A DNA stretch of 64,000 nucleotides from Streptomyces aurantiacus (GTDB lineage: Bacteria > Actinomycetota > Actinomycetes > Streptomycetales > Streptomycetaceae), in contig NZ_LIPP01000135.1 of NCBI RefSeq assembly GCF_001418335.1, forward strand, positions 1 to 64,000, given 5' to 3'. The position numbers and the translations under genes were made by a program. The notes under the pieces were generated by a model that saw only the letters and a list, made by a program, of their open reading frames with translations, was not told the origin of the DNA and did not search any database. Shown here piece by piece: positions 1-64,000 of this stretch (within the stretch, counting starts at the first letter, position 1; the number at the start of each line of letters is the position of its first letter).

Positions 1-2559
1 GTGGGCGGGTCGGCCGGGGTGGGCAAGTCCCGGCTGGCTGAGGAGTGCCTGGAGCGGGCCGCGGCGGCGGGTTTCCGGGTGGGGCGGGCCACGGCGAGTG
101 CCGCGGCGGGTGCGGTGCCACTGGGGGCGATCGCGCATCTGCTGCCCGCCGGGGTGGACCTGTCCGACCCGGTTGCCGGGTTCGCTGCCGTCGCCGAGCG
201 GTTGGCCGCTGGGCCGGGGCGGCGGTGGGCGCTGTTGGTGGATGACATGCATCTGCTGGATTCGGCCTCGGCGGTGCTGCTGCGGGAGCTGATGGACTCC
301 GGAGTGCTTCTGCTCATCGGCACCGTCCGCAGCGGCGAGCCGTACGGGAAGGCCGTCGCGGCGCTGCGGGGCGGGGACACGGTGTACCGGGTCGACCTGC
401 CCGTACTGAGCACGGAGCAGATCGAGGCGCTGCTGCAGGCCGCGCTCGGCAGGACGGTCGCCCGGCGCGCCCTGCACGAGCTGTCGGCTGCGAGCGGCGG
501 CAACGTGCTGTACCTGCGCGAACTGGTTCTCGGCGCCCTGACCGCCGGGGATCTGACCGAGGACGGGGAGATCTGGCACTTACGCGAGGGCCGACTGCCG
601 GGCACCGCGCGGCTGACCGAAGTGATCGGCACCCGGCTGGCCACCGCCGATTCTGCCGGACGCCCTGTCCTGGAACTGCTGGCACTGTGCGAGCCGCTGC
701 CGCTGGCCGATGCCGAAGCCCTCGCCCCGCCGCAGGTGGTGGCAGCCCTGGAACAGGCAGGGCTGATCCGTGTCACCCAGGACCGGCGGCGCACCACCGT
801 CTCCCTGACTCACCCGCTGTACGGCGAGGTGCTGCGAGCCGGTCTGCCGGTCCTGCGCCGCCGGGCCCTGCTGCTGGACCAGGCCGCACGCGTCGAGGCC
901 CTCGGCGCCCGCCGCCGCGGTGACCTGCTGCACATCGCCACCTGGCGGCTGGCCGCCACGGGCACCGCCGACCCCGCCCTTCTCACGCAGGCCGCCGTAC
1001 TGGCTCGCCACGCGCACGACTACGCGCAGACCGTCACGCTCCTGGAGGCTCTGCCCGAAATGCACCGCACCACCGCAACCGGCTTGATGCTCGGCAACGC
1101 CTTCTTCGAGATGGGCCGCTGGGACCAGGCCGAGGCGGTGCTCGCCCGGGCCGACGCCCATGCCATCGGCGAGCAGGACAAGTTGGCCGTGGCCTTGGTC
1201 CGGACGACGAACCTGCTGTGGAGCAACGCCCCCGTCACCGAGGCACTCGCGATCAACGTCGCTGCCCTGGACCGGATCAGCAGTCCGGCGGGCCGCCGCA
1301 AGCTCAAGATCAATGAGGGCTTCATGCGGATCGCGTCCGGCCGGCCCGTCCGGGGGCTGGCCCTGCTGGAGGACCTGGAAACCGAGGTCGACGATGCCTC
1401 CGACGTCAACGCCTGGCTCCGAGGCGCTTGGATGAAGCCGTTCGGTCTGGCACTGGTGGGCCGCACCGGCGAGGCCGCGACCTGGGCGGAGCGCGCCCAC
1501 GCCGCCCACCGGCACGTCGACGAACACGCCCTGGTCTCCCATCCCGCCGTCCAGCGCATCCCGCTGGTCCTCGCTCTCACCGAAGCCGGTCTCCCGGCCG
1601 AAGCCCGCCGGGAGGGCGAGCGCGCTTACGCCGAACTGGTTGCCGCCGATTCCCTTGTGCGGGTCTGGATGGCGGTCTTCCTCGGCCGCGCCCAGTGGCT
1701 GGCCGGCCATCCGGCGACCGCCCGCCGATGGTGGGCCGAGGCCGCCGCTCTGGCCCGCACCTTCGACCACGCCATGGCCCTGCGCCCGGTGCTCGGCGGC
1801 CTCGCCGCCTGCGCGGCCGTGCTGGGAGACCTGGACGCGGCCGAAGCGTCGCTGGCCGAGCACCGCATCCTGCCGCCGCTGGCACCGGGCCTGCTGTCCG
1901 CCGGGGAGGAATGCCTGGGCGAGGCATGGCTGTTGGCCGCCCGCGGACGCCTGGGTCAGGCACGGTCCGTGCTCACCGCCGCCGCCCGCGCCGCCCGCTC
2001 GACCGGCCACCTCACCGGCGAGGCACTGCTGCTGACCGACGTCGCCCGTCTCGGCGGAGCGAAGGATGCCGCGGACCGGCTGGCCGAACTGGCCCAGAGG
2101 TGCGACGGGGCGTTTGCCCCCGCCCGGGCTCAGCTGGCGACGGCGCTGGCCGCCGATGACCCCGACCAGCTCCGCCAGGCGGCCGACGCGTGCCAGGCCG
2201 TCGGCGCCGACCTGCTCGCCGCCGAGGCGGCCACCGCGGCCGCGGCCGCCTGGCGCCGGACAGGCCAATCCCGCCGCGCCTCAGCAGCCGCCCACCGGGC
2301 CGCCGCAGTCCTGGCCCGCTGCGAAGGCGCCCGCACTCCACTTCTGACCACCGCCCAGGCCACCGCCCCGCTCACCACCCGCGAACGCGAGATAGCCCTG
2401 CTTGCCGCAGCCGGAAACGCCAGCATGGACATCGCCCGATCCCTGGCCCTGTCGGTGCGCACCGTCGACAACCACCTCCACCACGCCTACACGAAACTCG
2501 GCGTCACCACCCGCCGCGAACTGGCCCAGACCCTCAGGGCACCATCCCCCGGCGCATAG
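1..2559 (+). CDS. LAL-type LuxR family transcriptional regulator, 5' end outside the window
   Basis: This large ATP-binding LuxR (LAL/MalT-like) regulator is open from the first base. Its Walker A (GVGKS) lies about residues 6-10, far closer to the N-terminus than usual, so the true start is probably upstream of the window. A Walker B-like LLVDDMH follows near residue 80, then a long helical TPR-like region. The C-terminal LuxR helix-turn-helix (LTTREREIALLAAAG, then VRTVDNHLHH and YTKLGV) covers roughly the last 65 residues. LAL proteins usually activate a single local pathway, often secondary metabolism or sugar use; the target here is not visible. A TTA codon at 580-582 makes translation dependent on the bldA tRNA. 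The neighbouring lectin could be a target, but nothing proves it. Confidence 0.9.
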   Translation: MGGSAGVGKSRLAEECLERAAAAGFRVGRATASAAAGAVPLGAIAHLLPAGVDLSDPVAGFAAVAERLAAGPGRRWALLVDDMHLLDSASAVLLRELMDSGVLLLIGTVRSGEPYGKAVAALRGGDTVYRVDLPVLSTEQIEALLQAALGRTVARRALHELSAASGGNVLYLRELVLGALTAGDLTEDGEIWHLREGRLPGTARLTEVIGTRLATADSAGRPVLELLALCEPLPLADAEALAPPQVVAALEQAGLIRVTQDRRRTTVSLTHPLYGEVLRAGLPVLRRRALLLDQAARVEALGARRRGDLLHIATWRLAATGTADPALLTQAAVLARHAHDYAQTVTLLEALPEMHRTTATGLMLGNAFFEMGRWDQAEAVLARADAHAIGEQDKLAVALVRTTNLLWSNAPVTEALAINVAALDRISSPAGRRKLKINEGFMRIASGRPVRGLALLEDLETEVDDASDVNAWLRGAWMKPFGLALVGRTGEAATWAERAHAAHRHVDEHALVSHPAVQRIPLVLALTEAGLPAEARREGERAYAELVAADSLVRVWMAVFLGRAQWLAGHPATARRWWAEAAALARTFDHAMALRPVLGGLAACAAVLGDLDAAEASLAEHRILPPLAPGLLSAGEECLGEAWLLAARGRLGQARSVLTAAARAARSTGHLTGEALLLTDVARLGGAKDAADRLAELAQRCDGAFAPARAQLATALAADDPDQLRQAADACQAVGADLLAAEAATAAAAAWRRTGQSRRASAAAHRAAAVLARCEGARTPLLTTAQATAPLTTREREIALLAAAGNASMDIARSLALSVRTVDNHLHHAYTKLGVTTRRELAQTLRAPSPGA

Positions 2560-2687
2560 CTGAGTAACGACTGCTCATGTGCTTCCCCACCGGCACGAGC
2601 AGGATCTCCTCCGGGGATACGCCGGCCACTGCCCCCAGGAACGTGTGGCAGTGGCCATGGCGACGACTGTCCAAGAGGAGAAAAAAA

Positions 2688-3191
2688 ATGACCAAGTACC
2701 GCAGAGCCGCGACAGTTCTCGGCGCCACCGCACTGCTCGGCCTCGGCTTCACGGCCACACCCGCGTCCGCGGTGACATACACCCTGGCGATCAACTCCGA
2801 GAGTGTGAAGTGCCTGGACGTTCCGCAGAACAGCAACCGTGACAACCAAGGCATCGAGCAGTACGGGTGCAACGGCAACGGCAACCAACTGTGGACACGG
2901 GAATCCCAGGGCAACGGCTTCTACCATCTCATCAACCAGAACAGCCGCAAGTGCCTGGACGTTCGCGACCACAGCACGAACGACAGGGCGGTTGTGGTGC
3001 AGAACGGCTGCAACTCCGAATTCAGTCAGCAGTGGCAGCTTCAGCAAGTGGGCGTGGGGTTCCAGCTGGTGGCGCGCCACAGTGGTAAATGCGCGACGGT
3101 TGCCAACTCAAGCCTGTCCGACAAGGCCGGGATCATCCAGTTCCCCTGCGGTACAACGGGAACCCAGAGTCAGAACTGGCAGTTCGGCTGA
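2688..3191 (+). CDS. Secreted ricin-type beta-trefoil lectin
   Basis: This 167-residue protein is predicted to be secreted and to bind carbohydrate. Residues 1-28 form a Sec-type signal peptide (KYRR, a hydrophobic core, then ATPASA before the cleavage site). The remainder is a single ricin B-type beta-trefoil of about 140 residues with the repeating Q-x-W signatures NQLW, QQW and QNW and three KCLDV or KCATV strands. No catalytic domain is attached, which is unusual because these modules normally accompany glycoside hydrolases. The ATG at 2688 is chosen over an upstream in-frame start at 2577 because AAGAGGAG lies about 7 nt before it and the signal peptide begins there. A transposase remnant starts immediately after the stop codon. 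Confidence 0.85.
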   Translation: MTKYRRAATVLGATALLGLGFTATPASAVTYTLAINSESVKCLDVPQNSNRDNQGIEQYGCNGNGNQLWTRESQGNGFYHLINQNSRKCLDVRDHSTNDRAVVVQNGCNSEFSQQWQLQQVGVGFQLVARHSGKCATVANSSLSDKAGIIQFPCGTTGTQSQNWQFG

Positions 3192-3213
3192 CCCGAAGCC
3201 GCGGCTTTCAGAG

Positions 3214-3840
3214 GCGGTCCGAGTTCTGAAGATCGGCAAGGACTCTGCCGTCAAGGCGCGCGTCCAGGCCGTGAACCAGCTCAAGGCCGTCCTCGCCAAC
3301 GCTCCTGCGGGGATGCGCGAACCGTTGGATGGCCTGGCCGTGCCGCGGCTCCTCGCCTGGTGCACCACGCTCGCACAGGACGGACTCGGGGCTGCCGAGT
3401 CCGCCGTCGTCCACACCCTGCGCCGACCGGCACGGCGCATCCAATACCTCGACGCGGAGATCAAGGACGCCCTGGATCAGATGACCGGCCTGATCGCGCA
3501 GGCGGTGCCGGCTTTGCTGCAGCTTCAGGGCATCGGGCCGGACTCGGCGGCCGCCTTGCTCATCGCGGCGGGGGACAACCCCGACCGGCTGAGGGGCGAG
3601 GCGTCCTTCGCTGCCTTATGCGGGGTCAGCCCTGTCGAGGCGTCTTCCGGAAAGACCAGCCGCCGCCGGCTCAACCGCGGCAGCAACCGGCAGGCCACCG
3701 CAACCCTGTTCCGGGCGGTGCTCTCCCGTCTGCGCTGGGACTCTGCCACCCAGGAGTACCTCAAGCGCCGGACCGCCGAAGGCTTGTCCAAACGGGAGAT
3801 CATCCGCTGCCTGAAGCGCTACCTCGCCCGAACCGCCTGA
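3214..3840 (+). pseudogene. IS110-family transposase remnant (C-terminal part only)
   Basis: The frame encodes the C-terminal IS116/IS110/IS902 domain: a helical region (AVKARVQAVNQLKAV), the helix-hairpin-helix-like LQLQGIGPDSAAALL, and FAALCGVSPVEASSGKTSRR with its downstream serine region. The N-terminal DEDD catalytic domain, normally about 180 residues, is absent, so it cannot encode an active transposase. The frame is open upstream into the lectin gene in another frame, but that part is only a shadow. The homologous part begins within about 25 nt of the lectin stop codon, so the deletion or insertion endpoint lies right at the lectin 3' end. No terminal repeats were recognised. Confidence 0.75.
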
Positions 3841-4050
3841 CCGCGCGCCGACGCCACGGCACGCCCACCCTCGGTCGCGTTCTGCGGTTACCGCCGGGAC
3901 GGTTGGAAGGTTCAGTTGCCGGTGTCGCCAGAACGTGACCCGCAGGGGGGGACATCTTCCTATTCCGGCTGCAGGCCCGGTGGAGGCTGCGTCTTACTCC
4001 CTTCAGCTGAGGCCCGGCGCACACGGCGGGCAGGGAAGGGGACAGGGGCT

Positions 4051-5150
4051 GTGAAGTATTCGCTGAGTGACAAACAGTTGGAGCTGCTGAAGCAGGTGGC
4101 GGCAGCGTCGAAGGCGTTCGAGGTACAGGGCGCACACAGCGGTGTGCTGTGGGCGCTTCAGCAGCGGACGCTGGTGAAGACCGGCTACGGAAGCGCAGGT
4201 CGTCGGACCGCGGTCGTCACGGCTGATGGCCGTTTTCTATCTCAAGCACGGGAAGCATCCCAAGGAGGCGGAAGCGCAGAAGCCGCGGCTGAAGGACGAC
4301 CCGGCCCAGGCTGCTCTCGCACCGGCGGACGGGCCTGCGCTGCTGGTCCGGATCCGTGAAACCGGCGGAACACTTACCGTGCCGGATTGCGGGCCCAAGA
4401 CCCGCGCCCGCTGGCGGGCGGCCTACCAACGCGCACTGCAGCACGGGCATGTCCCCAACGGCTGCAAGCTGCGGGTCACGGGCCGGGACAAAGGCGACAT
4501 GGTCCTGAAGATCGTGGACGAGCAAAGTGCCCCATGAGCCCACACCCCAGGAACTGCGCAACCTCGAGAAGAATCCCTGGGCGCGCAAGCCCCCGAAGTA
4601 CGACCACCATCCCGACGGCCGCCTCAGAATCGCGTCCCCCCCAGCTGAACAGCTACTACAGCCCGGCCTACAGCTGCGCGGACGGCGCACGGTGGAAACT
4701 GGAGGACCGGCTCGGTCACTTCCTGCGCGACCTGGACCAGGTTGCCGTACACGCCGAACAGCGAAGCATCCCGAAGGAAGAGGAAGAGGCCGCACGCAAG
4801 CGGAACTGGTACAAGGCGCTGCGCCAGGCCCGTACAGCCCAGATCACGCAGCACCGCGGGGCAGTTCTCACCGGTCAGGTGGAACGCTGGCGCCTGGCGG
4901 AGGACATCCGGGCGTTCTGCTCCGCAGCCCGCCGGGCGGACGTCGCGGCGGACTGGACGCAGTGGGCTGAGCAGTACGCGACGTCCATCGACTCGCTCGC
5001 CTATGCCCTCGCCGTTCCTGCCGATCCTCCGGCCGCACCACACGACCTGCGCGACTGCTTCAGAGGCGACACCTACGCCTATCCGTGGCCGTTCGGCAAA
5101 GATGGCACCCGGCTGTGTGGGTGCCAGCCTGCCACGGGACAGCCGCAGGT
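4051..5150 (+). pseudogene. Frame-broken gene of a Streptomyces hypothetical-protein family
   Basis: A conserved-looking protein is spread over three frames. It starts at GTG 4051 (VKYSLSDKQLELLKQ), moves to a second frame near 4232 (FYLKHGKHPKEAEAQ to IVDEQSAP, ending 4537), to a third from 4527 (PHEPTPQELRNLEKNP), and back to the first near 4635 (RWKLEDRLGHFLRDLDQ to AYPWPFGKDG, about 5110). From memory, intact relatives are single proteins of roughly 400-500 residues, which would also imply a deletion near 4530. The switches fall at short homopolymers, for example T4 near 4234 and C7 near 4636. The function of the family is unknown. I call it a decayed gene, though draft-assembly indels cannot be excluded. 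Confidence 0.6.
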
Positions 5151-5386
5151 GAGTGATTGCCGCATCAGCCCCGGCATGCCGCTTTTTCAACCTGCGGACA
5201 CCTGCAGTCATCGATGTGCGACACCGGCTGCGGCTGCTGCACCCAATTCTCCGGCTGCCACTGCATCGAGTTGCCCCCGCCGCAGGGTGTTACGTGCTTT
5301 TGAGGCCCGGATTGGCGGTGACAGCGATCACGGGGGTTGTGTGGCCGGGCTGACCATGTAGATGACCGCCAGCGCTCCGAACAGGC

Positions 5387-5995
5387 TCATGCGGTCGTCC
5401 TTCGCCCCGACGATCCCTGCCAGGGTCGGCCCGCCGTAGGGATCGGCCGCCAGCGCTTCCAGGCCTCCGGCAGGGTGCCCGGCGTCGTGCCGGACAGCAG
5501 CGCGCTCAGCGCTTCCCGTGACAGCGCTCCCGGGGTGATGTCCGCCAGCCGCTCGGCGCCGTCCAGCTCACGCAGAGCCTGCCGTGCGGCATCGGTGAAG
5601 ACCACTCGATAGCGGCCCACGCTCACAGCAGCCCGGCCAGCGCGGGGAACACGCCGCCGATCTCGTGCGTGCACGCAGTCGAGGAGTTCCGGCGCCACGG
5701 CGAAGGGATGTTCTCCAGCGATCCGCCTGCCGATCGCTTCCGCGGTCTGCCGGGCGGACAGCCCTTCGGCGAACTGCAACACCGTGACCAGCATCAGCAC
5801 TCCAGGCAGAACCGCTGGACGGCCCACCGCCGGGAAGAGCTGCCCGACGTCCTCGGCGGAGAAGACCTCCGCGAACCCATCCCGCAGCCGCCTCGCCAGC
5901 GTGTGCTTCGGACACACCGTCCACGCCACCTGCGCCGTCTGCGCCGGAATCTCTCCCAGCCCCGCTGCCGCAGTGACACCCTCCCCGAACACAAC
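5387..5995 (-). pseudogene. IS1182/IS5-like transposase remnant
   Basis: The reverse strand encodes the N-terminal DUF772-type region of an IS1182-like transposase: IPAQTAQVAW, CPKHTLARRLRDGF, SAEDVGQLFPAVGRP and LMLVTVLQFAEGLSARQT are all readable. Beyond AEAIGRRIA the similarity decays, and no catalytic DDE core can be recognised before the frame ends. The likely original start is near 5980-5995 rather than the first ATG of the open frame at 6121. The remnant sits just upstream of purB and marks the edge between the decaying accessory DNA on the left and ordinary core genes on the right. Intact copies are usually about 450-550 residues. Confidence 0.6.
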
Positions 5996-6220
5996 GTCGG
6001 CCTTCCCCGCCACACTCAGGCAGTGAAGGCCGACGTCACGCTCAGTCCCCGACTTTCCCAACAGTGTCTGTAGGCCGGGGGCTTCTGTCTGTCCGCGGGC
6101 TACCCCTGCTGGATCTCTCACACTTTTCTCACGGACTCTGCGTCCAGAGGCAGACGCTGTGAACCCCGATGGCCTCTACCTCGACGGTGGAGACCCGCAG
6201 AGACCCCCATACACAGCGGG

Positions 6221-6237
6221 TATGCTCCGTACACGTG
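6221..6237 (+). promoter_or_regulatory. Candidate -10 element of a leaderless purB promoter
   Basis: TATGCT at 6221-6226 fits the actinobacterial TANNNT -10 consensus and is separated by only 8 nt from the chosen purB start GTG at 6235. Transcription would then begin at or beside the start codon. No purine-rich ribosome binding site lies in between. A matching -35 is not convincing. Confidence 0.4.
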
Positions 6238-7674
6238 ACTGCGCCCGCAAAGCCCCGTATCCCGAACGTCCTCGCCGGCCGCTATGCCTCGGCCGAGCTC
6301 GCCACCCTGTGGTCCCCCGAGCAGAAGGTGAGGCTGGAGCGTCAGCTCTGGCTCGCCGTGCTGCGGGCCCAGAAGGACCTCGGGATCGAGGTGCCCGACG
6401 CCGCCCTCGCCGACTACGAGCGGGTCCTCGACCAGGTCGACCTGGCTTCGATCGCCGAGCGCGAGAAGGTCACGCGGCACGACGTGAAGGCGCGGATCGA
6501 GGAGTTCAACGACCTCGCCGGGCACGAGCACGTCCACAAGGGCATGACGTCCCGGGACCTCACCGAGAACGTCGAGCAGTTGCAGATCCGGCTCTCCCTT
6601 GAGCTGGTGCGCGACCGTGCGGTCGCCGTCCTCGCGCGCCTGGGCAAGCTCGCCGGTGAGTACGGCGAGCTGGTCATGGCGGGCCGTTCCCACAACGTGG
6701 CGGCGCAGGCGACGACCCTCGGCAAGCGTTTCGCGACCGCCGCCGACGAACTGCTCGTCGCACACGGCCGGGTCGAGGAACTGCTCGCCCGTTATCCGCT
6801 GCGCGGAATCAAGGGCCCGGTGGGCACGGCTCAGGACATGCTCGACCTGCTGGGCGGGGACGCGGCGAAGCTCGCCGACCTGGAGCAGCGGATCGCTCGG
6901 CACCTCGGCTTCTCGCAGGCGTTCACGTCGGTGGGCCAGGTCTATCCGCGCTCGCTGGACTACGAGGTCGTGACCGCGCTGGTGCAGTTGGCCGCGGCCC
7001 CCTCGTCCATCGCCAAGACCATCCGGCTGATGGCCGGGCACGAACTGGTGACCGAGGGTTTCAAGCCGGGCCAGGTCGGTTCCTCGGCGATGCCCCACAA
7101 GATGAATACCCGCTCCTGCGAGCGCGTCAACGGCCTGATGGTGATCCTGCGCGGTTACGCCTCGATGACGGGCGAACTGGCGGGCGACCAGTGGAACGAG
7201 GGCGACGTGTCCTGCTCGGTGGTGCGCCGGGTCGCGCTGCCGGACGCGTTCTTCGCGCTGGACGGTCTGCTGGAGACCTTCCTCACCGTCCTCGACGAGT
7301 TCGGTGCCTTCCCGGCGGTCGTCGCGCGCGAGCTGGACCGCTACCTGCCGTTCCTCGCGACGACCAAGGTCCTGATGGGCGCGGTGCGCGCGGGTGTCGG
7401 CCGAGAGGTCGCGCACGAAGCCATCAAGGAGAACGCCGTCGCCGCCGCCCTCGCCATGCGTGAGCAGGGCACCGAACGCAACGAACTCCTTGACAAGCTC
7501 GCCGCGGACGAGCGCATCCCGCTCGACCGCGCGCAGCTCGACGTACTGATGGCCGACAAGCTGTCCTTCACGGGGGCCGCCGCCGACCAGGTGACGGCGG
7601 TCGTCGCCCGCGTCGAGGAGATCCTGAAGCAGCACCCGGAGGCCGCCGGCTACACGCCGGGGGCGATCCTCTGA
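6235..7674 (+). CDS. purB: Adenylosuccinate lyase
   Basis: PurB performs two steps of purine synthesis: it releases fumarate from SAICAR to give AICAR, and from adenylosuccinate to give AMP. The 479-residue product has the family signature GSSAMPHKMNTRSCERV, the conserved TSRDLTENVEQ segment and MAGRSHNVAAQATTLGKR, so it should be active. The frame is open further upstream to 6169, but the conserved part (TAPAKPRIPNVLAG) starts right after the GTG at 6235. There is no Shine-Dalgarno sequence before it, while a TATGCT box lies 8 nt upstream, so translation is probably leaderless. The downstream glycosylase gene appears to overlap its stop codon. Confidence 0.95.
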   Translation: MTAPAKPRIPNVLAGRYASAELATLWSPEQKVRLERQLWLAVLRAQKDLGIEVPDAALADYERVLDQVDLASIAEREKVTRHDVKARIEEFNDLAGHEHVHKGMTSRDLTENVEQLQIRLSLELVRDRAVAVLARLGKLAGEYGELVMAGRSHNVAAQATTLGKRFATAADELLVAHGRVEELLARYPLRGIKGPVGTAQDMLDLLGGDAAKLADLEQRIARHLGFSQAFTSVGQVYPRSLDYEVVTALVQLAAAPSSIAKTIRLMAGHELVTEGFKPGQVGSSAMPHKMNTRSCERVNGLMVILRGYASMTGELAGDQWNEGDVSCSVVRRVALPDAFFALDGLLETFLTVLDEFGAFPAVVARELDRYLPFLATTKVLMGAVRAGVGREVAHEAIKENAVAAALAMREQGTERNELLDKLAADERIPLDRAQLDVLMADKLSFTGAAADQVTAVVARVEEILKQHPEAAGYTPGAIL

Positions 7675-8243
7675 CGAGGTTCACCGCGGCCGAGTTGGAG
7701 GCCGCCCGCGACCGGCTCGCGCCGGATGTCGTCGCGGCCGGCCTCCAGGTGCTGTTCTGCGGTATCAACCCCGGTCTCATGACGGCCGCGACGGGCCACC
7801 ACTTCGCACGCCCCGGCAACCGCTTCTGGCCGGTTCTGCACCTGTCCTCCTTCACTCCCCGGCTACTGAAGCCCTCCGAACAGGGCGAGTTGCTCTCATA
7901 CGGACTCGGCATCACCAATGTGGTGGCGCGGGCGACCGCCCGGGCCGACGAGCTGAGCGCGAACGAGTACCGGGAGGGCGGGCGGCTGCTCGCCGCCAAG
8001 GTGGGACGGCTGCGGCCACGCTGGCTCGCGGTGGTGGGTGTGACCGCCTACCGGGCGGCCTTCGACGACCGACGGGCCGTGATCGGGCCCCAGGAGCGGA
8101 CATTCGGCTCGACTCGTGTGTGGGTGCTGCCCAACCCGAGTGGCCTGAACGCGCACTGGACGGCGACGACGATGGCGGAGGAGTTCGGCCGGTTGCGGGA
8201 GGCCGCGTCCGAAGGTCCGCGAGAGGCCGCGCAGGATCAGTAG
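7671..8243 (+). CDS. mug: Mismatch-specific uracil/thymine DNA glycosylase (Mug type)
   Basis: The product belongs to the MUG/TDG branch of uracil-DNA glycosylases, which remove uracil or thymine from G mismatches. The active-site motif GINPG appears in VLFCGINPGLMTAATGHHF, followed by FARPGNRFWPVL, and the second motif NPSG lies in VLPNPSGLNAHW. The length, about 190 residues, is typical. Homologues begin TRFTAAELEAARDRL; here that sequence starts at CTG 7671, which overlaps the purB stop as CTGA. GGGGG at 7659-7663 is correctly spaced for it. The next candidate, TTG 7695, lacks a good ribosome binding site. The two genes are likely translationally coupled. Confidence 0.88.
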   Translation: MTRFTAAELEAARDRLAPDVVAAGLQVLFCGINPGLMTAATGHHFARPGNRFWPVLHLSSFTPRLLKPSEQGELLSYGLGITNVVARATARADELSANEYREGGRLLAAKVGRLRPRWLAVVGVTAYRAAFDDRRAVIGPQERTFGSTRVWVLPNPSGLNAHWTATTMAEEFGRLREAASEGPREAAQDQ

Positions 8244-8283
8244 CACTCCGAGAGGTTTGTCCGTGTCCGGTCGATCCGGTCGA

Positions 8284-8730
8284 TCACGGCGGCGCCAAGT
8301 CCGTGACCAGCGCGAAGAGTTGGAACTCGTCTCCCTCCGCTGGCTCCGAGACCCCCACGGCGACCCAGCGTCCGGTGCCGGCGGCCTCCCACAGGTCCAC
8401 GTATCTCACGTAGGCGCTGAGGTAGGCCCACGGCTTCGGTATCTCCTCGCCCGGGTCCTCGGAGCGCAGGAAGACACCGTCCAGACTCTTTGGTTCCGCC
8501 TCGCCCCAGCGCTCACCCAGGCGCTGCGCCACGCCGTCTCTGTAGGCGCCGAACTGGTCCGCGATCTCCTCCCGCCCGGACTGGTCACCCGTACCGAAAT
8601 CGCGCGTCGTCTCCAGCACCACCAAGTGGTAGCCGGGTCCCCCCGCGCCGACCTCCGACCAACCGTGCACCGCGGGGAAGTCGCGGACGCACAGCTCGTC
8701 GATCGTGGCGAGGTGTCGCTCAGTGGTCAT
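8284..8730 (-). CDS. Conserved hypothetical protein, 148 aa
   Basis: This is a soluble acidic protein with no signal peptide, no membrane segment and no motif I recognise. Its centre reads GPGYHLVVLETTRDFG, and a C-terminal beta-rich part contains YLSAYVRYVDLWEAAG and RWVAVGVSEPAEGDEF. The frame is open upstream to 8811; ATG 8730 (TTERHLATIDEL) is chosen because the sequence upstream looks intergenic. The gene converges on mug and is separated from it by about 40 bp. Function unknown. Confidence 0.65.
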   Translation of the reverse strand: MTTERHLATIDELCVRDFPAVHGWSEVGAGGPGYHLVVLETTRDFGTGDQSGREEIADQFGAYRDGVAQRLGERWGEAEPKSLDGVFLRSEDPGEEIPKPWAYLSAYVRYVDLWEAAGTGRWVAVGVSEPAEGDEFQLFALVTDLAPP

Positions 8731-8827
8731 GAAGTCCAGTAAAGCGGTCACCACTGACACTTGGCGTCCCGTCAGGTGACAACGGATGTCCGGGGCCACG
8801 AATCTCGGCATTCACGCGTCCCCAAGT

Positions 8828-9553
8828 TCACGCGTCCCGGCGGCGAATGCCCCGTGCTCCGGCCAGGAGTGCGGCCGACGTCCACACCGCTGTCACCGCA
8901 AGGCCGGTCCACGGCCCGAGCGTGCCGTCCCAGTTCTCGTGCAGCACCACCTGTCCCGCCCTGTCGGGCAGGAAGTCTGCGGCGTTCCCGGACATGTCTC
9001 CGACCACGAAGGAAACCAGCAGGAGGAAGGGTATGAGGATGCTCAGTGTGGCGACGCCGCTGCGCAGCAGCGCGGCCAGCCCGGCCGCGAACAGCGCCAT
9101 CAGGGCCAGGTAGATCCCGCAGCCCACGGCCCCCCTCAGCCCTTCGCCCCAGCTCATCCCGTCGGCCCGGTCGCCGAGGACGGTTCTGCCCGCCGCCAGG
9201 CTCACGCACCCGGAGAGGAGGCCGACGGCCAGGGCCGGCGCGCCGATGGCCGTCACCTTCGCCGCGAACCACCGTCCGCGACGGGGTACGGCGGCCAGCG
9301 AGACCCGCAGGGCGCCTCCCCGGAACTCGGACGACATGGCCTGCGCGCCGAAAGTGATCGCCGCGATTTGTCCGAAATTGACACCGAAGAACGCCGAGAA
9401 CATCGGATCGAAGTCCGTGTCCCCGGAGTTGTCGAGCCCGGCGAGGGCGGAGAAGGCCGCGGTGACGAGGACGACGGCACCCAGTCCGGCGACGAGCGAC
9501 CGCAGGGTGCGGATCTTGAGCCACTCGGAGTGGAGTACGGGTGCGAACGACAC
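8828..9553 (-). CDS. ABC transporter permease, ABC-2 type
   Basis: This integral membrane protein of 241 residues has about six hydrophobic segments, including VAGLGAVVLVTAAFSAL, AVGCGIYLALMALFAAGL and LSILIPFLLLVSFVVG. It forms the channel of an ABC exporter with the ATPase encoded immediately upstream. The GTG at 9553 is supported by AGGAGG at 9561-9566 (read on the reverse strand) with 7 nt spacing. The ATPase stop lies within this leader, so the two genes are a tight operon. The substrate cannot be deduced. The adjacent divergent two-component system suggests induction by an envelope stress or antimicrobial signal. Confidence 0.88.
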   Translation of the reverse strand: MSFAPVLHSEWLKIRTLRSLVAGLGAVVLVTAAFSALAGLDNSGDTDFDPMFSAFFGVNFGQIAAITFGAQAMSSEFRGGALRVSLAAVPRRGRWFAAKVTAIGAPALAVGLLSGCVSLAAGRTVLGDRADGMSWGEGLRGAVGCGIYLALMALFAAGLAALLRSGVATLSILIPFLLLVSFVVGDMSGNAADFLPDRAGQVVLHENWDGTLGPWTGLAVTAVWTSAALLAGARGIRRRDA

Positions 9554-9555
9554 GG

Positions 9556-10596
9556 TCAGGCCTCCTGTGACTGGGCGGGGAATTGGGCTGAGGGCTGAGT
9601 CGGGCGCTGAGTCGGGGACTGGGCTGCGAACTCGGCCTCCGTGGCCGTCAGATCGAGGTAGGCCTGCTCCAGCGTGGCTTCTTCCGCCGCCAGTTCGAGG
9701 ACGGTCAGGCCCGCGCCGGAGGTGAGGCGGCCGATGTCCTCCACGCGCGCGTGGTGCACGATCCACCGCTCGCCCGCACTCTGCCCCCCGCTCTCTTCCC
9801 CGCCCCCGCTTCCGCCTTCGAGCTCGCCATCACCCTCACCCTCATCCTCGGCCTTCACGGCGTCGTATCCGTGCCGTGCGAGCAGGTCGTGAAGGGCCGC
9901 GCCGTCCGTGGTGCGCACCAGTACCCGGGGATCCACCCGTGCATGAATGAACTCCCGCATCGCCGTGTCGGCGAGCAGCCGGCCGCGTCCCAGGACGACG
10001 AGGTGGTCGGCGAACGACGCGGTCTCGCTCATCAGATGGCTGGAGACGAGCACGGTGCGGCCCTCCCGGGCGAGCCGGCGCAGCAACCCCCTGATCCAGA
10101 TGATGCCTTCGGGGTCGAGCCCGTTCGACGGCTCGTCCAGCAGGACCACCGGCGGGTCGCCCAGGAGTGCCGCGGCTATGCCCAGGCGCTGACGCATGCC
10201 CAGGGAGTACGTCCCGACGCGGCGGTGGGCGACCGAGGCCAGCCCCGCCTCCGTCAGGACCTCGTCCACGCGGTGACCTGGCAGGCGGTTGCTCGCCGCC
10301 AGCACACGCAGATGGTTCCGTGCGGTGCGCGAACCGTGCGCGGCCTGCGCGTCGAGCAGGGCGCCGACGTGACGCAACGGCTCCTCAAGCGCCGCGTACG
10401 CCCTGCCGCCGAGGGTGGCGGTGCCGGACGTGGGCCGGTCCAGGCCCAGCACGAGCCGCATGGTGGTGGACTTCCCGGCGCCGTTGGGACCGAGGAAGCC
10501 GGTGACCCGGCCCGGCTCGACACGAAAGGTCAGCCGGTCCACGGCTCGGGTGGTCCCGTACTCCTTGGTGAGTGCTTGGACGTCGATGCTGGTCAT
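9556..10596 (-). CDS. ABC transporter ATP-binding protein
   Basis: This is the cytoplasmic ATPase of an ABC-2 exporter. Walker A is GPNGAGKST near residues 36-44, the signature is SLGMRQRL, and Walker B is VVLLDEPSNGLDPEG, followed by the switch histidine in SSHLMS. It is longer (346 aa) than the usual 300 because of two low-complexity segments: a Glu/Gly/Ser-rich stretch (EDEGEGDGELEGGSGGG) near residue 250, and a C-terminal SPTQRPTQPSAQ tail. Both are likely flexible linkers that grew by DNA repeats. It is cotranscribed with the downstream permease and divergent from the histidine kinase. Confidence 0.9.
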   Translation of the reverse strand: MTSIDVQALTKEYGTTRAVDRLTFRVEPGRVTGFLGPNGAGKSTTMRLVLGLDRPTSGTATLGGRAYAALEEPLRHVGALLDAQAAHGSRTARNHLRVLAASNRLPGHRVDEVLTEAGLASVAHRRVGTYSLGMRQRLGIAAALLGDPPVVLLDEPSNGLDPEGIIWIRGLLRRLAREGRTVLVSSHLMSETASFADHLVVLGRGRLLADTAMREFIHARVDPRVLVRTTDGAALHDLLARHGYDAVKAEDEGEGDGELEGGSGGGEESGGQSAGERWIVHHARVEDIGRLTSGAGLTVLELAAEEATLEQAYLDLTATEAEFAAQSPTQRPTQPSAQFPAQSQEA

Positions 10597-10627
10597 GGCT
10601 CAAGGCTGGCTGCCGGCAGGGGCTTTG

Positions 10628-10672
10628 GTCCTCCCCCGCCCGGGGAGGACGTCTCCCTCGCTGGGGGGAGGC
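10628..10672. promoter_or_regulatory. Twin inverted repeats in the ABC/histidine-kinase divergent gap
   Basis: GTCCTCCCC and GGGGAGGAC form perfect 9-bp arms around a 5-nt loop (10628-10650). They are followed at once by a second, weaker inverted repeat, CTCCC to GGGAG (10653-10670). The position between the ABC promoter and the kinase gene suits an operator for the neighbouring NarL-type response regulator. The assignment rests on symmetry and position only. Confidence 0.45.
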
Positions 10673-10704
10673 CCGTTGCGGGTACCGGGTGTCACGATGA
10701 CGCA

Positions 10705-11859
10705 ATGGCCCACCTGCTGCGCCCGCTGACCCGTGCGACGACGTACACCCGCTTCGTGCACCTGTGGGTTCCCATGCTGGCCACAAGCGTATGGCTGTTC
10801 ATCGACCTGTCCAGGCCGTGGGCGACCGCGCTGATGGTCGTCCCGCTGGGGCTGATCCCTGCCGTGCGTCGCGGCGAGGGTGTGCAGGCGCAGTTCATGC
10901 TGACACGGGGCGGACATGACCCGGCGATCTCGGTCGCCCCGTCGGCCACCTGGCGGGACCGGCTGCGGACCGTGGTGTGGCTGGAAGCGCGCATGGCGTT
11001 CGGATGGGTGATGGCGGCTGCCACCGTCTGGCTCCCGTTGATCGCCGTTGATCTGATCCGGATCTCGACCGGCCATGTGCCGGACGACAATCCGTTCCTG
11101 CCGGTGTCACACGCGCACTGGGCGTACGCACTGCTCGCGCCGCTGCCGCTGCTCGCCCTGTACGGAATGGTGGTGGGTCTCGGGCAGCTGGTCACGGTAG
11201 TCGCACGCCGCCTCCTCGGGCCGTCGGCGGCCGAGCGGGTCGCCGCGCTGGAGGAGCGCACCGAGCAACTCCTGGAGCGCACCCGCATCGCCCGCGAGCT
11301 GCACGACTCGATCGGCCACGCGCTGACGGTGGCCGTGGTGCAGGCGGGTGCCGCGCGCGCCGCGGGAGACCCCGAGTTCACCGACCGGGCCCTGCTCGCG
11401 ATCGAGGACACCGGCCGTGCCGCGCTGGAGGACCTGGAGCGGGTGCTCGGCGTGCTGCGTGAGTCGCGACGGCCGGTGAGCGGGCGCCCGACGCTGGTGG
11501 AGGCCGACCGGCTCATGGAGTCCGCGCGGGTCTCCGGGGCGAAGATCGACGCCGAACTGACGGGCCCTCTGGAGACCGTGCCGGGACCGATCTCCCGCGA
11601 GGGCTACCGCATCCTCCAGGAGTCGCTGACCAATGTGCTGCGCCACGCGGGCTCGGTGCCCGTCCGCATCCGTATCGCGGTGGAGGACCGGACGCTCGCC
11701 CTGGAGGTGCGCAACCCACTGACGGCTGAGATACCGGGGCCCGGCCGGGGCAGCGGTCTGCGGGGCATCCGGGAGCGCGCCGCACTGCTCGGCGGCCGGG
11801 CGCGAACCGGCCCGGCCGACGGGGACTGGCAAGTGCACGTCGAGCTGCCGTTGCACTGA
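10705..11859 (+). CDS. Two-component sensor histidine kinase, HPK7/NarX-like
   Basis: This membrane kinase senses an unknown cue. The first 165 residues contain about four hydrophobic segments (LWVPMLATSVWLFIDL, FGWVMAAATVWLPLI, YALLAPLPLLALYGMVV) and no large extracellular domain. The HisKA_3 box RIARELHDSIGH places the phospho-acceptor at His200. The ATPase part has the N box EGYRILQESLTNVLRHAG and a G box GRGSGLRGIRER. ATG 10705 is chosen, although the frame is open upstream across the divergent ABC genes. It partners the response regulator 58 bp downstream, and both probably control the divergent ABC exporter. Confidence 0.9.
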   Translation: MAHLLRPLTRATTYTRFVHLWVPMLATSVWLFIDLSRPWATALMVVPLGLIPAVRRGEGVQAQFMLTRGGHDPAISVAPSATWRDRLRTVVWLEARMAFGWVMAAATVWLPLIAVDLIRISTGHVPDDNPFLPVSHAHWAYALLAPLPLLALYGMVVGLGQLVTVVARRLLGPSAAERVAALEERTEQLLERTRIARELHDSIGHALTVAVVQAGAARAAGDPEFTDRALLAIEDTGRAALEDLERVLGVLRESRRPVSGRPTLVEADRLMESARVSGAKIDAELTGPLETVPGPISREGYRILQESLTNVLRHAGSVPVRIRIAVEDRTLALEVRNPLTAEIPGPGRGSGLRGIRERAALLGGRARTGPADGDWQVHVELPLH

Positions 11860-11865
11860 TCCGGA

Positions 11866-11920
11866 GTGGTGGGACAGCTGATCCACGGTGGTAGGACAGC
11901 TGATCTAGGGTGGTGGGATG
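11866..11920 (+). repeat. 22-bp-phased direct repeats before the response regulator
   Basis: GTGGTGGGACAGCTGATC (11866-11883) is repeated with one change at 11888-11905, and the start of a third unit, GTGGTGGGATG, lies at 11910-11920. The period is exactly 22 bp, about two helical turns. Each full unit contains the palindrome CAGCTG, and the third unit provides the response regulator start codon and a G-rich ribosome binding site. Confidence 0.8.
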
Positions 11921-12586
11921 ACGGTCACCGTTCTGCTCGTCGACGACGAACCCCTCGTACGAGCCGGTCTGCGGGCCGTTCTGGAGGCGCAGCCCGACAT
12001 CGAGGTCGTCGGTGAGGCCGCGGACGGCGCGGCGGTGATCCCGCTGGTGCGGCAGTTGCGGCCCGATGTCGTCGCGATGGACGTCCGCATGCCCCTGATG
12101 GACGGGATCGAGGCCACGCGCGCGGTGCTGCGGACCGTCGACCGCCCGCCGAAGATCGTCGTCGTGACGACCTTCGAGAACGACGAGTACGTGTACGAGG
12201 CGCTGCGCGCGGGAGCCGACGGGTTTCTGCTGAAGCGGGCCAGGCCGGCCGAGATCGTGCACGCCGTGCGTCTGGTCGCCGCGGGCGAGTCGCTGCTGTT
12301 CCCTGCCTCGGTACGGCGGTTGGCCGCCGAGTACGGGAACGGTGACGGTGACGGGAATCCCGCGGCCCGGGCCGCTCTGGAGAGGGCGGCTCTGACCGGG
12401 CGCGAGGAGGAGGTACTGCGGCTGATGACACGGGGCCTGTCGAACGCGGAGATCGCCGCGAGGCTGGTGGTCGGCACCGAGACGGTGAAGTCCCATGTCA
12501 GCGCCGTACTGGCGAAACTGGGGGCCCGGGACCGCACGCAGGCGGTGATCACGGCGTACGAGTCGGGGTTCGTGGCGCCCGGCTGA
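11918..12586 (+). CDS. NarL/FixJ-family response regulator
   Basis: This is the DNA-binding partner of the upstream kinase. The receiver domain (residues 1-120) has the acidic pair in VLLVDDEP, the phospho-acceptor Asp55 in VVAMDVRMPLMDG, the Thr in VVVTTF and the Lys in FLLKRA. A LuxR helix-turn-helix follows (LTGREEEVLRLMTRGLSNAEIA to VKSHVSAVLAKLGARDRTQAV). A GDGDGNPAARAA linker separates the domains. The gene follows the kinase by 58 bp across a tandem repeat and is probably cotranscribed. Likely targets are the inverted repeats in front of the ABC genes. Confidence 0.92.
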   Translation: MTVTVLLVDDEPLVRAGLRAVLEAQPDIEVVGEAADGAAVIPLVRQLRPDVVAMDVRMPLMDGIEATRAVLRTVDRPPKIVVVTTFENDEYVYEALRAGADGFLLKRARPAEIVHAVRLVAAGESLLFPASVRRLAAEYGNGDGDGNPAARAALERAALTGREEEVLRLMTRGLSNAEIAARLVVGTETVKSHVSAVLAKLGARDRTQAVITAYESGFVAPG

Positions 12587-12688
12587 TTCCGGTTTCGGCC
12601 AAGGAGGTGATCCCCGGCACTCGCCGGGACCCGCCGTGCCGAGTACGATCCGGCCAACCAACACGCGCACGAGCTGGGAGGACGGACG

Positions 12689-13846
12689 TTGGGGCAGTTG
12701 ACCGGCGGGGACCCCTCTCTGCTGCGGAGGATCAACTCCGCGGTGGTGCTGCACGCGCTGCGGGCCAGGGACTTCGCCACACTCACCGAGATCACGCAGG
12801 TCACCGGGCTGTCCCGGCCCACCGTCGAGGGCGTCGTCGAAGGGCTCATGGACGGCGGGCTCGTCGTCGAGACCGCGGCCGACGAGAGTGCCGCACGGCG
12901 ACAGGGGCGGCCCGCGCGCCGGTTCCGTTTCCGTGCGGAGGCGGGCCACCTGCTGGGGGTGCAGATCGGCTCCCACCGTGTGTCCGTACTCCTGTCGGAT
13001 CTGGACGGCCGGGTGCTCGGCTCGCTCGCCAAGGACGTCTGCGAGACGGCGTCGGCGGACGAACGGCTCGAACGGCTGCGTACGGCCGTCGCCGAGTTGC
13101 TGCGCCGCGCCGGAGTCTCGCGCGGCTCCCTGCGTGCCGTCGGGGTGGCCTCGCCCGGCATCGTCGAGGCGGACGGCACGGTACGCCTCGGTACGGCGCT
13201 GCCGGAGTGGACGGGCCTGCCGCTGGGCGAACGGCTGCGCCGCTCCTTCAAGTGCCCGGTGCTCGTGGAGAACGACGCCAACGCGGCGGCGGTCGCCGAG
13301 CACTGGAAGGGCGCGGCCACCGAATCCGACGACATGGTGTTCGTGCTGGCCGGGCTGAGCCCCGGGGCCGGCTCGCTCATCGGAGGGCGGCTGCACCGCG
13401 GTTACGGGGGCGCGGCGGGGGAGATCGGCGCGCTGCACCTGCTGGGCCGCGAGGTCACTCCGGAGACGCTGCTGTCCACGACCGACGAGCCACTGCATCC
13501 GCTCGACGAGCAGGCGGTGGCGGAGGTCTTCACGCACGCGCGCGCGGGGGACGAACGGGCTCGGGCCGCCGTCGACCGTTTCATACAGCGTCTGGTGCAC
13601 GACGTCGCCGCGCTCGTCCTGGCCCTCGACCCCGAACTCGTCGTGATCGGCGGCTGGGCGGCGGGCCTCGACGACGTCCTGGAGCCGCTGCGCAAGGAGC
13701 TGGCCCGCTACTGTCTGCGGCCGCCCCGGGTGACGCTGTCCCTCCTGGGCGAGGCGGCCGTGGCGACAGGCGCCCTGCGACTGGCTCTCGACCACGTGGA
13801 GGAGGAGCTCTTCGCGGTGGAGGGCACGGTGACGGCCCGCCGCTGA
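12689..13846 (+). CDS. ROK-family transcriptional repressor
   Basis: An N-terminal winged helix (RRINSAVVLHALRARDFATL, then LSRPTVEGVVEGLMDGG) precedes a sugar-kinase-like ROK domain with VGVASPGIV and the ENDANAAAVAEHW segment. The ROK zinc-binding motif (GHx9-11CxCGxxGC) is not evident: the corresponding region reads GEIGALHLLGREV with no cysteines, so the protein may sense its ligand without zinc or be degenerate as a kinase. The start TTG at 12689 has GGGAGGA 6 nt upstream. It probably represses a carbohydrate gene set located elsewhere, since no sugar transporter lies next to it. Confidence 0.88.
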   Translation: MGQLTGGDPSLLRRINSAVVLHALRARDFATLTEITQVTGLSRPTVEGVVEGLMDGGLVVETAADESAARRQGRPARRFRFRAEAGHLLGVQIGSHRVSVLLSDLDGRVLGSLAKDVCETASADERLERLRTAVAELLRRAGVSRGSLRAVGVASPGIVEADGTVRLGTALPEWTGLPLGERLRRSFKCPVLVENDANAAAVAEHWKGAATESDDMVFVLAGLSPGAGSLIGGRLHRGYGGAAGEIGALHLLGREVTPETLLSTTDEPLHPLDEQAVAEVFTHARAGDERARAAVDRFIQRLVHDVAALVLALDPELVVIGGWAAGLDDVLEPLRKELARYCLRPPRVTLSLLGEAAVATGALRLALDHVEEELFAVEGTVTARR

Positions 13847-13958
13847 GACCCGCTCCGTCCGGAAGGCCGGTCAGCTCGCCGACTTGCAGACTTGCCGACC
13901 TACCAACCAGCTTGCTGGCTTGCTGAAGCGTCGGCGCCGACGGACCCCGACAGCAGAA

Positions 13959-13987
13959 CGTCGCGCCCCGAAGTCCGGGACGCGACG
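13959..13987. terminator. Bidirectional intrinsic terminator-like hairpin
   Basis: CGTCGCGCCCCG pairs with CGGGACGCGACG across a 5-nt loop with one mismatch. It lies in the 163-bp gap between the convergent ROK and GntR genes. No T-tract follows, which is usual in Streptomyces. Confidence 0.6.
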
Positions 13988-14009
13988 CACGCGAGAAGGT
14001 GACCGCCGG

Positions 14010-14771
14010 TCAGGAAGCGCGGCGCTCGGGGTCGTGGTGGATCTCCACACCGACGGAGTCCCCGAAGGTCAGCCGGCAGGTGTCGGCGCGGTAGGTGGCG
14101 ACGGAGACCGCCGCGGTACGTCCCCCGGCGAAGAAGCGGGTCGTGACGACGAGGACCGGGGCACCAGGGAGCCGGTCCAGTTCCTTCGCGTCGTCCGCGC
14201 CGGCCGAGCCCAGCTCCACGGCGCGGTCGTCACCGTCCAGCTCCAGGCGCTGGAGCTCGCGCAGTACCCCACGCGCGCGTGCCGTGCCCGACGGCGCGTC
14301 GATGCCCGACAGGTCGGGCACGGACGACGCGGGAATATAGAGGAGTTCGGCCGCGACCGGCTGGCCGTGCGTCACCCGGGAACGGCGCACGATGTGTACC
14401 TGTTCGTCGGGGTCGATCTCCAGGCTCTGGGCCACCGCCGCGGGCGGGACCGCCACCGCGCAGTCCGCGGGCTGCCAGGCGTCGCCGGACGCGCCAGGCC
14501 ACGTGTGCTGCTCGGATCCGACGGCCACGCCCACGCGCGGCGGTGCCACGGTCGTGCCGACGCCGCGGCGACGCTGCAGCCGGCCTTCCAGTTCCAACTG
14601 CTCCAGCGCCTGGCGGAGTGTGGCCCTCGCGACGCCGAACCGGGCCGCGAGATCGCGCTCGTTCGGAAGGATCTCGCCCACCGAGAACTCTGAGTCCAGT
14701 GCTTCGCTGAGCACGGTCCTCAGATGCCAGTACTTGGGCTCCGGCACCGTATCCAACTGCGTGGTCCCCAC
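14010..14771 (-). CDS. GntR-family transcriptional regulator, HutC subfamily
   Basis: The N-terminal winged helix (PEPKYWHLRTVLSEAL, ILPNERDLAARFGVARATLRQALEQLELEG, LQRRRGVGTTV) is followed by a UTRA effector domain of about 150 residues that probably binds a small sugar or amino acid derivative. GTG 14771 is preferred over the first ATG of the open frame at 14906, because GGAGGA lies 4 nt before it and the conserved sequence starts there. The gene is transcribed away from a gap that contains a TTGGTCAAGACCAA palindrome, a candidate GntR-family operator and so possible autoregulation. Confidence 0.88.
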   Translation of the reverse strand: MGTTQLDTVPEPKYWHLRTVLSEALDSEFSVGEILPNERDLAARFGVARATLRQALEQLELEGRLQRRRGVGTTVAPPRVGVAVGSEQHTWPGASGDAWQPADCAVAVPPAAVAQSLEIDPDEQVHIVRRSRVTHGQPVAAELLYIPASSVPDLSGIDAPSGTARARGVLRELQRLELDGDDRAVELGSAGADDAKELDRLPGAPVLVVTTRFFAGGRTAAVSVATYRADTCRLTFGDSVGVEIHHDPERRAS

Positions 14772-14868
14772 CGTGTCCTCCGCAATCGCCGTGTCCCGGC
14801 GGCTTTTAGCGCCCTTGTTTATTAAAGGTTCCTGCACTATCCCTGCGACCATATGGCGGCCCCCACCC

Positions 14869-14882
14869 TTGGTCAAGACCAA
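14869..14882. promoter_or_regulatory. dre-like palindrome TTGGTCAAGACCAA
   Basis: This 14-bp perfect palindrome lies 98 bp upstream of the GntR start. It closely resembles the DasR-responsive element core (TGGTCTAGACCA), with AA in place of TA at the centre. It could be bound by DasR or by the adjacent HutC-type regulator, since the subfamilies share the GTC/GAC half-site. Confidence 0.5.
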
Positions 14883-14968
14883 TCCTCGATCCGTTACAGC
14901 TCGCACACACGTGTTACCGCACAGCGTTCATACGACATTCGCGAAACGCCCGGTACGTGACACAACGG

Positions 14969-14999
14969 CGAAGCCTCCGTCACCAGGACGGAGGCTTCG
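14969..14999. terminator. Terminator hairpin after the ECF sigma gene
   Basis: A 13-bp perfect stem, CGAAGCCTCCGTC with GACGGAGGCTTCG, closes on a 5-nt loop. It lies 39 bp past the stop of the leftward sigma-factor gene and isolates it from the GntR gene. Confidence 0.75.
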
Positions 15000-15024
15000 G
15001 CCGGACAGCGCCCTGCCGGTCTGC

Positions 15025-15046
15025 GTCAGTCAGTCAGTCAGTCAGT
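15025..15046. repeat. GTCA tetranucleotide repeat at a stop codon
   Basis: Five and a half copies of GTCA span the stop codon of the leftward sigma-factor gene. On the coding strand the TGAC repeat supplies stop codons in all three frames within 12 nt, so changes in copy number would barely alter the protein. Confidence 0.85.
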
Positions 15047-15940
15047 AACGGTCGACGGGTCGACACCGAGGGACAGCAGCTTCTCCGGATTGCGGATGAT
15101 GTAGACACACTGGATTCGGCCGTCCATGACGTCCACCTGGAGGACGCTGTCGGGCTTGCCGCCGGACAGCACCAGGATCGCCGGTCCGCCGTTGACCTCC
15201 AGGAAGCGGAACGTCGCGTCCGCCACGCCCTTCCGAGAGACCCCTTCGACGAAGCGGCCCACCTTGTCGGCGGATTCGAGGACCCGCAGCGGCGCCTGGG
15301 CCCGGCCCCCGCTGTCGCCCACCAGGCGTACGTCCGGAGCCAGCAGGGACATCAGCCCGTCGAGATCACCCTCTGTGGCCGCGGCGAGGAACCGCTCCGT
15401 GAGATCGCGCCGTTCGGCCGGATCGACCTCGTAGCGCGGCCGTTTCTCCTCGACATGCCTGCGGGCCCGCCCGGCGAGCTGGCGCACCGCGGACTCGCTG
15501 CGGTCGAGCGTGACCGCGATGTCCGCGTACGGATAGCCGAACGCCTCCCGGAGCACGAACACGGCGCGCTCCAGCGGCGAGAGGGACTCCAGGACGACGA
15601 GGACGGCCAGCGAGACGGAGTCCGCGAGGACGGCCCGCTCCGCCGTGTCGGCGACGGTGTCCCCGAAGTCGGTGACGTACGGCTCGGGTAGCCAGGGCCC
15701 CACATAGGCCTCGTTACGGGCCTGGGCCAGCCGCAGCCGGTCGATGGCCAGCCGGGTGGTGATCCGCACGAGGTAGCCGCGTGGTTCGCGCACATCGGAG
15801 CGGTCGGCGCCGGACCAGCGCAGCCACGCCTCCTGCACCACGTCCTCGGCGTCGGCCACCCGGCCGAGCATCCGGTAGGCGACGCCCATCAGAACGGGAC
15901 GGTGCTCTTCGAAGACCTCGGTCACGGTGTCGGTAGCCAC
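15038..15940 (-). CDS. ECF41-family RNA polymerase sigma factor with SnoaL-like C-terminus
   Basis: Sigma region 2 (LMGVAYRMLGRVADAEDVVQEAWLRW is its core, residues 17-42) and region 4 (LSPLERAVFVLREAFGY, then IAVTLDRSESAVRQL) are followed by a SnoaL-like C-terminal domain. The hallmarks of ECF41 are present: WLPEP in the linker (residues 83-87), DSGGR (a variant of DGGGR) and NPEKL near the C-terminus. In ECF41 proteins the C-terminal domain controls sigma activity in place of an anti-sigma factor. GTG 15940 is the likely start. Most ECF41 genes sit beside a carboxymuconolactone decarboxylase or oxidoreductase gene; here the divergent neighbour is an alpha/beta hydrolase. Confidence 0.92.
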   Translation of the reverse strand: MATDTVTEVFEEHRPVLMGVAYRMLGRVADAEDVVQEAWLRWSGADRSDVREPRGYLVRITTRLAIDRLRLAQARNEAYVGPWLPEPYVTDFGDTVADTAERAVLADSVSLAVLVVLESLSPLERAVFVLREAFGYPYADIAVTLDRSESAVRQLAGRARRHVEEKRPRYEVDPAERRDLTERFLAAATEGDLDGLMSLLAPDVRLVGDSGGRAQAPLRVLESADKVGRFVEGVSRKGVADATFRFLEVNGGPAILVLSGGKPDSVLQVDVMDGRIQCVYIIRNPEKLLSLGVDPSTVTD

Positions 15941-16070
15941 GAGTCCATCCCATCCCGACAGGTCAGGCCGTGTCCAGGCGGTAAGCCAGGGTGGCGAGTC
16001 CCGGGGGGCCACTCCCAGACGGCGTGGCACCTTGAGGGACGTACATCCCGGACCTCGGCGCCACCCAGGG

Positions 16071-16084
16071 CTACCCGCGGGTAG
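16071..16084. promoter_or_regulatory. 14-bp perfect palindrome in the sigma/hydrolase divergent gap
   Basis: CTACCCGCGGGTAG lies 54 bp before the hydrolase start and 131 bp before the sigma-factor start. The size and perfect symmetry suit a dimeric repressor operator such as a TetR-family site. No repressor gene is adjacent. Confidence 0.4.
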
Positions 16085-16137
16085 TAATTGCTGACAAGGT
16101 GTCTAGGAGTCAGTCGGTTCCAGACGAGGAGCAGCCC

Positions 16138-16968
16138 ATGGCCGACACGGTCTCCTTCACCGTCCCCTCTTCGCACGGCCCGCGGACCGTGACCCTCGCG
16201 TACCGGCGCGTGGGCAGCGGCGCGCCGCTTCTGCTGCTGCACGGGATAGGGCATCACCGGCAGGCGTGGGACCCGGTCGTCGGCCTCCTGGCGGCCGAGC
16301 GGGACGTGATCGCGGTGGACCTGCCCGGCTTCGGTGAATCCCCCGCGCTGCCCGAGGGGCTCGCCCACGATCTGGCGACGACGAACGCGGCGCTCGCCGC
16401 GCTGTGCGAGACGCTGGAGCTCGACCGGCCGCATGTGGCGGGCAACTCCCTGGGCGGGCTGCTGGCCCTGGAGCTGGGCCGCGAGAAGCTCGTACGGTCC
16501 GTCACGGCACTGTCGCCCGCCGGGTTCTGGTCGCCCGTCGAGCGGCGTTACGCGTTCGGTCTGCTGACGGCGATGCGGCAGGCCGCGCGGAGCATGCCGC
16601 TCCCGATGATCGAGCGGCTGTCGCGGTCGGCCACCGGGCGTTCGGTGCTGACCAGCAGCATCTACGCGCGCCCGGCCCGCCGTTCACCCGAGGCGGTGGT
16701 CGCCGAGACCCTCGCGCTGGCCCGCGCCGAGGGTTTCACCGAGACGCTCAGGGCGGGTGCCTCGGTCCAGTTCACGGACGACGTCCCCGGCCTTCCGGTC
16801 ACCGTCGCCTGGGGCACCCGGGACCGGATCCTCGTACGCCGCCAGGGAGTCCGCGCCAAGCAGATCATTCCCCGGGCCCGGCTGGTGCGGCTGCCCGGTT
16901 GCGGGCACGTCCCGATGAACGACGACCCCGCGCTGGTCGCGCGCGTCATCCTGGACGGCAGCCGCTGA
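16138..16968 (+). CDS. Alpha/beta hydrolase
   Basis: This is a 276-residue alpha/beta-fold hydrolase. The oxyanion turn is LLLLHGIGHHRQAWD, the nucleophile elbow GNSLGG gives the catalytic Ser, an Asp lies in AWGTRDRILV, and the catalytic His is in LPGCGHVPMNDDP. No signal peptide is seen, so it acts in the cytoplasm; the substrate is unknown. ATG 16138 has GAGGAG about 7 nt upstream, although the frame opens at 16099. It is divergent from the ECF41 sigma factor and could be its target. Its 3' third is overlapped on the other strand by the extended DMT transporter frame. Confidence 0.9.
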   Translation: MADTVSFTVPSSHGPRTVTLAYRRVGSGAPLLLLHGIGHHRQAWDPVVGLLAAERDVIAVDLPGFGESPALPEGLAHDLATTNAALAALCETLELDRPHVAGNSLGGLLALELGREKLVRSVTALSPAGFWSPVERRYAFGLLTAMRQAARSMPLPMIERLSRSATGRSVLTSSIYARPARRSPEAVVAETLALARAEGFTETLRAGASVQFTDDVPGLPVTVAWGTRDRILVRRQGVRAKQIIPRARLVRLPGCGHVPMNDDPALVARVILDGSR

Positions 16969-17859
16969 GCTTCGCCTCCGCCGGATCGACGCGCCCGACC
17001 CCAGGGCGACTCCGGCGCCGACCAGCGCGCTGCCCGCGGCCTGCGCCGCTCCGTAGGAGCCCGTTCCGACGAGCGGGGCCGTGCAGGCCGCGGCCACCGG
17101 GATGAGGCCGGAGAAGAGCGTCGCGCGCTCCGCGCCGATGCGCTGCATGCCCATGTACCAGCAGACGAAGCCGACGACCGTGACGATCGCCGCCTGCCAC
17201 AGCAGTGCGACGGCCTCCGTCGAGTCCGGCATGCGCAGCCAGGCGCGGCCGTCGACGAGCACCCCGGCCACCGCCGACTCGACCGCCGCGAGCCCGCACA
17301 CCGTCGCGGAGAGCAGGCGCGGTCCGAGCGGCCGCAGGACGGGCACGGCGAGCACCGCGAAGCCGATCTCGCCGACGAGCGCGCACACCGAGAAGGCGAT
17401 TCCGGCGCCGTCGGTACGGCCCCAGCCCTGGACCGTGAAGGCGCCGGCGGCCACCAACGACGATCCGTACAGGACGATCCGTTGGGGCCTGCGGCCCTCC
17501 AGGAGGGGAACGAGGACGGCCACGGCGACCGGGGCGCAGCCTACGAAGACACCCGGTATCGCGGGTTCCGCGGAGCGTTCCGCGGCGATCACGGCGAGGT
17601 TGAAGCCGACCATGCCGACGGCCGCCAGCAGCGCGAGACGCACCCATCGGCGCGGTGTCAGCATGCGCAGGGGTGCCGCGCCGCCCCGTCCGACGAGCGG
17701 GAGGAGCAGCAGGCAGGCGAGGCCGTAACGCAGGAACTGGCCGCCCGCGTACGGGTAGTGGCCGAGGACGCTGTTGGCGGTGAAGGAGCCTCCGACAAGG
17801 ACGGCGGCGAGCGCCGCGAGCAGCATCCCGCGGGTCCCGCGTGTGGTGGTGGCGTTCAT
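16684..17859 (-). CDS. EamA/DMT-family exporter with a long C-terminal extension
   Basis: This membrane transporter has about ten hydrophobic segments in two EamA repeats (for example MLLAALAAVLVGGSFTANS and ALLWQAAIVTVVGFVCWYM). The transporter fold ends near residue 295 at GSGASIRRRRS, but no stop codon follows. The frame runs another roughly 95 polar residues, ending at 16684 and overlapping the convergent hydrolase by 285 bp. The tail looks like antisense translation, so the ancestral stop has probably been lost or a frameshift has occurred near 16970. The start ATG 17859 lies 8 nt after a TAGCGT box. It is paired divergently with a MocR regulator that probably controls it. Confidence 0.82.
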   Translation of the reverse strand: MNATTTRGTRGMLLAALAAVLVGGSFTANSVLGHYPYAGGQFLRYGLACLLLLPLVGRGGAAPLRMLTPRRWVRLALLAAVGMVGFNLAVIAAERSAEPAIPGVFVGCAPVAVAVLVPLLEGRRPQRIVLYGSSLVAAGAFTVQGWGRTDGAGIAFSVCALVGEIGFAVLAVPVLRPLGPRLLSATVCGLAAVESAVAGVLVDGRAWLRMPDSTEAVALLWQAAIVTVVGFVCWYMGMQRIGAERATLFSGLIPVAAACTAPLVGTGSYGAAQAAGSALVGAGVALGSGASIRRRRSSAAAVQDDARDQRGVVVHRDVPATGQPHQPGPGNDLLGADSLAAYEDPVPGAPGDGDRKAGDVVRELDRGTRPERLGETLGAGQREGLGDHRLG

Positions 17860-17909
17860 GGAAGTGACGCTACGTAGGACGGCGGTCCGGTTTAAGGTCC
17901 ACTTCCATG
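17857..17909. promoter_or_regulatory. Mirror-symmetric divergent leaderless promoter pair
   Basis: CATGGAAGTG (17857-17866) and CACTTCCATG (17900-17909) form a perfect 10-bp inverted repeat that contains both start codons. Exactly 8 nt before each ATG lies a TANNNT box: TAAGGT (17893-17898) for the MocR gene and TAGCGT (17873-17868, reverse strand) for the transporter. Two direct GGTCC copies (17884-17888 and 17896-17900) are spaced 12 bp apart, as expected of a MocR binding site. Confidence 0.6.
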
Positions 17910-19370
17910 ACGTCATCGGGGACCAATCCGGATCCGCCCGCGGCGGTGGGCTGGGCCGGCGCCTGGGAAGTGCTCCTGCCCGCCGCTTCGGCGCCGGCAC
18001 GCGCGCGTGGCCGTGCTCTGCAGGCCGCCCTGCGGGAGGCGGTCCGCTCGGGCCTGCTCACGCCGGGTGTCCGTCTGCCGTCCAGCCGTGAACTCGCCGC
18101 GGATCTCGGGGTGTCCCGGGGCCTGGTCACCGAGGCGTACGAACAGCTGACCGCGGAGGGCTATCTCCGTAGCGACCGGGGTGCCGGGACCTGGGTCGGC
18201 GGGGCCGTGCGGGCGGCCGTCCCACGCGCGCGGGACCTCGCTCCGCGCGACCGCGGCGCCCGTGCGGACTTCGTGCCCGGTACGCCCGACCTGTCGCTGT
18301 TCCCGCGCGCGGCGTGGTCGGCCGCGCAGCGCGGGGTGCTCGCCGAACTGCCGCATCACACACTGGGCTACCCGGATCCGCGCGGGCTGCCCCGGCTGCG
18401 TACCGCACTCGCCGAGCTGCTGACCCGGCGCAGGGGAGTGGTCGCGGATCCGGAGCGGGTGGCGGTCGTCTCCGGGGTGGCCCAGGCGACCACCCTGCTC
18501 GGATTCGTGCTCCACGCGCGCGGGGTGCGTGCCGTGGGCGTGGAGGACCCCGGAAGCCCCGAGCACGGGACCCTGTACGCGTCGGCCGGCCTCGACGTCG
18601 TACCGCTGCCGCTGGACGACGAGGGGCTGGACATGGGGGTGCTGTGGGCGTCGGGGGTACGGGTCGTGGTGACGACGCCCTCGCACCAGTTCCCTACGGG
18701 GATCGCGTACTCGGCGCGACGCCGTGCGGAACTCCTCGACTGGGCACGTGCCGTGGACGGCCTCGTCGTCGAGGACGACTACGACGGTGACTTCCGCTAC
18801 GACCGGGCGCCCGTGGGGGCTCTTCAGGGGCTCGATCCGGAGCACGTCGCGTACACGGGTTCCGTCAGCAAGTCCCTGGCGCCGGGGTTGCGGCTCGGCT
18901 GGCTGCTGGTACCGGCGTCGCTCGCGGAGGAGGTCGTCGAACGCAAGCGCACGATGGACCTCGGCAATCCCGTCGTCGACCAGGCCGTGCTCGCCCGCTT
19001 CGTGGAACGCGGTGACTACGACCGCCAACTCCGCCGCTGCCGCCGCGCGTACCGGGAGCGCCGCGACACGCTGGTCACGGCCCTGGCCGAACACTTTCCC
19101 GGGACGGAGGTCTCCGGCATCGCCGCCGGCCTCCACGCCATCGCCGCGCTGCCCGCCCGCTACGGTCCACCCGACCACTTCCTCACGTCGACGGCCTCGG
19201 CCGGCATCGCCGTGCGCTCCCTCACGTCCTACACACGAACAATGTCCGACCACCACGGCACCGACAGCGGCAATGACGTGATACGTCTCGTACTCGGCTA
19301 CGCCCACGTGTCCCCGACACACATCCGCGAGGGAATCCACCTGATGGCGAACGCGACACGATCCCACTAG
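17907..19370 (+). CDS. MocR/PdxR-family regulator (GntR HTH fused to aminotransferase domain)
   Basis: Residues 30-95 form a GntR winged helix ([52 protein letters not shown]). Residues from about 120 are an aminotransferase class I fold with the PLP lysine in [16 protein letters not shown] and the Asp/Tyr cofactor contacts in [13 protein letters not shown]. MocR proteins sense PLP or amino compounds, and many control a divergent transporter or vitamin B6 genes. Here the divergent gene is a DMT exporter, so an amine or amino acid exporter system is likely. The ATG appears leaderless. A repeat element follows its stop codon. Confidence 0.92.
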
Positions 19371-19411
19371 CCACCAGCCACTCGACGACAACACCCCCAG
19401 CCTGCTTTTGA

Positions 19412-19440
19412 GGGGCGCGAGGAACTGCGCGACCAGCCCC
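19412..19440 (+). repeat. Interspersed repeat, copy A (3' of the MocR gene)
   Basis: GGGGCGCGAGGAACTGCGCG, continuing ACCAGCCCC, matches the elements at 54521-54551 (reverse) and 58058-58088. It lies 41 bp after the MocR stop codon. This copy has no strong partner arm. Confidence 0.7.
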
Positions 19441-19500
19441 CACGAACCCGCACATATCCACCGAGCGCCGCTACCTCCGCCAAATCCAGCGGAGCGAGTT

Positions 19501-19522
19501 GTTCACCTGCGGTTTCCGTGTG
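19501..19522 (+). promoter_or_regulatory. Candidate PHO box upstream of phoD
   Basis: GTTCACCTGCG followed directly by GTTTCCGTGTG forms two 11-nt direct repeat units resembling the Streptomyces PhoP recognition unit (GTTCACC core). It lies 64 bp upstream of the phoD start, which fits PhoP activation under phosphate starvation. The second unit is a weak match. Confidence 0.45.
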
Positions 19523-19585
19523 CGCTGCGGCGTACCAGTAGGTGTAGCCGTGCACACTGGCCGAACCCGTCCCAGGAGGCACCCC

Positions 19586-21169
19586 ATGTCACACCGTCCG
19601 CCGAGCCCGTTCCCCGGCCGTCGCAGTGTCCTGCGCGGCTCGCTCGCCGCGTCGGCGGCACTCGCGCTGCCCTCCGCCGTCGGCGCCGCGGCTCCGGCGT
19701 TCGCCCTGTCGGGGCGGCCCCAGGCGCGATGGGGCGTGCAGGCGGGCGACGTGACCACGAACTCCGGCCTGGTGTGGGCCCGCTCGGACCGCCCCGCACG
19801 CATGATCGTGGAGACCTCCGCGACCGAGTCGTTCCGCAGGCCGCGAAAATGGCACGGACCGCTCCTGGGCGCCGGCACGGACTTCACGGGTACGGTCCCG
19901 CTGCACGGCCTGCCGGCCGGGGAGCAGATCCACTACCGGGTGACGCTGGCCGACCCGGACGACTACCGCCGCACCGGCGAGCCCGTGCCGGGCACCTTCC
20001 GGACCGCGCCCTCGAAGCGGCGCCAGGACGTCCGGTTCCTGTGGTCCGGCGACATCGTGGGCCAGGGCTGGGGCATCAACCCGGACATCGGCGGCCTCTA
20101 CGCGTACGAGGAGATGCGTCGCCTGAATCCGGACTTCTTCCTGTGCAGCGGCGACACGATCTACGCGGACGGCGCGCTGTCGGCGTCCGTGACGCTGCCG
20201 GACGGCCGCATCTGGCGGAACGTCACCACCGAGGAGAAGTCCAAGGTCGCCGAGACCCTCGCCGAGTACCGCGGCAACTTCCGCTACTCGCTGCTCGACG
20301 AGAACGTACGCCGGTTCAACGCGCAGGTTCCGACGATCACCCAGTGGGACGACCACGAGGTCACCAACAACTGGTACCCGGGCGAGATCCTCACCGACGC
20401 CCGCTACACGGTGAAGGACGTCGACACGCTGGCCTCCCGCGCCCGCAAGGCGTTCAGCGAGTACTTCCCGATCTCCACCCTGCCCGCCACCGGTGCGGAG
20501 GGCCGGGTGCACCGGGTGGTGCGCCACGGTCCCCTGCTGGACGTCTTCGTGCTCGACATGCGTACGTTCCGCAACGCCAACTCCCCCGGCCGGCAGACCG
20601 ACGACACCACCGGCATCCTGGGAGCGGAGCAGTTGGCCTGGCTGAAGCGGGAGCTGGCACGCTCGCGCGCGGTGTGGAAGGTGATCGCCTCCGACATGCC
20701 GCTCGGCCTGGTCGTACCCGACGGTTCGACGGACATCGAGGCCGTCGCGCAGGGCGACCCGGGCGCGCCGCTCGGACGCGAACTGCAGATCGCGGAGCTG
20801 CTGCGGTTCGTCAAGCACCGCCGGATCACCGGCACCGTGTGGCTGACGGCGGACGTGCACTACACCTCGGCTCAGCACTACGACCCCTCGCGTGCGGCCT
20901 TCAAGGACTTCGCGCCGTTCTGGGAGTTCGTCTCAGGGCCGCTCGCCGCGGGCGGTTTCCCGGCGAACGCGCTGGACGGCACGTTCGGTCCGGACCGGGT
21001 CTTCGTCAAGGCGCCGACGACGTCGAACGTCTCACCGATGGAGTCGCCCCAGTACTTCGGCGAGGTCGACATCGACGGTGGCAGCGGTGAACTGACGGTC
21101 CGTCTGCGGGCGACCGGCGGATCGGTGCTGTTCACGAAGGTGCTGCAACCGGGGCGCGTGGGGCAGTAG
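19586..21169 (+). CDS. phoD: Secreted alkaline phosphatase D (PhoD), Tat substrate
   Basis: This is a metal-dependent phosphodiesterase or phosphatase exported to scavenge phosphate. The N-terminus has a Tat signal (GRRSVLRGSLAASAALAL) with cleavage near AFA. An N-terminal PhoD domain (about residues 45-145) precedes the catalytic metallophosphatase. Metal-ligand segments are FLWSGDIVGQG, FLCSGDTIYADG, TQWDDHEVTNNW and TADVHYTSAQHYDP. The 527-residue length is normal. ATG 19586 has AGGAGG 6 nt upstream. A candidate PHO box lies upstream. The gene is separate from its neighbours and monocistronic. Confidence 0.93.
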   Translation: MSHRPPSPFPGRRSVLRGSLAASAALALPSAVGAAAPAFALSGRPQARWGVQAGDVTTNSGLVWARSDRPARMIVETSATESFRRPRKWHGPLLGAGTDFTGTVPLHGLPAGEQIHYRVTLADPDDYRRTGEPVPGTFRTAPSKRRQDVRFLWSGDIVGQGWGINPDIGGLYAYEEMRRLNPDFFLCSGDTIYADGALSASVTLPDGRIWRNVTTEEKSKVAETLAEYRGNFRYSLLDENVRRFNAQVPTITQWDDHEVTNNWYPGEILTDARYTVKDVDTLASRARKAFSEYFPISTLPATGAEGRVHRVVRHGPLLDVFVLDMRTFRNANSPGRQTDDTTGILGAEQLAWLKRELARSRAVWKVIASDMPLGLVVPDGSTDIEAVAQGDPGAPLGRELQIAELLRFVKHRRITGTVWLTADVHYTSAQHYDPSRAAFKDFAPFWEFVSGPLAAGGFPANALDGTFGPDRVFVKAPTTSNVSPMESPQYFGEVDIDGGSGELTVRLRATGGSVLFTKVLQPGRVGQ

Positions 21170-21358
21170 TTCGCCTGCGTCACGCCACCCCGGCTCTCGT
21201 ACTCCCGGCTCCCGTACTCTCGTACCCCGTGCCGCGTACCGGCGTCATCCCCCAGTACGCGGCACGTCTGCGTTCCCGGGCTCCCGGGTTCCCCGTTGTT
21301 CCCGTGTTCCCGGGTCTCACATTGCTCCCGAGTCTCCCGTTTCCACAGGTCAGAGCGA

Positions 21359-21381
21359 TTGTCAGTGGTCGCCTCTACGGT
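21359..21381 (+). promoter_or_regulatory. RecA-NDp (PafBC-type) DNA-damage promoter
   Basis: TTGTCAGTG (21359-21367), exactly 8 nt, then TACGGT (21376-21381) matches the published actinobacterial motif TTGTCRGTG-N8-TANNNT at every defined position. The -10 box lies 6 nt before ATG 21388, so the transcript is probably leaderless. In mycobacteria this motif is recognised through the WYL-domain activator PafBC in response to DNA damage. Confidence 0.8.
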
Positions 21382-21387
21382 TTTTCC

Positions 21388-22791
21388 ATGACGCGATCGA
21401 TGCAGGCCGTGGCCTACACCCGACCCTCCACGCTGGAATCCGCACCGGGCGGACAGCGCCTGGGACTTGAGACCTCGCGGGGGACGACACCCCACGGTGT
21501 CGAGGACCATCCCCGTTTCTTCGCGGGCTTCCTGACGTCGCCTCAGGTCGCGTCGGCGGGACTCCTCGCGGTCGCCGACGTGGCGAGTGCGCGCTACTAC
21601 CAGCGGCAGCTGCGGTCGTCCCTTGACCCGGTGGTCACGGGCAACGGCGACCGGTTGCGCTTCGAGTCCTTCTCCGGCTGCGGCGGAGTGTACGCGCGTC
21701 TGGACGTGCTGGCGGCCGGTCTGGACGGCGGCGAGGTGGGGCACGGCACGACGAACGTCGACGTCAACAACCCGCTGCGGGACGCCCTGTCGAGGATCGG
21801 TTCCGACGATCCGCTGCACCTGCGTGTCGGCCCGGACGAGATGGCCGTGACCACCCTGGACGGTCCGGTCGTGGAGAAGAAGGTGCCGCTGCCGGACCGC
21901 TGGCTGCGGGGGTTCGCCGAGGCCCAGGTGACGGCGGCCGGTTTCGACCTGCGGGCCGAACTGCCCGCGGCAGAGGCCGTACGGTTCCTGCGCTCGCTGC
22001 CCCGGGCCGACGCGCGCGGCGCCTCCCGGGGTGCGCAGTGGGTGGTGCCCGCGGGACGCGTTCTGCGGCCCACGACCCGGCCGGTGCCCGGAGCCGTCTG
22101 TCTCCCCGGCCCCGAGCGGCTGATCGCCCTCCAGAGGGTTCTCCGCCATGCGTCGGCCCTGCGGGTGTACGGTCCCGCGCTCACCGGGTCCGCCGCGGCG
22201 GCCAGTGCCTGGGAGGTCGCGCTGCCCGGAATGCGGCTCACGCTGACGCTGTCCCCGGAGGCCTCCCGGGGCTTCTCCGGTGAGGGTGGCGTGCTCGACG
22301 CGCTGGCCACCGACGAGGCGGCCGAGGACGCGGAACTGACAGCGGTGCTGCTGGCGTGGGAGCCCAGGATCGATGTCGGGGACCTGTCCGCCGCCTCGGG
22401 TCTGTCCGCCGAGCGGGTACGAGCGGCCCTCGTCCGGCTGGGCACCTCGGGACGCGTGGGCTACGACACCGCGGAAGCCGCCTACTTCCATCGTGAACTC
22501 CCTTACGACGCCGAGCGGGTGGAGCGGCACAACCCCCGGCTGCGGGCCGCCCGGGACCTCGTGAGGGCGGGCGCGGTGGTCCTGGACGGCGTCCTCGGCA
22601 CGGTGACCGCGCAGGACGGGCACGCGCAGCGGGTGCGCGACGACGCGGGGGTGCTGAGCTGCAGTTGCCTGTGGTGGGCCAAGTACCGGGGCGGGCGCGG
22701 ACCGTGCAAGCACGCGCTGGCGGTACGGATGGTCCGCCGCGGCGCGCCGTCCGGACAGGCTGAGGTTCTGCTCGACGGGGGTGTGCGTTGA
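21388..22791 (+). CDS. SWIM zinc-finger protein
   Basis: This 467-residue protein carries a C-terminal SWIM zinc finger (about residues 425-442) with ligands in CSC and, after a 13-residue spacer, CKH. A predicted helix-turn-helix-like segment (DLSAASGLSAERVRAALVRL) lies before it. The rest is a domain of unknown function. SWIM fingers bind DNA or proteins and occur with SNF2 helicases and recombination factors. The frame opens at 21229, but ATG 21388 is chosen because the damage promoter ends 6 nt before it. The next gene starts within its stop codon (TTGA), so the two are coupled. The family commonly pairs with the downstream helical protein. Confidence 0.85.
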   Translation: MTRSMQAVAYTRPSTLESAPGGQRLGLETSRGTTPHGVEDHPRFFAGFLTSPQVASAGLLAVADVASARYYQRQLRSSLDPVVTGNGDRLRFESFSGCGGVYARLDVLAAGLDGGEVGHGTTNVDVNNPLRDALSRIGSDDPLHLRVGPDEMAVTTLDGPVVEKKVPLPDRWLRGFAEAQVTAAGFDLRAELPAAEAVRFLRSLPRADARGASRGAQWVVPAGRVLRPTTRPVPGAVCLPGPERLIALQRVLRHASALRVYGPALTGSAAAASAWEVALPGMRLTLTLSPEASRGFSGEGGVLDALATDEAAEDAELTAVLLAWEPRIDVGDLSAASGLSAERVRAALVRLGTSGRVGYDTAEAAYFHRELPYDAERVERHNPRLRAARDLVRAGAVVLDGVLGTVTAQDGHAQRVRDDAGVLSCSCLWWAKYRGGRGPCKHALAVRMVRRGAPSGQAEVLLDGGVR

Positions 22792-25565
22792 GCGGTGAGG
22801 TGTTGGTGAGCGAGGGGGTTTCGGTGAGGGGCGAGGCGTCGGTGAGCGGAAGCGGGGCGGTGTCGGTGAGCGGGAGTGGAGCGGTGGCGGTGGCGGTGGC
22901 GGTGAGTGACGCGGTGTCGGTGAGTGACGCGTTGCTGAAGGCCGTACGGGCGGGGCGGACGAGCGAGGTGGTGAGTCTGCTGGACGGGATGACGGACGCC
23001 GAGCGCCGGCTCTGTCTGCCCGTGCTGAAGGAGCTGCGCAAGGAGTTGCGGGTCGCGCCCTGGGACGCCAGGTCCCGCGAGGCGTATCCCACACTGCACG
23101 CGGCCGGGGCGGCCTGCCACACCGGAGCGGCCGGGGCGGCGACCTGGCTCACCGCGGCGGACATGCGCTGGTCGCAGGCGTCTCCCGCGGTCCTGCTCCA
23201 TGTGCTGGGCGACCGGGGGCAGGACTGGCTGGGCAACCTCACGCGGCGACTCGCCGACCGCCCGGAGACCTCCCAGGTGCCCTACGAGCTGATGGCGGGA
23301 CTGGTACGGCTGTCCCGTTGCGCGGTGCCGACGACGGAGACCTACGTCGTGGGCTGGGTCGAGCAGATCGGCAGTCTGTGGGAGCGCGGCGACACCGTCC
23401 TGCAGCGCCTTCGCCAGGATCCGTACATGGCGGAGCTCGTCCCCGCCCTCTTCGAGATCCCGGACATCGGCAGCCACCTGGACTGGCTCTTCGGTGACGG
23501 TCCGGACAGTTGGTTCAACGCTCTCGCGACGCTCACCGAGGAAGGGTTCCTCGACCGGAAGGTCATGATCGACGCCTGCGTCGCCAGGTTGCTGCGCGGC
23601 TCCGTGGCATCCGACTGCCGCGTTTTCCTCAAGCTTCTCAAGGCACTTGAGCCGAGCCGGGACGAGGAGCGGCAGCGTGCCTCCGACTGGCTGGCGCTCG
23701 TCTCCCACGCGGCCTCGGCCGTGGCGTCGCACGCCCAGTCGGTACTCGGCGCTCTGGCCCTGGCCGGCGAGGCCACGCCCCGTCAGCTCGCCGAGATGAC
23801 CTCCGTCGTGCTGTTCCGCCCGGAGAAGAAGATGGTGCGTGCCCAGCTCGTGCTCCTCGGGAAGGCGCTCCGGCGCGACCCGTCGAGCGCGGCCGAGCTG
23901 CTGCCCGCGGTGGCGCAGGCCTTCGGGCACGAGGACACGGACGTGCAGGAGCGCGCGCTGAAGCTGGTGGAGCGGCACATCGGCGCGGTGGACCCGCGGG
24001 CGCGCGGTGAAGTGGCCGAGGGCGCCGTCCAGTTGAGCGCCGGACTGCGAGCGCGTGCCGTCGCGGCCCTGGGCCTTGACGCGACCGACCTCGCGCCGCA
24101 GCCGTATCTGGAGCTGCTGCCGCCCGTGCCGTTGCCGGCACGGCTCGCGCCCGCGCCGGACTCGGTGACCGAGGTGGCCGAGGAGGTCGGGGCCCTGCTG
24201 GTGTCCGCCGACGGTGACACGGCGGCGTTCGAGCGCGCCCTGGACGGTCTGGTGCGGCACGCCTACCTGCGCCGGGAGGAGCTGGCCGAAGCCCTGCGGC
24301 CGGTCGCGGCACGGAGCTGGTGGATGGACACCGAGCGTCATCACCACTCGCCGGACGAGTACTTCCGCAACGCGCCGCACGGCCTTGAGCTCGTGCTCGC
24401 GGCCCTGCTCGGCAGGGTGCGTATGTCCACGCTCCAGCGGGCCGACCGGCACGGGCCGACGTCGAACAACTGCGTGCACAGCGCCCTGGCCGCCGTCCTC
24501 GACGCGCGCCTGTGGGAGGCGGCCCATCGGGTACGGACCGATCCGCTGCCGTTCCTCCTGGCCACGCCCACCTGGTCGTCGGGATTCCTGGAGCCGGACG
24601 AGTTGGTGGCCCGCCTCGGCGAGTACCACCGGCTCGGTGCAAGGCCCGGGGAGGCCGACTTCACCCAGGCGCTGCTCCGGTTGCGCCGCGACGACCGGGC
24701 GGTGGCCGCGTCCGCCGCCGAGCGGGCCGCCGCGCTCGGCACGACGGAGGGCCAGCGGCTGGCCCGATGGCTCACGGGCGAGGGCCTGGCGACGCCCACG
24801 AGCAGACGACGCGTCTCGGCGACGCACATCCTGCTCGAACTCGGCGAACTCGACGGACTGCCGGAGGACCTCCCCCAGGCGTTCCGTCAGCTCGGCCTGC
24901 CCGTGGGTGTCCACGGGTCGCGCAGATACTGCCACCACTACTGGAACCCGGTCGAGCAGCAGCACTGGCTGGCCGTGCTGCCCGGGTGGCGGGAGATGGT
25001 GGCCGCGCGCCTGATGCGCGAGCTCGCCACGGTCGCGGTGGAGGACACGCGAGGCGCCGCCGCGGTCCTGCCGCTGATCGCCGAGGCGGAGGGCGAAGCG
25101 GGAGAGGCCGTGCACCTCTGTGTGGCGTACGGGCTGGGCGCGCGCCATCCGGAGGACCGGCTCAGCGCGGTGGACGCCCTGCTGGTCCTCGCCGCGCGCG
25201 GGCACTTGGACGCCGAGAAGCTCGGCACGGACCTGGCACAGCTGGTGCGACGCGGCGCGGTGAAGCCCCTGCGGCTGGCCGAGTCCGTACAGACCGCGGC
25301 GACGACCGGAGCGTACGGCACCGTCTGGTCGATACTCCGGGCCGCGCTGCCTGTGCTGCTCGCGGACCTCGCGTCGGAGGGCGCGGCTCCGGCCGCCCGC
25401 GGGTTCGGCGAACTGCTGGCCGTCGCCGCGGAGTGCGCCGAGCGGACCGAAGCGCGCGGCGACGTGGCACACCTCGGGCCGGTGGCGGAGCGACGGGGTT
25501 CGTCCCGGCTCGTGACGCAGGCTCGCCGGCTGCGTACGGCGTTGGAACAGGAGGTGGCCGCCTGA
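22788..25565 (+). CDS. Large helical-repeat protein partnered with the SWIM protein (DUF6493-like)
   Basis: The 925-residue product is almost entirely alpha-helical with HEAT-like hydrophobic periodicity (for example LLPAVAQAFGHEDTDVQERALKL read as helix pairs). It has no catalytic motif, signal peptide or membrane span. It resembles the proteins I know as DUF6493, usually encoded next to SWIM proteins; that name is from memory. The TTG start at 22788 overlaps the SWIM stop. The first 44 residues are repetitive (VSGSGAV, VSDAVSV) and come from DNA repeats; conserved sequence begins at DALLKAVRAGRTSEVV, so GTG 22920 is an alternative start. Its role is probably scaffolding in DNA repair or stress response, by association only. 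Confidence 0.75.
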   Translation: MSGEVLVSEGVSVRGEASVSGSGAVSVSGSGAVAVAVAVSDAVSVSDALLKAVRAGRTSEVVSLLDGMTDAERRLCLPVLKELRKELRVAPWDARSREAYPTLHAAGAACHTGAAGAATWLTAADMRWSQASPAVLLHVLGDRGQDWLGNLTRRLADRPETSQVPYELMAGLVRLSRCAVPTTETYVVGWVEQIGSLWERGDTVLQRLRQDPYMAELVPALFEIPDIGSHLDWLFGDGPDSWFNALATLTEEGFLDRKVMIDACVARLLRGSVASDCRVFLKLLKALEPSRDEERQRASDWLALVSHAASAVASHAQSVLGALALAGEATPRQLAEMTSVVLFRPEKKMVRAQLVLLGKALRRDPSSAAELLPAVAQAFGHEDTDVQERALKLVERHIGAVDPRARGEVAEGAVQLSAGLRARAVAALGLDATDLAPQPYLELLPPVPLPARLAPAPDSVTEVAEEVGALLVSADGDTAAFERALDGLVRHAYLRREELAEALRPVAARSWWMDTERHHHSPDEYFRNAPHGLELVLAALLGRVRMSTLQRADRHGPTSNNCVHSALAAVLDARLWEAAHRVRTDPLPFLLATPTWSSGFLEPDELVARLGEYHRLGARPGEADFTQALLRLRRDDRAVAASAAERAAALGTTEGQRLARWLTGEGLATPTSRRRVSATHILLELGELDGLPEDLPQAFRQLGLPVGVHGSRRYCHHYWNPVEQQHWLAVLPGWREMVAARLMRELATVAVEDTRGAAAVLPLIAEAEGEAGEAVHLCVAYGLGARHPEDRLSAVDALLVLAARGHLDAEKLGTDLAQLVRRGAVKPLRLAESVQTAATTGAYGTVWSILRAALPVLLADLASEGAAPAARGFGELLAVAAECAERTEARGDVAHLGPVAERRGSSRLVTQARRLRTALEQEVAA
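22796..22934 (+). repeat. GGTGAGYG/GGTGGC coding microsatellite
   Basis: Degenerate 6- to 9-bp repeats (GGTGAGCG, GGTGTCGGTGAG, GGTGGCGGTGGC) encode the low-complexity N-terminus of the large helical protein. The units stay in frame, giving Val-Ser-Gly and Ala-Val runs. Confidence 0.7.
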
Positions 25566-25806
25566 CGCAGTCGCACCGAGGGCGCACCGGTCTCACCCTC
25601 CCCTCCCCTTGCCCCCGGTCTCGCTCCCGGTGCCGATCCCGGTCCCGATCGCGGCTCAACGCCCTTGACCGACCAAGCCGTTCACGTGGGCGTGCGAGGC
25701 GCGACAGAGAATCGTAAAGAATGCAACAAAGAGGGCAGATGCATACTTAACCGATCAGTCACAAAGCGTTCGCGATCACGCAACACCCGTACTTCACAGT
25801 GACTGT

Positions 25807-27288
25807 ATGACTCCAGACATGTCTGATGTGACGCGCGCGAAAAACGGCCGGCCGGTCCACCACTGGCGCAGGGACCTCGTCGAGCTGGCCGCTCTGTTCA
25901 CGGCGGTGGCAGTCGCCGACGCCGTGGCGAACCTGATCGGGCACGGCCCCGACGGCCCCGTCCTGCTCGCGATCTCGGCGGTCGCGCTGATCGCCACGGC
26001 CGGGTTCCACACATGGTGGTCACGCCACCACGGTCACGCCCCTCCGACGGGCGATACCGGCGCCGCCCCGGCCGCGTTCGTGCTGCCGGTCATGGCGGCC
26101 GAGGAGAACCCCGGTGCGCCGGCGGCCGGCTCCGGGGAGACCGTGCTGTGGCGGATGCGTACCACCGTGCGGGACGAACCGGGTTCGCTGGCCGCGCTGT
26201 GCATGGCGCTGGCGGGACTGCGGGTCGACATCCTGAGCCTGCAGACGCATCCGCTGGCCGAGGGCACCGTGGACGAGTTCCTGCTGCGGGCTCCCGCACC
26301 GGTGGCGGCGTCCGAGGTCACGCGTGCGGTGTCGCTGTCAGGTGGCTTCGGCACGTGGATCGAGCGGGCCGACACGCACGACCTGGTGGACGCGCCCACG
26401 CGTGTGCTGGGTCTGGCGACGCGCACCGCGCTGGACGCGGCGGAACTGCCGATGGCGCTGCGGCAGTTGCTGGGGCGGTGCACGATCCGGTCGCTGCCCG
26501 CCTCGTCGGCGCGCGGTGACCGTTCGGAGGAGGGAGCGCCCGTCGAGGGGGCGCTCGACGACACGGTGATGCGGTTGCGCGCACCGGAAGGCGGAGTGAT
26601 CACCGTGGAGCGGCCGTATCTGCCGTTCACGCCCACCGAGTTCGCGCGGGCCCGTGCGCTGGTCGAGCTGGATGCCCGGCTCGGCCCGCGGGTGCCGCGT
26701 AGCCGGGACGTACTGACACTGCCCCAGGGCAACGACATCACGGTGCGCCGCGCCGACGCCGGTGACGTCGGCGCCGCGAAGGCCATGCACGAGCGGTGCT
26801 CGCAGCGGACGCTGCGCCTGCGCTATCACGGCCCGGTCGGCGACGCGGACAAGTACCTCAAACACCTCCTCAGCCCGCACTTCGGGCGCACGCTCGCCGT
26901 GCAGACCGCGTCGGGGCGCGTCGTCGGGCTCGGCCATCTCCTCTGGGACGGCGACGAGACGGAGATCGCGCTGCTGGTGGAGGACGAGTGGCAGCGGCGC
27001 GGTATCGGCGGCGAGCTGATCGGCCGCCTGGTGGCGATGGCCGTCGAAGCCGGCTGCGAGAGCGTGTACGCCGTCACGCAGTCGTCCAACACCGGCATGG
27101 TCGCCGCGATGCGCGGCCTCGGCCTGCCCCTCGACTACCAGGTCGAGGAGGGCACCCTCGTCATCACGGCCCGTCTGGACAAGGCGTCGCTCCACGCCGG
27201 CCTGCCGCCGCACGCCGAAACTCTCGGACACGGGCACGAGTACGAGCAGAGGCCGGCGCCCGAGCCCGAGCCCTCCGTGCGCGACTGA
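25807..27288 (+). CDS. Membrane-anchored ACT domain plus GNAT acetyltransferase
   Basis: Two hydrophobic segments (LAALFTAVAVADAVANLI and VLLAISAVALIATAGFHTWW) occupy residues 28-70. An ACT-like amino acid-binding domain follows (residues 115-180, TVRDEPGSLAALCMALAGLR). After a linker comes a GNAT acetyltransferase (residues 310-450) with the acetyl-CoA pyrophosphate loop in WQRRGIGGELIGRL. The domain order suggests acetylation of a protein or small molecule gated by an amino acid, as in the ACT-GNAT lysine acetyltransferases of actinobacteria, but here tied to the membrane. No ribosome binding site is visible before ATG 25807, and an alternative ATG lies four codons downstream. Monocistronic. 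Confidence 0.85.
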   Translation: MTPDMSDVTRAKNGRPVHHWRRDLVELAALFTAVAVADAVANLIGHGPDGPVLLAISAVALIATAGFHTWWSRHHGHAPPTGDTGAAPAAFVLPVMAAEENPGAPAAGSGETVLWRMRTTVRDEPGSLAALCMALAGLRVDILSLQTHPLAEGTVDEFLLRAPAPVAASEVTRAVSLSGGFGTWIERADTHDLVDAPTRVLGLATRTALDAAELPMALRQLLGRCTIRSLPASSARGDRSEEGAPVEGALDDTVMRLRAPEGGVITVERPYLPFTPTEFARARALVELDARLGPRVPRSRDVLTLPQGNDITVRRADAGDVGAAKAMHERCSQRTLRLRYHGPVGDADKYLKHLLSPHFGRTLAVQTASGRVVGLGHLLWDGDETEIALLVEDEWQRRGIGGELIGRLVAMAVEAGCESVYAVTQSSNTGMVAAMRGLGLPLDYQVEEGTLVITARLDKASLHAGLPPHAETLGHGHEYEQRPAPEPEPSVRD

Positions 27289-27330
27289 CGGAAACGGCTG
27301 ACCTGACCTGACCGCCCGCCCCTTGCACCC

Positions 27331-27380
27331 GTACGGCGGCGGGCCCGGCACGATTGTGATGGCCGGGCCCGCGGCCGTAC
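27331..27380. terminator. Strong bidirectional terminator hairpin
   Basis: The 20-nt arms GTACGGCGGCGGGCCCGGCA and GGCCGGGCCCGCGGCCGTAC pair at 18 of 20 positions around a 10-nt loop. The hairpin lies between the convergent ACT-GNAT and gamma-lyase genes. Confidence 0.75.
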
Positions 27381-27434
27381 AGGTTTCGGGCCGAACTCCC
27401 CCGCGCCTCCCCCGCACCCTCGTCGGCGCCCCGA

Positions 27435-28760
27435 CTACCGCCGCGCCGCGGCCACCCGTACGACATCGCTGTCCCGCGCCCGGCCCAGCGCCTCGTCCAG
27501 GTCGCGCCAGAGGTCCTCCACGTCCTCCAGTCCCACCGACAGTCGCAGGAGTCGGTCGGTCACGCCGCTCCCACGCCGGTCCGCCGCGTCCACGACGCGA
27601 TGGCTGATCGAGGCGGGGTGCTGGATCAGCGTGTCGACGCTGCCAAGGCTCACCGCGGGGGTGACCAGCCGGACCGCGGCGATCACCTCGTGCGGATCGC
27701 CATGGACCTCGAAAGCGATCATGGCGCCGCCGATCCGCGGATAGTGGACCCGGGCCACCCGTGGGTCGGCGGAGAGACGCCGGGCCAGTTCCGCGGCGTT
27801 GGCGGAGGCGGCGCGCACCCGTACGGGCAGCGTCGACAGGCCGCGCAGCAGCAGATAGCCGGCGAGCGGATGCAGCACGCCTCCCGTGGCGAACCGCACC
27901 TGCCTGAGCCGCCCGGCGAACTCCTCGTCGCAGGCCACGACCCCGGCCATCACGTCACCGTGTCCGCCCAGGTACTTGGTGGCGCTGTGGAGCACGAGCC
28001 GTGCGCCGTGTTCGGCGGGCCGTTGCAGCACCGGTGTGGCGAAGGTGTTGTCGACGAGCAACGGAACGCTTCCACAGGCATGGGCGACGGCCCGCAGATC
28101 GAGTTCGGCGAGCGTCGGATTGGCCGGTGACTCGACCAGGACCAGACCGGTGTCCGGCCGTAGCGCGTCCTCGATCCCCGCGGGGTCGACCCACGTCACC
28201 TCGGAGCCGAGCAACCCAGCCGTCAGCAGGTGATCACTGCAGCCGTACAGGGGCCGCACCGCCACGACATGGCGCAGCCCCATGGAGTTCCGTACGAGGA
28301 GCACCGCGCTCAGCGCCGCCATACCGCTCGCGAAGGCGACGGCGCTCGGGGTGCCCTCCAGCCGGGCGAGAGCCGTCTCGAACCGGGCGACGGTCGGGTT
28401 GCCGAGCCGGCCGTAGACCGGGGGCCCGTCCGGTTCGGCCCCGTCGGTGGCGAAGGCGTCGATGCGGGCCGCCTCGCCGCGGCTGTCGTACGAGGGATAG
28501 GTGGTCGAAAGATCGATCGGCGCGGCGTGCAGCCCCTGCCGGGCGAGGTCGTCCCGCCCCGCGTGCACGGCTTCGGTGTCCAGGGCCCGCCGCGCTCCGG
28601 GCCCCGCTGCCTCCACCACACCCACCACACCCACGGTCCTCGCCGTCCCCACCGCTCCCACCGTCCCCACCGCTCCCGCCGTCTCCGCCGCCCCGGTCGT
28701 CCGCCCGCTCTCGTCCGCCGTGTCGTGGAGCCCGTTGTCAGTGCTGCTGCCGAAGTCCAT
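27435..28760 (-). CDS. Methionine gamma-lyase-like PLP enzyme (Cys/Met metabolism family)
   Basis: This 441-residue trans-sulfuration-family enzyme has its PLP lysine in [17 protein letters not shown], the phosphate-binding FASGMAAL segment, and [11 protein letters not shown]. The residue after the active-site tyrosine motif is cysteine ([11 protein letters not shown]), as in methionine gamma-lyases; cystathionine synthases and lyases usually have a second glycine there. It would split methionine to methanethiol, ammonia and 2-oxobutyrate. Residues 20-55 are a low-complexity Ala/Gly/Val/Thr insertion ([18 protein letters not shown]) from DNA repeats. The divergent Lrp-type gene probably controls it. 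Confidence 0.85.
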
Positions 28761-28795
28761 ACACGGCAGCCTGAACAACAACCGGAGGATGCGCT

Positions 28796-28817
28796 CCGAA
28801 GCCCGTGTTACGTTCGG
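28796..28817. promoter_or_regulatory. Inverted repeat over the Lrp gene promoter
   Basis: CCGAA and TTCGG arms, 12 nt apart, cover a TACGTT box (28809-28814) that sits 6 nt before the ATG of the Lrp-type gene. This suits autoregulation of a leaderless transcript and shared control of the divergent gamma-lyase. Confidence 0.45.
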
Positions 28818-28820
28818 CTC

Positions 28821-29327
28821 ATGGCCGAATCCGTCGTACTGGACCCGGTGGACCTCCACCTCCTGTCCCTGTTGCAGAACGACGCCCGGACCACGTACCG
28901 GGATCTCGCCGCCCAGGTCGGTGTCGCGCCCTCGACCTGCCTGGACCGAGTCACCCGGCTGCGCCGCTCGGGCGTGATCCTGGGCCATCAGCTGCGGCTC
29001 GATCCGGCCAAGCTGGGCCGGGGCCTGGAGGCGCTGTTGTCCGTGCAGGTCAGGCCGCACCGGCGGGAGTTGGTCGGGCCGTTCGTGGAGCGGATCAGGA
29101 CGCTGCCGGAGTCTCGTACCGTCTTCCATCTCACCGGGCCCGACGACTATCTGGTGCATGTCGCGGTCGCCGACATGGCGGATCTGCAGCGGCTGGTGCT
29201 CGACGGTTTCACCGCCCACCGCGAGGTGGCGCGCGTCGAAACCCGGCTGATCTTCCAGCAGTGGGACTGCGGACCTCTGCTGCCGCCCGATCCTCCGGGT
29301 GCCCCGCCCTCGGCGAAATCGGGGTGA
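28821..29327 (+). CDS. Lrp/AsnC-family transcriptional regulator
   Basis: An N-terminal helix-turn-helix (LLSLLQNDARTTYRDLAAQV, GVAPSTCLDRVTRLRRSGVI) precedes a RAM/ACT-like effector domain (FVERIRTLPESRTVFHLTG, YLVHVAVADMADLQRLVLD). The 168-residue length is normal. It is divergent from the methionine gamma-lyase-like gene, with 60 bp between starts, which suggests it senses an amino acid such as methionine and controls that gene. The frame is open far upstream, but ATG 28821 begins the conserved protein and follows a TACGTT box by 6 nt with no ribosome binding site. Confidence 0.92.
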   Translation: MAESVVLDPVDLHLLSLLQNDARTTYRDLAAQVGVAPSTCLDRVTRLRRSGVILGHQLRLDPAKLGRGLEALLSVQVRPHRRELVGPFVERIRTLPESRTVFHLTGPDDYLVHVAVADMADLQRLVLDGFTAHREVARVETRLIFQQWDCGPLLPPDPPGAPPSAKSG

Positions 29328-29389
29328 CAGGGCCCTAGGCCCGGAAAACCGGGCTGACGCGGTGCCCGTCGCCGTATGAGGATGGCCGC

Positions 29390-31081
29390 ATGTCACAGAC
29401 GAAGAACCCGCTGCCCCGAGAGGTCGCCGACACGTACGTCGACGAGCTCATCGCCCTCGACCCGGTCACCGGTACGTATCTCGGCGTGAAGGAGAGTTCC
29501 AGCAGGTTGCCCGACACCTCGCCCGCCGGCCAGGAGGCGCTCGCCCAACTGGCGCGGGTGACGCTGGCCCGGCTCGACGAGGCGGAGCGGCAGCCGGGCG
29601 CGGACAGTGACATCGAGCGCCGTTGCGCGCGCCTGCTGCGTGAGCGGCTCACCGCCGAACTCGGTGTGCACCAGGCCGAGGAGGGCCTGCGGGCCGTCGG
29701 CAACATGCACACGGCCGCGCACGCGGTGCGCGAGGTGTTCACCATCACTCCGACGGAGACGGACGAGGACTGGTCCGCGATCGCCCAGCGGCTGCGCGCC
29801 GTACCGACGGCCCTCGCCGGTTACCGCGAGTCACTCGGTCTCGGTCTTGAGCGCAAGCTGTACGCGGGGCCGCGGCCGACCGCGACGTTCGTCCAGCAGC
29901 TCACGGAGTGGTCGGACACGGACGGTTCGGGCCGCGGCTGGTTCGAGGACTTCGCGTCGGCAGGGCCCGAGGCACTGCGCGCGGAACTCGACGAGGCCGC
30001 CCGCGCCGCGACCGCGGCCGTCGTCGTGCTGCGCGACTGGATGCGTGACGTGTACGCACCCGCGATCGAGGGCGCGCCCGACACGGTGGGCCGCGAGCGG
30101 TACGCGCGCTGGTCGCGCTACTTCAACGGTACGGATCTCGATCTGGACGAGGCGTACGCGTACGGCTGGGCCGAGTACCACCGGCTCCTCGCCGAGATGA
30201 AGAAGGAGGCGGAGAAGGTCCTGCCCGGCGCCGAGACCCCGTGGGTGGCGCTCGCGCACCTGGACGAGCACGGCAGGCACATCGAGGGCGTGGAGGAGGT
30301 CCGCGAGTGGCTGCAGTCCCTGATGGACCGGGCCATCGAGGAACTGGACGGCACGCACTTCGAACTCGCCGAGCGGGTACGGAAGGTGGAGTCCCGCATC
30401 GCCCCGCCGGGCAGCGCCGCCGCCCCGTACTACTCGGCTCCGAGCGAGGACTTCTCCCGCCCCGGACGTACGTGGCTGCCGACGATGGGGCAGACCCGTT
30501 TCCCGGTGTACGACCTGGTGTCGACCTGGTACCACGAGGGTGTCCCCGGCCATCACCTCCAGCTCGCCCAGTGGGTGCATGTCGCGGGGGACCTCTCCCG
30601 CTACCAGGCCACCGTGGGCGGGGTCAGCGCCAACGCCGAGGGCTGGGCCCTGTACGCGGAACGGCTCATGGACGAACTCGGCTACCTCAAGGACGCCGAG
30701 GAGCGGCTCGGCTACCTGGACGCCCAGATGATGCGCGCGGCCCGCGTCATCGTCGACATCGGCATGCATCTGGAGCTGGAGATTCCGGCCGAGTCGCCTT
30801 TCCACCCGGGTGAGCGCTGGACTCCGGAGCTGGCCCAGGAGTTCTTCGGCGCGCACAGCAGCCGCCCGGCGGACTTCGTGGAGAGCGAACTGACCCGCTA
30901 TCTCTCCATCCCCGGTCAGGCCATCGGCTACAAGCTCGGCGAACGCGCCTGGCTGCTGGGCCGCGCGAACGCGCAGAAGCGCCACGGCGACGCCTTCGAC
31001 GCGAAGGCGTGGCACATGGCGGCGCTGTCCCAGGGTTCCCTGGGCCTGGACGACCTCGTGGACGAACTGTCCCGGCTCTGA
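29390..31081 (+). CDS. DUF885-family metallopeptidase
   Basis: This 563-residue zinc peptidase-like protein belongs to DUF885. The gluzincin-like motif is HEGVPGHHLQ, preceded by VYDLVSTWY, with a downstream glutamate in NAEGWALYAERLMDE. No signal peptide is visible, so it is cytoplasmic; Streptomyces genomes often carry several paralogues. GAGGA about 8 nt upstream supports ATG 29390. The gene stands alone, 62 bp after the Lrp-type regulator, and read-through from it is possible. The physiological substrate is unknown. Confidence 0.88.
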   Translation: MSQTKNPLPREVADTYVDELIALDPVTGTYLGVKESSSRLPDTSPAGQEALAQLARVTLARLDEAERQPGADSDIERRCARLLRERLTAELGVHQAEEGLRAVGNMHTAAHAVREVFTITPTETDEDWSAIAQRLRAVPTALAGYRESLGLGLERKLYAGPRPTATFVQQLTEWSDTDGSGRGWFEDFASAGPEALRAELDEAARAATAAVVVLRDWMRDVYAPAIEGAPDTVGRERYARWSRYFNGTDLDLDEAYAYGWAEYHRLLAEMKKEAEKVLPGAETPWVALAHLDEHGRHIEGVEEVREWLQSLMDRAIEELDGTHFELAERVRKVESRIAPPGSAAAPYYSAPSEDFSRPGRTWLPTMGQTRFPVYDLVSTWYHEGVPGHHLQLAQWVHVAGDLSRYQATVGGVSANAEGWALYAERLMDELGYLKDAEERLGYLDAQMMRAARVIVDIGMHLELEIPAESPFHPGERWTPELAQEFFGAHSSRPADFVESELTRYLSIPGQAIGYKLGERAWLLGRANAQKRHGDAFDAKAWHMAALSQGSLGLDDLVDELSRL

Positions 31082-31152
31082 CCCACACAGGACTCCGGCC
31101 CACACCGGACTCCGACCCGCACAGGAATCTCACTCACACACGGCTCCGACTC

Positions 31153-31230
31153 GTACACGGCGGCCGGCCCGGTCGCCGTGTACGGGGGCCGATTGCTCGG
31201 CCGCCGTGTACGGGAGCCGAGTTGCTCGGC
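31153..31230. repeat. Hairpin plus 28-bp tandem repeat between convergent genes
   Basis: GTACACGGCG (31153-31162) pairs with CGCCGTGTAC (31174-31183), a 10-bp perfect stem. A 28-bp unit beginning CGCCGTGTACGGG and ending TTGCTCGGC occurs at 31174-31201 and, with a one-base insertion and one change, at 31202-31230. It probably ends transcription of both flanking convergent genes. Confidence 0.65.
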
Positions 31231-31242
31231 CCCCGCCCCCAC

Positions 31243-31758
31243 TCACCGTCCCAGCAGCCTCAGTTGGACGAGTCCGAGCCAGGTCTCCGGGCCCGGCTCG
31301 GCGTGGGTCGCGCGTACCGCGTAGCGTCCCGGGGCGAGGGGGATCCGCAGATGCCCCGTCTTGGTGGACTCCTCCCCCGGCCACGCCGCGTCGAACAGGA
31401 TGACGGCCCCGGGAACCTGCCAGTGCACCTCTCGGCCCCATGCCGCGGTGTCGAGGGCGGCCGGCACCTCGGCCAGCAGCTCGCGTTCCGACTCGCCCGC
31501 GAACCACCGTACGAACGTGGTGTGTTCGGGCAGGTAGGCGGTGGCGGCCGGTTCGTCACCGAGGACGAGGGCCGTGGCGTTGCCGACGGGCAGCAGGCCG
31601 GTGAGGCCCTCCACCTCGCACGCCCTGTCGTAGTCGGAAGCCAGCTCGTCGCCGTCGGCCCCCGTCCAGAACGGCAGCACCACTTCCGGTATCGCTATGA
31701 GCGGTCCACCGCCCGACTCGACCCACTCGACCGAACTGGGATCCGCATAACTCACCAT
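31243..31758 (-). CDS. Imm21-family immunity protein homologue
   Basis: This 171-residue soluble protein matches the Imm21 pattern as I know it: SVEWVESGGGPLIAIPE, an acidic FWTGADGDELASDYDRAC segment, LLPVGNATALVLGDEPAATA and VILFDAAWPG. Imm21 proteins are predicted to neutralise polymorphic toxins in contact-dependent competition. No toxin, WXG100/ESX or secretion gene lies nearby, so it is an orphan immunity gene, either a defence against neighbours or repurposed. TAGTTT lies 6 nt before the ATG, consistent with a leaderless transcript. It converges on the DUF885 gene. Confidence 0.75.
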   Translation of the reverse strand: MVSYADPSSVEWVESGGGPLIAIPEVVLPFWTGADGDELASDYDRACEVEGLTGLLPVGNATALVLGDEPAATAYLPEHTTFVRWFAGESERELLAEVPAALDTAAWGREVHWQVPGAVILFDAAWPGEESTKTGHLRIPLAPGRYAVRATHAEPGPETWLGLVQLRLLGR

Positions 31759-31843
31759 GCGCAGAAACTACACGCCCGCGCGGCCCCGAATTGACGCTTC
31801 CTTTGCTCGGCCTCACAGCTGATACGTGACTGAGTCCGGACGA

Positions 31844-31901
31844 CCGCCACAGGGGCGCCCCGGTCGTGGCGGCGGCCCCGGTCGAGGTCCGGTCGAGGTC
31901 C
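31844..31901. terminator. Hairpin and short repeats downstream of sbcC
   Basis: CCGCCAC (31844-31850) pairs with GTGGCGG (31866-31872) around the self-complementary GGGGCGCCCC. It is flanked by two adjacent copies of GGTCGAGGTCC (31880-31901). It lies just past the leftward sbcC stop. Confidence 0.4.
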
Positions 31902-31925
31902 GGTCCAGAGCCGGTCAGGGCGCCG

Positions 31926-34916
31926 TCAGCCTGCGCCCCGCTGCCGGACCACCGACCCCGACCGCCCCTTCACGACCTCCAGTTGCGCATGGATACGTCG
32001 CCGCAGGTCCGCGACGTGACTGACGATGCCGACGCTGCGGTCCCGCTCCCGCAGCGAGTCGAGCACGTCCAGGACCTCGTCGAGCGTCTGGTCGTCGAGG
32101 CTGCCGAAGCCCTCGTCGATGAAGAGCGTGTCGAGGCGTACCCCTCCCGCTTCGTCGGTGACGACGTCCGCGAGGCCCAGCGCGAGTGCGAGGGAAGCGA
32201 AGAACGTCTCACCTCCGGAGAGCGTCGCCGTGTCACGCTCACGCCCGGTCCAGGCGTCCACGACATGCAGCCCGAGGCCGCTGCGGCCACGCCCGGCCCG
32301 GTCGTCGGAGTGGACGAGGGTGTACCGCCCGGCGGACATGCGCCGCAGCCGGGCCGTGGCGGCTGCCGCGACCTGTTCCAGACGGGCGGCGAGGACGTAC
32401 GACTCCAGGCGCATCCTGCGTTCGTTGTCCGCGGAGGTGCCGGCCGCGAGCGTCGCGAGGCGGGCCACGCGGTCGTGCTCCTCGCGCAGCGGCCCCAGCC
32501 TGCGGACCGACGCGGTGGCCCGCTGGGTCAGCCGGTCGAGTTCCGTGCAGCGGCGGAGGGCCGCGTCGCGCGCGGAGGCCGCCTCGCGCACCCGCCGGAC
32601 GGCCACGGCGGCGGTCTCCTCGGCGGCCCGCACGTCGGCGGCCGGCCGGTGCGCGGCGGCTGCCGTCTCCGCCTCCGCGAGCACCGCGCGGACCGTCGCC
32701 TCCTCCTGCTGCCAGGCGTCGAGCCTGCGTTGCAGCTCGCGGTGGGCCACGTCGTCGAGGAGGGCGTCCGCGGCGGCCTGCGGCGTGTCGAACCCGGCGC
32801 GGAAGGCCGCGTCGGCGAGTCGCGCGTCGGCGTCCTTGAGCCGCTGCGCGGTGTCCGCCGCGACGCGCGCGGCGTCCGCTGCCTCCGTGAGCGTCGAGAC
32901 CAGCCGCTCCAACTGGGCGGCCCGCTCGGCGACACTGCCCGCCGAGCCTCTGGCCTGCGCCAACTCCCCTTCTAGGGCCGCCGTTTCGCGCGCCAGGGCG
33001 TCCCTGCGCGCGGCCCGGGAGGCGCCGCGTACGGCGGCCTCCTGGTGGGCGGTGAGCCGGCGCCCGTGTTCGTGTTCGGCCTGCCGGAGTGCCTCGCCGG
33101 CCGCGTGCAGCCCGGAGGCGGCGGCCCGCGCCTCGGCGTGTCGGCGCTCCAACTCCGCGGCCTGCTCGGCGAGTCGGCCGGTGGGCGTGTCTCCCGCCTC
33201 GGCGGTCGCGGCGGCCAGCGCCTCGCGCACCACCCCGAGCCGCCGCTCCTCCTCGGTGCGCTGCTCGTCGGCGCTCTGGTAGGCGGCGAGCGCGGCGTCC
33301 TCGGCCCGCTGGTCGATGTGCCCTTCGACCTTCCGGGCGGGAACGGGGTGCTCGGTGGCACCGCAGACGGCGCAGGCCTCACCGTCCACGAGGCCCGCGG
33401 CGAGTTCCGCGGCGATGCCCGCGAGGCGCTGTTCCTTCAGGTCCAGCCAGTGGGCGCGCGCGTCCGTCGCCCGTTCGCGAGCGGCGAGCACGCGCGCGTG
33501 GGCCTCGTCGGTGTCCCCGGCGAGCTGGTCACGCAGCCGGGCGGCCGACAGCCGCGACCGGGCGGGGTCGCGCTGGACCGCGAGCTGTTCGGCGCGGGTG
33601 GCGGCCTCCTGGGCTTCCTCGATACGGGTCTGGAGGCCGGCCCTGCTCGTCTCCCACTGGGAGAGCCAGTGCTCGGTGTCCTGCAGCACGTCGTCGTCGG
33701 CGCGCTCCTCGCGGTCCAACGCCTGGCGTGCGGTGGCGAGTTCGGCGAGCCGGTGCTCGCCGCGGCGGGCCGACTCCAGTCCGCCCAGCTCCTCGGCGGC
33801 CTTGCGCGCGGCGGTCGCGAGGCCCGTGGCCCCGGCGTCGGTGAAGGTGTCGGGCAGCTGGGCACGCGCGCGTGCCTCGGCGTCGGCCGCCCGCCGGTGC
33901 TCGGCCCCGGTCGCGTCGCGCAGCCCGAGCGCGGGCGCCACCGCTTCGGCCTTGCGGGCCCGCTCCATCCGGGTCCGGTCCTCCCTATGGGCCCCGGAGC
34001 GCTCTTCAAGGCGGGCGGCCCGCTCCCGTGCCTCGGCGAACCGGTGCTGGAGCCGCGCCACTTCGCGTACGTCCTCCAGTACGCGATCCGCGGCGGCCTG
34101 AGCCGACTCGGTGGCCGACTGCGCGCACCGCGTGATCGTGAACCGTTCCCGGGCCGTGCTCCTGGCGATCGCCGCCCACTCCAGAACGGCCTCGGCGAGC
34201 CCCGGGGCACCGGGGGCCAGATCGGGCAGCGGCAGCTCGACGAGGTCACCGGCGGCCTGCTGCATCCGGTGGGCGTCGGCGAGCAGCTCGGCGTCCCCGG
34301 CGCGCACCCGCGTCTCGGCCGCGCGCCTGCGCTCGGCCAGGCGCTGCTCGACGGCGGCGAAGCGCCGGGTGTCGAAGAGGCGCCCGAGCAGTTTGCCGCG
34401 GGCCTCGGCGTCGGCCCGCAGGAAGCGCGCGAAGTCGCCCTGCGGCAACAGCACGACCTGGCAGAACTGCTCGCGGCTCATCCCGAGGAGCTGGGTGATC
34501 TCCTCGCCGATCTCCTGGTGGGAGCGGCTGAGGTCCTTCCAGGAGCCGGCGGGCACGTGGTACTCGCGCAGCCAGCTCTGTGCCTTCTCCGTCGTGGTGC
34601 CCGTGCCGCGCTTCTTGGGGCGCTGCCAGGGCGGCTGCCGGGTCACCTCCAAACGGCGCCCCGCCACGGTGAGTTCGAGCTTGACCTCGGTGCGGGTGCC
34701 GGGCGGCGCGTGGTCGCTGCGCAGCGAACCGCCCTGCCGGGCGCCCGGCACGGAGCCGTACAGTGCGAAGCAGACGGCGTCCAGGACGGAGGTCTTGCCG
34801 GCGCCGGTCGGACCGTGCAGCAGGAAGAGCCCGGCGGCCGACAGGTTGTCGAAGTCCACCTCCTGGGTGCCGCCGAACGGCCCGAACGCGGTGATGTGCA
34901 GCCGGTGCAGCCTCAT
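31926..34916 (-). CDS. sbcC: Exonuclease subunit SbcC
   Basis: This SMC-like ATPase forms the SbcCD nuclease, which opens DNA hairpins and protein-blocked ends. The 996-residue protein has an N-terminal Walker A (GPTGAGKTS, residues 36-44) and the Q-loop LPQGDFARFL. Two long coiled-coil arms flank a zinc hook (CAVC in GEACAVCGATEHP). The ABC signature is TLSGGETFFASLALALG and Walker B is LDTLFIDEGFGSLD. GAGGGGG precedes ATG 34916; the frame is open a further 258 codons upstream, but that is sbcD in antiphase. It follows sbcD by 139 bp and is in the same operon. Confidence 0.95.
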   Translation of the reverse strand: MRLHRLHITAFGPFGGTQEVDFDNLSAAGLFLLHGPTGAGKTSVLDAVCFALYGSVPGARQGGSLRSDHAPPGTRTEVKLELTVAGRRLEVTRQPPWQRPKKRGTGTTTEKAQSWLREYHVPAGSWKDLSRSHQEIGEEITQLLGMSREQFCQVVLLPQGDFARFLRADAEARGKLLGRLFDTRRFAAVEQRLAERRRAAETRVRAGDAELLADAHRMQQAAGDLVELPLPDLAPGAPGLAEAVLEWAAIARSTARERFTITRCAQSATESAQAAADRVLEDVREVARLQHRFAEARERAARLEERSGAHREDRTRMERARKAEAVAPALGLRDATGAEHRRAADAEARARAQLPDTFTDAGATGLATAARKAAEELGGLESARRGEHRLAELATARQALDREERADDDVLQDTEHWLSQWETSRAGLQTRIEEAQEAATRAEQLAVQRDPARSRLSAARLRDQLAGDTDEAHARVLAARERATDARAHWLDLKEQRLAGIAAELAAGLVDGEACAVCGATEHPVPARKVEGHIDQRAEDAALAAYQSADEQRTEEERRLGVVREALAAATAEAGDTPTGRLAEQAAELERRHAEARAAASGLHAAGEALRQAEHEHGRRLTAHQEAAVRGASRAARRDALARETAALEGELAQARGSAGSVAERAAQLERLVSTLTEAADAARVAADTAQRLKDADARLADAAFRAGFDTPQAAADALLDDVAHRELQRRLDAWQQEEATVRAVLAEAETAAAAHRPAADVRAAEETAAVAVRRVREAASARDAALRRCTELDRLTQRATASVRRLGPLREEHDRVARLATLAAGTSADNERRMRLESYVLAARLEQVAAAATARLRRMSAGRYTLVHSDDRAGRGRSGLGLHVVDAWTGRERDTATLSGGETFFASLALALGLADVVTDEAGGVRLDTLFIDEGFGSLDDQTLDEVLDVLDSLRERDRSVGIVSHVADLRRRIHAQLEVVKGRSGSVVRQRGAG

Positions 34917-35055
34917 CGGGCCCCCTCGAAGCAGAGCCCGCCGGCCGCCGCGCCACGCAGACCACGCGGGCGGTCCGGGCCGTGCGGCCGAGTCGGACCC
35001 CCCGGGCTGAGCGGGTCGTCGTACGCGGTCACCTGGCTGATCGGGTCGTACGGAG

Positions 35056-36219
35056 TCACCTGGCGACCTCGCGGACGGTGTCGTCGGCGCGGACGGTGTC
35101 GAACGCGTCCTGGAGCACGGCCTGTTCGCGTTCGTCAGGGCCGGCGCCGCGCACGTGGGCCACGAAGTCCTCCGCGATCTGCTGGTCGCTGCGGCCCGCG
35201 AGCCGCCGCGCGTACGAGACGTCCGGGTCGTCGGGTGTCCGCTCCGGTTCGAAGACGAGGCTGAGCGTGTGCGGGAACCGCTCGACCAGGCGCGCCATGG
35301 GGTCGGCGGGGCGCACCGGGTCGGTGAGGGTCGCCTCGACCCACGCCTCCTCGTGGCGGGCCAGCTCCGGCTCGGCGAGCAGTTCCTCCAGCTCGCCCCG
35401 GATACGGGCGAGCGCGCGCGGTACGGGGCAGTCGAGGCGCTGGGCCGCCACCGAACCGTCGGCCCCCAGGTCGATGAGCCACATGCTCTTGCGGTGCTCG
35501 GTCTCCGAGAAGGAGTACGGCAGCGGAGAGCCCGAGTAGCGCACGCGCTCGGTGATGGTCTGGCTGCCGTGGAGATGACCGAGGGCGGCGTAGTCGACCC
35601 CGTCGAAGACCCCGGCGGGGACGGCCGCGACCCCGCCCACCGTGATGTCCCGCTCGCTGTCGCTGGCCTCGCCCCCGGTGACGAAGGCATGGGCGAGGAC
35701 GACGGAACGGGTGCCTTCCTGGCGGGTGGCGAGGTCGGCGCGCACCCGGTCCATGGCGGCGGCGAGCACGCTCTCGTGGCCGGCCTTCTCCACTTCGAAC
35801 TCGTCCTTCACCAGGGCCGGTTCGAGATACGGCAGCCCGTAGAAGGCCACGTCCCCGAAGGCGTCCTTCAGCACCACCGGAGTGCCGCAGGCCGCGGGCT
35901 CGGTCCGCAGGTGGATGCCCGCGCGGTCGATGAGCCCGGCGCCGACACCGAGGCGGCGCGCCGAGTCGTGGTTCCCGGAGATCATCACGGTGGGGACGCC
36001 GAGGCCGGCCAGGCGGTGCAGCGCGTCGTCGAAGAGTTCGACCGCGGCCAGCGGCGGCACGGCCCGGTCGTACACGTCCCCCGACACGACCACCGCGTCC
36101 ACGCCGCGCTCGCGCACGGTCGTGACGAGGTGGCCGATGAACTCGGCCTGGGCACCGAGCATGTTCACCCGGTGGAACGCCCGGCCCAGATGCCAGTCGG
36201 AAGTGTGCAGAATCCTCAA
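35056..36219 (-). CDS. sbcD: Exonuclease subunit SbcD (Mre11-like nuclease)
   Basis: This calcineurin-like Mn-dependent nuclease pairs with SbcC. The metal motifs are HTSDWHLGR (residues 5-13), VVSGDVYDR, ISGNHDSARR and a C-terminal GHLHGSQ (ALGHLHGSQ). The 387-residue length is normal. The start codon is TTG at 36219, reading LRILHTSDWHLG, with GGAG 7 nt upstream. The 139-bp gap to sbcC is longer than usual and contains an imperfect duplication of the end of sbcD (GCCAGGTGAC appears twice), suggesting a local tandem duplication after the stop codon. Confidence 0.95.
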   Translation of the reverse strand: MRILHTSDWHLGRAFHRVNMLGAQAEFIGHLVTTVRERGVDAVVVSGDVYDRAVPPLAAVELFDDALHRLAGLGVPTVMISGNHDSARRLGVGAGLIDRAGIHLRTEPAACGTPVVLKDAFGDVAFYGLPYLEPALVKDEFEVEKAGHESVLAAAMDRVRADLATRQEGTRSVVLAHAFVTGGEASDSERDITVGGVAAVPAGVFDGVDYAALGHLHGSQTITERVRYSGSPLPYSFSETEHRKSMWLIDLGADGSVAAQRLDCPVPRALARIRGELEELLAEPELARHEEAWVEATLTDPVRPADPMARLVERFPHTLSLVFEPERTPDDPDVSYARRLAGRSDQQIAEDFVAHVRGAGPDEREQAVLQDAFDTVRADDTVREVAR

Positions 36220-36396
36220 CGTACCGCTCCGACCTGCATGTCTTCCCCTACTTCACTCCCGAGACCAGCACTGGACGCGGCCGGCGGGCGGTTGCCCCTT
36301 GAGCGCGGTGTGGCCGCTGGGGTGATTGTAGGTCCCGGCCGCTCGGGGAAGACGGGCAGGCGGTACGACCGGTCCCCCGCAACCGATCCTCGTCCC

Positions 36397-37929
36397 TCAG
36401 TTCGAGGGAAGGAGCGGCTCGGCCGCGGGCAGCTGTGGGTCGGGGTCGTTCGACGGCTGTCCGAGGCGTTCGATGAGCGCGGGGGTCACCCGCCGGTACG
36501 CCGCGGGATCGACCGGGTTGATCCAGTGCCCGGCGCGAACCCGCCTGCCGATGTTGAGGCCGAGGTCGTCGAGGACCTCGTCGGCGTTGTGCATGGAGAA
36601 CGGAATGATCTTCGTGTTGCGGCAGTGGTGCCCGTCGGTGGCGCCGTCCATGAACGCGATCTGGTCGACGACCCGCTGCCGCCGGGTCCGCGGATCGGGC
36701 AGCGGCACCAGGCCCCCGAGGTCGGCCGCGATCCACACCGCTGCCATCTCGGCGTTGAGGGGGCTGAAGAAGGACGAGTTGTAGCCGTTGAAGTACAGAC
36801 CGGGCGCGTCGAGCGGCAGGATCTGCCGGTAGAGCATGAAGTTGCCGCGCTCATCGAGGAGTTGCTGCTGTATTTCCTCGTCGAGGAAGGGCACTTCCTG
36901 TCGGAAGCCGGTGGCGCAGACGACCGTGTCGGCCGGCAGGAGGGTGCCGTCGTCGAGTCGCGCGTGCGGGCGGCCCGACACGGTCAGCAGCCGGGTGATG
37001 GTGCGGTCGCGGTGCACGGTGATCGTGCCTGCCGCGACGCCTTCGAAGAATCCCTCGGTGCCCAGTCCGATGGCGCCCTTGACGATGTCCTCCATGCGTC
37101 CCTCGGGCACCAGACCGAGCTTCTTGAGCCGGTACTGCCGGACGGAGACGGCTCCGACGGAGTTGAGCATCCGGCGGCGCAGACCGTTGCCCGGGCCGTG
37201 CAGGAAGCGCTCAAGGCCAGTCGGCCGCAGGTAGCGGAAGAGTGCCTCACCCATCCGGGTCAGCAACAGCATCTTGAAGTTCAGGAGGCCACCGATCCTG
37301 CGGGGCACCTTCCACAGCAGCTGCCGGGCGATCACGTCGGTGCTCGCCGCGGTCCCGCCGATCGCCACGGCCACGTCACAGGCCGACTTGCCGTAGCCCA
37401 CCACGAGCACGTGCCGGTCCCGGGCCTCCTCGGCATCGTGGAAGTCGGTGGCGGCGACCAGCCGGCCGCCGGCCTCGGTGAACTCGTCCAGCCCTGGATA
37501 GTCCGGGACGGCCGGCTCGCAGAACACGCCGTTGGCGACCACGAGCCGGTCGACGCCCACCGTGTCCCGCGTCCCGTCCGCGTCACGGACCTCAAGGCTC
37601 CAGCCGCCCTCGACCGGTCGGGCGCGGGTCACCGCGGTGCTCAGCCGCAGGTGGGGCGGGAGCCCGAAGTGGTCGGCGTAGGAGGCGAGGTAGGCCTGCA
37701 CCTGCGGCCCGCTGGGCCACTCGGGATAGTCCTTCGGCATGGGGAAGTCCGACAGCGAGTACTGCGTCTTCGGGCTCTGCGTCGACACGCCGGGGTAGCG
37801 CCGCGTAACGCCCCACACTCCCCCGACATCCGGTGCCTTGTCGAAGACCACGACGTCGTGGCCGGCCTGCTTGAGCACCTTGGCCGTGGTCAGGCCGGCG
37901 ACGCCCGCGCCGATGATGCCTATCCGCAT
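36397..37929 (-). CDS. Flavin-containing monooxygenase-like FAD/NADPH enzyme
   Basis: The 510-residue protein has a FAD dinucleotide fold (IGIIGAGVAGLTTAKVL), the GG doublet region in PDVGGVWGV, a second Rossmann motif for NADPH (VLVVGYGKSACDVAVAIGG) and the ATG-containing VVCATGFRQEVPFL. It therefore resembles FMO and N-hydroxylating or Baeyer-Villiger-type enzymes, but the BVMO fingerprint is not obvious. It follows the cupin gene by 3 nt in the same leftward transcript and faces the aromatic cleavage operon across the IclR gene. A likely role is oxygenating a ketone or side chain of the island's substrate. Confidence 0.85.
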   Translation of the reverse strand: MRIGIIGAGVAGLTTAKVLKQAGHDVVVFDKAPDVGGVWGVTRRYPGVSTQSPKTQYSLSDFPMPKDYPEWPSGPQVQAYLASYADHFGLPPHLRLSTAVTRARPVEGGWSLEVRDADGTRDTVGVDRLVVANGVFCEPAVPDYPGLDEFTEAGGRLVAATDFHDAEEARDRHVLVVGYGKSACDVAVAIGGTAASTDVIARQLLWKVPRRIGGLLNFKMLLLTRMGEALFRYLRPTGLERFLHGPGNGLRRRMLNSVGAVSVRQYRLKKLGLVPEGRMEDIVKGAIGLGTEGFFEGVAAGTITVHRDRTITRLLTVSGRPHARLDDGTLLPADTVVCATGFRQEVPFLDEEIQQQLLDERGNFMLYRQILPLDAPGLYFNGYNSSFFSPLNAEMAAVWIAADLGGLVPLPDPRTRRQRVVDQIAFMDGATDGHHCRNTKIIPFSMHNADEVLDDLGLNIGRRVRAGHWINPVDPAAYRRVTPALIERLGQPSNDPDPQLPAAEPLLPSN

Positions 37930-37932
37930 GGT

Positions 37933-38397
37933 TCACCGCTCTCCCGGCTGAAGGTCCAGGACGATACCGAAGTCGTCCATGATCCCTTTGATCTTCGAGA
38001 GGTCCTTCGGTCCCGGCGGCAGCTCGGCCAGCGCCTGGTAATAGCGTTCGAGGCCTGCCGGTGAGACCACGGAGATCACCCGGGACTCCTCGCCGTAGGG
38101 GTTGCGGAAGGCGTGCGGCACATCGCGCGGGAGGTAGAGGTAGTCGCCGAGCTCCAGGACGTACGCCTGGTCGCCGAGGGTGACGTCGAGCCGTCCGGCC
38201 AGGCAGACGAACGACTCGTCCTCACGCGTGTGCGTGTGCAGCGGCGGCCCGTCGGTCTCCGGGGGGATCGCGTACTCGAACAGCGAATAGGCGTCGCGGG
38301 TTGCTTTGCCGTCGGCCTTCGTGGTGATGCCGAGTCCGAGTGCGGCGATTTGTGTGCCCTCACGCGAGGGGAGTAGGTAGCCACCGCCCAGAGTCAT
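37933..38397 (-). CDS. Single-domain cupin protein
   Basis: The 154-residue protein has cupin motif 1 (PPLHTHTREDESFVCLAG) with the metal-ligand pattern HTH, E, and motif 2 (LYLPRDVPHAFRN) with its His. It could be a small oxygenase, isomerase or ligand-binding protein. ATG 38397 with GGAG upstream is chosen over an earlier in-frame start at 38481. It is the first gene of the leftward pair with the FMO-like enzyme and lies 126 bp from the IclR stop, so the promoter is in that gap. Confidence 0.85.
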   Translation of the reverse strand: MTLGGGYLLPSREGTQIAALGLGITTKADGKATRDAYSLFEYAIPPETDGPPLHTHTREDESFVCLAGRLDVTLGDQAYVLELGDYLYLPRDVPHAFRNPYGEESRVISVVSPAGLERYYQALAELPPGPKDLSKIKGIMDDFGIVLDLQPGER

Positions 38398-38523
38398 CGT
38401 TGTCTCCTTCGAGGTCGCCCCACCGCCAGGTGGTCGGTGTGTGGTGGACGACAGCGTGGCGGCGGCCCGGCGTTCCACCAAGCGGATGTCCCGCCGACTG
38501 GGACACTTTCGGCAGACCGGGCG

Positions 38524-39291
38524 TCACCGGCGGGGAGCGTAGGCGCGGGAGGCGGCAGCGGCGGCCATCCGTACCGCAGGGCCCGCGCGGTCGGCACGGA
38601 CCAGTCCGGTCGGGCCGGTGACCGACAGCGCGGCGACGACATCGCCGAGCGGGCCGAAGATCGGCGCGCCCACACAGCTGAGGCCGATGTTGCCCTCCTC
38701 CCGCTCGACCGCCCAGCCCCGGTCCGGGATGGCGGCCAGCTCGCGGCGCAGGGCCACCGGGCTGGTGAGGGTGCGCGGGGTGCGCGCGGGGAGCCCCGCC
38801 GCGATCACGGTGTCGACCGTCTCCTCGTCCGACCAGGCGAGGATCGCCCGTCCGAGGGCCGAGCAGTAGGCCGGGAGCGTGCCGCCCACTTGGGACAGCA
38901 TGGGCATCTGCCGGTGTCCGGTGATCTTCTCGACGACCAGGACCCGCGGTCCGTCGAGCACACCGAGCTGCACGGTGATGCGGGTGGCGTGGTGGAGGTC
39001 CTGGAGGTACGGCAGCACGGCCTCGCGCAACTCGTGCCGGATCGGGGCCAGACCGGAGAGTTCGAAGAGCCGGTTGCCGATGCGGTAGCGGTGCTCCGGC
39101 TTGTCCAGCCAGCCGAGCCGGATCATGGTGTCGGCGGTGCGGTGCGTGGTGGACCGGGGAAGACCGCTGCGCTGGGACAGGGCGGCGAGCGTCAGTTCCC
39201 GGTGATCCTCGTCGAAGGCTCCGAGGATCATCGCCGCACGCCCCAGCGCGCCCGCCTCGGCGGTACCGGTGTCCCACCCCGTGGGACTCAT
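38524..39291 (-). CDS. IclR-family transcriptional regulator
   Basis: An N-terminal winged helix (ALGRAAMILGAFDEDHRELT, LAALSQRSGLPRSTTHRTAD) is followed by the IclR effector domain with LPAYCSALGRAILAW and GIGLSCVGAP-like IGLSCVGAPIFG. IclR proteins frequently control aromatic acid catabolism. The gene sits at the centre of the island, between the leftward cupin/FMO pair and the rightward SDR-dioxygenase operon, and is divergent from the latter with 136 bp between starts. That is the expected arrangement for the local pathway regulator. Confidence 0.92.
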   Translation of the reverse strand: MSPTGWDTGTAEAGALGRAAMILGAFDEDHRELTLAALSQRSGLPRSTTHRTADTMIRLGWLDKPEHRYRIGNRLFELSGLAPIRHELREAVLPYLQDLHHATRITVQLGVLDGPRVLVVEKITGHRQMPMLSQVGGTLPAYCSALGRAILAWSDEETVDTVIAAGLPARTPRTLTSPVALRRELAAIPDRGWAVEREEGNIGLSCVGAPIFGPLGDVVAALSVTGPTGLVRADRAGPAVRMAAAAASRAYAPRR

Positions 39292-39391
39292 CGTTGGCTC
39301 CCGGTTGTCATGCGGGCCAGGCTATCCCTGTCGCGCCGGCTCGACCCCTTCCTTCTCTCGCTCTCGGGCTCGGCCCGTTCCCGCTCTCCGG

Positions 39392-39410
39392 GATCGCGTT
39401 CGCCGCGATC
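39392..39410. promoter_or_regulatory. Inverted repeat upstream of the SDR/dioxygenase operon
   Basis: GATCGCG and CGCGATC, perfect 7-bp arms 5 nt apart, lie 17 bp before the SDR start in the IclR/SDR divergent gap. It is a candidate IclR operator; it could also be a leader hairpin. Confidence 0.4.
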
Positions 39411-39427
39411 GCGCCGCCCTACGTCCC

Positions 39428-40216
39428 ATGGAGGCCGTCATCAGCAATCGGACCGTACTTGTGGGCGGTGGGGCCACCGGCATCGGGCACGCCACCGCCG
39501 AGCATCTGGCGCGCGCCGGGCACCGGGTGGTCATCACCGGCCGCCGCGCCACCGCCCTGCGGACCGCCGCCGACGAGCTGATCCGGAGCACGGGCGGCAC
39601 CGTCGACTGGCTGGTGAGCGACGTGACGGACCCGGACACCGCCGAGGCCACGGTCGGCGAGGCGGAGCGCCGGTACGGCGCCCTCGACGTGCTGGTGCTC
39701 AACGCCGGCGGCCCGCCCCCGGGGCGCGTCCTGGAGGTCGACGACAAACAGTGGCAGTCGGCGTTCGAGCTCCTGCTGCTGGGCCCGCTGCGGCTGGCCC
39801 GGCTGGCCCTGCCCGCGATGGCCGCACGCGGTTTCGGCCGCGTGGTGTTCGTGACCTCCACCGCGGTCCGCCAGCCACAGCCCGACCTCGCCGCCTCCGT
39901 CGTGCTCCGCTCGGCGGTGACGGCGGCGGCCAAACTGCTGTCCCGCGAGTTCGCGGTGCACGGCGTCACCGTCAACTGTGTGGCGCCGGGCCCGACCGCC
40001 ACCGAGCGGCGCAGGCAGATCCTGACGAGCCGCGCGCAGGCCACCGGCCGCGGCTACGCCGACCTCGACGGCGAGGACGCCGCGAGCGTCCCCGTCGGGC
40101 GTGCCGCGCATCCCCAGGAGATCGGAGCGGCCGTGGCCTTCCTGGCCTCGGCCGCCGCAAGCTACGTCAACGGGACCGTACTCACCGTTGACGGTGGACG
40201 AACGGAGACCATCTGA
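39428..40216 (+). CDS. SDR-family oxidoreductase lacking the usual Tyr-Lys pair
   Basis: A Rossmann fold with VGGGATGIGHATAEHL (cofactor motif GxxxGxG, residues 9-16), the NAG motif in VLNAGGPPPG, and the C-terminal VNGTVLTVDGG identify a short-chain dehydrogenase. The catalytic YxxxK is not present: after the TSTAV serine region the sequence reads LAASVVLRSAVTAAAK. Some SDRs in the S-N-x-L-R-A subgroup share this feature, so activity may be altered. ATG 39428 is chosen although the frame opens at 39269. It is the first gene of the rightward operon, and its stop overlaps the next start as ATGA. Confidence 0.85.
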   Translation: MEAVISNRTVLVGGGATGIGHATAEHLARAGHRVVITGRRATALRTAADELIRSTGGTVDWLVSDVTDPDTAEATVGEAERRYGALDVLVLNAGGPPPGRVLEVDDKQWQSAFELLLLGPLRLARLALPAMAARGFGRVVFVTSTAVRQPQPDLAASVVLRSAVTAAAKLLSREFAVHGVTVNCVAPGPTATERRRQILTSRAQATGRGYADLDGEDAASVPVGRAAHPQEIGAAVAFLASAAASYVNGTVLTVDGGRTETI

Positions 40217-40719
40217 TGGCGTTGTCCGGACCCGGCTTCAGCATGACGGAGTTCCTCGGAGCGATCTCCGACACCGTGCCCCCGGGCACGGCACGGCCGT
40301 TCGTGGTGCACGCGGCGGAACTCGAACGGCTGCCCGCCGAGCAGGTGCACAACCCGACCGAGCTGGCCGTCGCGGGCAGGCTGCCGACCGCGACGTTCGA
40401 GATCTTCCGGCAGACCATTCCGCCGGGCCTCAGCTCCGACATGCAGCGCCACCACCACGAGACCGTGCACTACGTCATCTCCGGTGACGGGCACAGCGAG
40501 GTGGAGGACGACACCGGATCGTGGTCGGCCGGCGACTTCGTCTACACCCCGCCCTGGACCTGGCACCGCCACTACAACGACTCCACGGAGCATCCGGTGG
40601 AGTTCCTGACCATCGAGAACTCCCGGCTGCTCGGGATGCTCGGTCTCGTCCGCCGGCAGAGCGCGGGACTGGTCACGATGGCCGAGGCCCGCGCGCGTTT
40701 CAAGGAGGACACGGCATGA
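40216..40719 (+). CDS. Cupin-domain protein of the aromatic island
   Basis: This is a 167-residue single cupin. Motif 1 (MQRHHHETVHYVISGDG) offers HHH and E ligands and motif 2 (FVYTPPWTWHRHYNDS) a further His, so a metal site is likely. It starts within the SDR stop (ATGA) and ends within the next start, so it is translationally coupled on both sides. It may act as a small dioxygenase or isomerase on a pathway intermediate. Confidence 0.85.
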   Translation: MALSGPGFSMTEFLGAISDTVPPGTARPFVVHAAELERLPAEQVHNPTELAVAGRLPTATFEIFRQTIPPGLSSDMQRHHHETVHYVISGDGHSEVEDDTGSWSAGDFVYTPPWTWHRHYNDSTEHPVEFLTIENSRLLGMLGLVRRQSAGLVTMAEARARFKEDTA

Positions 40720-41594
40720 CCGGCCTGCCCGCGCACATCAGCGTCTGGAGCGAACTGGCCGACGTGGACCACGAGTTGCTGCACGTCGACGTCGACGGAG
40801 TCCGCACCCGGGTGCTCCGCGCCGGATCGGGCCCCGAGCTGGTCCTCCTGCACGGCACCGGTGGCCATCTGGAGGCCTACGCCCGCGACATCGCCGGGCT
40901 TGCCGCCGACTTCCGGGTGACGGCCTACGACATGGTCGGACACGGCTGGTCCGACCTGCCGGACAGGCCGTACACGATCGATGTGCTCAGCGACCATCTG
41001 CTCGGCGTCATGGACGCGCTGGGCGTCCCGAGGGCGCACCTGTCGGGCGAGTCGCTCGGCGGCTGGGTGGCGGCCTGGACCGCGGCCCACCACCCCGAGC
41101 GGGTGGAGCGGCTGGTGCTGAACACGCCCGGCAACATCGCCAACAAGCCCGAGGTGATGGCCAGGCTGCGCGACAGCACCCTGGCCGCCGTCCACGACCC
41201 GGGCGAGGAGACGGTGCGCCGGCGGGTGGAGTTCCTGTTCCACCACAAGGAGATGGTGACCGACGAACTGGTGAACCTGCGGCGCGCCGTCTACAGCCGC
41301 CCCGGCTTCGTCCGTGCGATCACCAACACGCTGGTGCTCCAGGACCCCGAGACCCGCAAGGACTTCGCCTGGTCCCCGGAGTGGGTCTCCGCGATCACCG
41401 CACCGACCCTGCTGCTGTGGACCGACCACGACCCCACGGGCGGGCTCGACGAGGCCGCGATGCTCCTGCGCTGGCTGACCGACGGCCGTCTGCACGTCAT
41501 CGAGGACGCCGGGCACTGGCCGCAGTGGGAGAAGGTCGACGACTACCTGCGCGCCCACCGTGGCTTCCTCCTTCTGCGCAAGGACCCGGCATGA
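40716..41594 (+). CDS. Alpha/beta hydrolase, meta-cleavage-product hydrolase type
   Basis: The 292-residue hydrolase has LVLLHGTGGHLEAY, the nucleophile elbow SGESLGGWVA, Asp in LWTDHDPTGG and His in EDAGHWPQWE. This pattern matches the MhpC/BphD group, which breaks C-C bonds of ring-fission products. Direct coupling with the extradiol dioxygenase immediately downstream (ATGA overlap) supports the assignment, although the true substrate is not determined. ATG 40716 overlaps the cupin stop. Confidence 0.85.
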   Translation: MTGLPAHISVWSELADVDHELLHVDVDGVRTRVLRAGSGPELVLLHGTGGHLEAYARDIAGLAADFRVTAYDMVGHGWSDLPDRPYTIDVLSDHLLGVMDALGVPRAHLSGESLGGWVAAWTAAHHPERVERLVLNTPGNIANKPEVMARLRDSTLAAVHDPGEETVRRRVEFLFHHKEMVTDELVNLRRAVYSRPGFVRAITNTLVLQDPETRKDFAWSPEWVSAITAPTLLLWTDHDPTGGLDEAAMLLRWLTDGRLHVIEDAGHWPQWEKVDDYLRAHRGFLLLRKDPA

Positions 41595-42526
41595 GCCAGA
41601 TCATCGGGTTCGTGGGCATGTCCCACTCCCCCTTCGTCACCATGCTCCCGCCGGGGTCGGCGACCGAGCCGGGCAGCGCGTTCCTCGCCGACGCGGCCAG
41701 GGTCACGGCCGCGGTGGCCGCCCTGGCGCCCGACGCGATCGTCGTCATCGGCCCCGACCACTTCCACGCGAACTTCTACGACGTGATGCCGCCGTTCGTC
41801 CTGGGCGTCGAGTCGGCGGAGGGCTTCGGCGACTTCGACGGCACGGCCGGCCCCCTGCCGGTGGCCGCCCGACTGGCGTGGTCGATCCGGGAAGGGCTGG
41901 CCTCGGCGGACTTCGACGTCTCCCTGTCGTACGCGCTGACCGTCGACCACGGCATCGTGCAGAGCTACGACATGGTGACCGGGGGCAGCAAGATCCCCAT
42001 GGTTCCCCTGGTCGTCAACAGCGCCGCCCCGCCCCTGCCGAGCCTGGACCGCTGCGTCGCGCTGGGCACGTCCCTGGGTGCGGCGGTCCGCGCCTCCGAC
42101 TTCCCGGGCCGGGTCCTCATCGCCGCCAGCGGCGGGCTGTCGCACTGGCTGCCTTCGAACGACCCCCGCGACACGTCGGTCGCCGACGAGAAGCGCCGGT
42201 CGCTGATCCACGGCCGCCAGGACGTCCAGGCCTTCGCGGCGGCCCGTGAGCCCCGCGTCCGTGCGATGGGCGGCGACCCGACCGCCCGGGTCAACGCCGA
42301 CTGGGACGGCTGGTTCCTCAAGCAGCTCACCGCCTTCGACCTCCCGTCGATCACCGCGCTCGGCCATCAGGGGCTGGAGGACAACGCCGGCACCGGCGGC
42401 CACGAGATCCGCAGCTGGCTGACCGGCCTGGCCGCCGTCGGTGACCCCCTGGTGTGGACCTCGTACGAGCCGGTTCCGCAATGGATCACCGGCATGGGCA
42501 TCGGCACCACGTTCCAGGTGCCGTGA
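41591..42526 (+). CDS. Class III extradiol ring-cleavage dioxygenase (MhpB/LigB type)
   Basis: The 311-residue protein resembles 2,3-dihydroxyphenylpropionate 1,2-dioxygenase. Metal and active-site segments include FVGMSHSPFV, VVIGPDHFHANFYDVMPPF, TVDHGIVQSYDM and ASGGLSHWLP, with histidines at the positions expected for Fe(II) binding and acid-base catalysis. It would open a catechol ring beside the hydroxyls to give a muconic semialdehyde or dienoate. The start ATG overlaps the hydrolase stop (ATGA). The ring-hydroxylating monooxygenase follows after 160 bp. Confidence 0.9.
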   Translation: MSQIIGFVGMSHSPFVTMLPPGSATEPGSAFLADAARVTAAVAALAPDAIVVIGPDHFHANFYDVMPPFVLGVESAEGFGDFDGTAGPLPVAARLAWSIREGLASADFDVSLSYALTVDHGIVQSYDMVTGGSKIPMVPLVVNSAAPPLPSLDRCVALGTSLGAAVRASDFPGRVLIAASGGLSHWLPSNDPRDTSVADEKRRSLIHGRQDVQAFAAAREPRVRAMGGDPTARVNADWDGWFLKQLTAFDLPSITALGHQGLEDNAGTGGHEIRSWLTGLAAVGDPLVWTSYEPVPQWITGMGIGTTFQVP

Positions 42527-42634
42527 GACGACGTGAGAAGACGTACGCCCCCTGCCGCGACGCCACCCGCGGTCGCACCGCTCGTCGCGGCGTTCGACGT
42601 CACCGGATCACCGGACCCCATGACTACAAGACCA

Positions 42635-42666
42635 CAGGACCCCAGGACCCCAGGACCCCAGGACCA
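42635..42666 (+). repeat. Four tandem copies of CAGGACCC
   Basis: An 8-bp unit is repeated at 42635, 42643, 42651 and 42659, the last copy ending in A. It lies in the gap before the monooxygenase gene, 11 nt upstream of its ribosome binding site. Confidence 0.85.
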
Positions 42667-42686
42667 GAGAATCACAGGAGGTCACA

Positions 42687-44162
42687 GTGCGTCACTTCGA
42701 CGTCGTCGTCATCGGGGCGGGTCCCACCGGCCTGACGGCAGCCGCCGAGATCGCTCGCGAGGGCCACTCGGTGGTGGTCCTGGAAAAGCGGCCGCAACCG
42801 TCCGCGCTCAGCCGCGCCTTCGGTGTGCACGCCCGCACCCTCGAACTCCTCGACCAGCGCGGCCTCGCCGAGGAGCTGACCGCCACCGGTGTCACCGCCC
42901 CGGGCCTGCGCCTGCTCGGAAAGGCCGAGATCGACCTGACCCGGCTGCCGTCCCCCTTCCCCTGCATCCTGGTCACCCCGCAGGCGAACGTCGACGGCCT
43001 CCTCGATCGCCACGCGCACGCACAGGGCGCGGTCGTCGAACGCGGCGTGGAGATGGTGGACATGGTGCGGGAGGCCGACACGGTCCGCGTCGTGGGACGC
43101 CGCGGCGATGCCACCGAGGAATGGTCCTGCCAGTACCTGATCGCCGCCGACGGGGTGCACAGTCCGGTGCGCCGGATGACCGGGCAGCCGTTCCCGGGCC
43201 GTTCCGTCCTGCGGTCGGTGGTGCTCGCGGACGCGTATCTCGACTCTCCGCCGCAGAGCCTGGTGACGGTGAACGCGACCAAGGACTCCTTCGCGTTCCT
43301 CGCGCCGTTCGGCGACGGAATGTACCGGGTCATCACCTGGGACCGCAACGACCAGCAGGACAAGGACGCGCCCGTCGATCCGGAGGCGATCCGCCGCGTG
43401 CTGCGTCGCACCATGGGCACCGCCTTCGGCCTGGGCGAGGTCACGTGGACGTCGCGGTTCCACTGCGACGAACGCCAACTGCCGTCCTACCGCGACGGAC
43501 GGGTGTTCTTCTGCGGGGACGCCGCACACGCCCACTCCCCCGCCGGCGGCCAGGGCATGAACACGGGCATCCAGGACGCCGCCAACCTCGGCTGGAAGAT
43601 GGCCGCCGTCCTCGACGGTGCCGACCCGCGGATCCTCGACACCTACCAGGCCGAGCGACACCCGGTCGGCCGGCTGGTACTGCGCACCAGCGGGGCGATG
43701 ATCCGTGCGATGACGGTGCGGCCCCTTCCCCTGCGGCTGCTGCGCACCGCCCTGCTCCGGCTGGTCCTCGGTCTTCGGCCGACGGCCCGCAAGGCCGCGC
43801 TGACCTTCTCCGGCATCGGCATCGCCTACCCGCGCCGCCGCGGCGAGCACCGGCTCACCGGGTCCCGCGCCCCGGACCTCCCGCTCCGTGAAGGCAGCCG
43901 GCTCTTCGGGTCCCTGCGCACGCCGGGGTTCCTCCTGGTCCTCGAACAGCACGCCACCACGCCCTTGGACGTTCCCAGCTCGGTGCGAGTCGTCCACCGC
44001 GAGGACGACGGCCCCGCACTGCTGGTGCGTCCCGACGGATACGTCGCCTGGGCCGGCGACTCGACCACCGAAGGGTGGAGCACCGTCCACGCCCGGTGGG
44101 CCCTGCCCGCCGGCGGAAGCACGACCCGCCGGTCCCCGTCCACCACGAGGAGCGCACGATGA
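42687..44162 (+). CDS. FAD-dependent aromatic hydroxylase (MhpA/phenol hydroxylase type)
   Basis: This is a 491-residue class A flavoprotein monooxygenase. The FAD motif is VVVIGAGPTGLTAAAEIA, the DG motif is LIAADGVHSPVRR, and the GD motif is VFFCGDAAHAHSPAGGQG. A thioredoxin-like C-terminal region (PGFLLVLEQH, VLLVRPDGYVAW-like LLVRPDGYVAWAG) matches phenol hydroxylase relatives. It would hydroxylate a phenol to the catechol cleaved by the upstream dioxygenase. GTG 42687 has AGGAGG 4 nt upstream. It is coupled to the downstream SnoaL-like gene by ATGA. Confidence 0.9.
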   Translation: MRHFDVVVIGAGPTGLTAAAEIAREGHSVVVLEKRPQPSALSRAFGVHARTLELLDQRGLAEELTATGVTAPGLRLLGKAEIDLTRLPSPFPCILVTPQANVDGLLDRHAHAQGAVVERGVEMVDMVREADTVRVVGRRGDATEEWSCQYLIAADGVHSPVRRMTGQPFPGRSVLRSVVLADAYLDSPPQSLVTVNATKDSFAFLAPFGDGMYRVITWDRNDQQDKDAPVDPEAIRRVLRRTMGTAFGLGEVTWTSRFHCDERQLPSYRDGRVFFCGDAAHAHSPAGGQGMNTGIQDAANLGWKMAAVLDGADPRILDTYQAERHPVGRLVLRTSGAMIRAMTVRPLPLRLLRTALLRLVLGLRPTARKAALTFSGIGIAYPRRRGEHRLTGSRAPDLPLREGSRLFGSLRTPGFLLVLEQHATTPLDVPSSVRVVHREDDGPALLVRPDGYVAWAGDSTTEGWSTVHARWALPAGGSTTRRSPSTTRSAR

Positions 44163-44623
44163 CCGCCGCCGACGTGTACCGCACGATCATCGAGGACGTC
44201 GTCGGCCTCGGCGACGTCGAACTGGCCGGCAAACTGTTCGCCGACGACTTCGTCGCGCACCGGACGGGCCTGCACACCTCGTTCGCGCTCCTCGGCGGGC
44301 CGCCGCCCGCCCCGGGAGCCGAACTGCCGGGCAAGCGCAGGTTCCTCCAGGGGCTGAGCCGGATCAAGGCGTCCTTCCCGGACTGGTCCTGCACGATCCA
44401 CCACTGTGTGGCCGATACGGAACTGGTGGCCGGCGCCTTCACCGTGAGCGGGTCGTTCACCGGCAGCGAGCCGTTCCTCGGCCTGCCGCCCAACGGCCGC
44501 CGGTTCGCCTTCGAGGAAGCCGGCATCCTGCGCATCCGTGACGGGCAGGCCGTAGAGGGGTGGTTCGTCGGCGACGAGCTCGCGTTCGTCAACACACTCA
44601 CGGATCTGGGGCTGCACACCTAG
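44159..44623 (+). CDS. SnoaL-like/ester cyclase family protein
   Basis: This 154-residue NTF2-fold protein has FADDFVAHRTGL near the N-terminus, IKASFPDWSCTIHH, and the ending GRRFAFEEAGILRIRDGQAVEGWFVGD. SnoaL-type proteins catalyse cyclisation, hydration or isomerisation, or bind ligands. It ends the rightward operon, starting inside the monooxygenase stop, with GAGGAG upstream. It may process the ring-hydroxylated or cleaved intermediate. Confidence 0.82.
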   Translation: MTAADVYRTIIEDVVGLGDVELAGKLFADDFVAHRTGLHTSFALLGGPPPAPGAELPGKRRFLQGLSRIKASFPDWSCTIHHCVADTELVAGAFTVSGSFTGSEPFLGLPPNGRRFAFEEAGILRIRDGQAVEGWFVGDELAFVNTLTDLGLHT

Positions 44624-44638
44624 ACCGCACGCCTGGGC

Positions 44639-44682
44639 CTCACTGAGACCTCACTGAGACCTCACTTGGACCTCACTTGGAC
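44639..44682 (+). repeat. Four tandem 11-bp repeats
   Basis: CTCACTGAGAC occurs twice (44639-44649 and 44650-44660), followed by two copies of CTCACTTGGAC (44661-44682). The period is exactly 11 bp. It lies between the convergent SnoaL-like and YigZ genes, where no hairpin terminator is visible. Confidence 0.85.
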
Positions 44683-44732
44683 TTGCCGCTCCCGTGTCAG
44701 CTCAGCCGGCCCGTTGTGCGGCCATGTACGGC

Positions 44733-45359
44733 CTACGCGTCCCCGTACGCCTCTCCGCCCAGCTCGAACCCCGCTGTCCCCGCCGTGCTGTCGGCCAGCC
44801 AGCTCCGGAAGGCCGCGACGTCGGCGTCCGGCAGGCCGATCTCGATGGTGACGGCCTCCCCGTAGCGCACGTCGCGTACCGCCCGGCCGGTCGACCGCAG
44901 GTCGTTCTGGACCTTGCCCGCGCGCTGGTGGTCGACGGTCACGGTGGCGAGACGAAAGCGTGTACGCGTGAGCGTGCCGAGGGTGTCCAGGGCCTGCCCC
45001 ACCGCGCCACCGTAGGCCCGGATGAGACCGCCCGCACCGAGTTTGACGCCTCCGTAGTAGCGGGTGACGACGGCGACTACGTACCGCATGTCCCGCCGCA
45101 GCAGCATCTGGAGCATCGGGACGCCTGCGGTGCCGCCAGGTTCGCCGTCGTCACTCGCCCTCTGTACGGAGGCGTCGGCGCCGATGACGTACGCGAAGCA
45201 GTTGTGTGTCGCGTCAGCGTGCTCCTTGCGGACGGCCGCGACGAAGTCCTGGGCCTCGCGCTCGGTGGCCGCCGGCGCCAGCGCGCAGCGGAAACGGGAG
45301 CGGTTGATCTCGGTCTCGTGCACTCCCGCGCGGGCCACGGTGCGGTACTCGTCCTGCAT
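44733..45359 (-). CDS. YigZ/IMPACT-family protein
   Basis: The 208-residue protein has the UPF0029 signature ATHNCFAYVIG, the conserved SDDGEPGGTAGVPML stretch and VTRYYGGVKLGAGGLIRAYG. A C-terminal DUF1949 domain follows. The family is conserved in bacteria and related to eukaryotic IMPACT, with a proposed role in translation or stress. It faces the aromatic operon and marks the return to core genes. The start is ATG 45359. Confidence 0.92.
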   Translation of the reverse strand: MQDEYRTVARAGVHETEINRSRFRCALAPAATEREAQDFVAAVRKEHADATHNCFAYVIGADASVQRASDDGEPGGTAGVPMLQMLLRRDMRYVVAVVTRYYGGVKLGAGGLIRAYGGAVGQALDTLGTLTRTRFRLATVTVDHQRAGKVQNDLRSTGRAVRDVRYGEAVTIEIGLPDADVAAFRSWLADSTAGTAGFELGGEAYGDA

Positions 45360-45398
45360 CGGGCCAGCGTATGCGCGCCGCGCACACTCGGGTGACCA

Positions 45399-45938
45399 TC
45401 ACTTCTTTCCGCGCGGCACGATCATGTCCGTGAGCAGGGCCGTGCCGGGGCCGAGTGATGTCCAGTCGCCGCCGTGCCAGGCGAGGACCGCGATCGCCGA
45501 GGTGGGGAACTTCGAGCGGACGTCGTCCAGCGCGCCGTCGAGGCTGTCCCCGGCCAGCGTGAGGACCAGTTCCGCGAGGCCGGGGTTGTGCCCGATCAGC
45601 AGCAGGGTCTCGGCGTCCGCGGGCGCCTCGCGCACCACTTCGAGCAACTCGGGCACATCGGCCCCGTACAGCCGTGGGTCATGACGTACCGGAGGAGGCG
45701 TGCCCCACTGCGCGGCGGCCAGGTCCCAGGTCTGCCGGGCGCGCACGGCGGTGGAACAGAGTGCGAGATCCGACAGGCAGTCGGCGGCGGCGAGGGCGCG
45801 TCCGGCGGCCGGGGCGTCCCGGCGCCCGCGCGACGCGAGTGGCCGCTCGTGGTCGGCGACGCCGTCGGGCCAGGCCGACTTGGCGTGCCGCAGCACGACG
45901 AGGCGGCGCAGCGGGCCCGCTCCGGTGCGCGCGATCAC
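45399..45938 (-). CDS. SixA-like histidine phosphatase
   Basis: The product is a histidine phosphatase superfamily protein of 179 residues. The RHG-type motif is LVVLRHAKSAWPDG with RHAK, as in SixA, and the second catalytic His is in LLLIGHNPGLAEL. SixA proteins dephosphorylate phosphohistidine on signalling or PTS proteins. The GTG start overlaps the upstream stop as GTGA, so expression is coupled to the degenerate CysRS-like protein. Confidence 0.88.
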   Translation of the reverse strand: MIARTGAGPLRRLVVLRHAKSAWPDGVADHERPLASRGRRDAPAAGRALAAADCLSDLALCSTAVRARQTWDLAAAQWGTPPPVRHDPRLYGADVPELLEVVREAPADAETLLLIGHNPGLAELVLTLAGDSLDGALDDVRSKFPTSAIAVLAWHGGDWTSLGPGTALLTDMIVPRGKK

Positions 45939-46729
45939 GCCGGGGCCCCGCGGCCGATGTCCCGGGTGAGCTCAAGACCGAGGAGCCGGTCCGCGTAGGC
46001 GTACGTCTCGAAGCGGGCCCCGTCCGGAACGGTCCCCGACGTCTCCACCTTCCGCAGCACGGCCAGTACGGCGGGCACGTCCAGGTCGTCCTCCCAGGCG
46101 GCGCGCAGCTGTTCCCGTACGGGGTCGGGGATGGGCCCGGATGGCCGGGTGGCCCAGGTGGCGACGGCGCCGCGCCAGCGCCTCAACTGGTCCTCGGCCT
46201 CCGCGAGGTCGGCCGCGCCGAGCCGCAGGGCCTCACCGCGGGGGCGGGCGAGCAGGGCGAGGCGCAGGGCCGAGGCGCGCTCGACGTCCTGCGCGACCTC
46301 CGCCACGCCGCTCTCGACTGCGGCCGGGGCGACCTCGATACGCGGGCCGACCGGCGCGGCACCGGCCGCTGTTTCGCCGGCTGTCGCCGGTTCGTCCCTT
46401 GCCGTCATCATCTCGTCGGCGGGGCCGCGTACGTGCAGCACCTGGGACTCGCCCAGGCCGGGGCTGCTGTCCCGTTCGTCCTCGAACGGCCGGATGCCGA
46501 GCGTCGCGGCCCGGGCCCGGAGCTCCGCACGTCCCTCCGTGCCGGTCAGGACGGTCCACACGGGTGTTCCGCCGATCTCCAGGGCCCGTACGAGGACATC
46601 GGCGATCAGGAGCACGCGCAGCCCGGCGGTGTCGGGGCGCGGCACATGGGCCTCGACGCGGGTCAGGCCACGGCGGGCGGGGGCGGCGGTGACGGAGTCG
46701 CCGGTTCGGGCGTCGGTGATACGCAGCAC
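45935..46729 (-). CDS. Degenerate cysteinyl-tRNA synthetase-like protein
   Basis: The 264-residue product retains parts of a CysRS fold. The N-terminal RGLTRVEAHVPRP and RVLLIADVLVRALEIGG align by eye with the CysRS region after the active-site cysteine, and the C-terminal DDLDVPAVLAVLRKV and YAYADRLLGLELTRDIG resemble the CysRS helical domain. HIGH, KMSKS and the zinc cysteines are missing, as is the middle of the catalytic domain, so it cannot aminoacylate. It is coupled to the SixA-like phosphatase. Its role is unknown. Confidence 0.65.
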   Translation of the reverse strand: MLRITDARTGDSVTAAPARRGLTRVEAHVPRPDTAGLRVLLIADVLVRALEIGGTPVWTVLTGTEGRAELRARAATLGIRPFEDERDSSPGLGESQVLHVRGPADEMMTARDEPATAGETAAGAAPVGPRIEVAPAAVESGVAEVAQDVERASALRLALLARPRGEALRLGAADLAEAEDQLRRWRGAVATWATRPSGPIPDPVREQLRAAWEDDLDVPAVLAVLRKVETSGTVPDGARFETYAYADRLLGLELTRDIGRGAPA

Positions 46730-46799
46730 GGGGTGAGCGTAGGCGTGCGAACGGCCGCGCGCAGGGATGCCGCCATGATTGCGGACATGTGTGTGCCGA

Positions 46800-47720
46800 T
46801 CACCGGGGCGCGGGCGGGCTCACGGTGCCCAGGAACCGCACGTGCGGCCGGCCGTCGGAGCCGTCGCGGGTGACGGCGGCCCGCACTCCGTACACCTCGG
46901 CGATGAGTTCCTCGGTGAGCACGTCGCCCGGGGTTCCGCGAGCCACCACGCGTCCTTCGCGCAGGACGACGAGCCGGTCGCAGTACATCGCCGCGAGGTT
47001 CAGGTCGTGCAGGGCGACGACGCTGGTGACCGGGAGCGAGGTGACAAGGGCCAGCAGGTCGAGCTGGTGCTGGACGTCGAGGTGGTTGGTCGGTTCGTCC
47101 AGGAGGAGTTCGCGGGGTTCCTGGGCGAGGGCGCGGGCGATCTGCACGCGTTGGCGTTCGCCGCCGGACAGGGTGTGCCAGGACTGGTGGGCGCGGTCGG
47201 CGAGGCCGGTGCGGGCCAGGGCGTCACGTACCGCCTCCTCGTCGGCGGGGGACGGGGGTGTCCAGGCACGGCGGTGCGGTGTGCGGCCGAGGCGTACGAC
47301 GTCCAGGACGTTCAACTCGACCTGTGTGTCGGTCTGTTGCTCGACCACTGCGATACGGCGGGCGATGTCGCGGCGGCCGAGACCGGCGAGCGGGCGGCCG
47401 TCGAGGGTGATCACGCCCGAGGCCGGGGCGAGGACGCCGGAGAGCAGGCGCAGGAGGGTGGACTTGCCGGAGCCGTTCGGACCGAGGAGGCCGACGGTGG
47501 CGCCGGGGGCGGGGCTGATGCTGACGCCGTCCAGGATGACGCGTCCGTCGGCGGTCCGGCTGACGCGCCGGGCCCGCAGCCCGGCGGCAGGCCCGGCGGC
47601 CGCCACGTTCTCGACGCCCTCGGCACTCCCGATGCCCTCGGCGCCCCCGACACCCTCTGCACTTCCGAAGCCCTCGGTCGTCGTCGCGTCCTCGGTCGTC
47701 ATCGCGTCCTCGGTCGTCAT
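46800..47720 (-). CDS. btuD: Vitamin B12 ABC importer ATPase (BtuD-like)
   Basis: This cytoplasmic ATPase belongs to the FecE/BtuD group: Walker A GPNGSGKST, signature TLSGGERQRV, Walker B ELLLDEPTNHLD. It is 306 residues long because the N-terminus carries three to four copies of MTTEDA and an E/G/S-rich stretch encoded by an 18-bp tandem repeat; two of the repeats supply alternative ATG starts (47720 and 47702). The start ATGA overlaps the permease stop. The riboswitch at the head of the operon assigns the substrate as cobalamin or a related corrinoid. Confidence 0.88.
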   Translation of the reverse strand: MTTEDAMTTEDATTTEGFGSAEGVGGAEGIGSAEGVENVAAAGPAAGLRARRVSRTADGRVILDGVSISPAPGATVGLLGPNGSGKSTLLRLLSGVLAPASGVITLDGRPLAGLGRRDIARRIAVVEQQTDTQVELNVLDVVRLGRTPHRRAWTPPSPADEEAVRDALARTGLADRAHQSWHTLSGGERQRVQIARALAQEPRELLLDEPTNHLDVQHQLDLLALVTSLPVTSVVALHDLNLAAMYCDRLVVLREGRVVARGTPGDVLTEELIAEVYGVRAAVTRDGSDGRPHVRFLGTVSPPAPR

Positions 47721-47732
47721 CGCGTCCTCCGT
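47668..47732 (-). repeat. 18-bp tandem repeat at the btuD start
   Basis: ATGACGACCGAGGACGCG is repeated two to three times with degenerate flanking copies. Each unit offers an in-frame ATG and encodes MTTEDA. Confidence 0.85.
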
Positions 47733-48733
47733 GTCCGGTACAGCACCAGCACGAACACCGGTACGCCGATGAGCGAGGTCACCACTCCCACGGGCACCTC
47801 CTGGGGATCGAGGACGGTACGGGCCAGGGTGTCCACCCACACCAGGAACACCGCCCCGGCGAGGGCGGCGACCGGCAGCAGCCGGGCGTGGCCGGAGCCC
47901 ACCAGCGCGCGGGCGGCGTGCGGCAGGACGAGGCCGACGAAGCCGATGGCGCCCGTCGAGCTGACGAGCGCGGCCGTCAGGAGTGCCGTCGCGCACAGCA
48001 GCACGAGCCGGGTGCGGGCCACGGACACCCCGAGGTTCGCGGCGGCGTCCTGGCCGAAGGCGAACGCGTCCAGCGTGCGCGCGTACGCCAGGCAGACCGC
48101 CAGCGTGACCACCAGTACCGCGAAGCAGACCCAGACGTCGGTCCAGCCGACCCCGCTCAGGGAACCGAGCAGCCAGAACAGGACGCCGCGGGTGGTCTCG
48201 GCGTCGGCGGCGGTCATCACGACGAAGGAGGTGAGCGCGGAGAAGAGCTGCATCGCGGCGACACCGCTCAGCACCACCCGGTCCGTCGTCCCGCCGAGGA
48301 TGTGACTGAGCAGCAGCACGAGCCCGAACGAGAGCAGTGCGCCGAGGAACGCGCCCGCGGAGACCGACACCAGGCCGCCGCCGGCCCCGAGGACGACCAC
48401 GACGACCGCGCCGGTCGAAGCGCCCGAGGACACCCCGAGGACGAACGGGTCGGCGAGCGGGTTGCGCAGCAGGGACTGCATCACCGCGCCGCACACGGCG
48501 AGTCCGGCCCCGCAGACGGCGGCCAGGAGGGTGCGCGGCAGTCGCAGCTGCCAGACGATCCCGTCCCGGATGGGGCTCAGCTCCGTGCTCCCCCAGCCGA
48601 GATGGGACGCGACCACGGACCAGACGTCACCGACACCGATGTCCGCGGGACCGATGGTGATCGCGACGGCGACGGACGCGACGAGCAGTGCCGCACCGGC
48701 CGCGCAGAGCAGTCCCACGCGCGGACGGGTCAC
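47717..48733 (-). CDS. btuC: Vitamin B12 ABC importer permease (BtuC/FecCD family)
   Basis: This 338-residue permease has about ten membrane segments and family signatures such as QLRLPRTLLAAVCGAGLAV, the LLRNPLADPFVLGVSSGAS loop and GAIGFVGLVLPHAARALVG. It forms the translocation channel with BtuD. The GTG start at 48733 overlaps the stop of the binding-protein gene (GTGA), and its own stop overlaps the ATPase start. Confidence 0.92.
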   Translation of the reverse strand: MTRPRVGLLCAAGAALLVASVAVAITIGPADIGVGDVWSVVASHLGWGSTELSPIRDGIVWQLRLPRTLLAAVCGAGLAVCGAVMQSLLRNPLADPFVLGVSSGASTGAVVVVVLGAGGGLVSVSAGAFLGALLSFGLVLLLSHILGGTTDRVVLSGVAAMQLFSALTSFVVMTAADAETTRGVLFWLLGSLSGVGWTDVWVCFAVLVVTLAVCLAYARTLDAFAFGQDAAANLGVSVARTRLVLLCATALLTAALVSSTGAIGFVGLVLPHAARALVGSGHARLLPVAALAGAVFLVWVDTLARTVLDPQEVPVGVVTSLIGVPVFVLVLYRTRRTR

Positions 48734-49770
48734 CCCGCGAGCCCGAACTCCCGCAGAGCGGCGGCGACTTGTTCGACGCCCTCGACGGTACGGATGGTCG
48801 GGTTCAGCGCCTGCCCGCTGACCAGGACGTACCGCTTCTTCCGCACCGCTGTCATGTTCCTGGTGACCGGGTCGGACTCCAGGAACTCGATCTTCTTCTT
48901 CGCGGACTCGGCGGTCTGCGACTTGCGGGTCAGGTCGCCGATGACCAGGACGTCGGGGTCGCGGTCGGCCACCGTCTCCCAGTTGATCTGGGGCCATTCC
49001 TCGTGGGTGTCGTCGAAGACGTTCTTCGCGCCGAGTTCCCTGGTGATGACGCCGGGGGCGCCGCAGCAGCCGGCCATGTAGGGCGACTGCGCGTTGGCGA
49101 ACCAGTAGAGGAGGGAGACGTCCGAGGCGTCGATACCGGACGTGGCCTTCTTCATGCGCTGCTTGAGCTCGGAGACGAGCTTGTCGCCCCGCTCCGGGAC
49201 GCCGAACACCTCGGACAGATCACGAATCTCGCCGTAGACGGCGTCGATGCCGAGCGGTTTCTGCCGCGCGCCGTCGCCGTCTCCGGTGTTGTCCTTGCCC
49301 GCGCAGTCGGAGGGCGACACGTACGCGGGCACGCCGAGCTTCTCGAACTGCTCCCGGGTGGCGACGCCTCCCTTGCCGAGCGTGGACTCGAACGACGCGG
49401 CGACGAAGTCGGGGTCGGCGTCCAGGACCCGCTCGAAGGAGGGGTTGCTGTCGGCGATCCGGCGCACCTTCGCGTTGGCCTTCTCCAGACCCTTCATCAC
49501 CGGGTCGGTCCAGGTGGCGGTGCCGGCCATGCGGTCGGCGAGACCCAGCGAGAGCATGATCTCGGTGGTGCCCTGGTTCAGGGAGACGGCCCGCCGGGGC
49601 GGGGCCTTTACGCGGACGGTGTGGCCGCAGTCGTCCAGGGTGACGGCGGTCGCGGAGTCCGCGCCGCGCGAGCCGGGAGAGCCCGGCGAGTCGGCCGCGC
49701 CGCAGCCGGTCAGCAGGACGAGCCCGGAAACGAACAGGGCGGCAGGGCGGGCGGGGCGTGCGATGGGCAC
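48730..49770 (-). CDS. btuF: Cobalamin-binding lipoprotein (BtuF-like)
   Basis: This extracellular substrate-binding lipoprotein has the lipobox LLTGCG after a short hydrophobic signal, so Cys is acylated. The mature part is a two-lobed BtuF/FepB-type fold (PRRAVSLNQGTTEIMLSLGL, DPDFVAASFESTLG, DPDVLVIGDLTR). GTG 49770 with GAGGAA upstream is preferred over an earlier start at 49845, which lies beside the riboswitch. It is the first gene of the importer operon. Confidence 0.9.
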   Translation of the reverse strand: MPIARPARPAALFVSGLVLLTGCGAADSPGSPGSRGADSATAVTLDDCGHTVRVKAPPRRAVSLNQGTTEIMLSLGLADRMAGTATWTDPVMKGLEKANAKVRRIADSNPSFERVLDADPDFVAASFESTLGKGGVATREQFEKLGVPAYVSPSDCAGKDNTGDGDGARQKPLGIDAVYGEIRDLSEVFGVPERGDKLVSELKQRMKKATSGIDASDVSLLYWFANAQSPYMAGCCGAPGVITRELGAKNVFDDTHEEWPQINWETVADRDPDVLVIGDLTRKSQTAESAKKKIEFLESDPVTRNMTAVRKKRYVLVSGQALNPTIRTVEGVEQVAAALREFGLAG

Positions 49771-49844
49771 GGGAATTTCCTCAGGCGTCGAGGGCTCGAA
49801 CGCGGAGCCCGGTCGTACGGTGCTCCCCCGCCGTCTCGGGACCA

Positions 49845-50015
49845 CGGAGGCCGCCAGCAGGTCTTCGGACTCGGGTTCACCCGGACGAGGCGCCTTCCCG
49901 GACCGTCATTCCGGTCCAGTGGCCGATGCCCCGCCCGTCACCCTCACCGCTGCGCGTCAGCTCCGGATTTCCACCGGATTCCCTGACCCACGTACATGGG
50001 TTCGACTGGCTCCGG
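49845..50015 (-). ncRNA. Cobalamin riboswitch
   Basis: On the reverse strand the B12 box AGTCCGAAGACCTGC (49871-49857) follows the core segments CCGGTGGAAATCCGGAGC and GACGCGCAGCGGT. The element ends about 75 nt before btuF and would lower expression of the importer when cobalamin is abundant. Confidence 0.92.
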
Positions 50016-50146
50016 CAAGCTATCACGGTGGGTTTCGCGGCGAAGCGGGCGGTGCGCGGGCTCCCGCCCGGGGGCTCGGGAATCACCGCGCCGTGCCCGC
50101 TGTTGTCCGGCGCAGCAGGTACACCCGCGTTTCCAGGAGGCACACC

Positions 50147-50554
50147 GTGTACGGCGACCCGGCAACGGTCCGCAAGATCCTCACCGAGCTCGGCGACACC
50201 TGGGCCGTCGTCGGCCTGTCGTCGAACGAACGCCGTCCCGCGTACGGCGTCGCGGCGGTGCTCCAGCGCTACGGCAAGCGCGTGGTCCCGGTCCACCCGA
50301 AGGCGGAGACGGTCCACGGGGAGAAGGGATACGCCTCCCTGGAGGACATCCCCTTCGAGGTCGACGTCGTCGACGTGTTCGTCAACAGCGACCTCGCCGG
50401 CTCCGTGGCCGACGAGGCCGTCTCCATCGGCGCCAAGGCGGTCTGGTACCAGCTCGGCGTGATCGACGAGGCCGCCTACGAGCGCACCCGCGCGGCAGGG
50501 CTCGACATGGTCATGGACCGCTGCCCGGCGATCGAGATTCCCCGCCTGGGCTGA
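50147..50554 (+). CDS. CoA-binding domain protein
   Basis: This 135-residue Rossmann protein of the CoA_binding_2 family has WAVVGLSSNERRPAYGVA with the nucleotide loop, VVPVHPKAETVHGEKGY, and the conserved C-terminal VMDRCPAIEIPRL. The domain is related to succinyl-CoA synthetase alpha subunits but stands alone; it may bind CoA or an acyl-CoA. GTG 50147 has AGGAGG 6 nt upstream. It is divergent from the cobalamin riboswitch operon. Confidence 0.9.
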   Translation: MYGDPATVRKILTELGDTWAVVGLSSNERRPAYGVAAVLQRYGKRVVPVHPKAETVHGEKGYASLEDIPFEVDVVDVFVNSDLAGSVADEAVSIGAKAVWYQLGVIDEAAYERTRAAGLDMVMDRCPAIEIPRLG

Positions 50555-50617
50555 TCCGCCTGGGTTGATCCGGCGGGCGGGGACGGCGGACGCCGGGCCC
50601 CATCCGCCGGCGGAGCC

Positions 50618-51415
50618 CTATCGCTGCGGCTTCGACGTCACCGTGAACTGCGCGCCGTCGGGATCGCGCAGCACCGCCTCCGTGGCGGACGCCCCGTCGC
50701 GGACCGTGCCCCCGTGGTCCAGCGCGGCGCGCATGCAGGCGTCGACGTCGGCGACCGAGAAGTGGACCTGCCAGTGGGGCCGGATCGTGGGGTCGGGGGC
50801 GGCCTCCACCGCGCCGGAGTGGATACGGGCCACCACGTCGCCCTCACTGCGCAGCACCACCTCGTCGCCGTCGTAGTGCACCTCGCAGCAGCCGGGCCGG
50901 GAGGTCGCCCACTCCAGCACCTCGCCGTAGAACATGGCGGCGTCGAAGGCGTTGCGCGTGTGCAGCCGCAGGAAGGCGGGGGCGGCCCGGCGCCAGGTCT
51001 CCCAGCCGGCGACGAGCTGGCCCTCCCAGATACCGAAGACGGCTCCGTCGCGGTCCGCCAGCAGGGCCGCCCGGCCCGGCGAGAAGCCGATGGGCCCGAC
51101 CGCTGTCGTGCCGCCGCGCTCCTGGCCCCGGGCGACCGCCTCGTCCGCGTTGTCCACCGCGAAGTAGGGGGTCCAGGCGACGGCCATCTGCCACGTCGAG
51201 GCCACGGCCGCGACCCCCGCGACGGGCACCCCGTCCGCGTAGGCGATACGGAACCGGTCCATCAGCGCGGTCGTCCGGAACCGCCAGCCCAGCACCGCCC
51301 GGTAGAAGTCCTCCGCGGCCCCCTGGTCGCGCGCCGTGAGGCTGACCCAGCACGGGGCGCCCGCCACCGAGTGACTGGAGACGACGTCGCTTCGGACAGT
51401 TGCGTCGCGGTTCAT
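50618..51415 (-). CDS. Two-domain VOC (glyoxalase/bleomycin-resistance fold) protein
   Basis: The 265-residue protein has two VOC modules. The first begins PCWVSLTARDQGAAEDFYRA and the second FLRLHTRNAFDAAMFYGEVL. The ending VLRDPDGAQFTV is typical. Such tandem VOC proteins bind metals and hydrophobic ligands and include antibiotic-binding resistance proteins. ATG 51415 is chosen, although the frame is open to 51709. No ligand can be assigned. Confidence 0.85.
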   Translation of the reverse strand: MNRDATVRSDVVSSHSVAGAPCWVSLTARDQGAAEDFYRAVLGWRFRTTALMDRFRIAYADGVPVAGVAAVASTWQMAVAWTPYFAVDNADEAVARGQERGGTTAVGPIGFSPGRAALLADRDGAVFGIWEGQLVAGWETWRRAAPAFLRLHTRNAFDAAMFYGEVLEWATSRPGCCEVHYDGDEVVLRSEGDVVARIHSGAVEAAPDPTIRPHWQVHFSVADVDACMRAALDHGGTVRDGASATEAVLRDPDGAQFTVTSKPQR

Positions 51416-51725
51416 GGCAGTACCGTTCCTGAATCGTGCCGAGGGGTTCGGGCGGACGCCCGGCGCCGGCGAACGCGCTCGCCGGGCCGTGATTCCGCCT
51501 TCCTCAGCATCCCCCGCTCGCGCCTCCCTCGCCCGGAGACAGGCTGGGGCTTCGCGTCCCGAGTACCCGGAAGGCACACCCGAAACAGCCGCAGGACCGG
51601 GGCGCCCGACCGAGCGCGGGCCCGTCGCCCAGCCGGTGAACGGCGAACAGATCACCCGGCGCCGTTGCATACGTGTGTTGACAGGGCCCGCGAACCGCAA
51701 CCGACCCATGCCGGCACCGTGGTGG
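51416..51725. other. 310-bp intergenic region upstream of the VOC gene
   Basis: This gap carries the leftward VOC promoter region. A plus-strand TTGACA at 51678 has no matching -10. No convincing short ORF, terminator or operator was seen. Confidence 0.5.
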
Positions 51726-52283
51726 TCAGGCGGTTCCGAGCCCTTCCAGCACCACGACGTTCGGCAGCTCCGCGAAGGCCTTCCCGGGCATGAGCAGCTT
51801 TCCGCGCCGCCGGCCGCTGCCCACCAGCACGTACGGCAGGTCGACGACGGCCGAGTCCACCAGCACCGGCCAGTCGGCGGGCAGCCCGAGCGGTGTGATG
51901 CCGCCGTACTCCATGCCGGTCTCGCCGGTCGCCGTGTCCATCGACGCGAACGACGCCTTGCGCGCGCCCAGTTGACGCCGGACCACGCCGTTCACGTCGA
52001 CCCGGGTGGCGGACGGCACGACGCACGCGGCGAGCGTGGTCTCCCCGCCGCGCTTGCCCGCGACGACCACGCAGTTCGCGGACCGGTCGAGGAGTTCGGG
52101 GCCGTAGTGTTCGAGGAAGGTGGCGGTGTCGGCCCACTCCGGCTCGGTGTCCACGTACACGATCTGCTCGGCGGGGACGCTGCCGCGCCATGCGCGTACG
52201 GCGTCGGCGACCGGGCCGGTGAGCACGTCGAGGCGTTCGGTGGCGGGCGTGGCGTCGTCGAAGTGTCCGATGGGTGCGCGCAT
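51726..52283 (-). CDS. YbaK/aminoacyl-tRNA deacylase-like protein
   Basis: This 185-residue member of the YbaK/ProRS editing-domain family deacylates mischarged tRNAs or free aminoacyl analogues. Family features include CVVVAGKRGGETTLAACVVPS with the catalytic lysine region, VDVNGVVRRQLGARK and EYGGITPLGLP. The product is cytoplasmic. It is 43 bp downstream of the XRE-cupin gene on the same strand, so a two-gene transcript is likely. Confidence 0.9.
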   Translation of the reverse strand: MRAPIGHFDDATPATERLDVLTGPVADAVRAWRGSVPAEQIVYVDTEPEWADTATFLEHYGPELLDRSANCVVVAGKRGGETTLAACVVPSATRVDVNGVVRRQLGARKASFASMDTATGETGMEYGGITPLGLPADWPVLVDSAVVDLPYVLVGSGRRRGKLLMPGKAFAELPNVVVLEGLGTA

Positions 52284-52326
52284 GACCGCACGCTAACAGC
52301 CGTGCGAACGTCTCCCGCCGGGAGGT

Positions 52327-52899
52327 TCAGTGCACGCCGGGGACCGACACGGCCATGACCATCTCCACGGGTACGTCACCGGCGTTGGCGTACGTGTGGG
52401 GCGTGTCGGCCTCGAAGGAGGCGCTCGCGCCCGCCGGGACGCGGTGCTCCGTGCCGTCGACGGTGAGCGCCAGCTCGCCCTTCGTGACGTGGATGAGTTC
52501 GACCGTGCCCGTGGGGTGCGGGTCCGAGGGGCTGCCCTCGCCCGGCATCAGCCGCCAGTCCCACATCTCCAGCGGGCCGGGCGCCTCGGTGCCCGCGAGG
52601 AGCCGGTTGTAGCTGCCGGCGTCGGTGTGCCAGAGCCGTACGGCCCGCTCGGCCGGGACGATCCGGACCTTCGGGCCCTGCTCGTAGTCGAGCAGCGTGG
52701 TGACGCTGATGCCGAGCGCGTCGCCGACCTTCACGACGGTGCCGAGGCTGGGGTTGGTGCGGGCCTGCTCGATCTGGATGAGCATGCCGCGGCTGACCCC
52801 CGCACGGGCGGCGAGGGCGTCCAGGGTGAAGCCGCGCTCGGTGCGCCACCGCTTGACGTTGCGCGCGAGTGACTGGGTCAGGAGGTCGAGATCCGACAC
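52327..52899 (-). CDS. XRE-family regulator with C-terminal cupin domain
   Basis: A helix-turn-helix (WRTERGFTLDALAARAGVSR, LIQIEQARTNPSLGTVVKV) precedes a cupin with motif HPTGTVELIHVTKGELAL and the His in FEADTPHTYANAGD. Such regulators sense small ligands and often autoregulate. The GTG start at 52899 lies near an imperfect palindrome (52904-52917). The neighbouring YbaK gene is probably in the same transcript. Confidence 0.9.
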   Translation of the reverse strand: MSDLDLLTQSLARNVKRWRTERGFTLDALAARAGVSRGMLIQIEQARTNPSLGTVVKVGDALGISVTTLLDYEQGPKVRIVPAERAVRLWHTDAGSYNRLLAGTEAPGPLEMWDWRLMPGEGSPSDPHPTGTVELIHVTKGELALTVDGTEHRVPAGASASFEADTPHTYANAGDVPVEMVMAVSVPGVH

Positions 52900-52903
52900 A
52901 TTC

Positions 52904-52917
52904 CGTCCAATATTCTG
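52904..52917. promoter_or_regulatory. AT-rich palindrome before the XRE-cupin gene
   Basis: TCCAATATTCTGGA, with TCCA/TGGA arms around an AATATT core, is unusually AT-rich for this genome and lies 5 nt before the GTG start codon. It could be an autoregulatory site or the -10 region. Confidence 0.35.
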
Positions 52918-53008
52918 GATGACAGAGTCAAGTGAACCGAACTACGGTGCGGTGCACCCGATCGTTCACCGAACTGTACTGCGAGGCCCGGACCGCGAAA
53001 TTCGCACT

Positions 53009-53050
53009 GCGCCGTTCGGACCGCGCCGTTCGGGCCGCGCCGTTCGGGCC
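53009..53050. repeat. Three tandem 14-bp repeats after the acyltransferase gene
   Basis: GCGCCGTTCGGRCC is repeated three times (53009, 53023, 53037), followed by a degenerate fourth unit. It lies immediately past the leftward stop at 53058. Confidence 0.85.
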
Positions 53051-53057
53051 GCGAGGT

Positions 53058-53843
53058 TCAGGGCTCGGCGCGTACGTCCCCGTGGGCGCTTTCGACGGCC
53101 CGGAGCGCGGCCACACCCTCCGCGTCCAGCTCCGCCAGCGCGTGCAGTTGCTCCGAAGTGACGCCGTCGGGGATCGGTACCGGCGCCGGCGTCCGCAGCG
53201 GCGGCTGCCAGCCGTCGCCCGGCGTCCAGCGCCGTACGACCCGCGCGGGCGCCCCGGCCACCACCGCGTGGTCGGGCACGGTACCGCGCACCACCGCGCC
53301 GGCCGCCACCACGACGTTCCGCCCGATCCGCGCCCCCGGCAGGATCACCGCGCCCGTGCCGATCCAGCAGCCCGGACCGATCTCCACCGGCTCCATCCGC
53401 GGCCACTGCTTGCCGATGGGCTCCTGCGGGTCGTCGTACGAGTGGTTCGTCGACGTCACGTACACATAGGGCCCGACGTAGCAGTCACTGCCGATCGTGA
53501 CCGTCGTGTCGGCGATGACATGGCTGCCGCGGCCGAGGACGACGCCGTTCCCGATGCGCAGGATGGGCTCGGCGCCGAGGTCGAGGTCGGGCATCAGCCC
53601 GGCGGTCAGGGTGACTTGCTCGGCGATGACGCAGTGGTCGCCGAGGTGGATCCACGGTTCACCGAACACCGTGCCCTGCGGGAAGGCGAGCCTGGTCCCC
53701 GTCCCCATCGCGCCGAAGCGCAGCCGGCCGGGCCGCTCGGCGGTCACCGCGCCCGTCCGCTGCACCCAGGCCCAGCCCGCGTGAACGGCCCGCTGGACGA
53801 GGCGGCGCCGACGGGACGAGAACGTGTTCCTCTTCTTGGGCAC
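53058..53843 (-). CDS. Hexapeptide-repeat acyltransferase (left-handed beta-helix)
   Basis: This 261-residue protein has the LbH signature of imperfect hexapeptides (IADTTVTIGSDCYVGPYVYV, WIGTGAVILPGARIGRNVVV) and the acetyltransferase pattern ending VVAGAPARVV. Catalytic His is likely in STNHSYDD. The family transfers acetyl groups to sugars or antibiotics from acetyl-CoA. GTG 53843 is chosen; the frame is open to 54440. It is divergent from the gamma-carbonic-anhydrase-like gene, with 121 bp between starts. Confidence 0.85.
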   Translation of the reverse strand: MPKKRNTFSSRRRRLVQRAVHAGWAWVQRTGAVTAERPGRLRFGAMGTGTRLAFPQGTVFGEPWIHLGDHCVIAEQVTLTAGLMPDLDLGAEPILRIGNGVVLGRGSHVIADTTVTIGSDCYVGPYVYVTSTNHSYDDPQEPIGKQWPRMEPVEIGPGCWIGTGAVILPGARIGRNVVVAAGAVVRGTVPDHAVVAGAPARVVRRWTPGDGWQPPLRTPAPVPIPDGVTSEQLHALAELDAEGVAALRAVESAHGDVRAEP

Positions 53844-53964
53844 CCGCTCACCGTACTCAGCGTGCCGTCCGCCCACGTGCTCGTACCGCTGTGATCTTCG
53901 CCCCACCCCTGCGCGGCCCCGCCCCCTATACGGTGCCGGTACCGACGAGAACGAGGAGACGGCG

Positions 53965-54495
53965 ATGACGCACAAGGCGCTGATCATGGGCGTGGGCGGC
54001 AAGGACCCGAAGGTGGACCCCGAGGCGTTCGCCGCGCCCACGTCCGTGGTGCTCGGGGACGTGACCCTGCACCCGGGCGCGAGCGTCTGGTACGGCGCGG
54101 TGCTGCGCGCGGAGACCGGTCCGATCGTCATCGGGGCGGACAGCAACGTGCAGGACAACTGCACGCTCCATGTCGACCCGGGTTTTCCGGTCACCGTCGG
54201 GGAGCGGGTGTCCATCGGACACAACGCCGTGGTGCACGGGGCGACCGTCGAGGACGACTGCCTGGTCGGGATGGGGGCCACCATCCTCAACGGAGCGGTG
54301 ATCGGGGCGGGTTCGCTCGTCGCCGCGCAGGCGTTGGTGCCGCAGGGGATGCGGGTCCCTCCGGGGTCACTCGTCGCCGGTGTGCCCGCGAAGGTCAAGC
54401 GGGAGCTCACCGCCGAGGAGCGGGAGGGGGTTTCCCTCAACGGGACGCTGTACGTGGAACTGGCTCGGACGCACCGGGAAGCACACGGGGGTTGA
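53965..54495 (+). CDS. Gamma-type carbonic anhydrase-like protein
   Basis: This 176-residue left-handed beta-helix protein retains the three zinc histidines expected of gamma carbonic anhydrases, in DNCTLHVD and SIGHNAVVHGA. It would interconvert CO2 and bicarbonate, though many members lack activity and act as acyltransferase-like proteins. GAGGAG lies 6 nt before ATG 53965. A repeat element with a strong hairpin follows its stop. Confidence 0.85.
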   Translation: MTHKALIMGVGGKDPKVDPEAFAAPTSVVLGDVTLHPGASVWYGAVLRAETGPIVIGADSNVQDNCTLHVDPGFPVTVGERVSIGHNAVVHGATVEDDCLVGMGATILNGAVIGAGSLVAAQALVPQGMRVPPGSLVAGVPAKVKRELTAEEREGVSLNGTLYVELARTHREAHGG

Positions 54496-54520
54496 GGCTC
54501 AGCCGCGGGCTGCGGGTTCG

Positions 54521-54564
54521 TCGTGGCTGGGCGCGCAGTTCCCCGCGCCCCTGGTGGGGCGCGG
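54521..54564. repeat. Interspersed repeat, copy B, with terminator hairpin
   Basis: The reverse-oriented copy (54521-54551: TCGTGGCTGGGCGCGCAGTT, then CCCCGCGCCCC) is extended by a 9-bp perfect stem CCGCGCCCC-TGGT-GGGGCGCGG (54543-54564). It lies between the convergent carbonic anhydrase and DedA genes and probably ends both. Confidence 0.7.
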
Positions 54565-54581
54565 CTCAGCCGAATCCGCCG

Positions 54582-55256
54582 CTACTCCGCCACCGGCACG
54601 GGCTCCCGCTCCGGCCCCGACTCCGGCTCCGCTGTCATCTTCTTCGCCTTGCGCTTGACCACCAGCATCGAGACGAGGCCGATGAGCAGGGCGAGCACCA
54701 GGCCGAGCCAGGAGAAGCGCTTGAGCCAGGACTCGGCGACCACGCCCACGTAGTAGATGACCGCGGTGGTGCCGCCCGCCCAGAGGGCCCCGCCGAGCAC
54801 GTTGGCGATCAGGAACTTCCAGTACGGCATGTGCAGCACACCCGCGAGCGGGCCCGCGAAGATCCGCAGCAGGGCGATGAAGCGGCCGAAGAAGACGGCC
54901 CACATGCCCCACTTCTCGAAGGACCGCTCGGCGGTGGCGACATGGCCCTCGCTGAAGTGTCTGGGGAATTTCGCGCCGAGCCAGGCCAGCATCGGGCGCC
55001 CGCCCTTGCGGCCGATGGCGTACCCGATGGAGTCCCCGACGATCGCGCCGGCGGTCGCGCAGACGCCGAGGACGACGGGGTTGATGTCACCGTGTTGGGA
55101 GGCGAGCAGCGCCGCGGAGACGAGGATGATCTCGCCCGGCAGCGGAATGCCCAGGCTCTCCAGGCCGATGACCAGGGCCACCAGCGCGTAGATGCTCACC
55201 GCGGGCACGGTCTCTAGCCACTCCTGGACGTGCAACGCCGGTCCCTCCAGATCCAC
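54582..55256 (-). CDS. DedA-family membrane protein
   Basis: This 224-residue protein has about five membrane segments and the DedA motif region FGRFIALLRIFAGPLAGVLHM, with ESLGIPLPGEIILVSAALLAS near the N-terminus and GDSIGYAIGRKGG. DedA proteins are lipid scramblase or undecaprenyl-phosphate flippase candidates involved in envelope homeostasis. The C-terminal tail (KRKAKKM and an acidic repeat PESGPEREPVPV) is cytoplasmic. Confidence 0.92.
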   Translation of the reverse strand: MDLEGPALHVQEWLETVPAVSIYALVALVIGLESLGIPLPGEIILVSAALLASQHGDINPVVLGVCATAGAIVGDSIGYAIGRKGGRPMLAWLGAKFPRHFSEGHVATAERSFEKWGMWAVFFGRFIALLRIFAGPLAGVLHMPYWKFLIANVLGGALWAGGTTAVIYYVGVVAESWLKRFSWLGLVLALLIGLVSMLVVKRKAKKMTAEPESGPEREPVPVAE

Positions 55257-55338
55257 CGCGGTCCGGGCCGTGCCCGGCGTACGCCGGTCACGCGCACGCC
55301 GGGCAGCCTACCCGGTCGGTTCCACGGACCCGGACCGC

Positions 55339-55372
55339 CGGGGCAGCTGAGGCGCAGCCGAGCTGCCGGGGC
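55339..55372. terminator. Hairpin at the 3' end of the GH3 glucosidase gene
   Basis: GGCAGCT and AGCTGCC arms enclose a second small stem GGC-GCA-GCC. It lies one base past the leftward stop, in the 117-bp gap before dedA. Confidence 0.5.
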
Positions 55373-55373
55373 C

Positions 55374-57836
55374 TCACACGTCCACCGTCGTCCGCAGTCG
55401 CAGCTCGCGCGACGAGGCGCCGACCCACACCGTCCGCCGCCCGATGCCGAGCACCCAGCCGTGCCGCCCCGCATCCCACGAGGACAGCGTGCGTTCGTCG
55501 ACGCGCACGGTGATCCTGCGCGACTCCCCCGCCTTCAGCCCCAGCCGCCGGTAGCCGCTCAGCACCCGTGCCGCCTGGTCGACCCGGAGGTCCGGCGAGG
55601 GGCCCACATAGACCTGCGGGATGTCGATGCCCTCCCGCCGCCCCGTGTTCCGCACGGTGAAGGCCACGTCGAGGCCGTCCCCGGTCCGTGCCACCTCCAG
55701 TCCCTCGTACGCGAAGGAGGTGTACGAGAGGCCGTGCCCGAACGGGAACAGCGGCCGTACGCCCCTGGCGTCGTACCAGCGGTAGCCGGCGTGGATCCCC
55801 TCCGAGTACTCCTCGACGCCGTTCATGCCCGGGTAGCGACGCGGTTCGCCGGCGACCGGGTGGTGGTCGTCGTCGACCGGGAAGGTCTGGGTGAGCCGTC
55901 CGCCGGGGTCGCAGTCGCCGAACAGGACGGCGGCGGTGGCCGCCGCGCCCTCCTGGCCCGGGTAGTACATCTGGAGCACGGCGGCGGTGCGTTCCAGCCA
56001 CGGCATCGCGGTCGCGGACGAGGTGTTGAGGACGACGGTCGTCCGCGGGTTCGCCGCCGTCACCGCCTCGATCAGCCGGTTCTGGTGGCCGGGGAGCGCG
56101 AGGGTCGTGCGGTCCTGGTTCTCGGTGGCGTCCTCGTACGCGAAGAGGACGACGGCGTGCGCGGCGCTCGCGGCCCGCACCGCCTCGGCCACGTCCTGGG
56201 CGCGGGTCGCGCCGGTGACGCGCCGCAGCCTGAACGTCTGTCCGGTGGCGCCGCCCTCGGCGACGATCTCGATCCGGTGCCCGCCTGCGGCGAGGTCGAG
56301 CGCCTTGCGCCGTACCGCGAGGCCGTCGGGCGCCGCCGACACCAGTCCGCCGGCGAACTGTTCGGCCATCCGGTCCGCCATCGGGAAGAGTTCGCTCCCG
56401 TCCAGGAGCACCGTGGGCCGCGTACCGGAGTAGTGGATGACGAAGGTCCACTCGTCGGCGTCCTCGACGGTGAGCGTCCCGTCGTACGTCCAGGTCTGCC
56501 CGGCGTCGATCCGCTGGCCCTCCGGGGCGATTCCGGCCGAGAGGGCGTCCTCGGGCAGGGGCTTGCCGAAGAGGTCCTCGCCGAGTGCGTACGTCACCCG
56601 GGAGCCTTGCCCCGCGCGGGACCTGATGGCGTCGAGCGGTCTTTCCGCGTGGTCGGGGACGACGTGGGCGCTGCCGCCGCCGCTGACGAACGGGACGGAG
56701 CCGGTGAGGCCGACGACGGCGATGCTGCGGGCGGCCCGGCCGGTCAGGGGCAGGGCGCCGTTCCTGTTGTGCAGCAGGGTCGCGCCCGCCTTGGCGACCT
56801 CCAGGGCGACGGCCGCGCCCGCCGCCGGGTCCCGGGCCGGACGGGGCGGGGCGCTGCCGTCGAGCAGCCCGAAGTCGTCCATCGCGGTGAGGATGCGGCG
56901 TACGGCCCGGTCGACGTACTCCTCGGAGACGCCGCCGTCCTGGACCGCCGCCTTGAGGGCGGTCCCGAAGTACTTGCCGTTCGGCATCTCCATGTCGAGG
57001 CCCGCGGTGAGCGAGGCGACGGTGCTGTGGGCGGCGTACCAGTCGGTCATCACCCAGCCCTCGAAGCCCCAGCGGTCGCGCAGGATGCCGGTGAGGAGCT
57101 CCCTGTTCTCGCAGGCGTAGGTGCCGTTGACCTTGTTGTAGGCGCCCATGGCGGCGCGGGAGCCGGCGCCGACGGCGGCCTCGAAGGCCCGCAGTTCGAC
57201 CTCGTTGAGGGTCTGCTCGTCGACCCGTACGTCGATGCTCTCGCGGTCCTTCTCCTGGTTGTTCATCGCGTAGTGCTTGACGGTCGCGATGAGGCCCTCG
57301 CCCTGGATGCCCCTGGTCTCCTCGGCGACGAGATGCGCGGAGAGCAGCGGGTCCTCGCTGAAGGTCTCGTAGTTGCGGCCCGCGTACGGGGTGCGGACGA
57401 GGTTGACCATCGGGGAGAGCAGCACGTCCTGGCCGAGCGCGCGGCCCTCGTGGCCGATGACCCGGCCGTAGCGGCGGGCGAGGGCGGGGTCGAAGGCGGA
57501 GGCGAGCAGGACGGGTGCGGGCAGGGCGGTGGCCCGCTGTGTGACGCGGACGCCGGCGGGGCCGTCGGCGAGGCGCAGGGGCGGGATGCCGAGCCGGGCC
57601 ACGCCGGGGACGTAGCCGGCCTGGCCCAGGGACCGCGGGTCGGTGGCGCCGTGCAGCAGGGAGATCTTCTCGTCGAGGGTGAGCCGGGTGAGCAGGCCCT
57701 CGACGCGGGGTCCCGCGGCCGGTTCCCGCACGGCCGCCCGGGCCGGTGCGGGGCCGCCGGTGGTCGCGGCGAGCGCTACGGCGGTCGCGCCGCCGAGCAG
57801 ACGCAGGACGGACCGCCGGGACACGGTGTCGGACAT
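55374..57836 (-). CDS. Exported GH3 beta-glucosidase with PA14 domain
   Basis: This 820-residue glycoside hydrolase family 3 enzyme has a Tat signal (RRSVLRLLGGATAVALAATTG). The GH3 N-domain holds the nucleophile Asp in EGWVMTDWYAAHS and substrate contacts in DGPAGVRVTQR. The C-domain includes TLLHNRNGALPL and SAHVVPDHAER. A PA14-like module is inserted (TWTYDGTLTVEDADEWTFVI), and a fibronectin-III-like domain ends the protein (VTFTVRNTGRREG-type VAFTVRNTGRREG). It probably releases terminal beta-glucose outside the cell. The Arg-Arg signal and the absence of a lipobox suggest secretion. Confidence 0.93.
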   Translation of the reverse strand: MSDTVSRRSVLRLLGGATAVALAATTGGPAPARAAVREPAAGPRVEGLLTRLTLDEKISLLHGATDPRSLGQAGYVPGVARLGIPPLRLADGPAGVRVTQRATALPAPVLLASAFDPALARRYGRVIGHEGRALGQDVLLSPMVNLVRTPYAGRNYETFSEDPLLSAHLVAEETRGIQGEGLIATVKHYAMNNQEKDRESIDVRVDEQTLNEVELRAFEAAVGAGSRAAMGAYNKVNGTYACENRELLTGILRDRWGFEGWVMTDWYAAHSTVASLTAGLDMEMPNGKYFGTALKAAVQDGGVSEEYVDRAVRRILTAMDDFGLLDGSAPPRPARDPAAGAAVALEVAKAGATLLHNRNGALPLTGRAARSIAVVGLTGSVPFVSGGGSAHVVPDHAERPLDAIRSRAGQGSRVTYALGEDLFGKPLPEDALSAGIAPEGQRIDAGQTWTYDGTLTVEDADEWTFVIHYSGTRPTVLLDGSELFPMADRMAEQFAGGLVSAAPDGLAVRRKALDLAAGGHRIEIVAEGGATGQTFRLRRVTGATRAQDVAEAVRAASAAHAVVLFAYEDATENQDRTTLALPGHQNRLIEAVTAANPRTTVVLNTSSATAMPWLERTAAVLQMYYPGQEGAAATAAVLFGDCDPGGRLTQTFPVDDDHHPVAGEPRRYPGMNGVEEYSEGIHAGYRWYDARGVRPLFPFGHGLSYTSFAYEGLEVARTGDGLDVAFTVRNTGRREGIDIPQVYVGPSPDLRVDQAARVLSGYRRLGLKAGESRRITVRVDERTLSSWDAGRHGWVLGIGRRTVWVGASSRELRLRTTVDV

Positions 57837-58017
57837 GAGGCGTCACTCCTCGTTGGGTGCGGGCACGAGGAGGTGAACCGCGGGGCGCCTGGGCGGCCGT
57901 CCCGGTTCGCCCTCCGGACGCACTATGCGACAAAAATGATGGAATGCCCCGTTAGGCGCCACTGCTTCAGCGGAAAACATGACACCGACGGAAGACGGGT
58001 GCGGACCGATGGGGGCC

Positions 58018-58088
58018 GGCCGCGCAGTTCCGCGCGCCGCACTCGGGTGCCCCGTCAGGGGCGCGGGGAACTGCGCGACCAGCCACGG
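58018..58088. repeat. Interspersed repeat, copy C, with inverted partner
   Basis: The forward copy (58058-58088: GGGGCGCGGGGAACTGCGCG, then ACCAGCCACGG) pairs with an upstream inverted partial copy (GGCCGCGCAGTTCCGCGCGCC, 58018-58038), giving a long stem. It lies 50 bp past the stop of the leftward signalling gene and is placed as its terminator. Confidence 0.65.
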
Positions 58089-58137
58089 ACGGCCCGCACT
58101 CGAAGAACCACGCGCCGCCGGCCGCCCGCCGCCCCGC

Positions 58138-60624
58138 TCAGATCGACGGGCCCGCCAGGGACTGTTCGGTCCAGATGATCTTGCCGTTGCGGGTGTAGCG
58201 GGTCCCCCAGCGCTGGGTGCACTGCGAGATCAGGAAGAGGCCGCGGCCACCCTCGTCGGTCGTCTTCGGGTGGCGCAGGTGCGGGGCCGTGGGGCTGGCG
58301 TCCGACACCTCGCAGACCAGGGCCCTCGACATGATCAGCCGCAGTCGGATCGGACCGGTCGCATGCCGGATCGCGTTGGTGACGAGCTCGCTGACCACGA
58401 GTTCGGTCGTGAAGGTCAGCTCGTCGAGACCCCACTCGCACAGCTGTCGTGCGGTGCGCTTGCGGACCTCGGCGACCGAGGCCGGATCGGCGGGCAGCTC
58501 CCAGGAGACCACCCGCTCCGCGGGCAGGCGACGGGCGCGGGCCATCAGCAGCACCACGTCGTCCGGCGGGCGGGCCGGGACCAAGGCGTCGACCACGGCC
58601 AGGCAGCTGCCGTCCAGGTCGGGGGCCCGCTGTTCCAGTACCCGGCGCAGCCTCTCCCGGTCGGCGGCGGCGTCCCGGTCGCCCGGGGGCCCCTCGGCGG
58701 CGAGCAGGCCGTCGGTGCACAGCGTGAGCACGCTGCCCTCCGCGAGCCGCAGTTCGACCGACTCGAAGGGCGGGCCGCCGACGCCGAGCTCGGGGCCCGG
58801 CGGCAGTTCGGGGAACTCCACCGTGCCGTCCGGGGTGACGACCGCGGGCAGGCCGTGGCCGGCGGCGGCCATGGAGCACCGGCCGCCGACCGGGTCGTAC
58901 ACGGCGTAGAGGCAGCTGGCGCCCTTGGCCCGTACGCCGTCGGCCCGCGGCGCCGTCTCGGGGTCGTCCTCCTGTCCGGCCCGGTCGACCAGGTCGTCGA
59001 GGTGGGCCAGTACCTCCTCGGGCGGCAGGTCCAGGTCGGCGAGGGTCTGCACGGCGGCCCGCAGCCGGCCCATGGCGGCGGCGGCCTCGATGCCGTGCCC
59101 GACCACGTCACCCACCACGAGCGCGACCCGAGCGCCCGACAGCGGGATGACGTCGAACCAGTCGCCGCCCAGACCCGTCAGTTCGTCGGCGGGGCGGTAG
59201 CAGGCGGCGACCTCCATCGCGTCCTGTTCGGGGAGCCGGTGCGGCAGCAGATGGCGCTGCAGGACCAGCGCCGCGTCGCGTTCCCTGGTGTAACGGCGGG
59301 CGTTGTCGAGGGACACGGCGGCGCGGGCCACGAACTCCTCGGCAAGCCCCAGGTCGTCCTGGTCGAAGGGGTTCTTGCGGCGGTGCCGGAAGAACGTGGT
59401 GATGCCGAGCGTGGTGCCGCGCGCCCGGACGGGCACGATCATCACGGTGTGCATGCCGAGGTCGCGGAAGGCGGCGGCCTCGCCGTGGGACAGGTCCACG
59501 GTCCACTCCTCGGGCGGCTGGTCGAGGTGCTCAGCCAGCCAGGACCGGCCGCTGGTCAGGACGGAGACCGGGGGCGCGTCCGCGAGGTAGCGGGCCGGCT
59601 GCCCGATCCCCACGGAGGTTTCCGGAACGCCCTCGCCGACCGACTGGTGGCCGGCCCGGCGCAGCGGCACGGCGTCCGGCCCGCTCACCGGCCCGCAGCC
59701 GGGTTCGCCGCCTTCGAGGACCGTCTCCAGCAGGTCCACGGTGACGAAGTCGGCGAGCCCCGGCACCGCCACGTCGGCCAGTTCCTGGGCCGTACGGATG
59801 ACGTCCAGGGTGCGGCCGATGCGTTTGCCCGCCTGGTCCAGGAGGGTGAGGCGCTCCCGGGCCCGGTAGAGCTCGCCGATGTCCACGACCGTGTAGTACA
59901 CGCCGAGCGGGTCGCCGTGGTCGTCGTCGAGCCGGGTGAAGGACATGGCGTGGGCCGTTTCCCGGTGCGGTTCCGAACGGACCGTGCCGACGTGCTCGTA
60001 ACCGGCGACGGTCTCGCCGGTCTCCAGGACCTGGCGCATCACCGCTTCCAGGGCCTCGGCGTCCAGGCCGGGCTGGATGTCCCCGAGCCGTCTGCCGATC
60101 CGCTCGTGCCCGCGTCCGCCGCCGAACTGTTCCAGGGCGGCGTTCGACCAGACGAACCGCAGGTCGGTGTCGAGAACGGCCATACCGATCGGCGAGTGCG
60201 CGGCCAGCCGCTCCAGCACGCCACGGCTCATGCCCCAGCCGGGGGTGCCCGTCGTGTCGGTGGCCAGGGCCACCCAGCGGGGCGGGCCGTCCGCCGCGTC
60301 CATGGCCGGGACGACCCGTACGGTAACGACGACCGGGTGACCGTCCCGGTGACGCACCGCGAGAAGCCCGGTCCAGCCGCCGTTCCTGGCGCACAGGCCG
60401 GTCAGGGCGGGCAGCCGCGCGGCGTCCTCGGGCATCAGCAGGCCGGCCACGGCCCGGCCCACGGCCTCGGCCCTGGAGTAGCCGAACAGCCGCTCGGCGT
60501 CGGCGGTCCAGCCGGCCACCGCGGTGCGGTCGTCCAGCAGCACCACCGCGGTGTCCGCGGCATCCGCGGCGCCCGCGGCCTCGAATCGCCGCCGCGCCGC
60601 GCCGCTCTCCTCGCTCGTCGCCAC
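58138..60624 (-). CDS. PAS-PAS-GAF-PP2C phosphatase with C-terminal anti-sigma ATPase domain
   Basis: This 828-residue signalling protein contains two PAS domains (residues about 20-130 and 140-240), a GAF domain (about 260-420), a SpoIIE/PP2C-type phosphatase (GGDWFDVIPLSGARVALVVGDVVGHG and VLTLCTDGLLA-like metal motifs) and a C-terminal HATPase_c_2 domain (ELVVSELVTNAIRHATG, GRGLFLI). The architecture joins an RsbU-type activator and an RsbW-type kinase in one chain, as in many Streptomyces sigma-B-like systems. It is cytoplasmic and probably responds to small-molecule or redox cues. ATG 60624 is the start. Confidence 0.92.
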   Translation of the reverse strand: MATSEESGAARRRFEAAGAADAADTAVVLLDDRTAVAGWTADAERLFGYSRAEAVGRAVAGLLMPEDAARLPALTGLCARNGGWTGLLAVRHRDGHPVVVTVRVVPAMDAADGPPRWVALATDTTGTPGWGMSRGVLERLAAHSPIGMAVLDTDLRFVWSNAALEQFGGGRGHERIGRRLGDIQPGLDAEALEAVMRQVLETGETVAGYEHVGTVRSEPHRETAHAMSFTRLDDDHGDPLGVYYTVVDIGELYRARERLTLLDQAGKRIGRTLDVIRTAQELADVAVPGLADFVTVDLLETVLEGGEPGCGPVSGPDAVPLRRAGHQSVGEGVPETSVGIGQPARYLADAPPVSVLTSGRSWLAEHLDQPPEEWTVDLSHGEAAAFRDLGMHTVMIVPVRARGTTLGITTFFRHRRKNPFDQDDLGLAEEFVARAAVSLDNARRYTRERDAALVLQRHLLPHRLPEQDAMEVAACYRPADELTGLGGDWFDVIPLSGARVALVVGDVVGHGIEAAAAMGRLRAAVQTLADLDLPPEEVLAHLDDLVDRAGQEDDPETAPRADGVRAKGASCLYAVYDPVGGRCSMAAAGHGLPAVVTPDGTVEFPELPPGPELGVGGPPFESVELRLAEGSVLTLCTDGLLAAEGPPGDRDAAADRERLRRVLEQRAPDLDGSCLAVVDALVPARPPDDVVLLMARARRLPAERVVSWELPADPASVAEVRKRTARQLCEWGLDELTFTTELVVSELVTNAIRHATGPIRLRLIMSRALVCEVSDASPTAPHLRHPKTTDEGGRGLFLISQCTQRWGTRYTRNGKIIWTEQSLAGPSI

Positions 60625-60740
60625 CTCGGCCCTCTCCGTCCCCGGGAGCGGTCTTCCCGTCCGTCTCGCCCGGTCCGCCCGCGCCGCACGGGCCCAACGT
60701 ACCGCCGCGGAGGGCTGGTGAGCCCGGTGACCGCATCCGA

Positions 60741-61523
60741 TCAGGGGCGTACGAGCAGCTGGAAGTCGAAGGTGTAGCGGGCGGCCCGGTAGACGTGGGT
60801 GCCGTACTCGACGGCCCGGCCCGTGTCGTCGTAGGCCGTGCGTCTCATGGTGAGCAGTGCGGCTCCCGTGGGCTCGTCGAGGAGGCGGCCCTCCTCCGCG
60901 GTGGCACTGCGGGCGCCCACGGTCTGGTGGGCGCTGTGCAGGGTGATGCCTGCGGACCGCATCATCCGGTAGAGGCCGGTCGACTCAAGCCGTGCGGTGT
61001 CCAGGTCGAGGAGCACGGCGGGCAGGTAGTTGCGGAGGTGGGCCACGGGTTCGCCGTGGGTGGAGCGCAGCCGTTCGAGCACGATGACGTCGCGGCCCTC
61101 GGGAATGCTGAGGGCCGCGGCGACCTCGGCCGAGGCCGACTCGACCTCGTTGCGCAGCACCCGGGTGGCGGGGCTCTGTCCGGCGGCGGCGAGGTCGTCG
61201 TACAGGCTGGTCAGTTCCAGGGAACGCCGGACCTGGCTGTGCACCACCTGGGTGCCGATGCCCCGGCGGCGTACCAGCAGGCCCTTCTCCACCAGGGACT
61301 GGATCGCCTGACGGACGGTGGGCCGGGACAGGCCGAGCCGCGCGGCGATGTCGACCTCGTTGCCCAGCAGGTTGCCCGGGGCGAGCGCCCCGTGCTCGAT
61401 CGCGGACTCCAGCTGCTGGGCGAGCTGGTAGTAGAGCGGGATCGGGCTGCCCCGGTCCAGGGTGACCTCCAGGCGGTCGAAGGCTGCGGCGGTAGCCGGA
61501 CGTGCGGTTTCGGTCCCTGCCAC
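60741..61523 (-). CDS. GntR-family regulator beside the inositol operon
   Basis: A winged helix (GSPIPLYYQLAQQLESAI, LGNEVDIAARLGLSRPTVRQAIQSL, GLLVRRRGIGTQVV) precedes a UTRA domain with LDTARLESTGLYRMMRSAG and MRRTAYDDTGRAVEYG. Coming after the inositol genes on the same strand, it is the likely repressor of the iol operon, sensing an inositol-derived intermediate. GTG 61523 is chosen because GGGAGGGG precedes it. The frame is open to 61619, but that stretch consists of STHGQ repeats from DNA repeats. Confidence 0.85.
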   Translation of the reverse strand: MAGTETARPATAAAFDRLEVTLDRGSPIPLYYQLAQQLESAIEHGALAPGNLLGNEVDIAARLGLSRPTVRQAIQSLVEKGLLVRRRGIGTQVVHSQVRRSLELTSLYDDLAAAGQSPATRVLRNEVESASAEVAAALSIPEGRDVIVLERLRSTHGEPVAHLRNYLPAVLLDLDTARLESTGLYRMMRSAGITLHSAHQTVGARSATAEEGRLLDEPTGAALLTMRRTAYDDTGRAVEYGTHVYRAARYTFDFQLLVRP

Positions 61524-61540
61524 GGGAGCCCCTCCCTTCG

Positions 61541-61587
61541 CTTGTCCGTGCGTACTCGCTTGTCCGTGCGTACTCGTCCGTGCGTAC
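61541..61587. repeat. 18-bp tandem repeat between mmsA and the GntR gene
   Basis: CTTGTCCGTGCGTACTCG occurs at 61541-61558 and 61559-61576, with a third partial unit to 61587. It lies upstream of the GntR start, a position suited to an operator. Confidence 0.85.
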
Positions 61588-61641
61588 GGCTTCGGTGGGG
61601 CCGTGCCGGCGTCGGGCACGGCCCCCTCGGTGCGGCTCGGG

Positions 61642-63138
<1,497 letters not shown>

Positions 63139-63196
63139 GGGGTGCGGTCCTTTTCGTGAGCGGGGAGCCGGTGAACGAGGGGGCTGTGCGCGGGTG

Positions 63197-64000
63197 TCAG
63201 AGGTGGCGGCGGCGGTCGGCGACCCGCTGGTCGTACGTCGCGCGGGCGCGGGTGGCGGGCTCGCGGGAGGCGACCTCGGCGACCGGTACGTCCCACCAGG
63301 CCTCGGCGTCGGGCGCGGTGGGCGTCGGGTCGGTCTCGACGTACACGCACGTCGGCCGGTCGGAGGCGCGGGCGGTGGCCAGGGCGTCGCGCAGTTCGCG
63401 CACGGTCTTGGCGCGCAGGACGTCCATGCCGAGGCTGGCGGCGTTGGCGGCCAGGTCGACCGGCAGCGGGGCCCCGGTGAAGGTGCCGTCGGGTGCACGG
63501 TAGCGGTAGGCGGTGCCGAAGCGCTCGCCGCCCACCGCCTCGGAGAGGCCGCCGATGGACGCGTACCCGTGGTTCTGGATGAGGACCAGGTTGACGGGCA
63601 GCCCCTCCTGGACGGCCGTGACGATCTCGGTCGGCATCATGAGGTACGTGCCGTCGCCGACCAGTGACCAGACGGGGGCGTCCGGCGCGGCCTGCTGGAC
63701 GCCGATGCCGGCCGGGATCTCGTAGCCCATGCAGGAGTAGCCGTACTCCAGGTGGTACTGGCGCGGGCCGCGCGCACGCCAGAGTTTGTGCAGGTCGCCC
63801 GGGAGCGAGCCGGCGGCGTTGATCACCACGTCGTCGTCGCCGACCACGGCGTCCAGGGCGCCGACGACCTGCGTCTGGGTCGGGACCGCGGTCTCGTCGT
63901 CCGCCCGGTAGGCGGCGTCGACGACCTGCTCCCAGCGCTCCTTGCCCTCCCGGTACCCGGCCTCGTACGCCGCGTCCACGCGGTGTCCTGCCAGCGCCTC
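63197..64000 (-). CDS. iolD: 3D-(3,5/4)-trihydroxycyclohexane-1,2-dione acylhydrolase (IolD), C-terminal part
   Basis: This thiamine diphosphate enzyme hydrolyses a ring dione in inositol catabolism. The visible 267 residues include the ThDP motif GDGTYLMMPTEIVTAV ending in the conserved NHG (QNHGYASIGGL), and GYSCMGYEIPAGIG. The N-terminal part lies beyond the window edge. It precedes mmsA by 59 bp in the same leftward operon. Confidence 0.92.
   Translation of the reverse strand, partial: EALAGHRVDAAYEAGYREGKERWEQVVDAAYRADDETAVPTQTQVVGALDAVVGDDDVVINAAGSLPGDLHKLWRARGPRQYHLEYGYSCMGYEIPAGIGVQQAAPDAPVWSLVGDGTYLMMPTEIVTAVQEGLPVNLVLIQNHGYASIGGLSEAVGGERFGTAYRYRAPDGTFTGAPLPVDLAANAASLGMDVLRAKTVRELRDALATARASDRPTCVYVETDPTPTAPDAEAWWDVPVAEVASREPATRARATYDQRVADRRRHL

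Follow-up and report, generated by a model that had tools for sequence, protein, structure and literature searches.

What signal switches on a Streptomyces aurantiacus operon that joins a SWIM zinc-finger protein to a large helical-repeat protein, and what might this pair do in the cell? The operon lies in a 64-kb stretch of genomic DNA (64,000 nucleotides; hereafter, the window), in which a first-pass annotation had placed it under an exact PafBC-type DNA-damage promoter. The following features are discussed below.

21359..21381, + strand: PafBC/RecA-NDp-type box TTGTCAGTG-N8-TACGGT (sequence, genome counts, orthologue conservation), with TTGTCAGTG (21359–21367) in the −35 region and TACGGT (21376–21381) as −10
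21382..21387, + strand: 6-nt gap without Shine-Dalgarno sequence; predicted leaderless mRNA start at or next to ATG 21388
21388..22791, + strand: SWIM zinc-finger protein, 467 aa (ORF, Pfam SWIM, PADLOC SWIM_XIII, hhalign)
22660..22713, + strand: SWIM finger C425-x-C427-x12-C440-x-H442, of the CxC-xn-CxH form
22788..22791, + strand: 4-nt TTGA overlap of both genes (sequence), with putative translational coupling
22788..22924, + strand: GTG-rich tandem-repeat N-terminal extension of the 925-aa ORF, apparently missing from most relatives
22788..25565, + strand: HEAT/ARM-like solenoid protein, 925 aa (DUF7824, DUF7825, weak DUF6493; Pfam, AlphaFold)

Promoter Box and Predicted Leaderless Start

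Direct reading of the sequence agrees with the first-pass annotation: the box letters TTGTCAGTG GTCGCCTC TACGGT are followed by 6 nt and then ATG 21388, which lies in the same frame as the longest ORF (opening at GTG 21229, stop 22791). This is the sole window site at two or fewer mismatches to TTGTCAGTG-N8-TACNNT, with shuffles giving 0.17. The box fits the published TGTCGG/TGTCAG/TGTCAC-N10-TA-N3-T pattern in its TGTCAG form, reads in the same direction as the gene, and lies immediately before the start codon; the accessible part of one source gives TGTCAG-N10-TA-N3-T as one form of the M. tuberculosis PafBC/RecA-NDp promoter (PMC8151990). None of the 80 orthologue loci has GGAG, GAGG, AGGA, or AAGG 18–4 nt upstream of the SWIM start, and the gap between box and start codon is 6 nt in 65 and 7 nt in 14 of the 79 exact-box loci. 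Judging from this arrangement, transcription is predicted to start at or next to ATG 21388 and to yield a leaderless mRNA.

LexA control was also considered, and no consensus SOS box was found near the promoter, i.e., no GAAC-N4-GTTC in 21001–21420. The best 14-mer in this search has three mismatches to TCGAAC-N4-GTTC, and some S. venezuelae boxes are themselves degenerate, according to the accessible part of PMC9380542.

Conservation and Co-Inheritance of Box and Operon

The first-pass annotation had named missing conservation of the motif upstream of SWIM orthologues as one ground for rejecting its proposal, and conservation was found: the exact box is kept in 79/80 named Streptomyces orthologues, at 6–7 nt. 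When 199 genomes were drawn from the genus, the present one included, the SWIM gene occurred in 69, with an exact box in 60/69 and one mismatch or fewer in 65/69. Some of these counted genes are broken, since the SWIM match comes as two fragments in G064, G127, and G150 and contains a stop codon in G144; the second SWIM copies of G127, G198, and G067 lie outside the box reading. Across the 79 exact loci, picked for an exact box so that its fixed positions are 100% conserved by construction, conservation reaches 88% in the spacer, drops to 70% over the first 10 upstream nt, and lies at 49–52% farther out. Copies with a decayed or absent box include G121 (six mismatches), G104 (three), G078 (two), and the second copy in G108 (two), together with two plasmid-borne Streptomyces copies.

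The neighbors of the operon are constant (GNAT in 79/80 and PhoD in 74/80 loci), and genomes without it can be read at the same place. Among 30 of 58 GNAT matches examined, 15 lack the pair: in 11, PhoD adjoins GNAT, one (G033) retains a broken solenoid remnant, and three have neither. At the 11 empty PhoD–GNAT sites, the best box matches carry 4–6 mismatches. Co-inheritance of the box with the operon, non-random and at a fixed distance, is well supported by these comparisons. The operon itself is dispensable, judging by the 130/199 genomes of the genus in which the SWIM gene has no match. The pairing is not strict either: an S. cadmiisoli plasmid has the SWIM gene without the solenoid gene, and the latter is mostly lost in G025.

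In the other family surveyed, the relaxed box TGTCR-N11-TANNNT, a consensus defined after seeing these sequences, occurs in 25 of 30 loci, versus 1/1140 control windows, and is missing in five. These loci, the best-scoring matches from 83/200 genomes, distribute against the strict consensus as three exact, eight with one mismatch, five with two, four with three, nine with four, and one with five. Two proteobacterial pairs (Diaphorobacter, Asticcacaulis) sit on large plasmids, one adjoining an integrase with a VapC toxin gene nearby; neither the PafBC pattern nor simple LexA patterns (alpha, beta, Gram-positive) matched in their upstream regions.

The Box in the Whole Genome and a Probable PafBC-Type Regulon

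A genome-wide motif search, suggested by the first-pass annotation, returned 29 exact sites of TTGTCRGTG-N8-TANNNT versus 0 of the reversed control pattern; across 61/61 genomes of the genus, 11–44 sites compare with 0–1 for the reversed pattern. Genes with DNA-metabolism domains lie downstream of 10/29 boxes, the scan of following ORFs covering all sites but L004, L008, L016, and L024. These genes are recA, uvrA, uvrB, ruvC, and those for uracil-DNA glycosylase, O6-methylguanine methyltransferase, dnaX, RecD2 HHH, a DEAD helicase, and thyX. Non-repair genes also follow boxes, e.g., one encoding a sigma factor that carries an NTF2-like domain and one of the glyoxalase family. One contig (C299) encodes a Pup ligase, two further ORFs, a WYL-WCX protein (PafB-like), and an HTH_PafC-WYL-WCX protein (PafC), pafB being assigned by position and domains.

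S. coelicolor SCO6735 has a RecA-NDp promoter upstream and a 5-fold UV induction, as stated in the accessible part of PMC5087735. That of PMC9380542 describes an initial search suggesting that S. venezuelae does not conserve the PafBC motif known from M. smegmatis. This negative search, and the commonness of sigma-70-like −10 elements, would favor a chance box or a purely housekeeping promoter, with the operon not regulated by damage. We regard such an origin as very improbable in view of the 29 versus 0 sites, the 79/80 orthologues, the lack of the box at 11 empty sites, and the 25/30 versus 1/1140 count for the relaxed form. Instead, the enrichment in the genome, the boxes of repair genes, the presence of pafB and pafC, the conservation among orthologues, and the lack of the box at empty sites together make the operon very probably a member of the PafBC-type (RecA-NDp) DNA-damage regulon. 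It resembles the known cases (M. tuberculosis, M. smegmatis, SCO6735) in box form and in the PafB and PafC genes, but differs in its predicted leaderless mRNA and in the short distance of 6 nt between box and start codon. The cited PafBC/RecA-NDp literature, in its accessible parts, does not name this operon.

The SWIM Protein and Its Solenoid Partner

The predicted zinc finger is borne out by Pfam SWIM (E = 1.5e-5, 24.9 bits versus a cut-off of 19.6). The pattern C.C.{12}C.H is found in 80/80 orthologues, and the four zinc ligands are invariant in 11/11 aligned sequences, two of these from Proteobacteria. The AlphaFold model is poor (pLDDT 51) and therefore unusable for a fold search, and PDB sequence searches returned nothing useful. 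Pfam search of the operon proteins gave a weak DprA winged-helix match (E = 0.045, below cut-off), which is only a hint, and profile searches, including Pfam and PADLOC, recognized no enzymatic domain in them. In viral contigs, we found no relative of the SWIM family.

The 925-residue helical-repeat partner also holds up, as a predicted HEAT-like solenoid, nearly all helical, with a mean pLDDT of 85.7. Foldseek returned at best a Fanconi ID complex chain (E 2.2e-4, TM 0.14), and VIA a designed repeat protein (Z 13.3), most other rows being ~10, scores within the range described as common for helical repeats. As these are generic HEAT/ARM matches only, no function was read from the fold.

The solenoid ORF runs from TTG 22788 to the stop at 25565. 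The TTGA overlap noted in the first-pass annotation is present as described; its counterparts in relatives are ATGA (71/80) and GTGA (9/80), and an ORF starting from the overlap is closed and at least 800 aa long in 77/80. The exact N-terminus of the window protein is uncertain, because the GTG-rich tandem repeat (22780–22924) encodes ~46 residues after the TTG, and the alignment starts at residue 37–49 in 8/10 relatives shown, with the other two starting at 8 and 11.

Other Genes Behind This Box: SWIM–DUF5691 and Shedu

The same genome contains a second SWIM operon (SWIM + DUF5691, contig C334), divergent from an AAA_5/MoxR-like gene. Like the window operon, it pairs a SWIM protein with a second gene lacking an assigned function behind an exact leaderless box, which is exact in 29/30 loci, the best-scoring of 57 listed matches. 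Only the zinc-finger segment (24 columns) aligns between the two SWIM proteins, and DUF5691 replaces DUF6493. The second SWIM gene is present in 56/61 genomes of the genus, versus 69/199 for the window SWIM gene. There is a third SWIM gene (locus L034), where 1.5 kb each side of the finger was covered and the promoter may lie outside.

A Shedu gene of this genome (SduA, 509 bits) likewise has an exact leaderless box. Upstream regions were examined for seven of 13 Shedu matches: the box is exact in 5/6 close copies, its own included, and has one mismatch in the sixth, while no correctly placed box precedes the seventh copy, which shows 39% identity.

Kinship with Type XIII Retrons and the Defense Hypothesis

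The PADLOC model SWIM_XIII matches the SWIM protein at residues 72–451 (173 bits), and hhalign gives a probability of 99.4 against a retron XIII SWIM protein; by these profile comparisons, the window protein is homologous to the retron protein over most of its length. That SWIM_XIII stands for retron type XIII is supported by a three-gene Methylobacterium locus and by the PADLOC annotation name. Reportedly, Mestre 2020 is the defining paper for these retrons. On the Methylobacterium plasmid, WGR_XIII (836 bits), SWIM_XIII (706), and RT_XIII (584) adjoin each other, and the WGR protein also weakly matches HEAT-ARM_XIII models. ‘Retron type XIII’ appears as an annotation made by PADLOC in the accessible part of PMC11953036.

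The window operon shares with this retron type (WGR_XIII/HEAT-ARM_XIII + SWIM_XIII + RT_XIII) a homologous SWIM protein beside a large helical-repeat protein. It differs in gene order (SWIM then solenoid, rather than WGR, SWIM, RT), in its damage-type promoter, in having no detected reverse transcriptase, and in a partner from another detectable family (DUF6493/7824/7825). Tblastn of one Methylobacterium RT_XIII protein, and of the WGR protein, against the 64-kb window and 114 related loci gave 0 matches (E ≤ 0.01); these loci mostly have short flanks (80 with ≤4.5 kb, 30 with ~1.5 kb, and four with 6–9 kb). The solenoid compares with the WGR protein at an hhalign probability of 0.2 and matches no PADLOC HEAT-ARM_XIII model at E ≤ 1.

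This kinship raises the possibility that the pair is a damage-gated defense effector, a module without reverse transcriptase in which DNA damage by phage or other insults, rather than msDNA guarding, would switch the pair on and lead to replication block or death. The homology to SWIM_XIII and the Methylobacterium locus, the Shedu gene whose box is kept in close copies, and the plasmid location of both proteobacterial pairs, one by an integrase and near VapC, point this way. The failure to find RT or WGR matches, a solenoid not detectably related to its presumed retron counterparts, and a locus fixed between the same neighbors argue against it, and we consider such a role rather unlikely. Somewhat less likely again is an evolutionary scenario in which a relative of the effector of type XIII retrons, a SWIM protein plus solenoid, was converted by Actinobacteria into a chromosomal, RT-free module, with a PafBC damage promoter replacing msDNA as the trigger.

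A Possible Role in Damage Recovery

We favor, at a probability of roughly 45%, a PafBC-regulon operon whose two products act as a nucleic-acid-associated complex aiding damage recovery. DNA damage would generate single-stranded DNA and activate PafBC, which would enable the housekeeping RNA polymerase to transcribe from the box. The leaderless mRNA would then be translated into the SWIM protein, and coupled translation would supply its helical-repeat partner. In the putative complex, the SWIM finger and a possible winged helix may contact DNA or the partner, with the solenoid as a platform, and the assembly may serve as a repair or recombination accessory. A SWIM zinc finger also occurs in the recombination-linked proteins Shu2/SWS1 of the eukaryotic Shu complex. 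Whether as repair accessory or damage-gated effector, the function of the pair is something that we infer.

A third role, regulatory or physiological, would keep the promoter and dispense with both repair and defense, the pair acting, e.g., as a transcription or proteolysis adaptor after damage. SWIM domains also mediate protein contacts, and boxes precede the sigma factor and glyoxalase-family genes too, but no specific domain supports such a role, and 10/29 boxes stand before DNA-metabolism genes; we hold it to be improbable.

Implications

As regards the damage-inducible module that the first-pass annotation had envisaged, its promoter part is well supported by sequence, and the scaffold part extends to a predicted solenoid fold. 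The view that the module was undescribed fits the open-licence literature searched, with most subscription papers outside it, in which we found nothing on SWIM proteins and Streptomyces DNA damage, on SWIM–DUF6493, or on DUF6493, DUF7824, or DUF5691. With its strongly conserved promoter and a SWIM protein related to that of an anti-phage retron, the SWIM–HEAT pair is a good candidate for a DNA-damage response module not described before. New beyond the earlier annotation are its relationship to type XIII retrons and the occurrence of this box before Shedu and before another SWIM operon.

Doubt over a RecA/LexA-independent, PafBC-like response in Streptomyces, as voiced in the accessible part of PMC9380542, can now be turned into a testable promoter list. 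SWIM–DUF6493 and SWIM–DUF5691 pairs, with no function assigned, are placed in a likely DNA-damage response, and a retron-associated protein family is linked to chromosomal damage control, a link that could help to show the targets of type XIII retron SWIM and helical-repeat proteins. If the reading as an RT-free retron effector were true, then, with Shedu and the second SWIM operon, PafBC would jointly control repair and anti-phage defense in Streptomyces.

Promoter and Gene Layout

The SWIM zinc-finger gene and the helical-repeat (solenoid) gene that follows it lie behind a DNA-damage promoter motif of the PafBC/RecA-NDp type (strict form, TTGTCRGTG-N8-TANNNT).

Features of the operon in the window
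21359-21381, + strand: PafBC-type box, TTGTCAGTG-GTCGCCTC-TACGGT
21388-22791, + strand: SWIM zinc-finger gene, 467 aa, start ATG 21388
22788-25565, + strand: solenoid gene, 925 aa, sharing TTGA with the end of the SWIM gene

Read directly from the sequence, the gap between the box end and ATG 21388 is 6 nt; the PafBC-type motif placed there by the first-pass annotation, and its SWIM gene coupled by TTGA to a 925-residue helical gene, both agree with the sequence and ORFs. The pattern TTGTCAGTG-N8-TACNNT, with up to two mismatches, has a single site in the window (0.17 in shuffled sequence). The box also fits TGTCAG-N10-TA-N3-T, listed in PMC8151990 as one of the PafBC forms of M. tuberculosis. 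A GTG-rich tandem repeat (window 22780-22924) opens the 925-aa ORF, and the ~46 extra residues it encodes fall outside most printed alignments with relatives of the protein. Some 6 kb from the operon, a long minus-strand ORF (31926-35690), SbcC-like in appearance and presumably a DNA-repair-type gene, has no box in the window scan.

Conservation of the Box ahead of the Operon

Of the 80 orthologues from named Streptomyces (76-93% identical as proteins), 79 have the box exactly, at 6 nt (65 loci) or 7 nt (14 loci) from the start, and the 80th is one position off. With the 79 exact loci aligned on the box, which fixes its defining positions by construction, the 8-nt spacer is 88% identical, with 21 different spacers, and identity upstream is 70% over 10 nt and then 49-52% over the next 50 nt. 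A Shine-Dalgarno-like sequence 18-4 nt ahead of the start is absent from all 80.

The SWIM gene is present in 69 of 199 drawn genus genomes, our own included (E ≤ 1e-40). The strict pattern (box and first codons) was matched in 50 of these 69, and also in G116 and G145, which nevertheless lack a SWIM gene at this threshold. The remaining 19 gene-bearing genomes comprise ten with an exact box, five with one mismatch, and the outliers G078 (two mismatches), G104 (three), and G121 (unrecognisable, six at best), besides G030, whose box is not assessable, the SWIM match not covering the gene start. In total, 60/69 boxes are exact and 65/69 are exact or one mismatch away; an additional SWIM copy in G108, 65% identical, has two mismatches. 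The motif is thus conserved upstream of orthologous SWIM genes, one of the points on which the first-pass annotation had made its proposal depend.

The Box across the Genome and Genus

In our own genome (9.26 Mb, 561 contigs), TTGTCRGTG-N8-TANNNT occurs at 29 sites and the backward pattern at none; each of 61/61 genus genomes holds 11 to 44 sites, with the reversed pattern found 0 or 1 times. These site counts argue that the motif would be general across Streptomyces. DNA-metabolism domain genes lie behind 10 of the 29 sites, a count from a domain scan of the ORFs behind all sites except L004, L008, L016, and L024. They are recA, uvrA, uvrB, ruvC, the genes for uracil-DNA glycosylase and O6-methylguanine methyltransferase, dnaX, genes for a RecD2 HHH protein and a DEAD helicase, and thyX, which bears an intein; several other boxed ORFs have absent or unrelated domains. 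For 10 or more of the 29 sites, the start codon of the assigned ORF lies 6 to 9 nt past the box, an arrangement that points to leaderless mRNAs. The PafBC regulator is encoded on contig C299, where genes for a WYL-WCX and an HTH_PafC-WYL-WCX protein accompany a Pup ligase gene and two more ORFs.

PMC8223512 extends RecA-NDp promoters beyond mycobacteria, and PMC5087735 and PMC9411070 describe one ahead of the S. coelicolor macrodomain gene SCO6735, with 5-fold UV induction. PMC9380542 states that the M. smegmatis motif is apparently not conserved in S. venezuelae, by an initial search, and that a PafBC-like response in Streptomyces is still to be demonstrated.

Genomic Site and Inheritance

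A PhoD phosphatase gene flanks the operon in 74/80 loci and an ACT/GNAT gene in 79/80. For the empty-site comparison, 30 of 58 GNAT loci were read, and the pair is absent from 15 of these 30 genomes. In 11 of the 15, PhoD adjoins GNAT across a gap of 93-258 nt that has no box (best matches, 4-6 mismatches); of the others, G033 holds a broken solenoid remnant and three have neither arrangement. As far as sequence comparison goes, the box travels together with the operon. The 11 box-less empty sites and the G033 remnant suggest that the pair was lost repeatedly from a fixed place on the chromosome, gain being the alternative.

The decayed G033 pair (contig C27; L220, L235) sits at the conserved site, with solenoid pieces in different frames only. 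In G025 (L231), a decaying pair, the sequence after the SWIM gene is too short for a full solenoid gene.

The copies in G121 and G104, counted as box-less, keep the solenoid partner, and the usual neighbours are absent within the 12 kb fetched. Two plasmid-borne Streptomyces SWIM copies have no box ahead, and the S. cadmiisoli plasmid copy has no adjoining solenoid gene. That the operon belongs to a PafBC-type damage regulon is very probable (about 0.9), and an operon without any damage control is very unlikely.

The Pair outside Streptomyces

In an even draw of the phylum, 8 of 396 genomes carry the SWIM gene. Of the three carriers outside the genus, the first has a box at 6 nt with a single mismatch, the second has three mismatches, and the third has no box. 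Nonomuraea gerenzanensis has, 7 nt ahead of the start, TGTCGGTG-N8-TATGGT, a single mismatch away from the strict box. Within the class, another family has the gene in 83 of 200 genomes; among the best 30 loci, the box is strict in 3 and has one mismatch in 8, and a solenoid match lies within all 30. A relaxed form, TGTCR-N11-TANNNT, picked after inspecting these sequences, is found near the start in 25/30 loci versus 1/1140 control windows. The pair, annotated as SWIM and DUF6493, also occurs on two proteobacterial plasmids (Diaphorobacter has two DUF6493 genes), with no recognisable PafBC or LexA box at either.

Other Boxed Genes

A second SWIM operon of our genome (contig C334; L018/L030) comprises a SWIM gene (2055-3407) and a DUF5691 gene (3442-5097). 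It is divergent from an AAA_5/MoxR-like gene and has an exact box in a leaderless arrangement; this SWIM gene occurs in 56/61 genomes, and its box is exact in 29/30 loci read, the 30th being one position off. The genome also has a Shedu gene (SduA, 509 bits; contig C260:924-2138; L017, L162) that starts 6 nt past an exact box; counting this one, 121 genomes hold six close copies, five with the exact box and the sixth with one mismatch. With 79/80, 29/30, and 5/6 copies exact, the box is retained between species at the window operon, at the second SWIM operon, and at the Shedu gene. The genome's third SWIM finger (contig C6) has no box within its 3-kb locus; its promoter may lie beyond.

Exact boxes also precede DUF4132 (C520; L025/L033), DUF4253 (C411; L021), YjbR (C357; L019), and PhoH (C441; L022) genes, the DUF4132 gene being followed by a very long ORF of 1692 aa. 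The boxed thyX (C227; L015:1564-3021) contains an intein with an HNH domain.

Protein Families and Kinship to Retrons

The CxC-x12-CxH zinc-finger pattern is kept in 80/80 orthologues, and residues 72-451 of the SWIM protein match the PADLOC model SWIM_XIII at 173 bits, about equal to the proteobacterial copies (176 and 169 bits). Searching with the window protein led to a Methylobacterium plasmid locus that has WGR_XIII (836 bits), SWIM_XIII (706), and RT_XIII (584) in a row and is, by these models, a type XIII retron; its SWIM protein aligns with the window family at an hhalign probability of 99.4 over 359 columns. Its RT and WGR proteins had no match (tblastn, E ≤ 0.01) in the window or in 114 related loci, most with short flanks. 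The partner here is a solenoid protein without detectable kinship to the Methylobacterium WGR protein. The 925-aa protein matches DUF7824 and DUF7825 above Pfam cut-offs and DUF6493 below; it is predicted with good confidence to be a nearly all-helical solenoid (pLDDT 85.7), and structure searches returned generic HEAT/ARM similarity only. A solenoid relative follows the SWIM gene in 80/80 named loci, and the ORF starting in the 4-nt overlap is full-length in 77/80.

Tentatively, we read the operon as a repair accessory. A damage-gated defence effector, the role that retron kinship and the boxed Shedu gene bring to mind, is rather unlikely, and a role other than repair or defence is improbable.

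The first-pass annotation had called the module undescribed, and open-licence literature searches on SWIM proteins in the Streptomyces DNA-damage response, on SWIM–DUF6493 pairs, and on DUF6493/DUF7824/DUF5691 found no paper; those on retrons with SWIM gave matches by title on other topics. The promoter class is known and the SWIM family is known from retrons; for their RT-free combination, no description was found in that literature. As the boxed Shedu gene suggests, damage control may extend to defence genes in Streptomyces.
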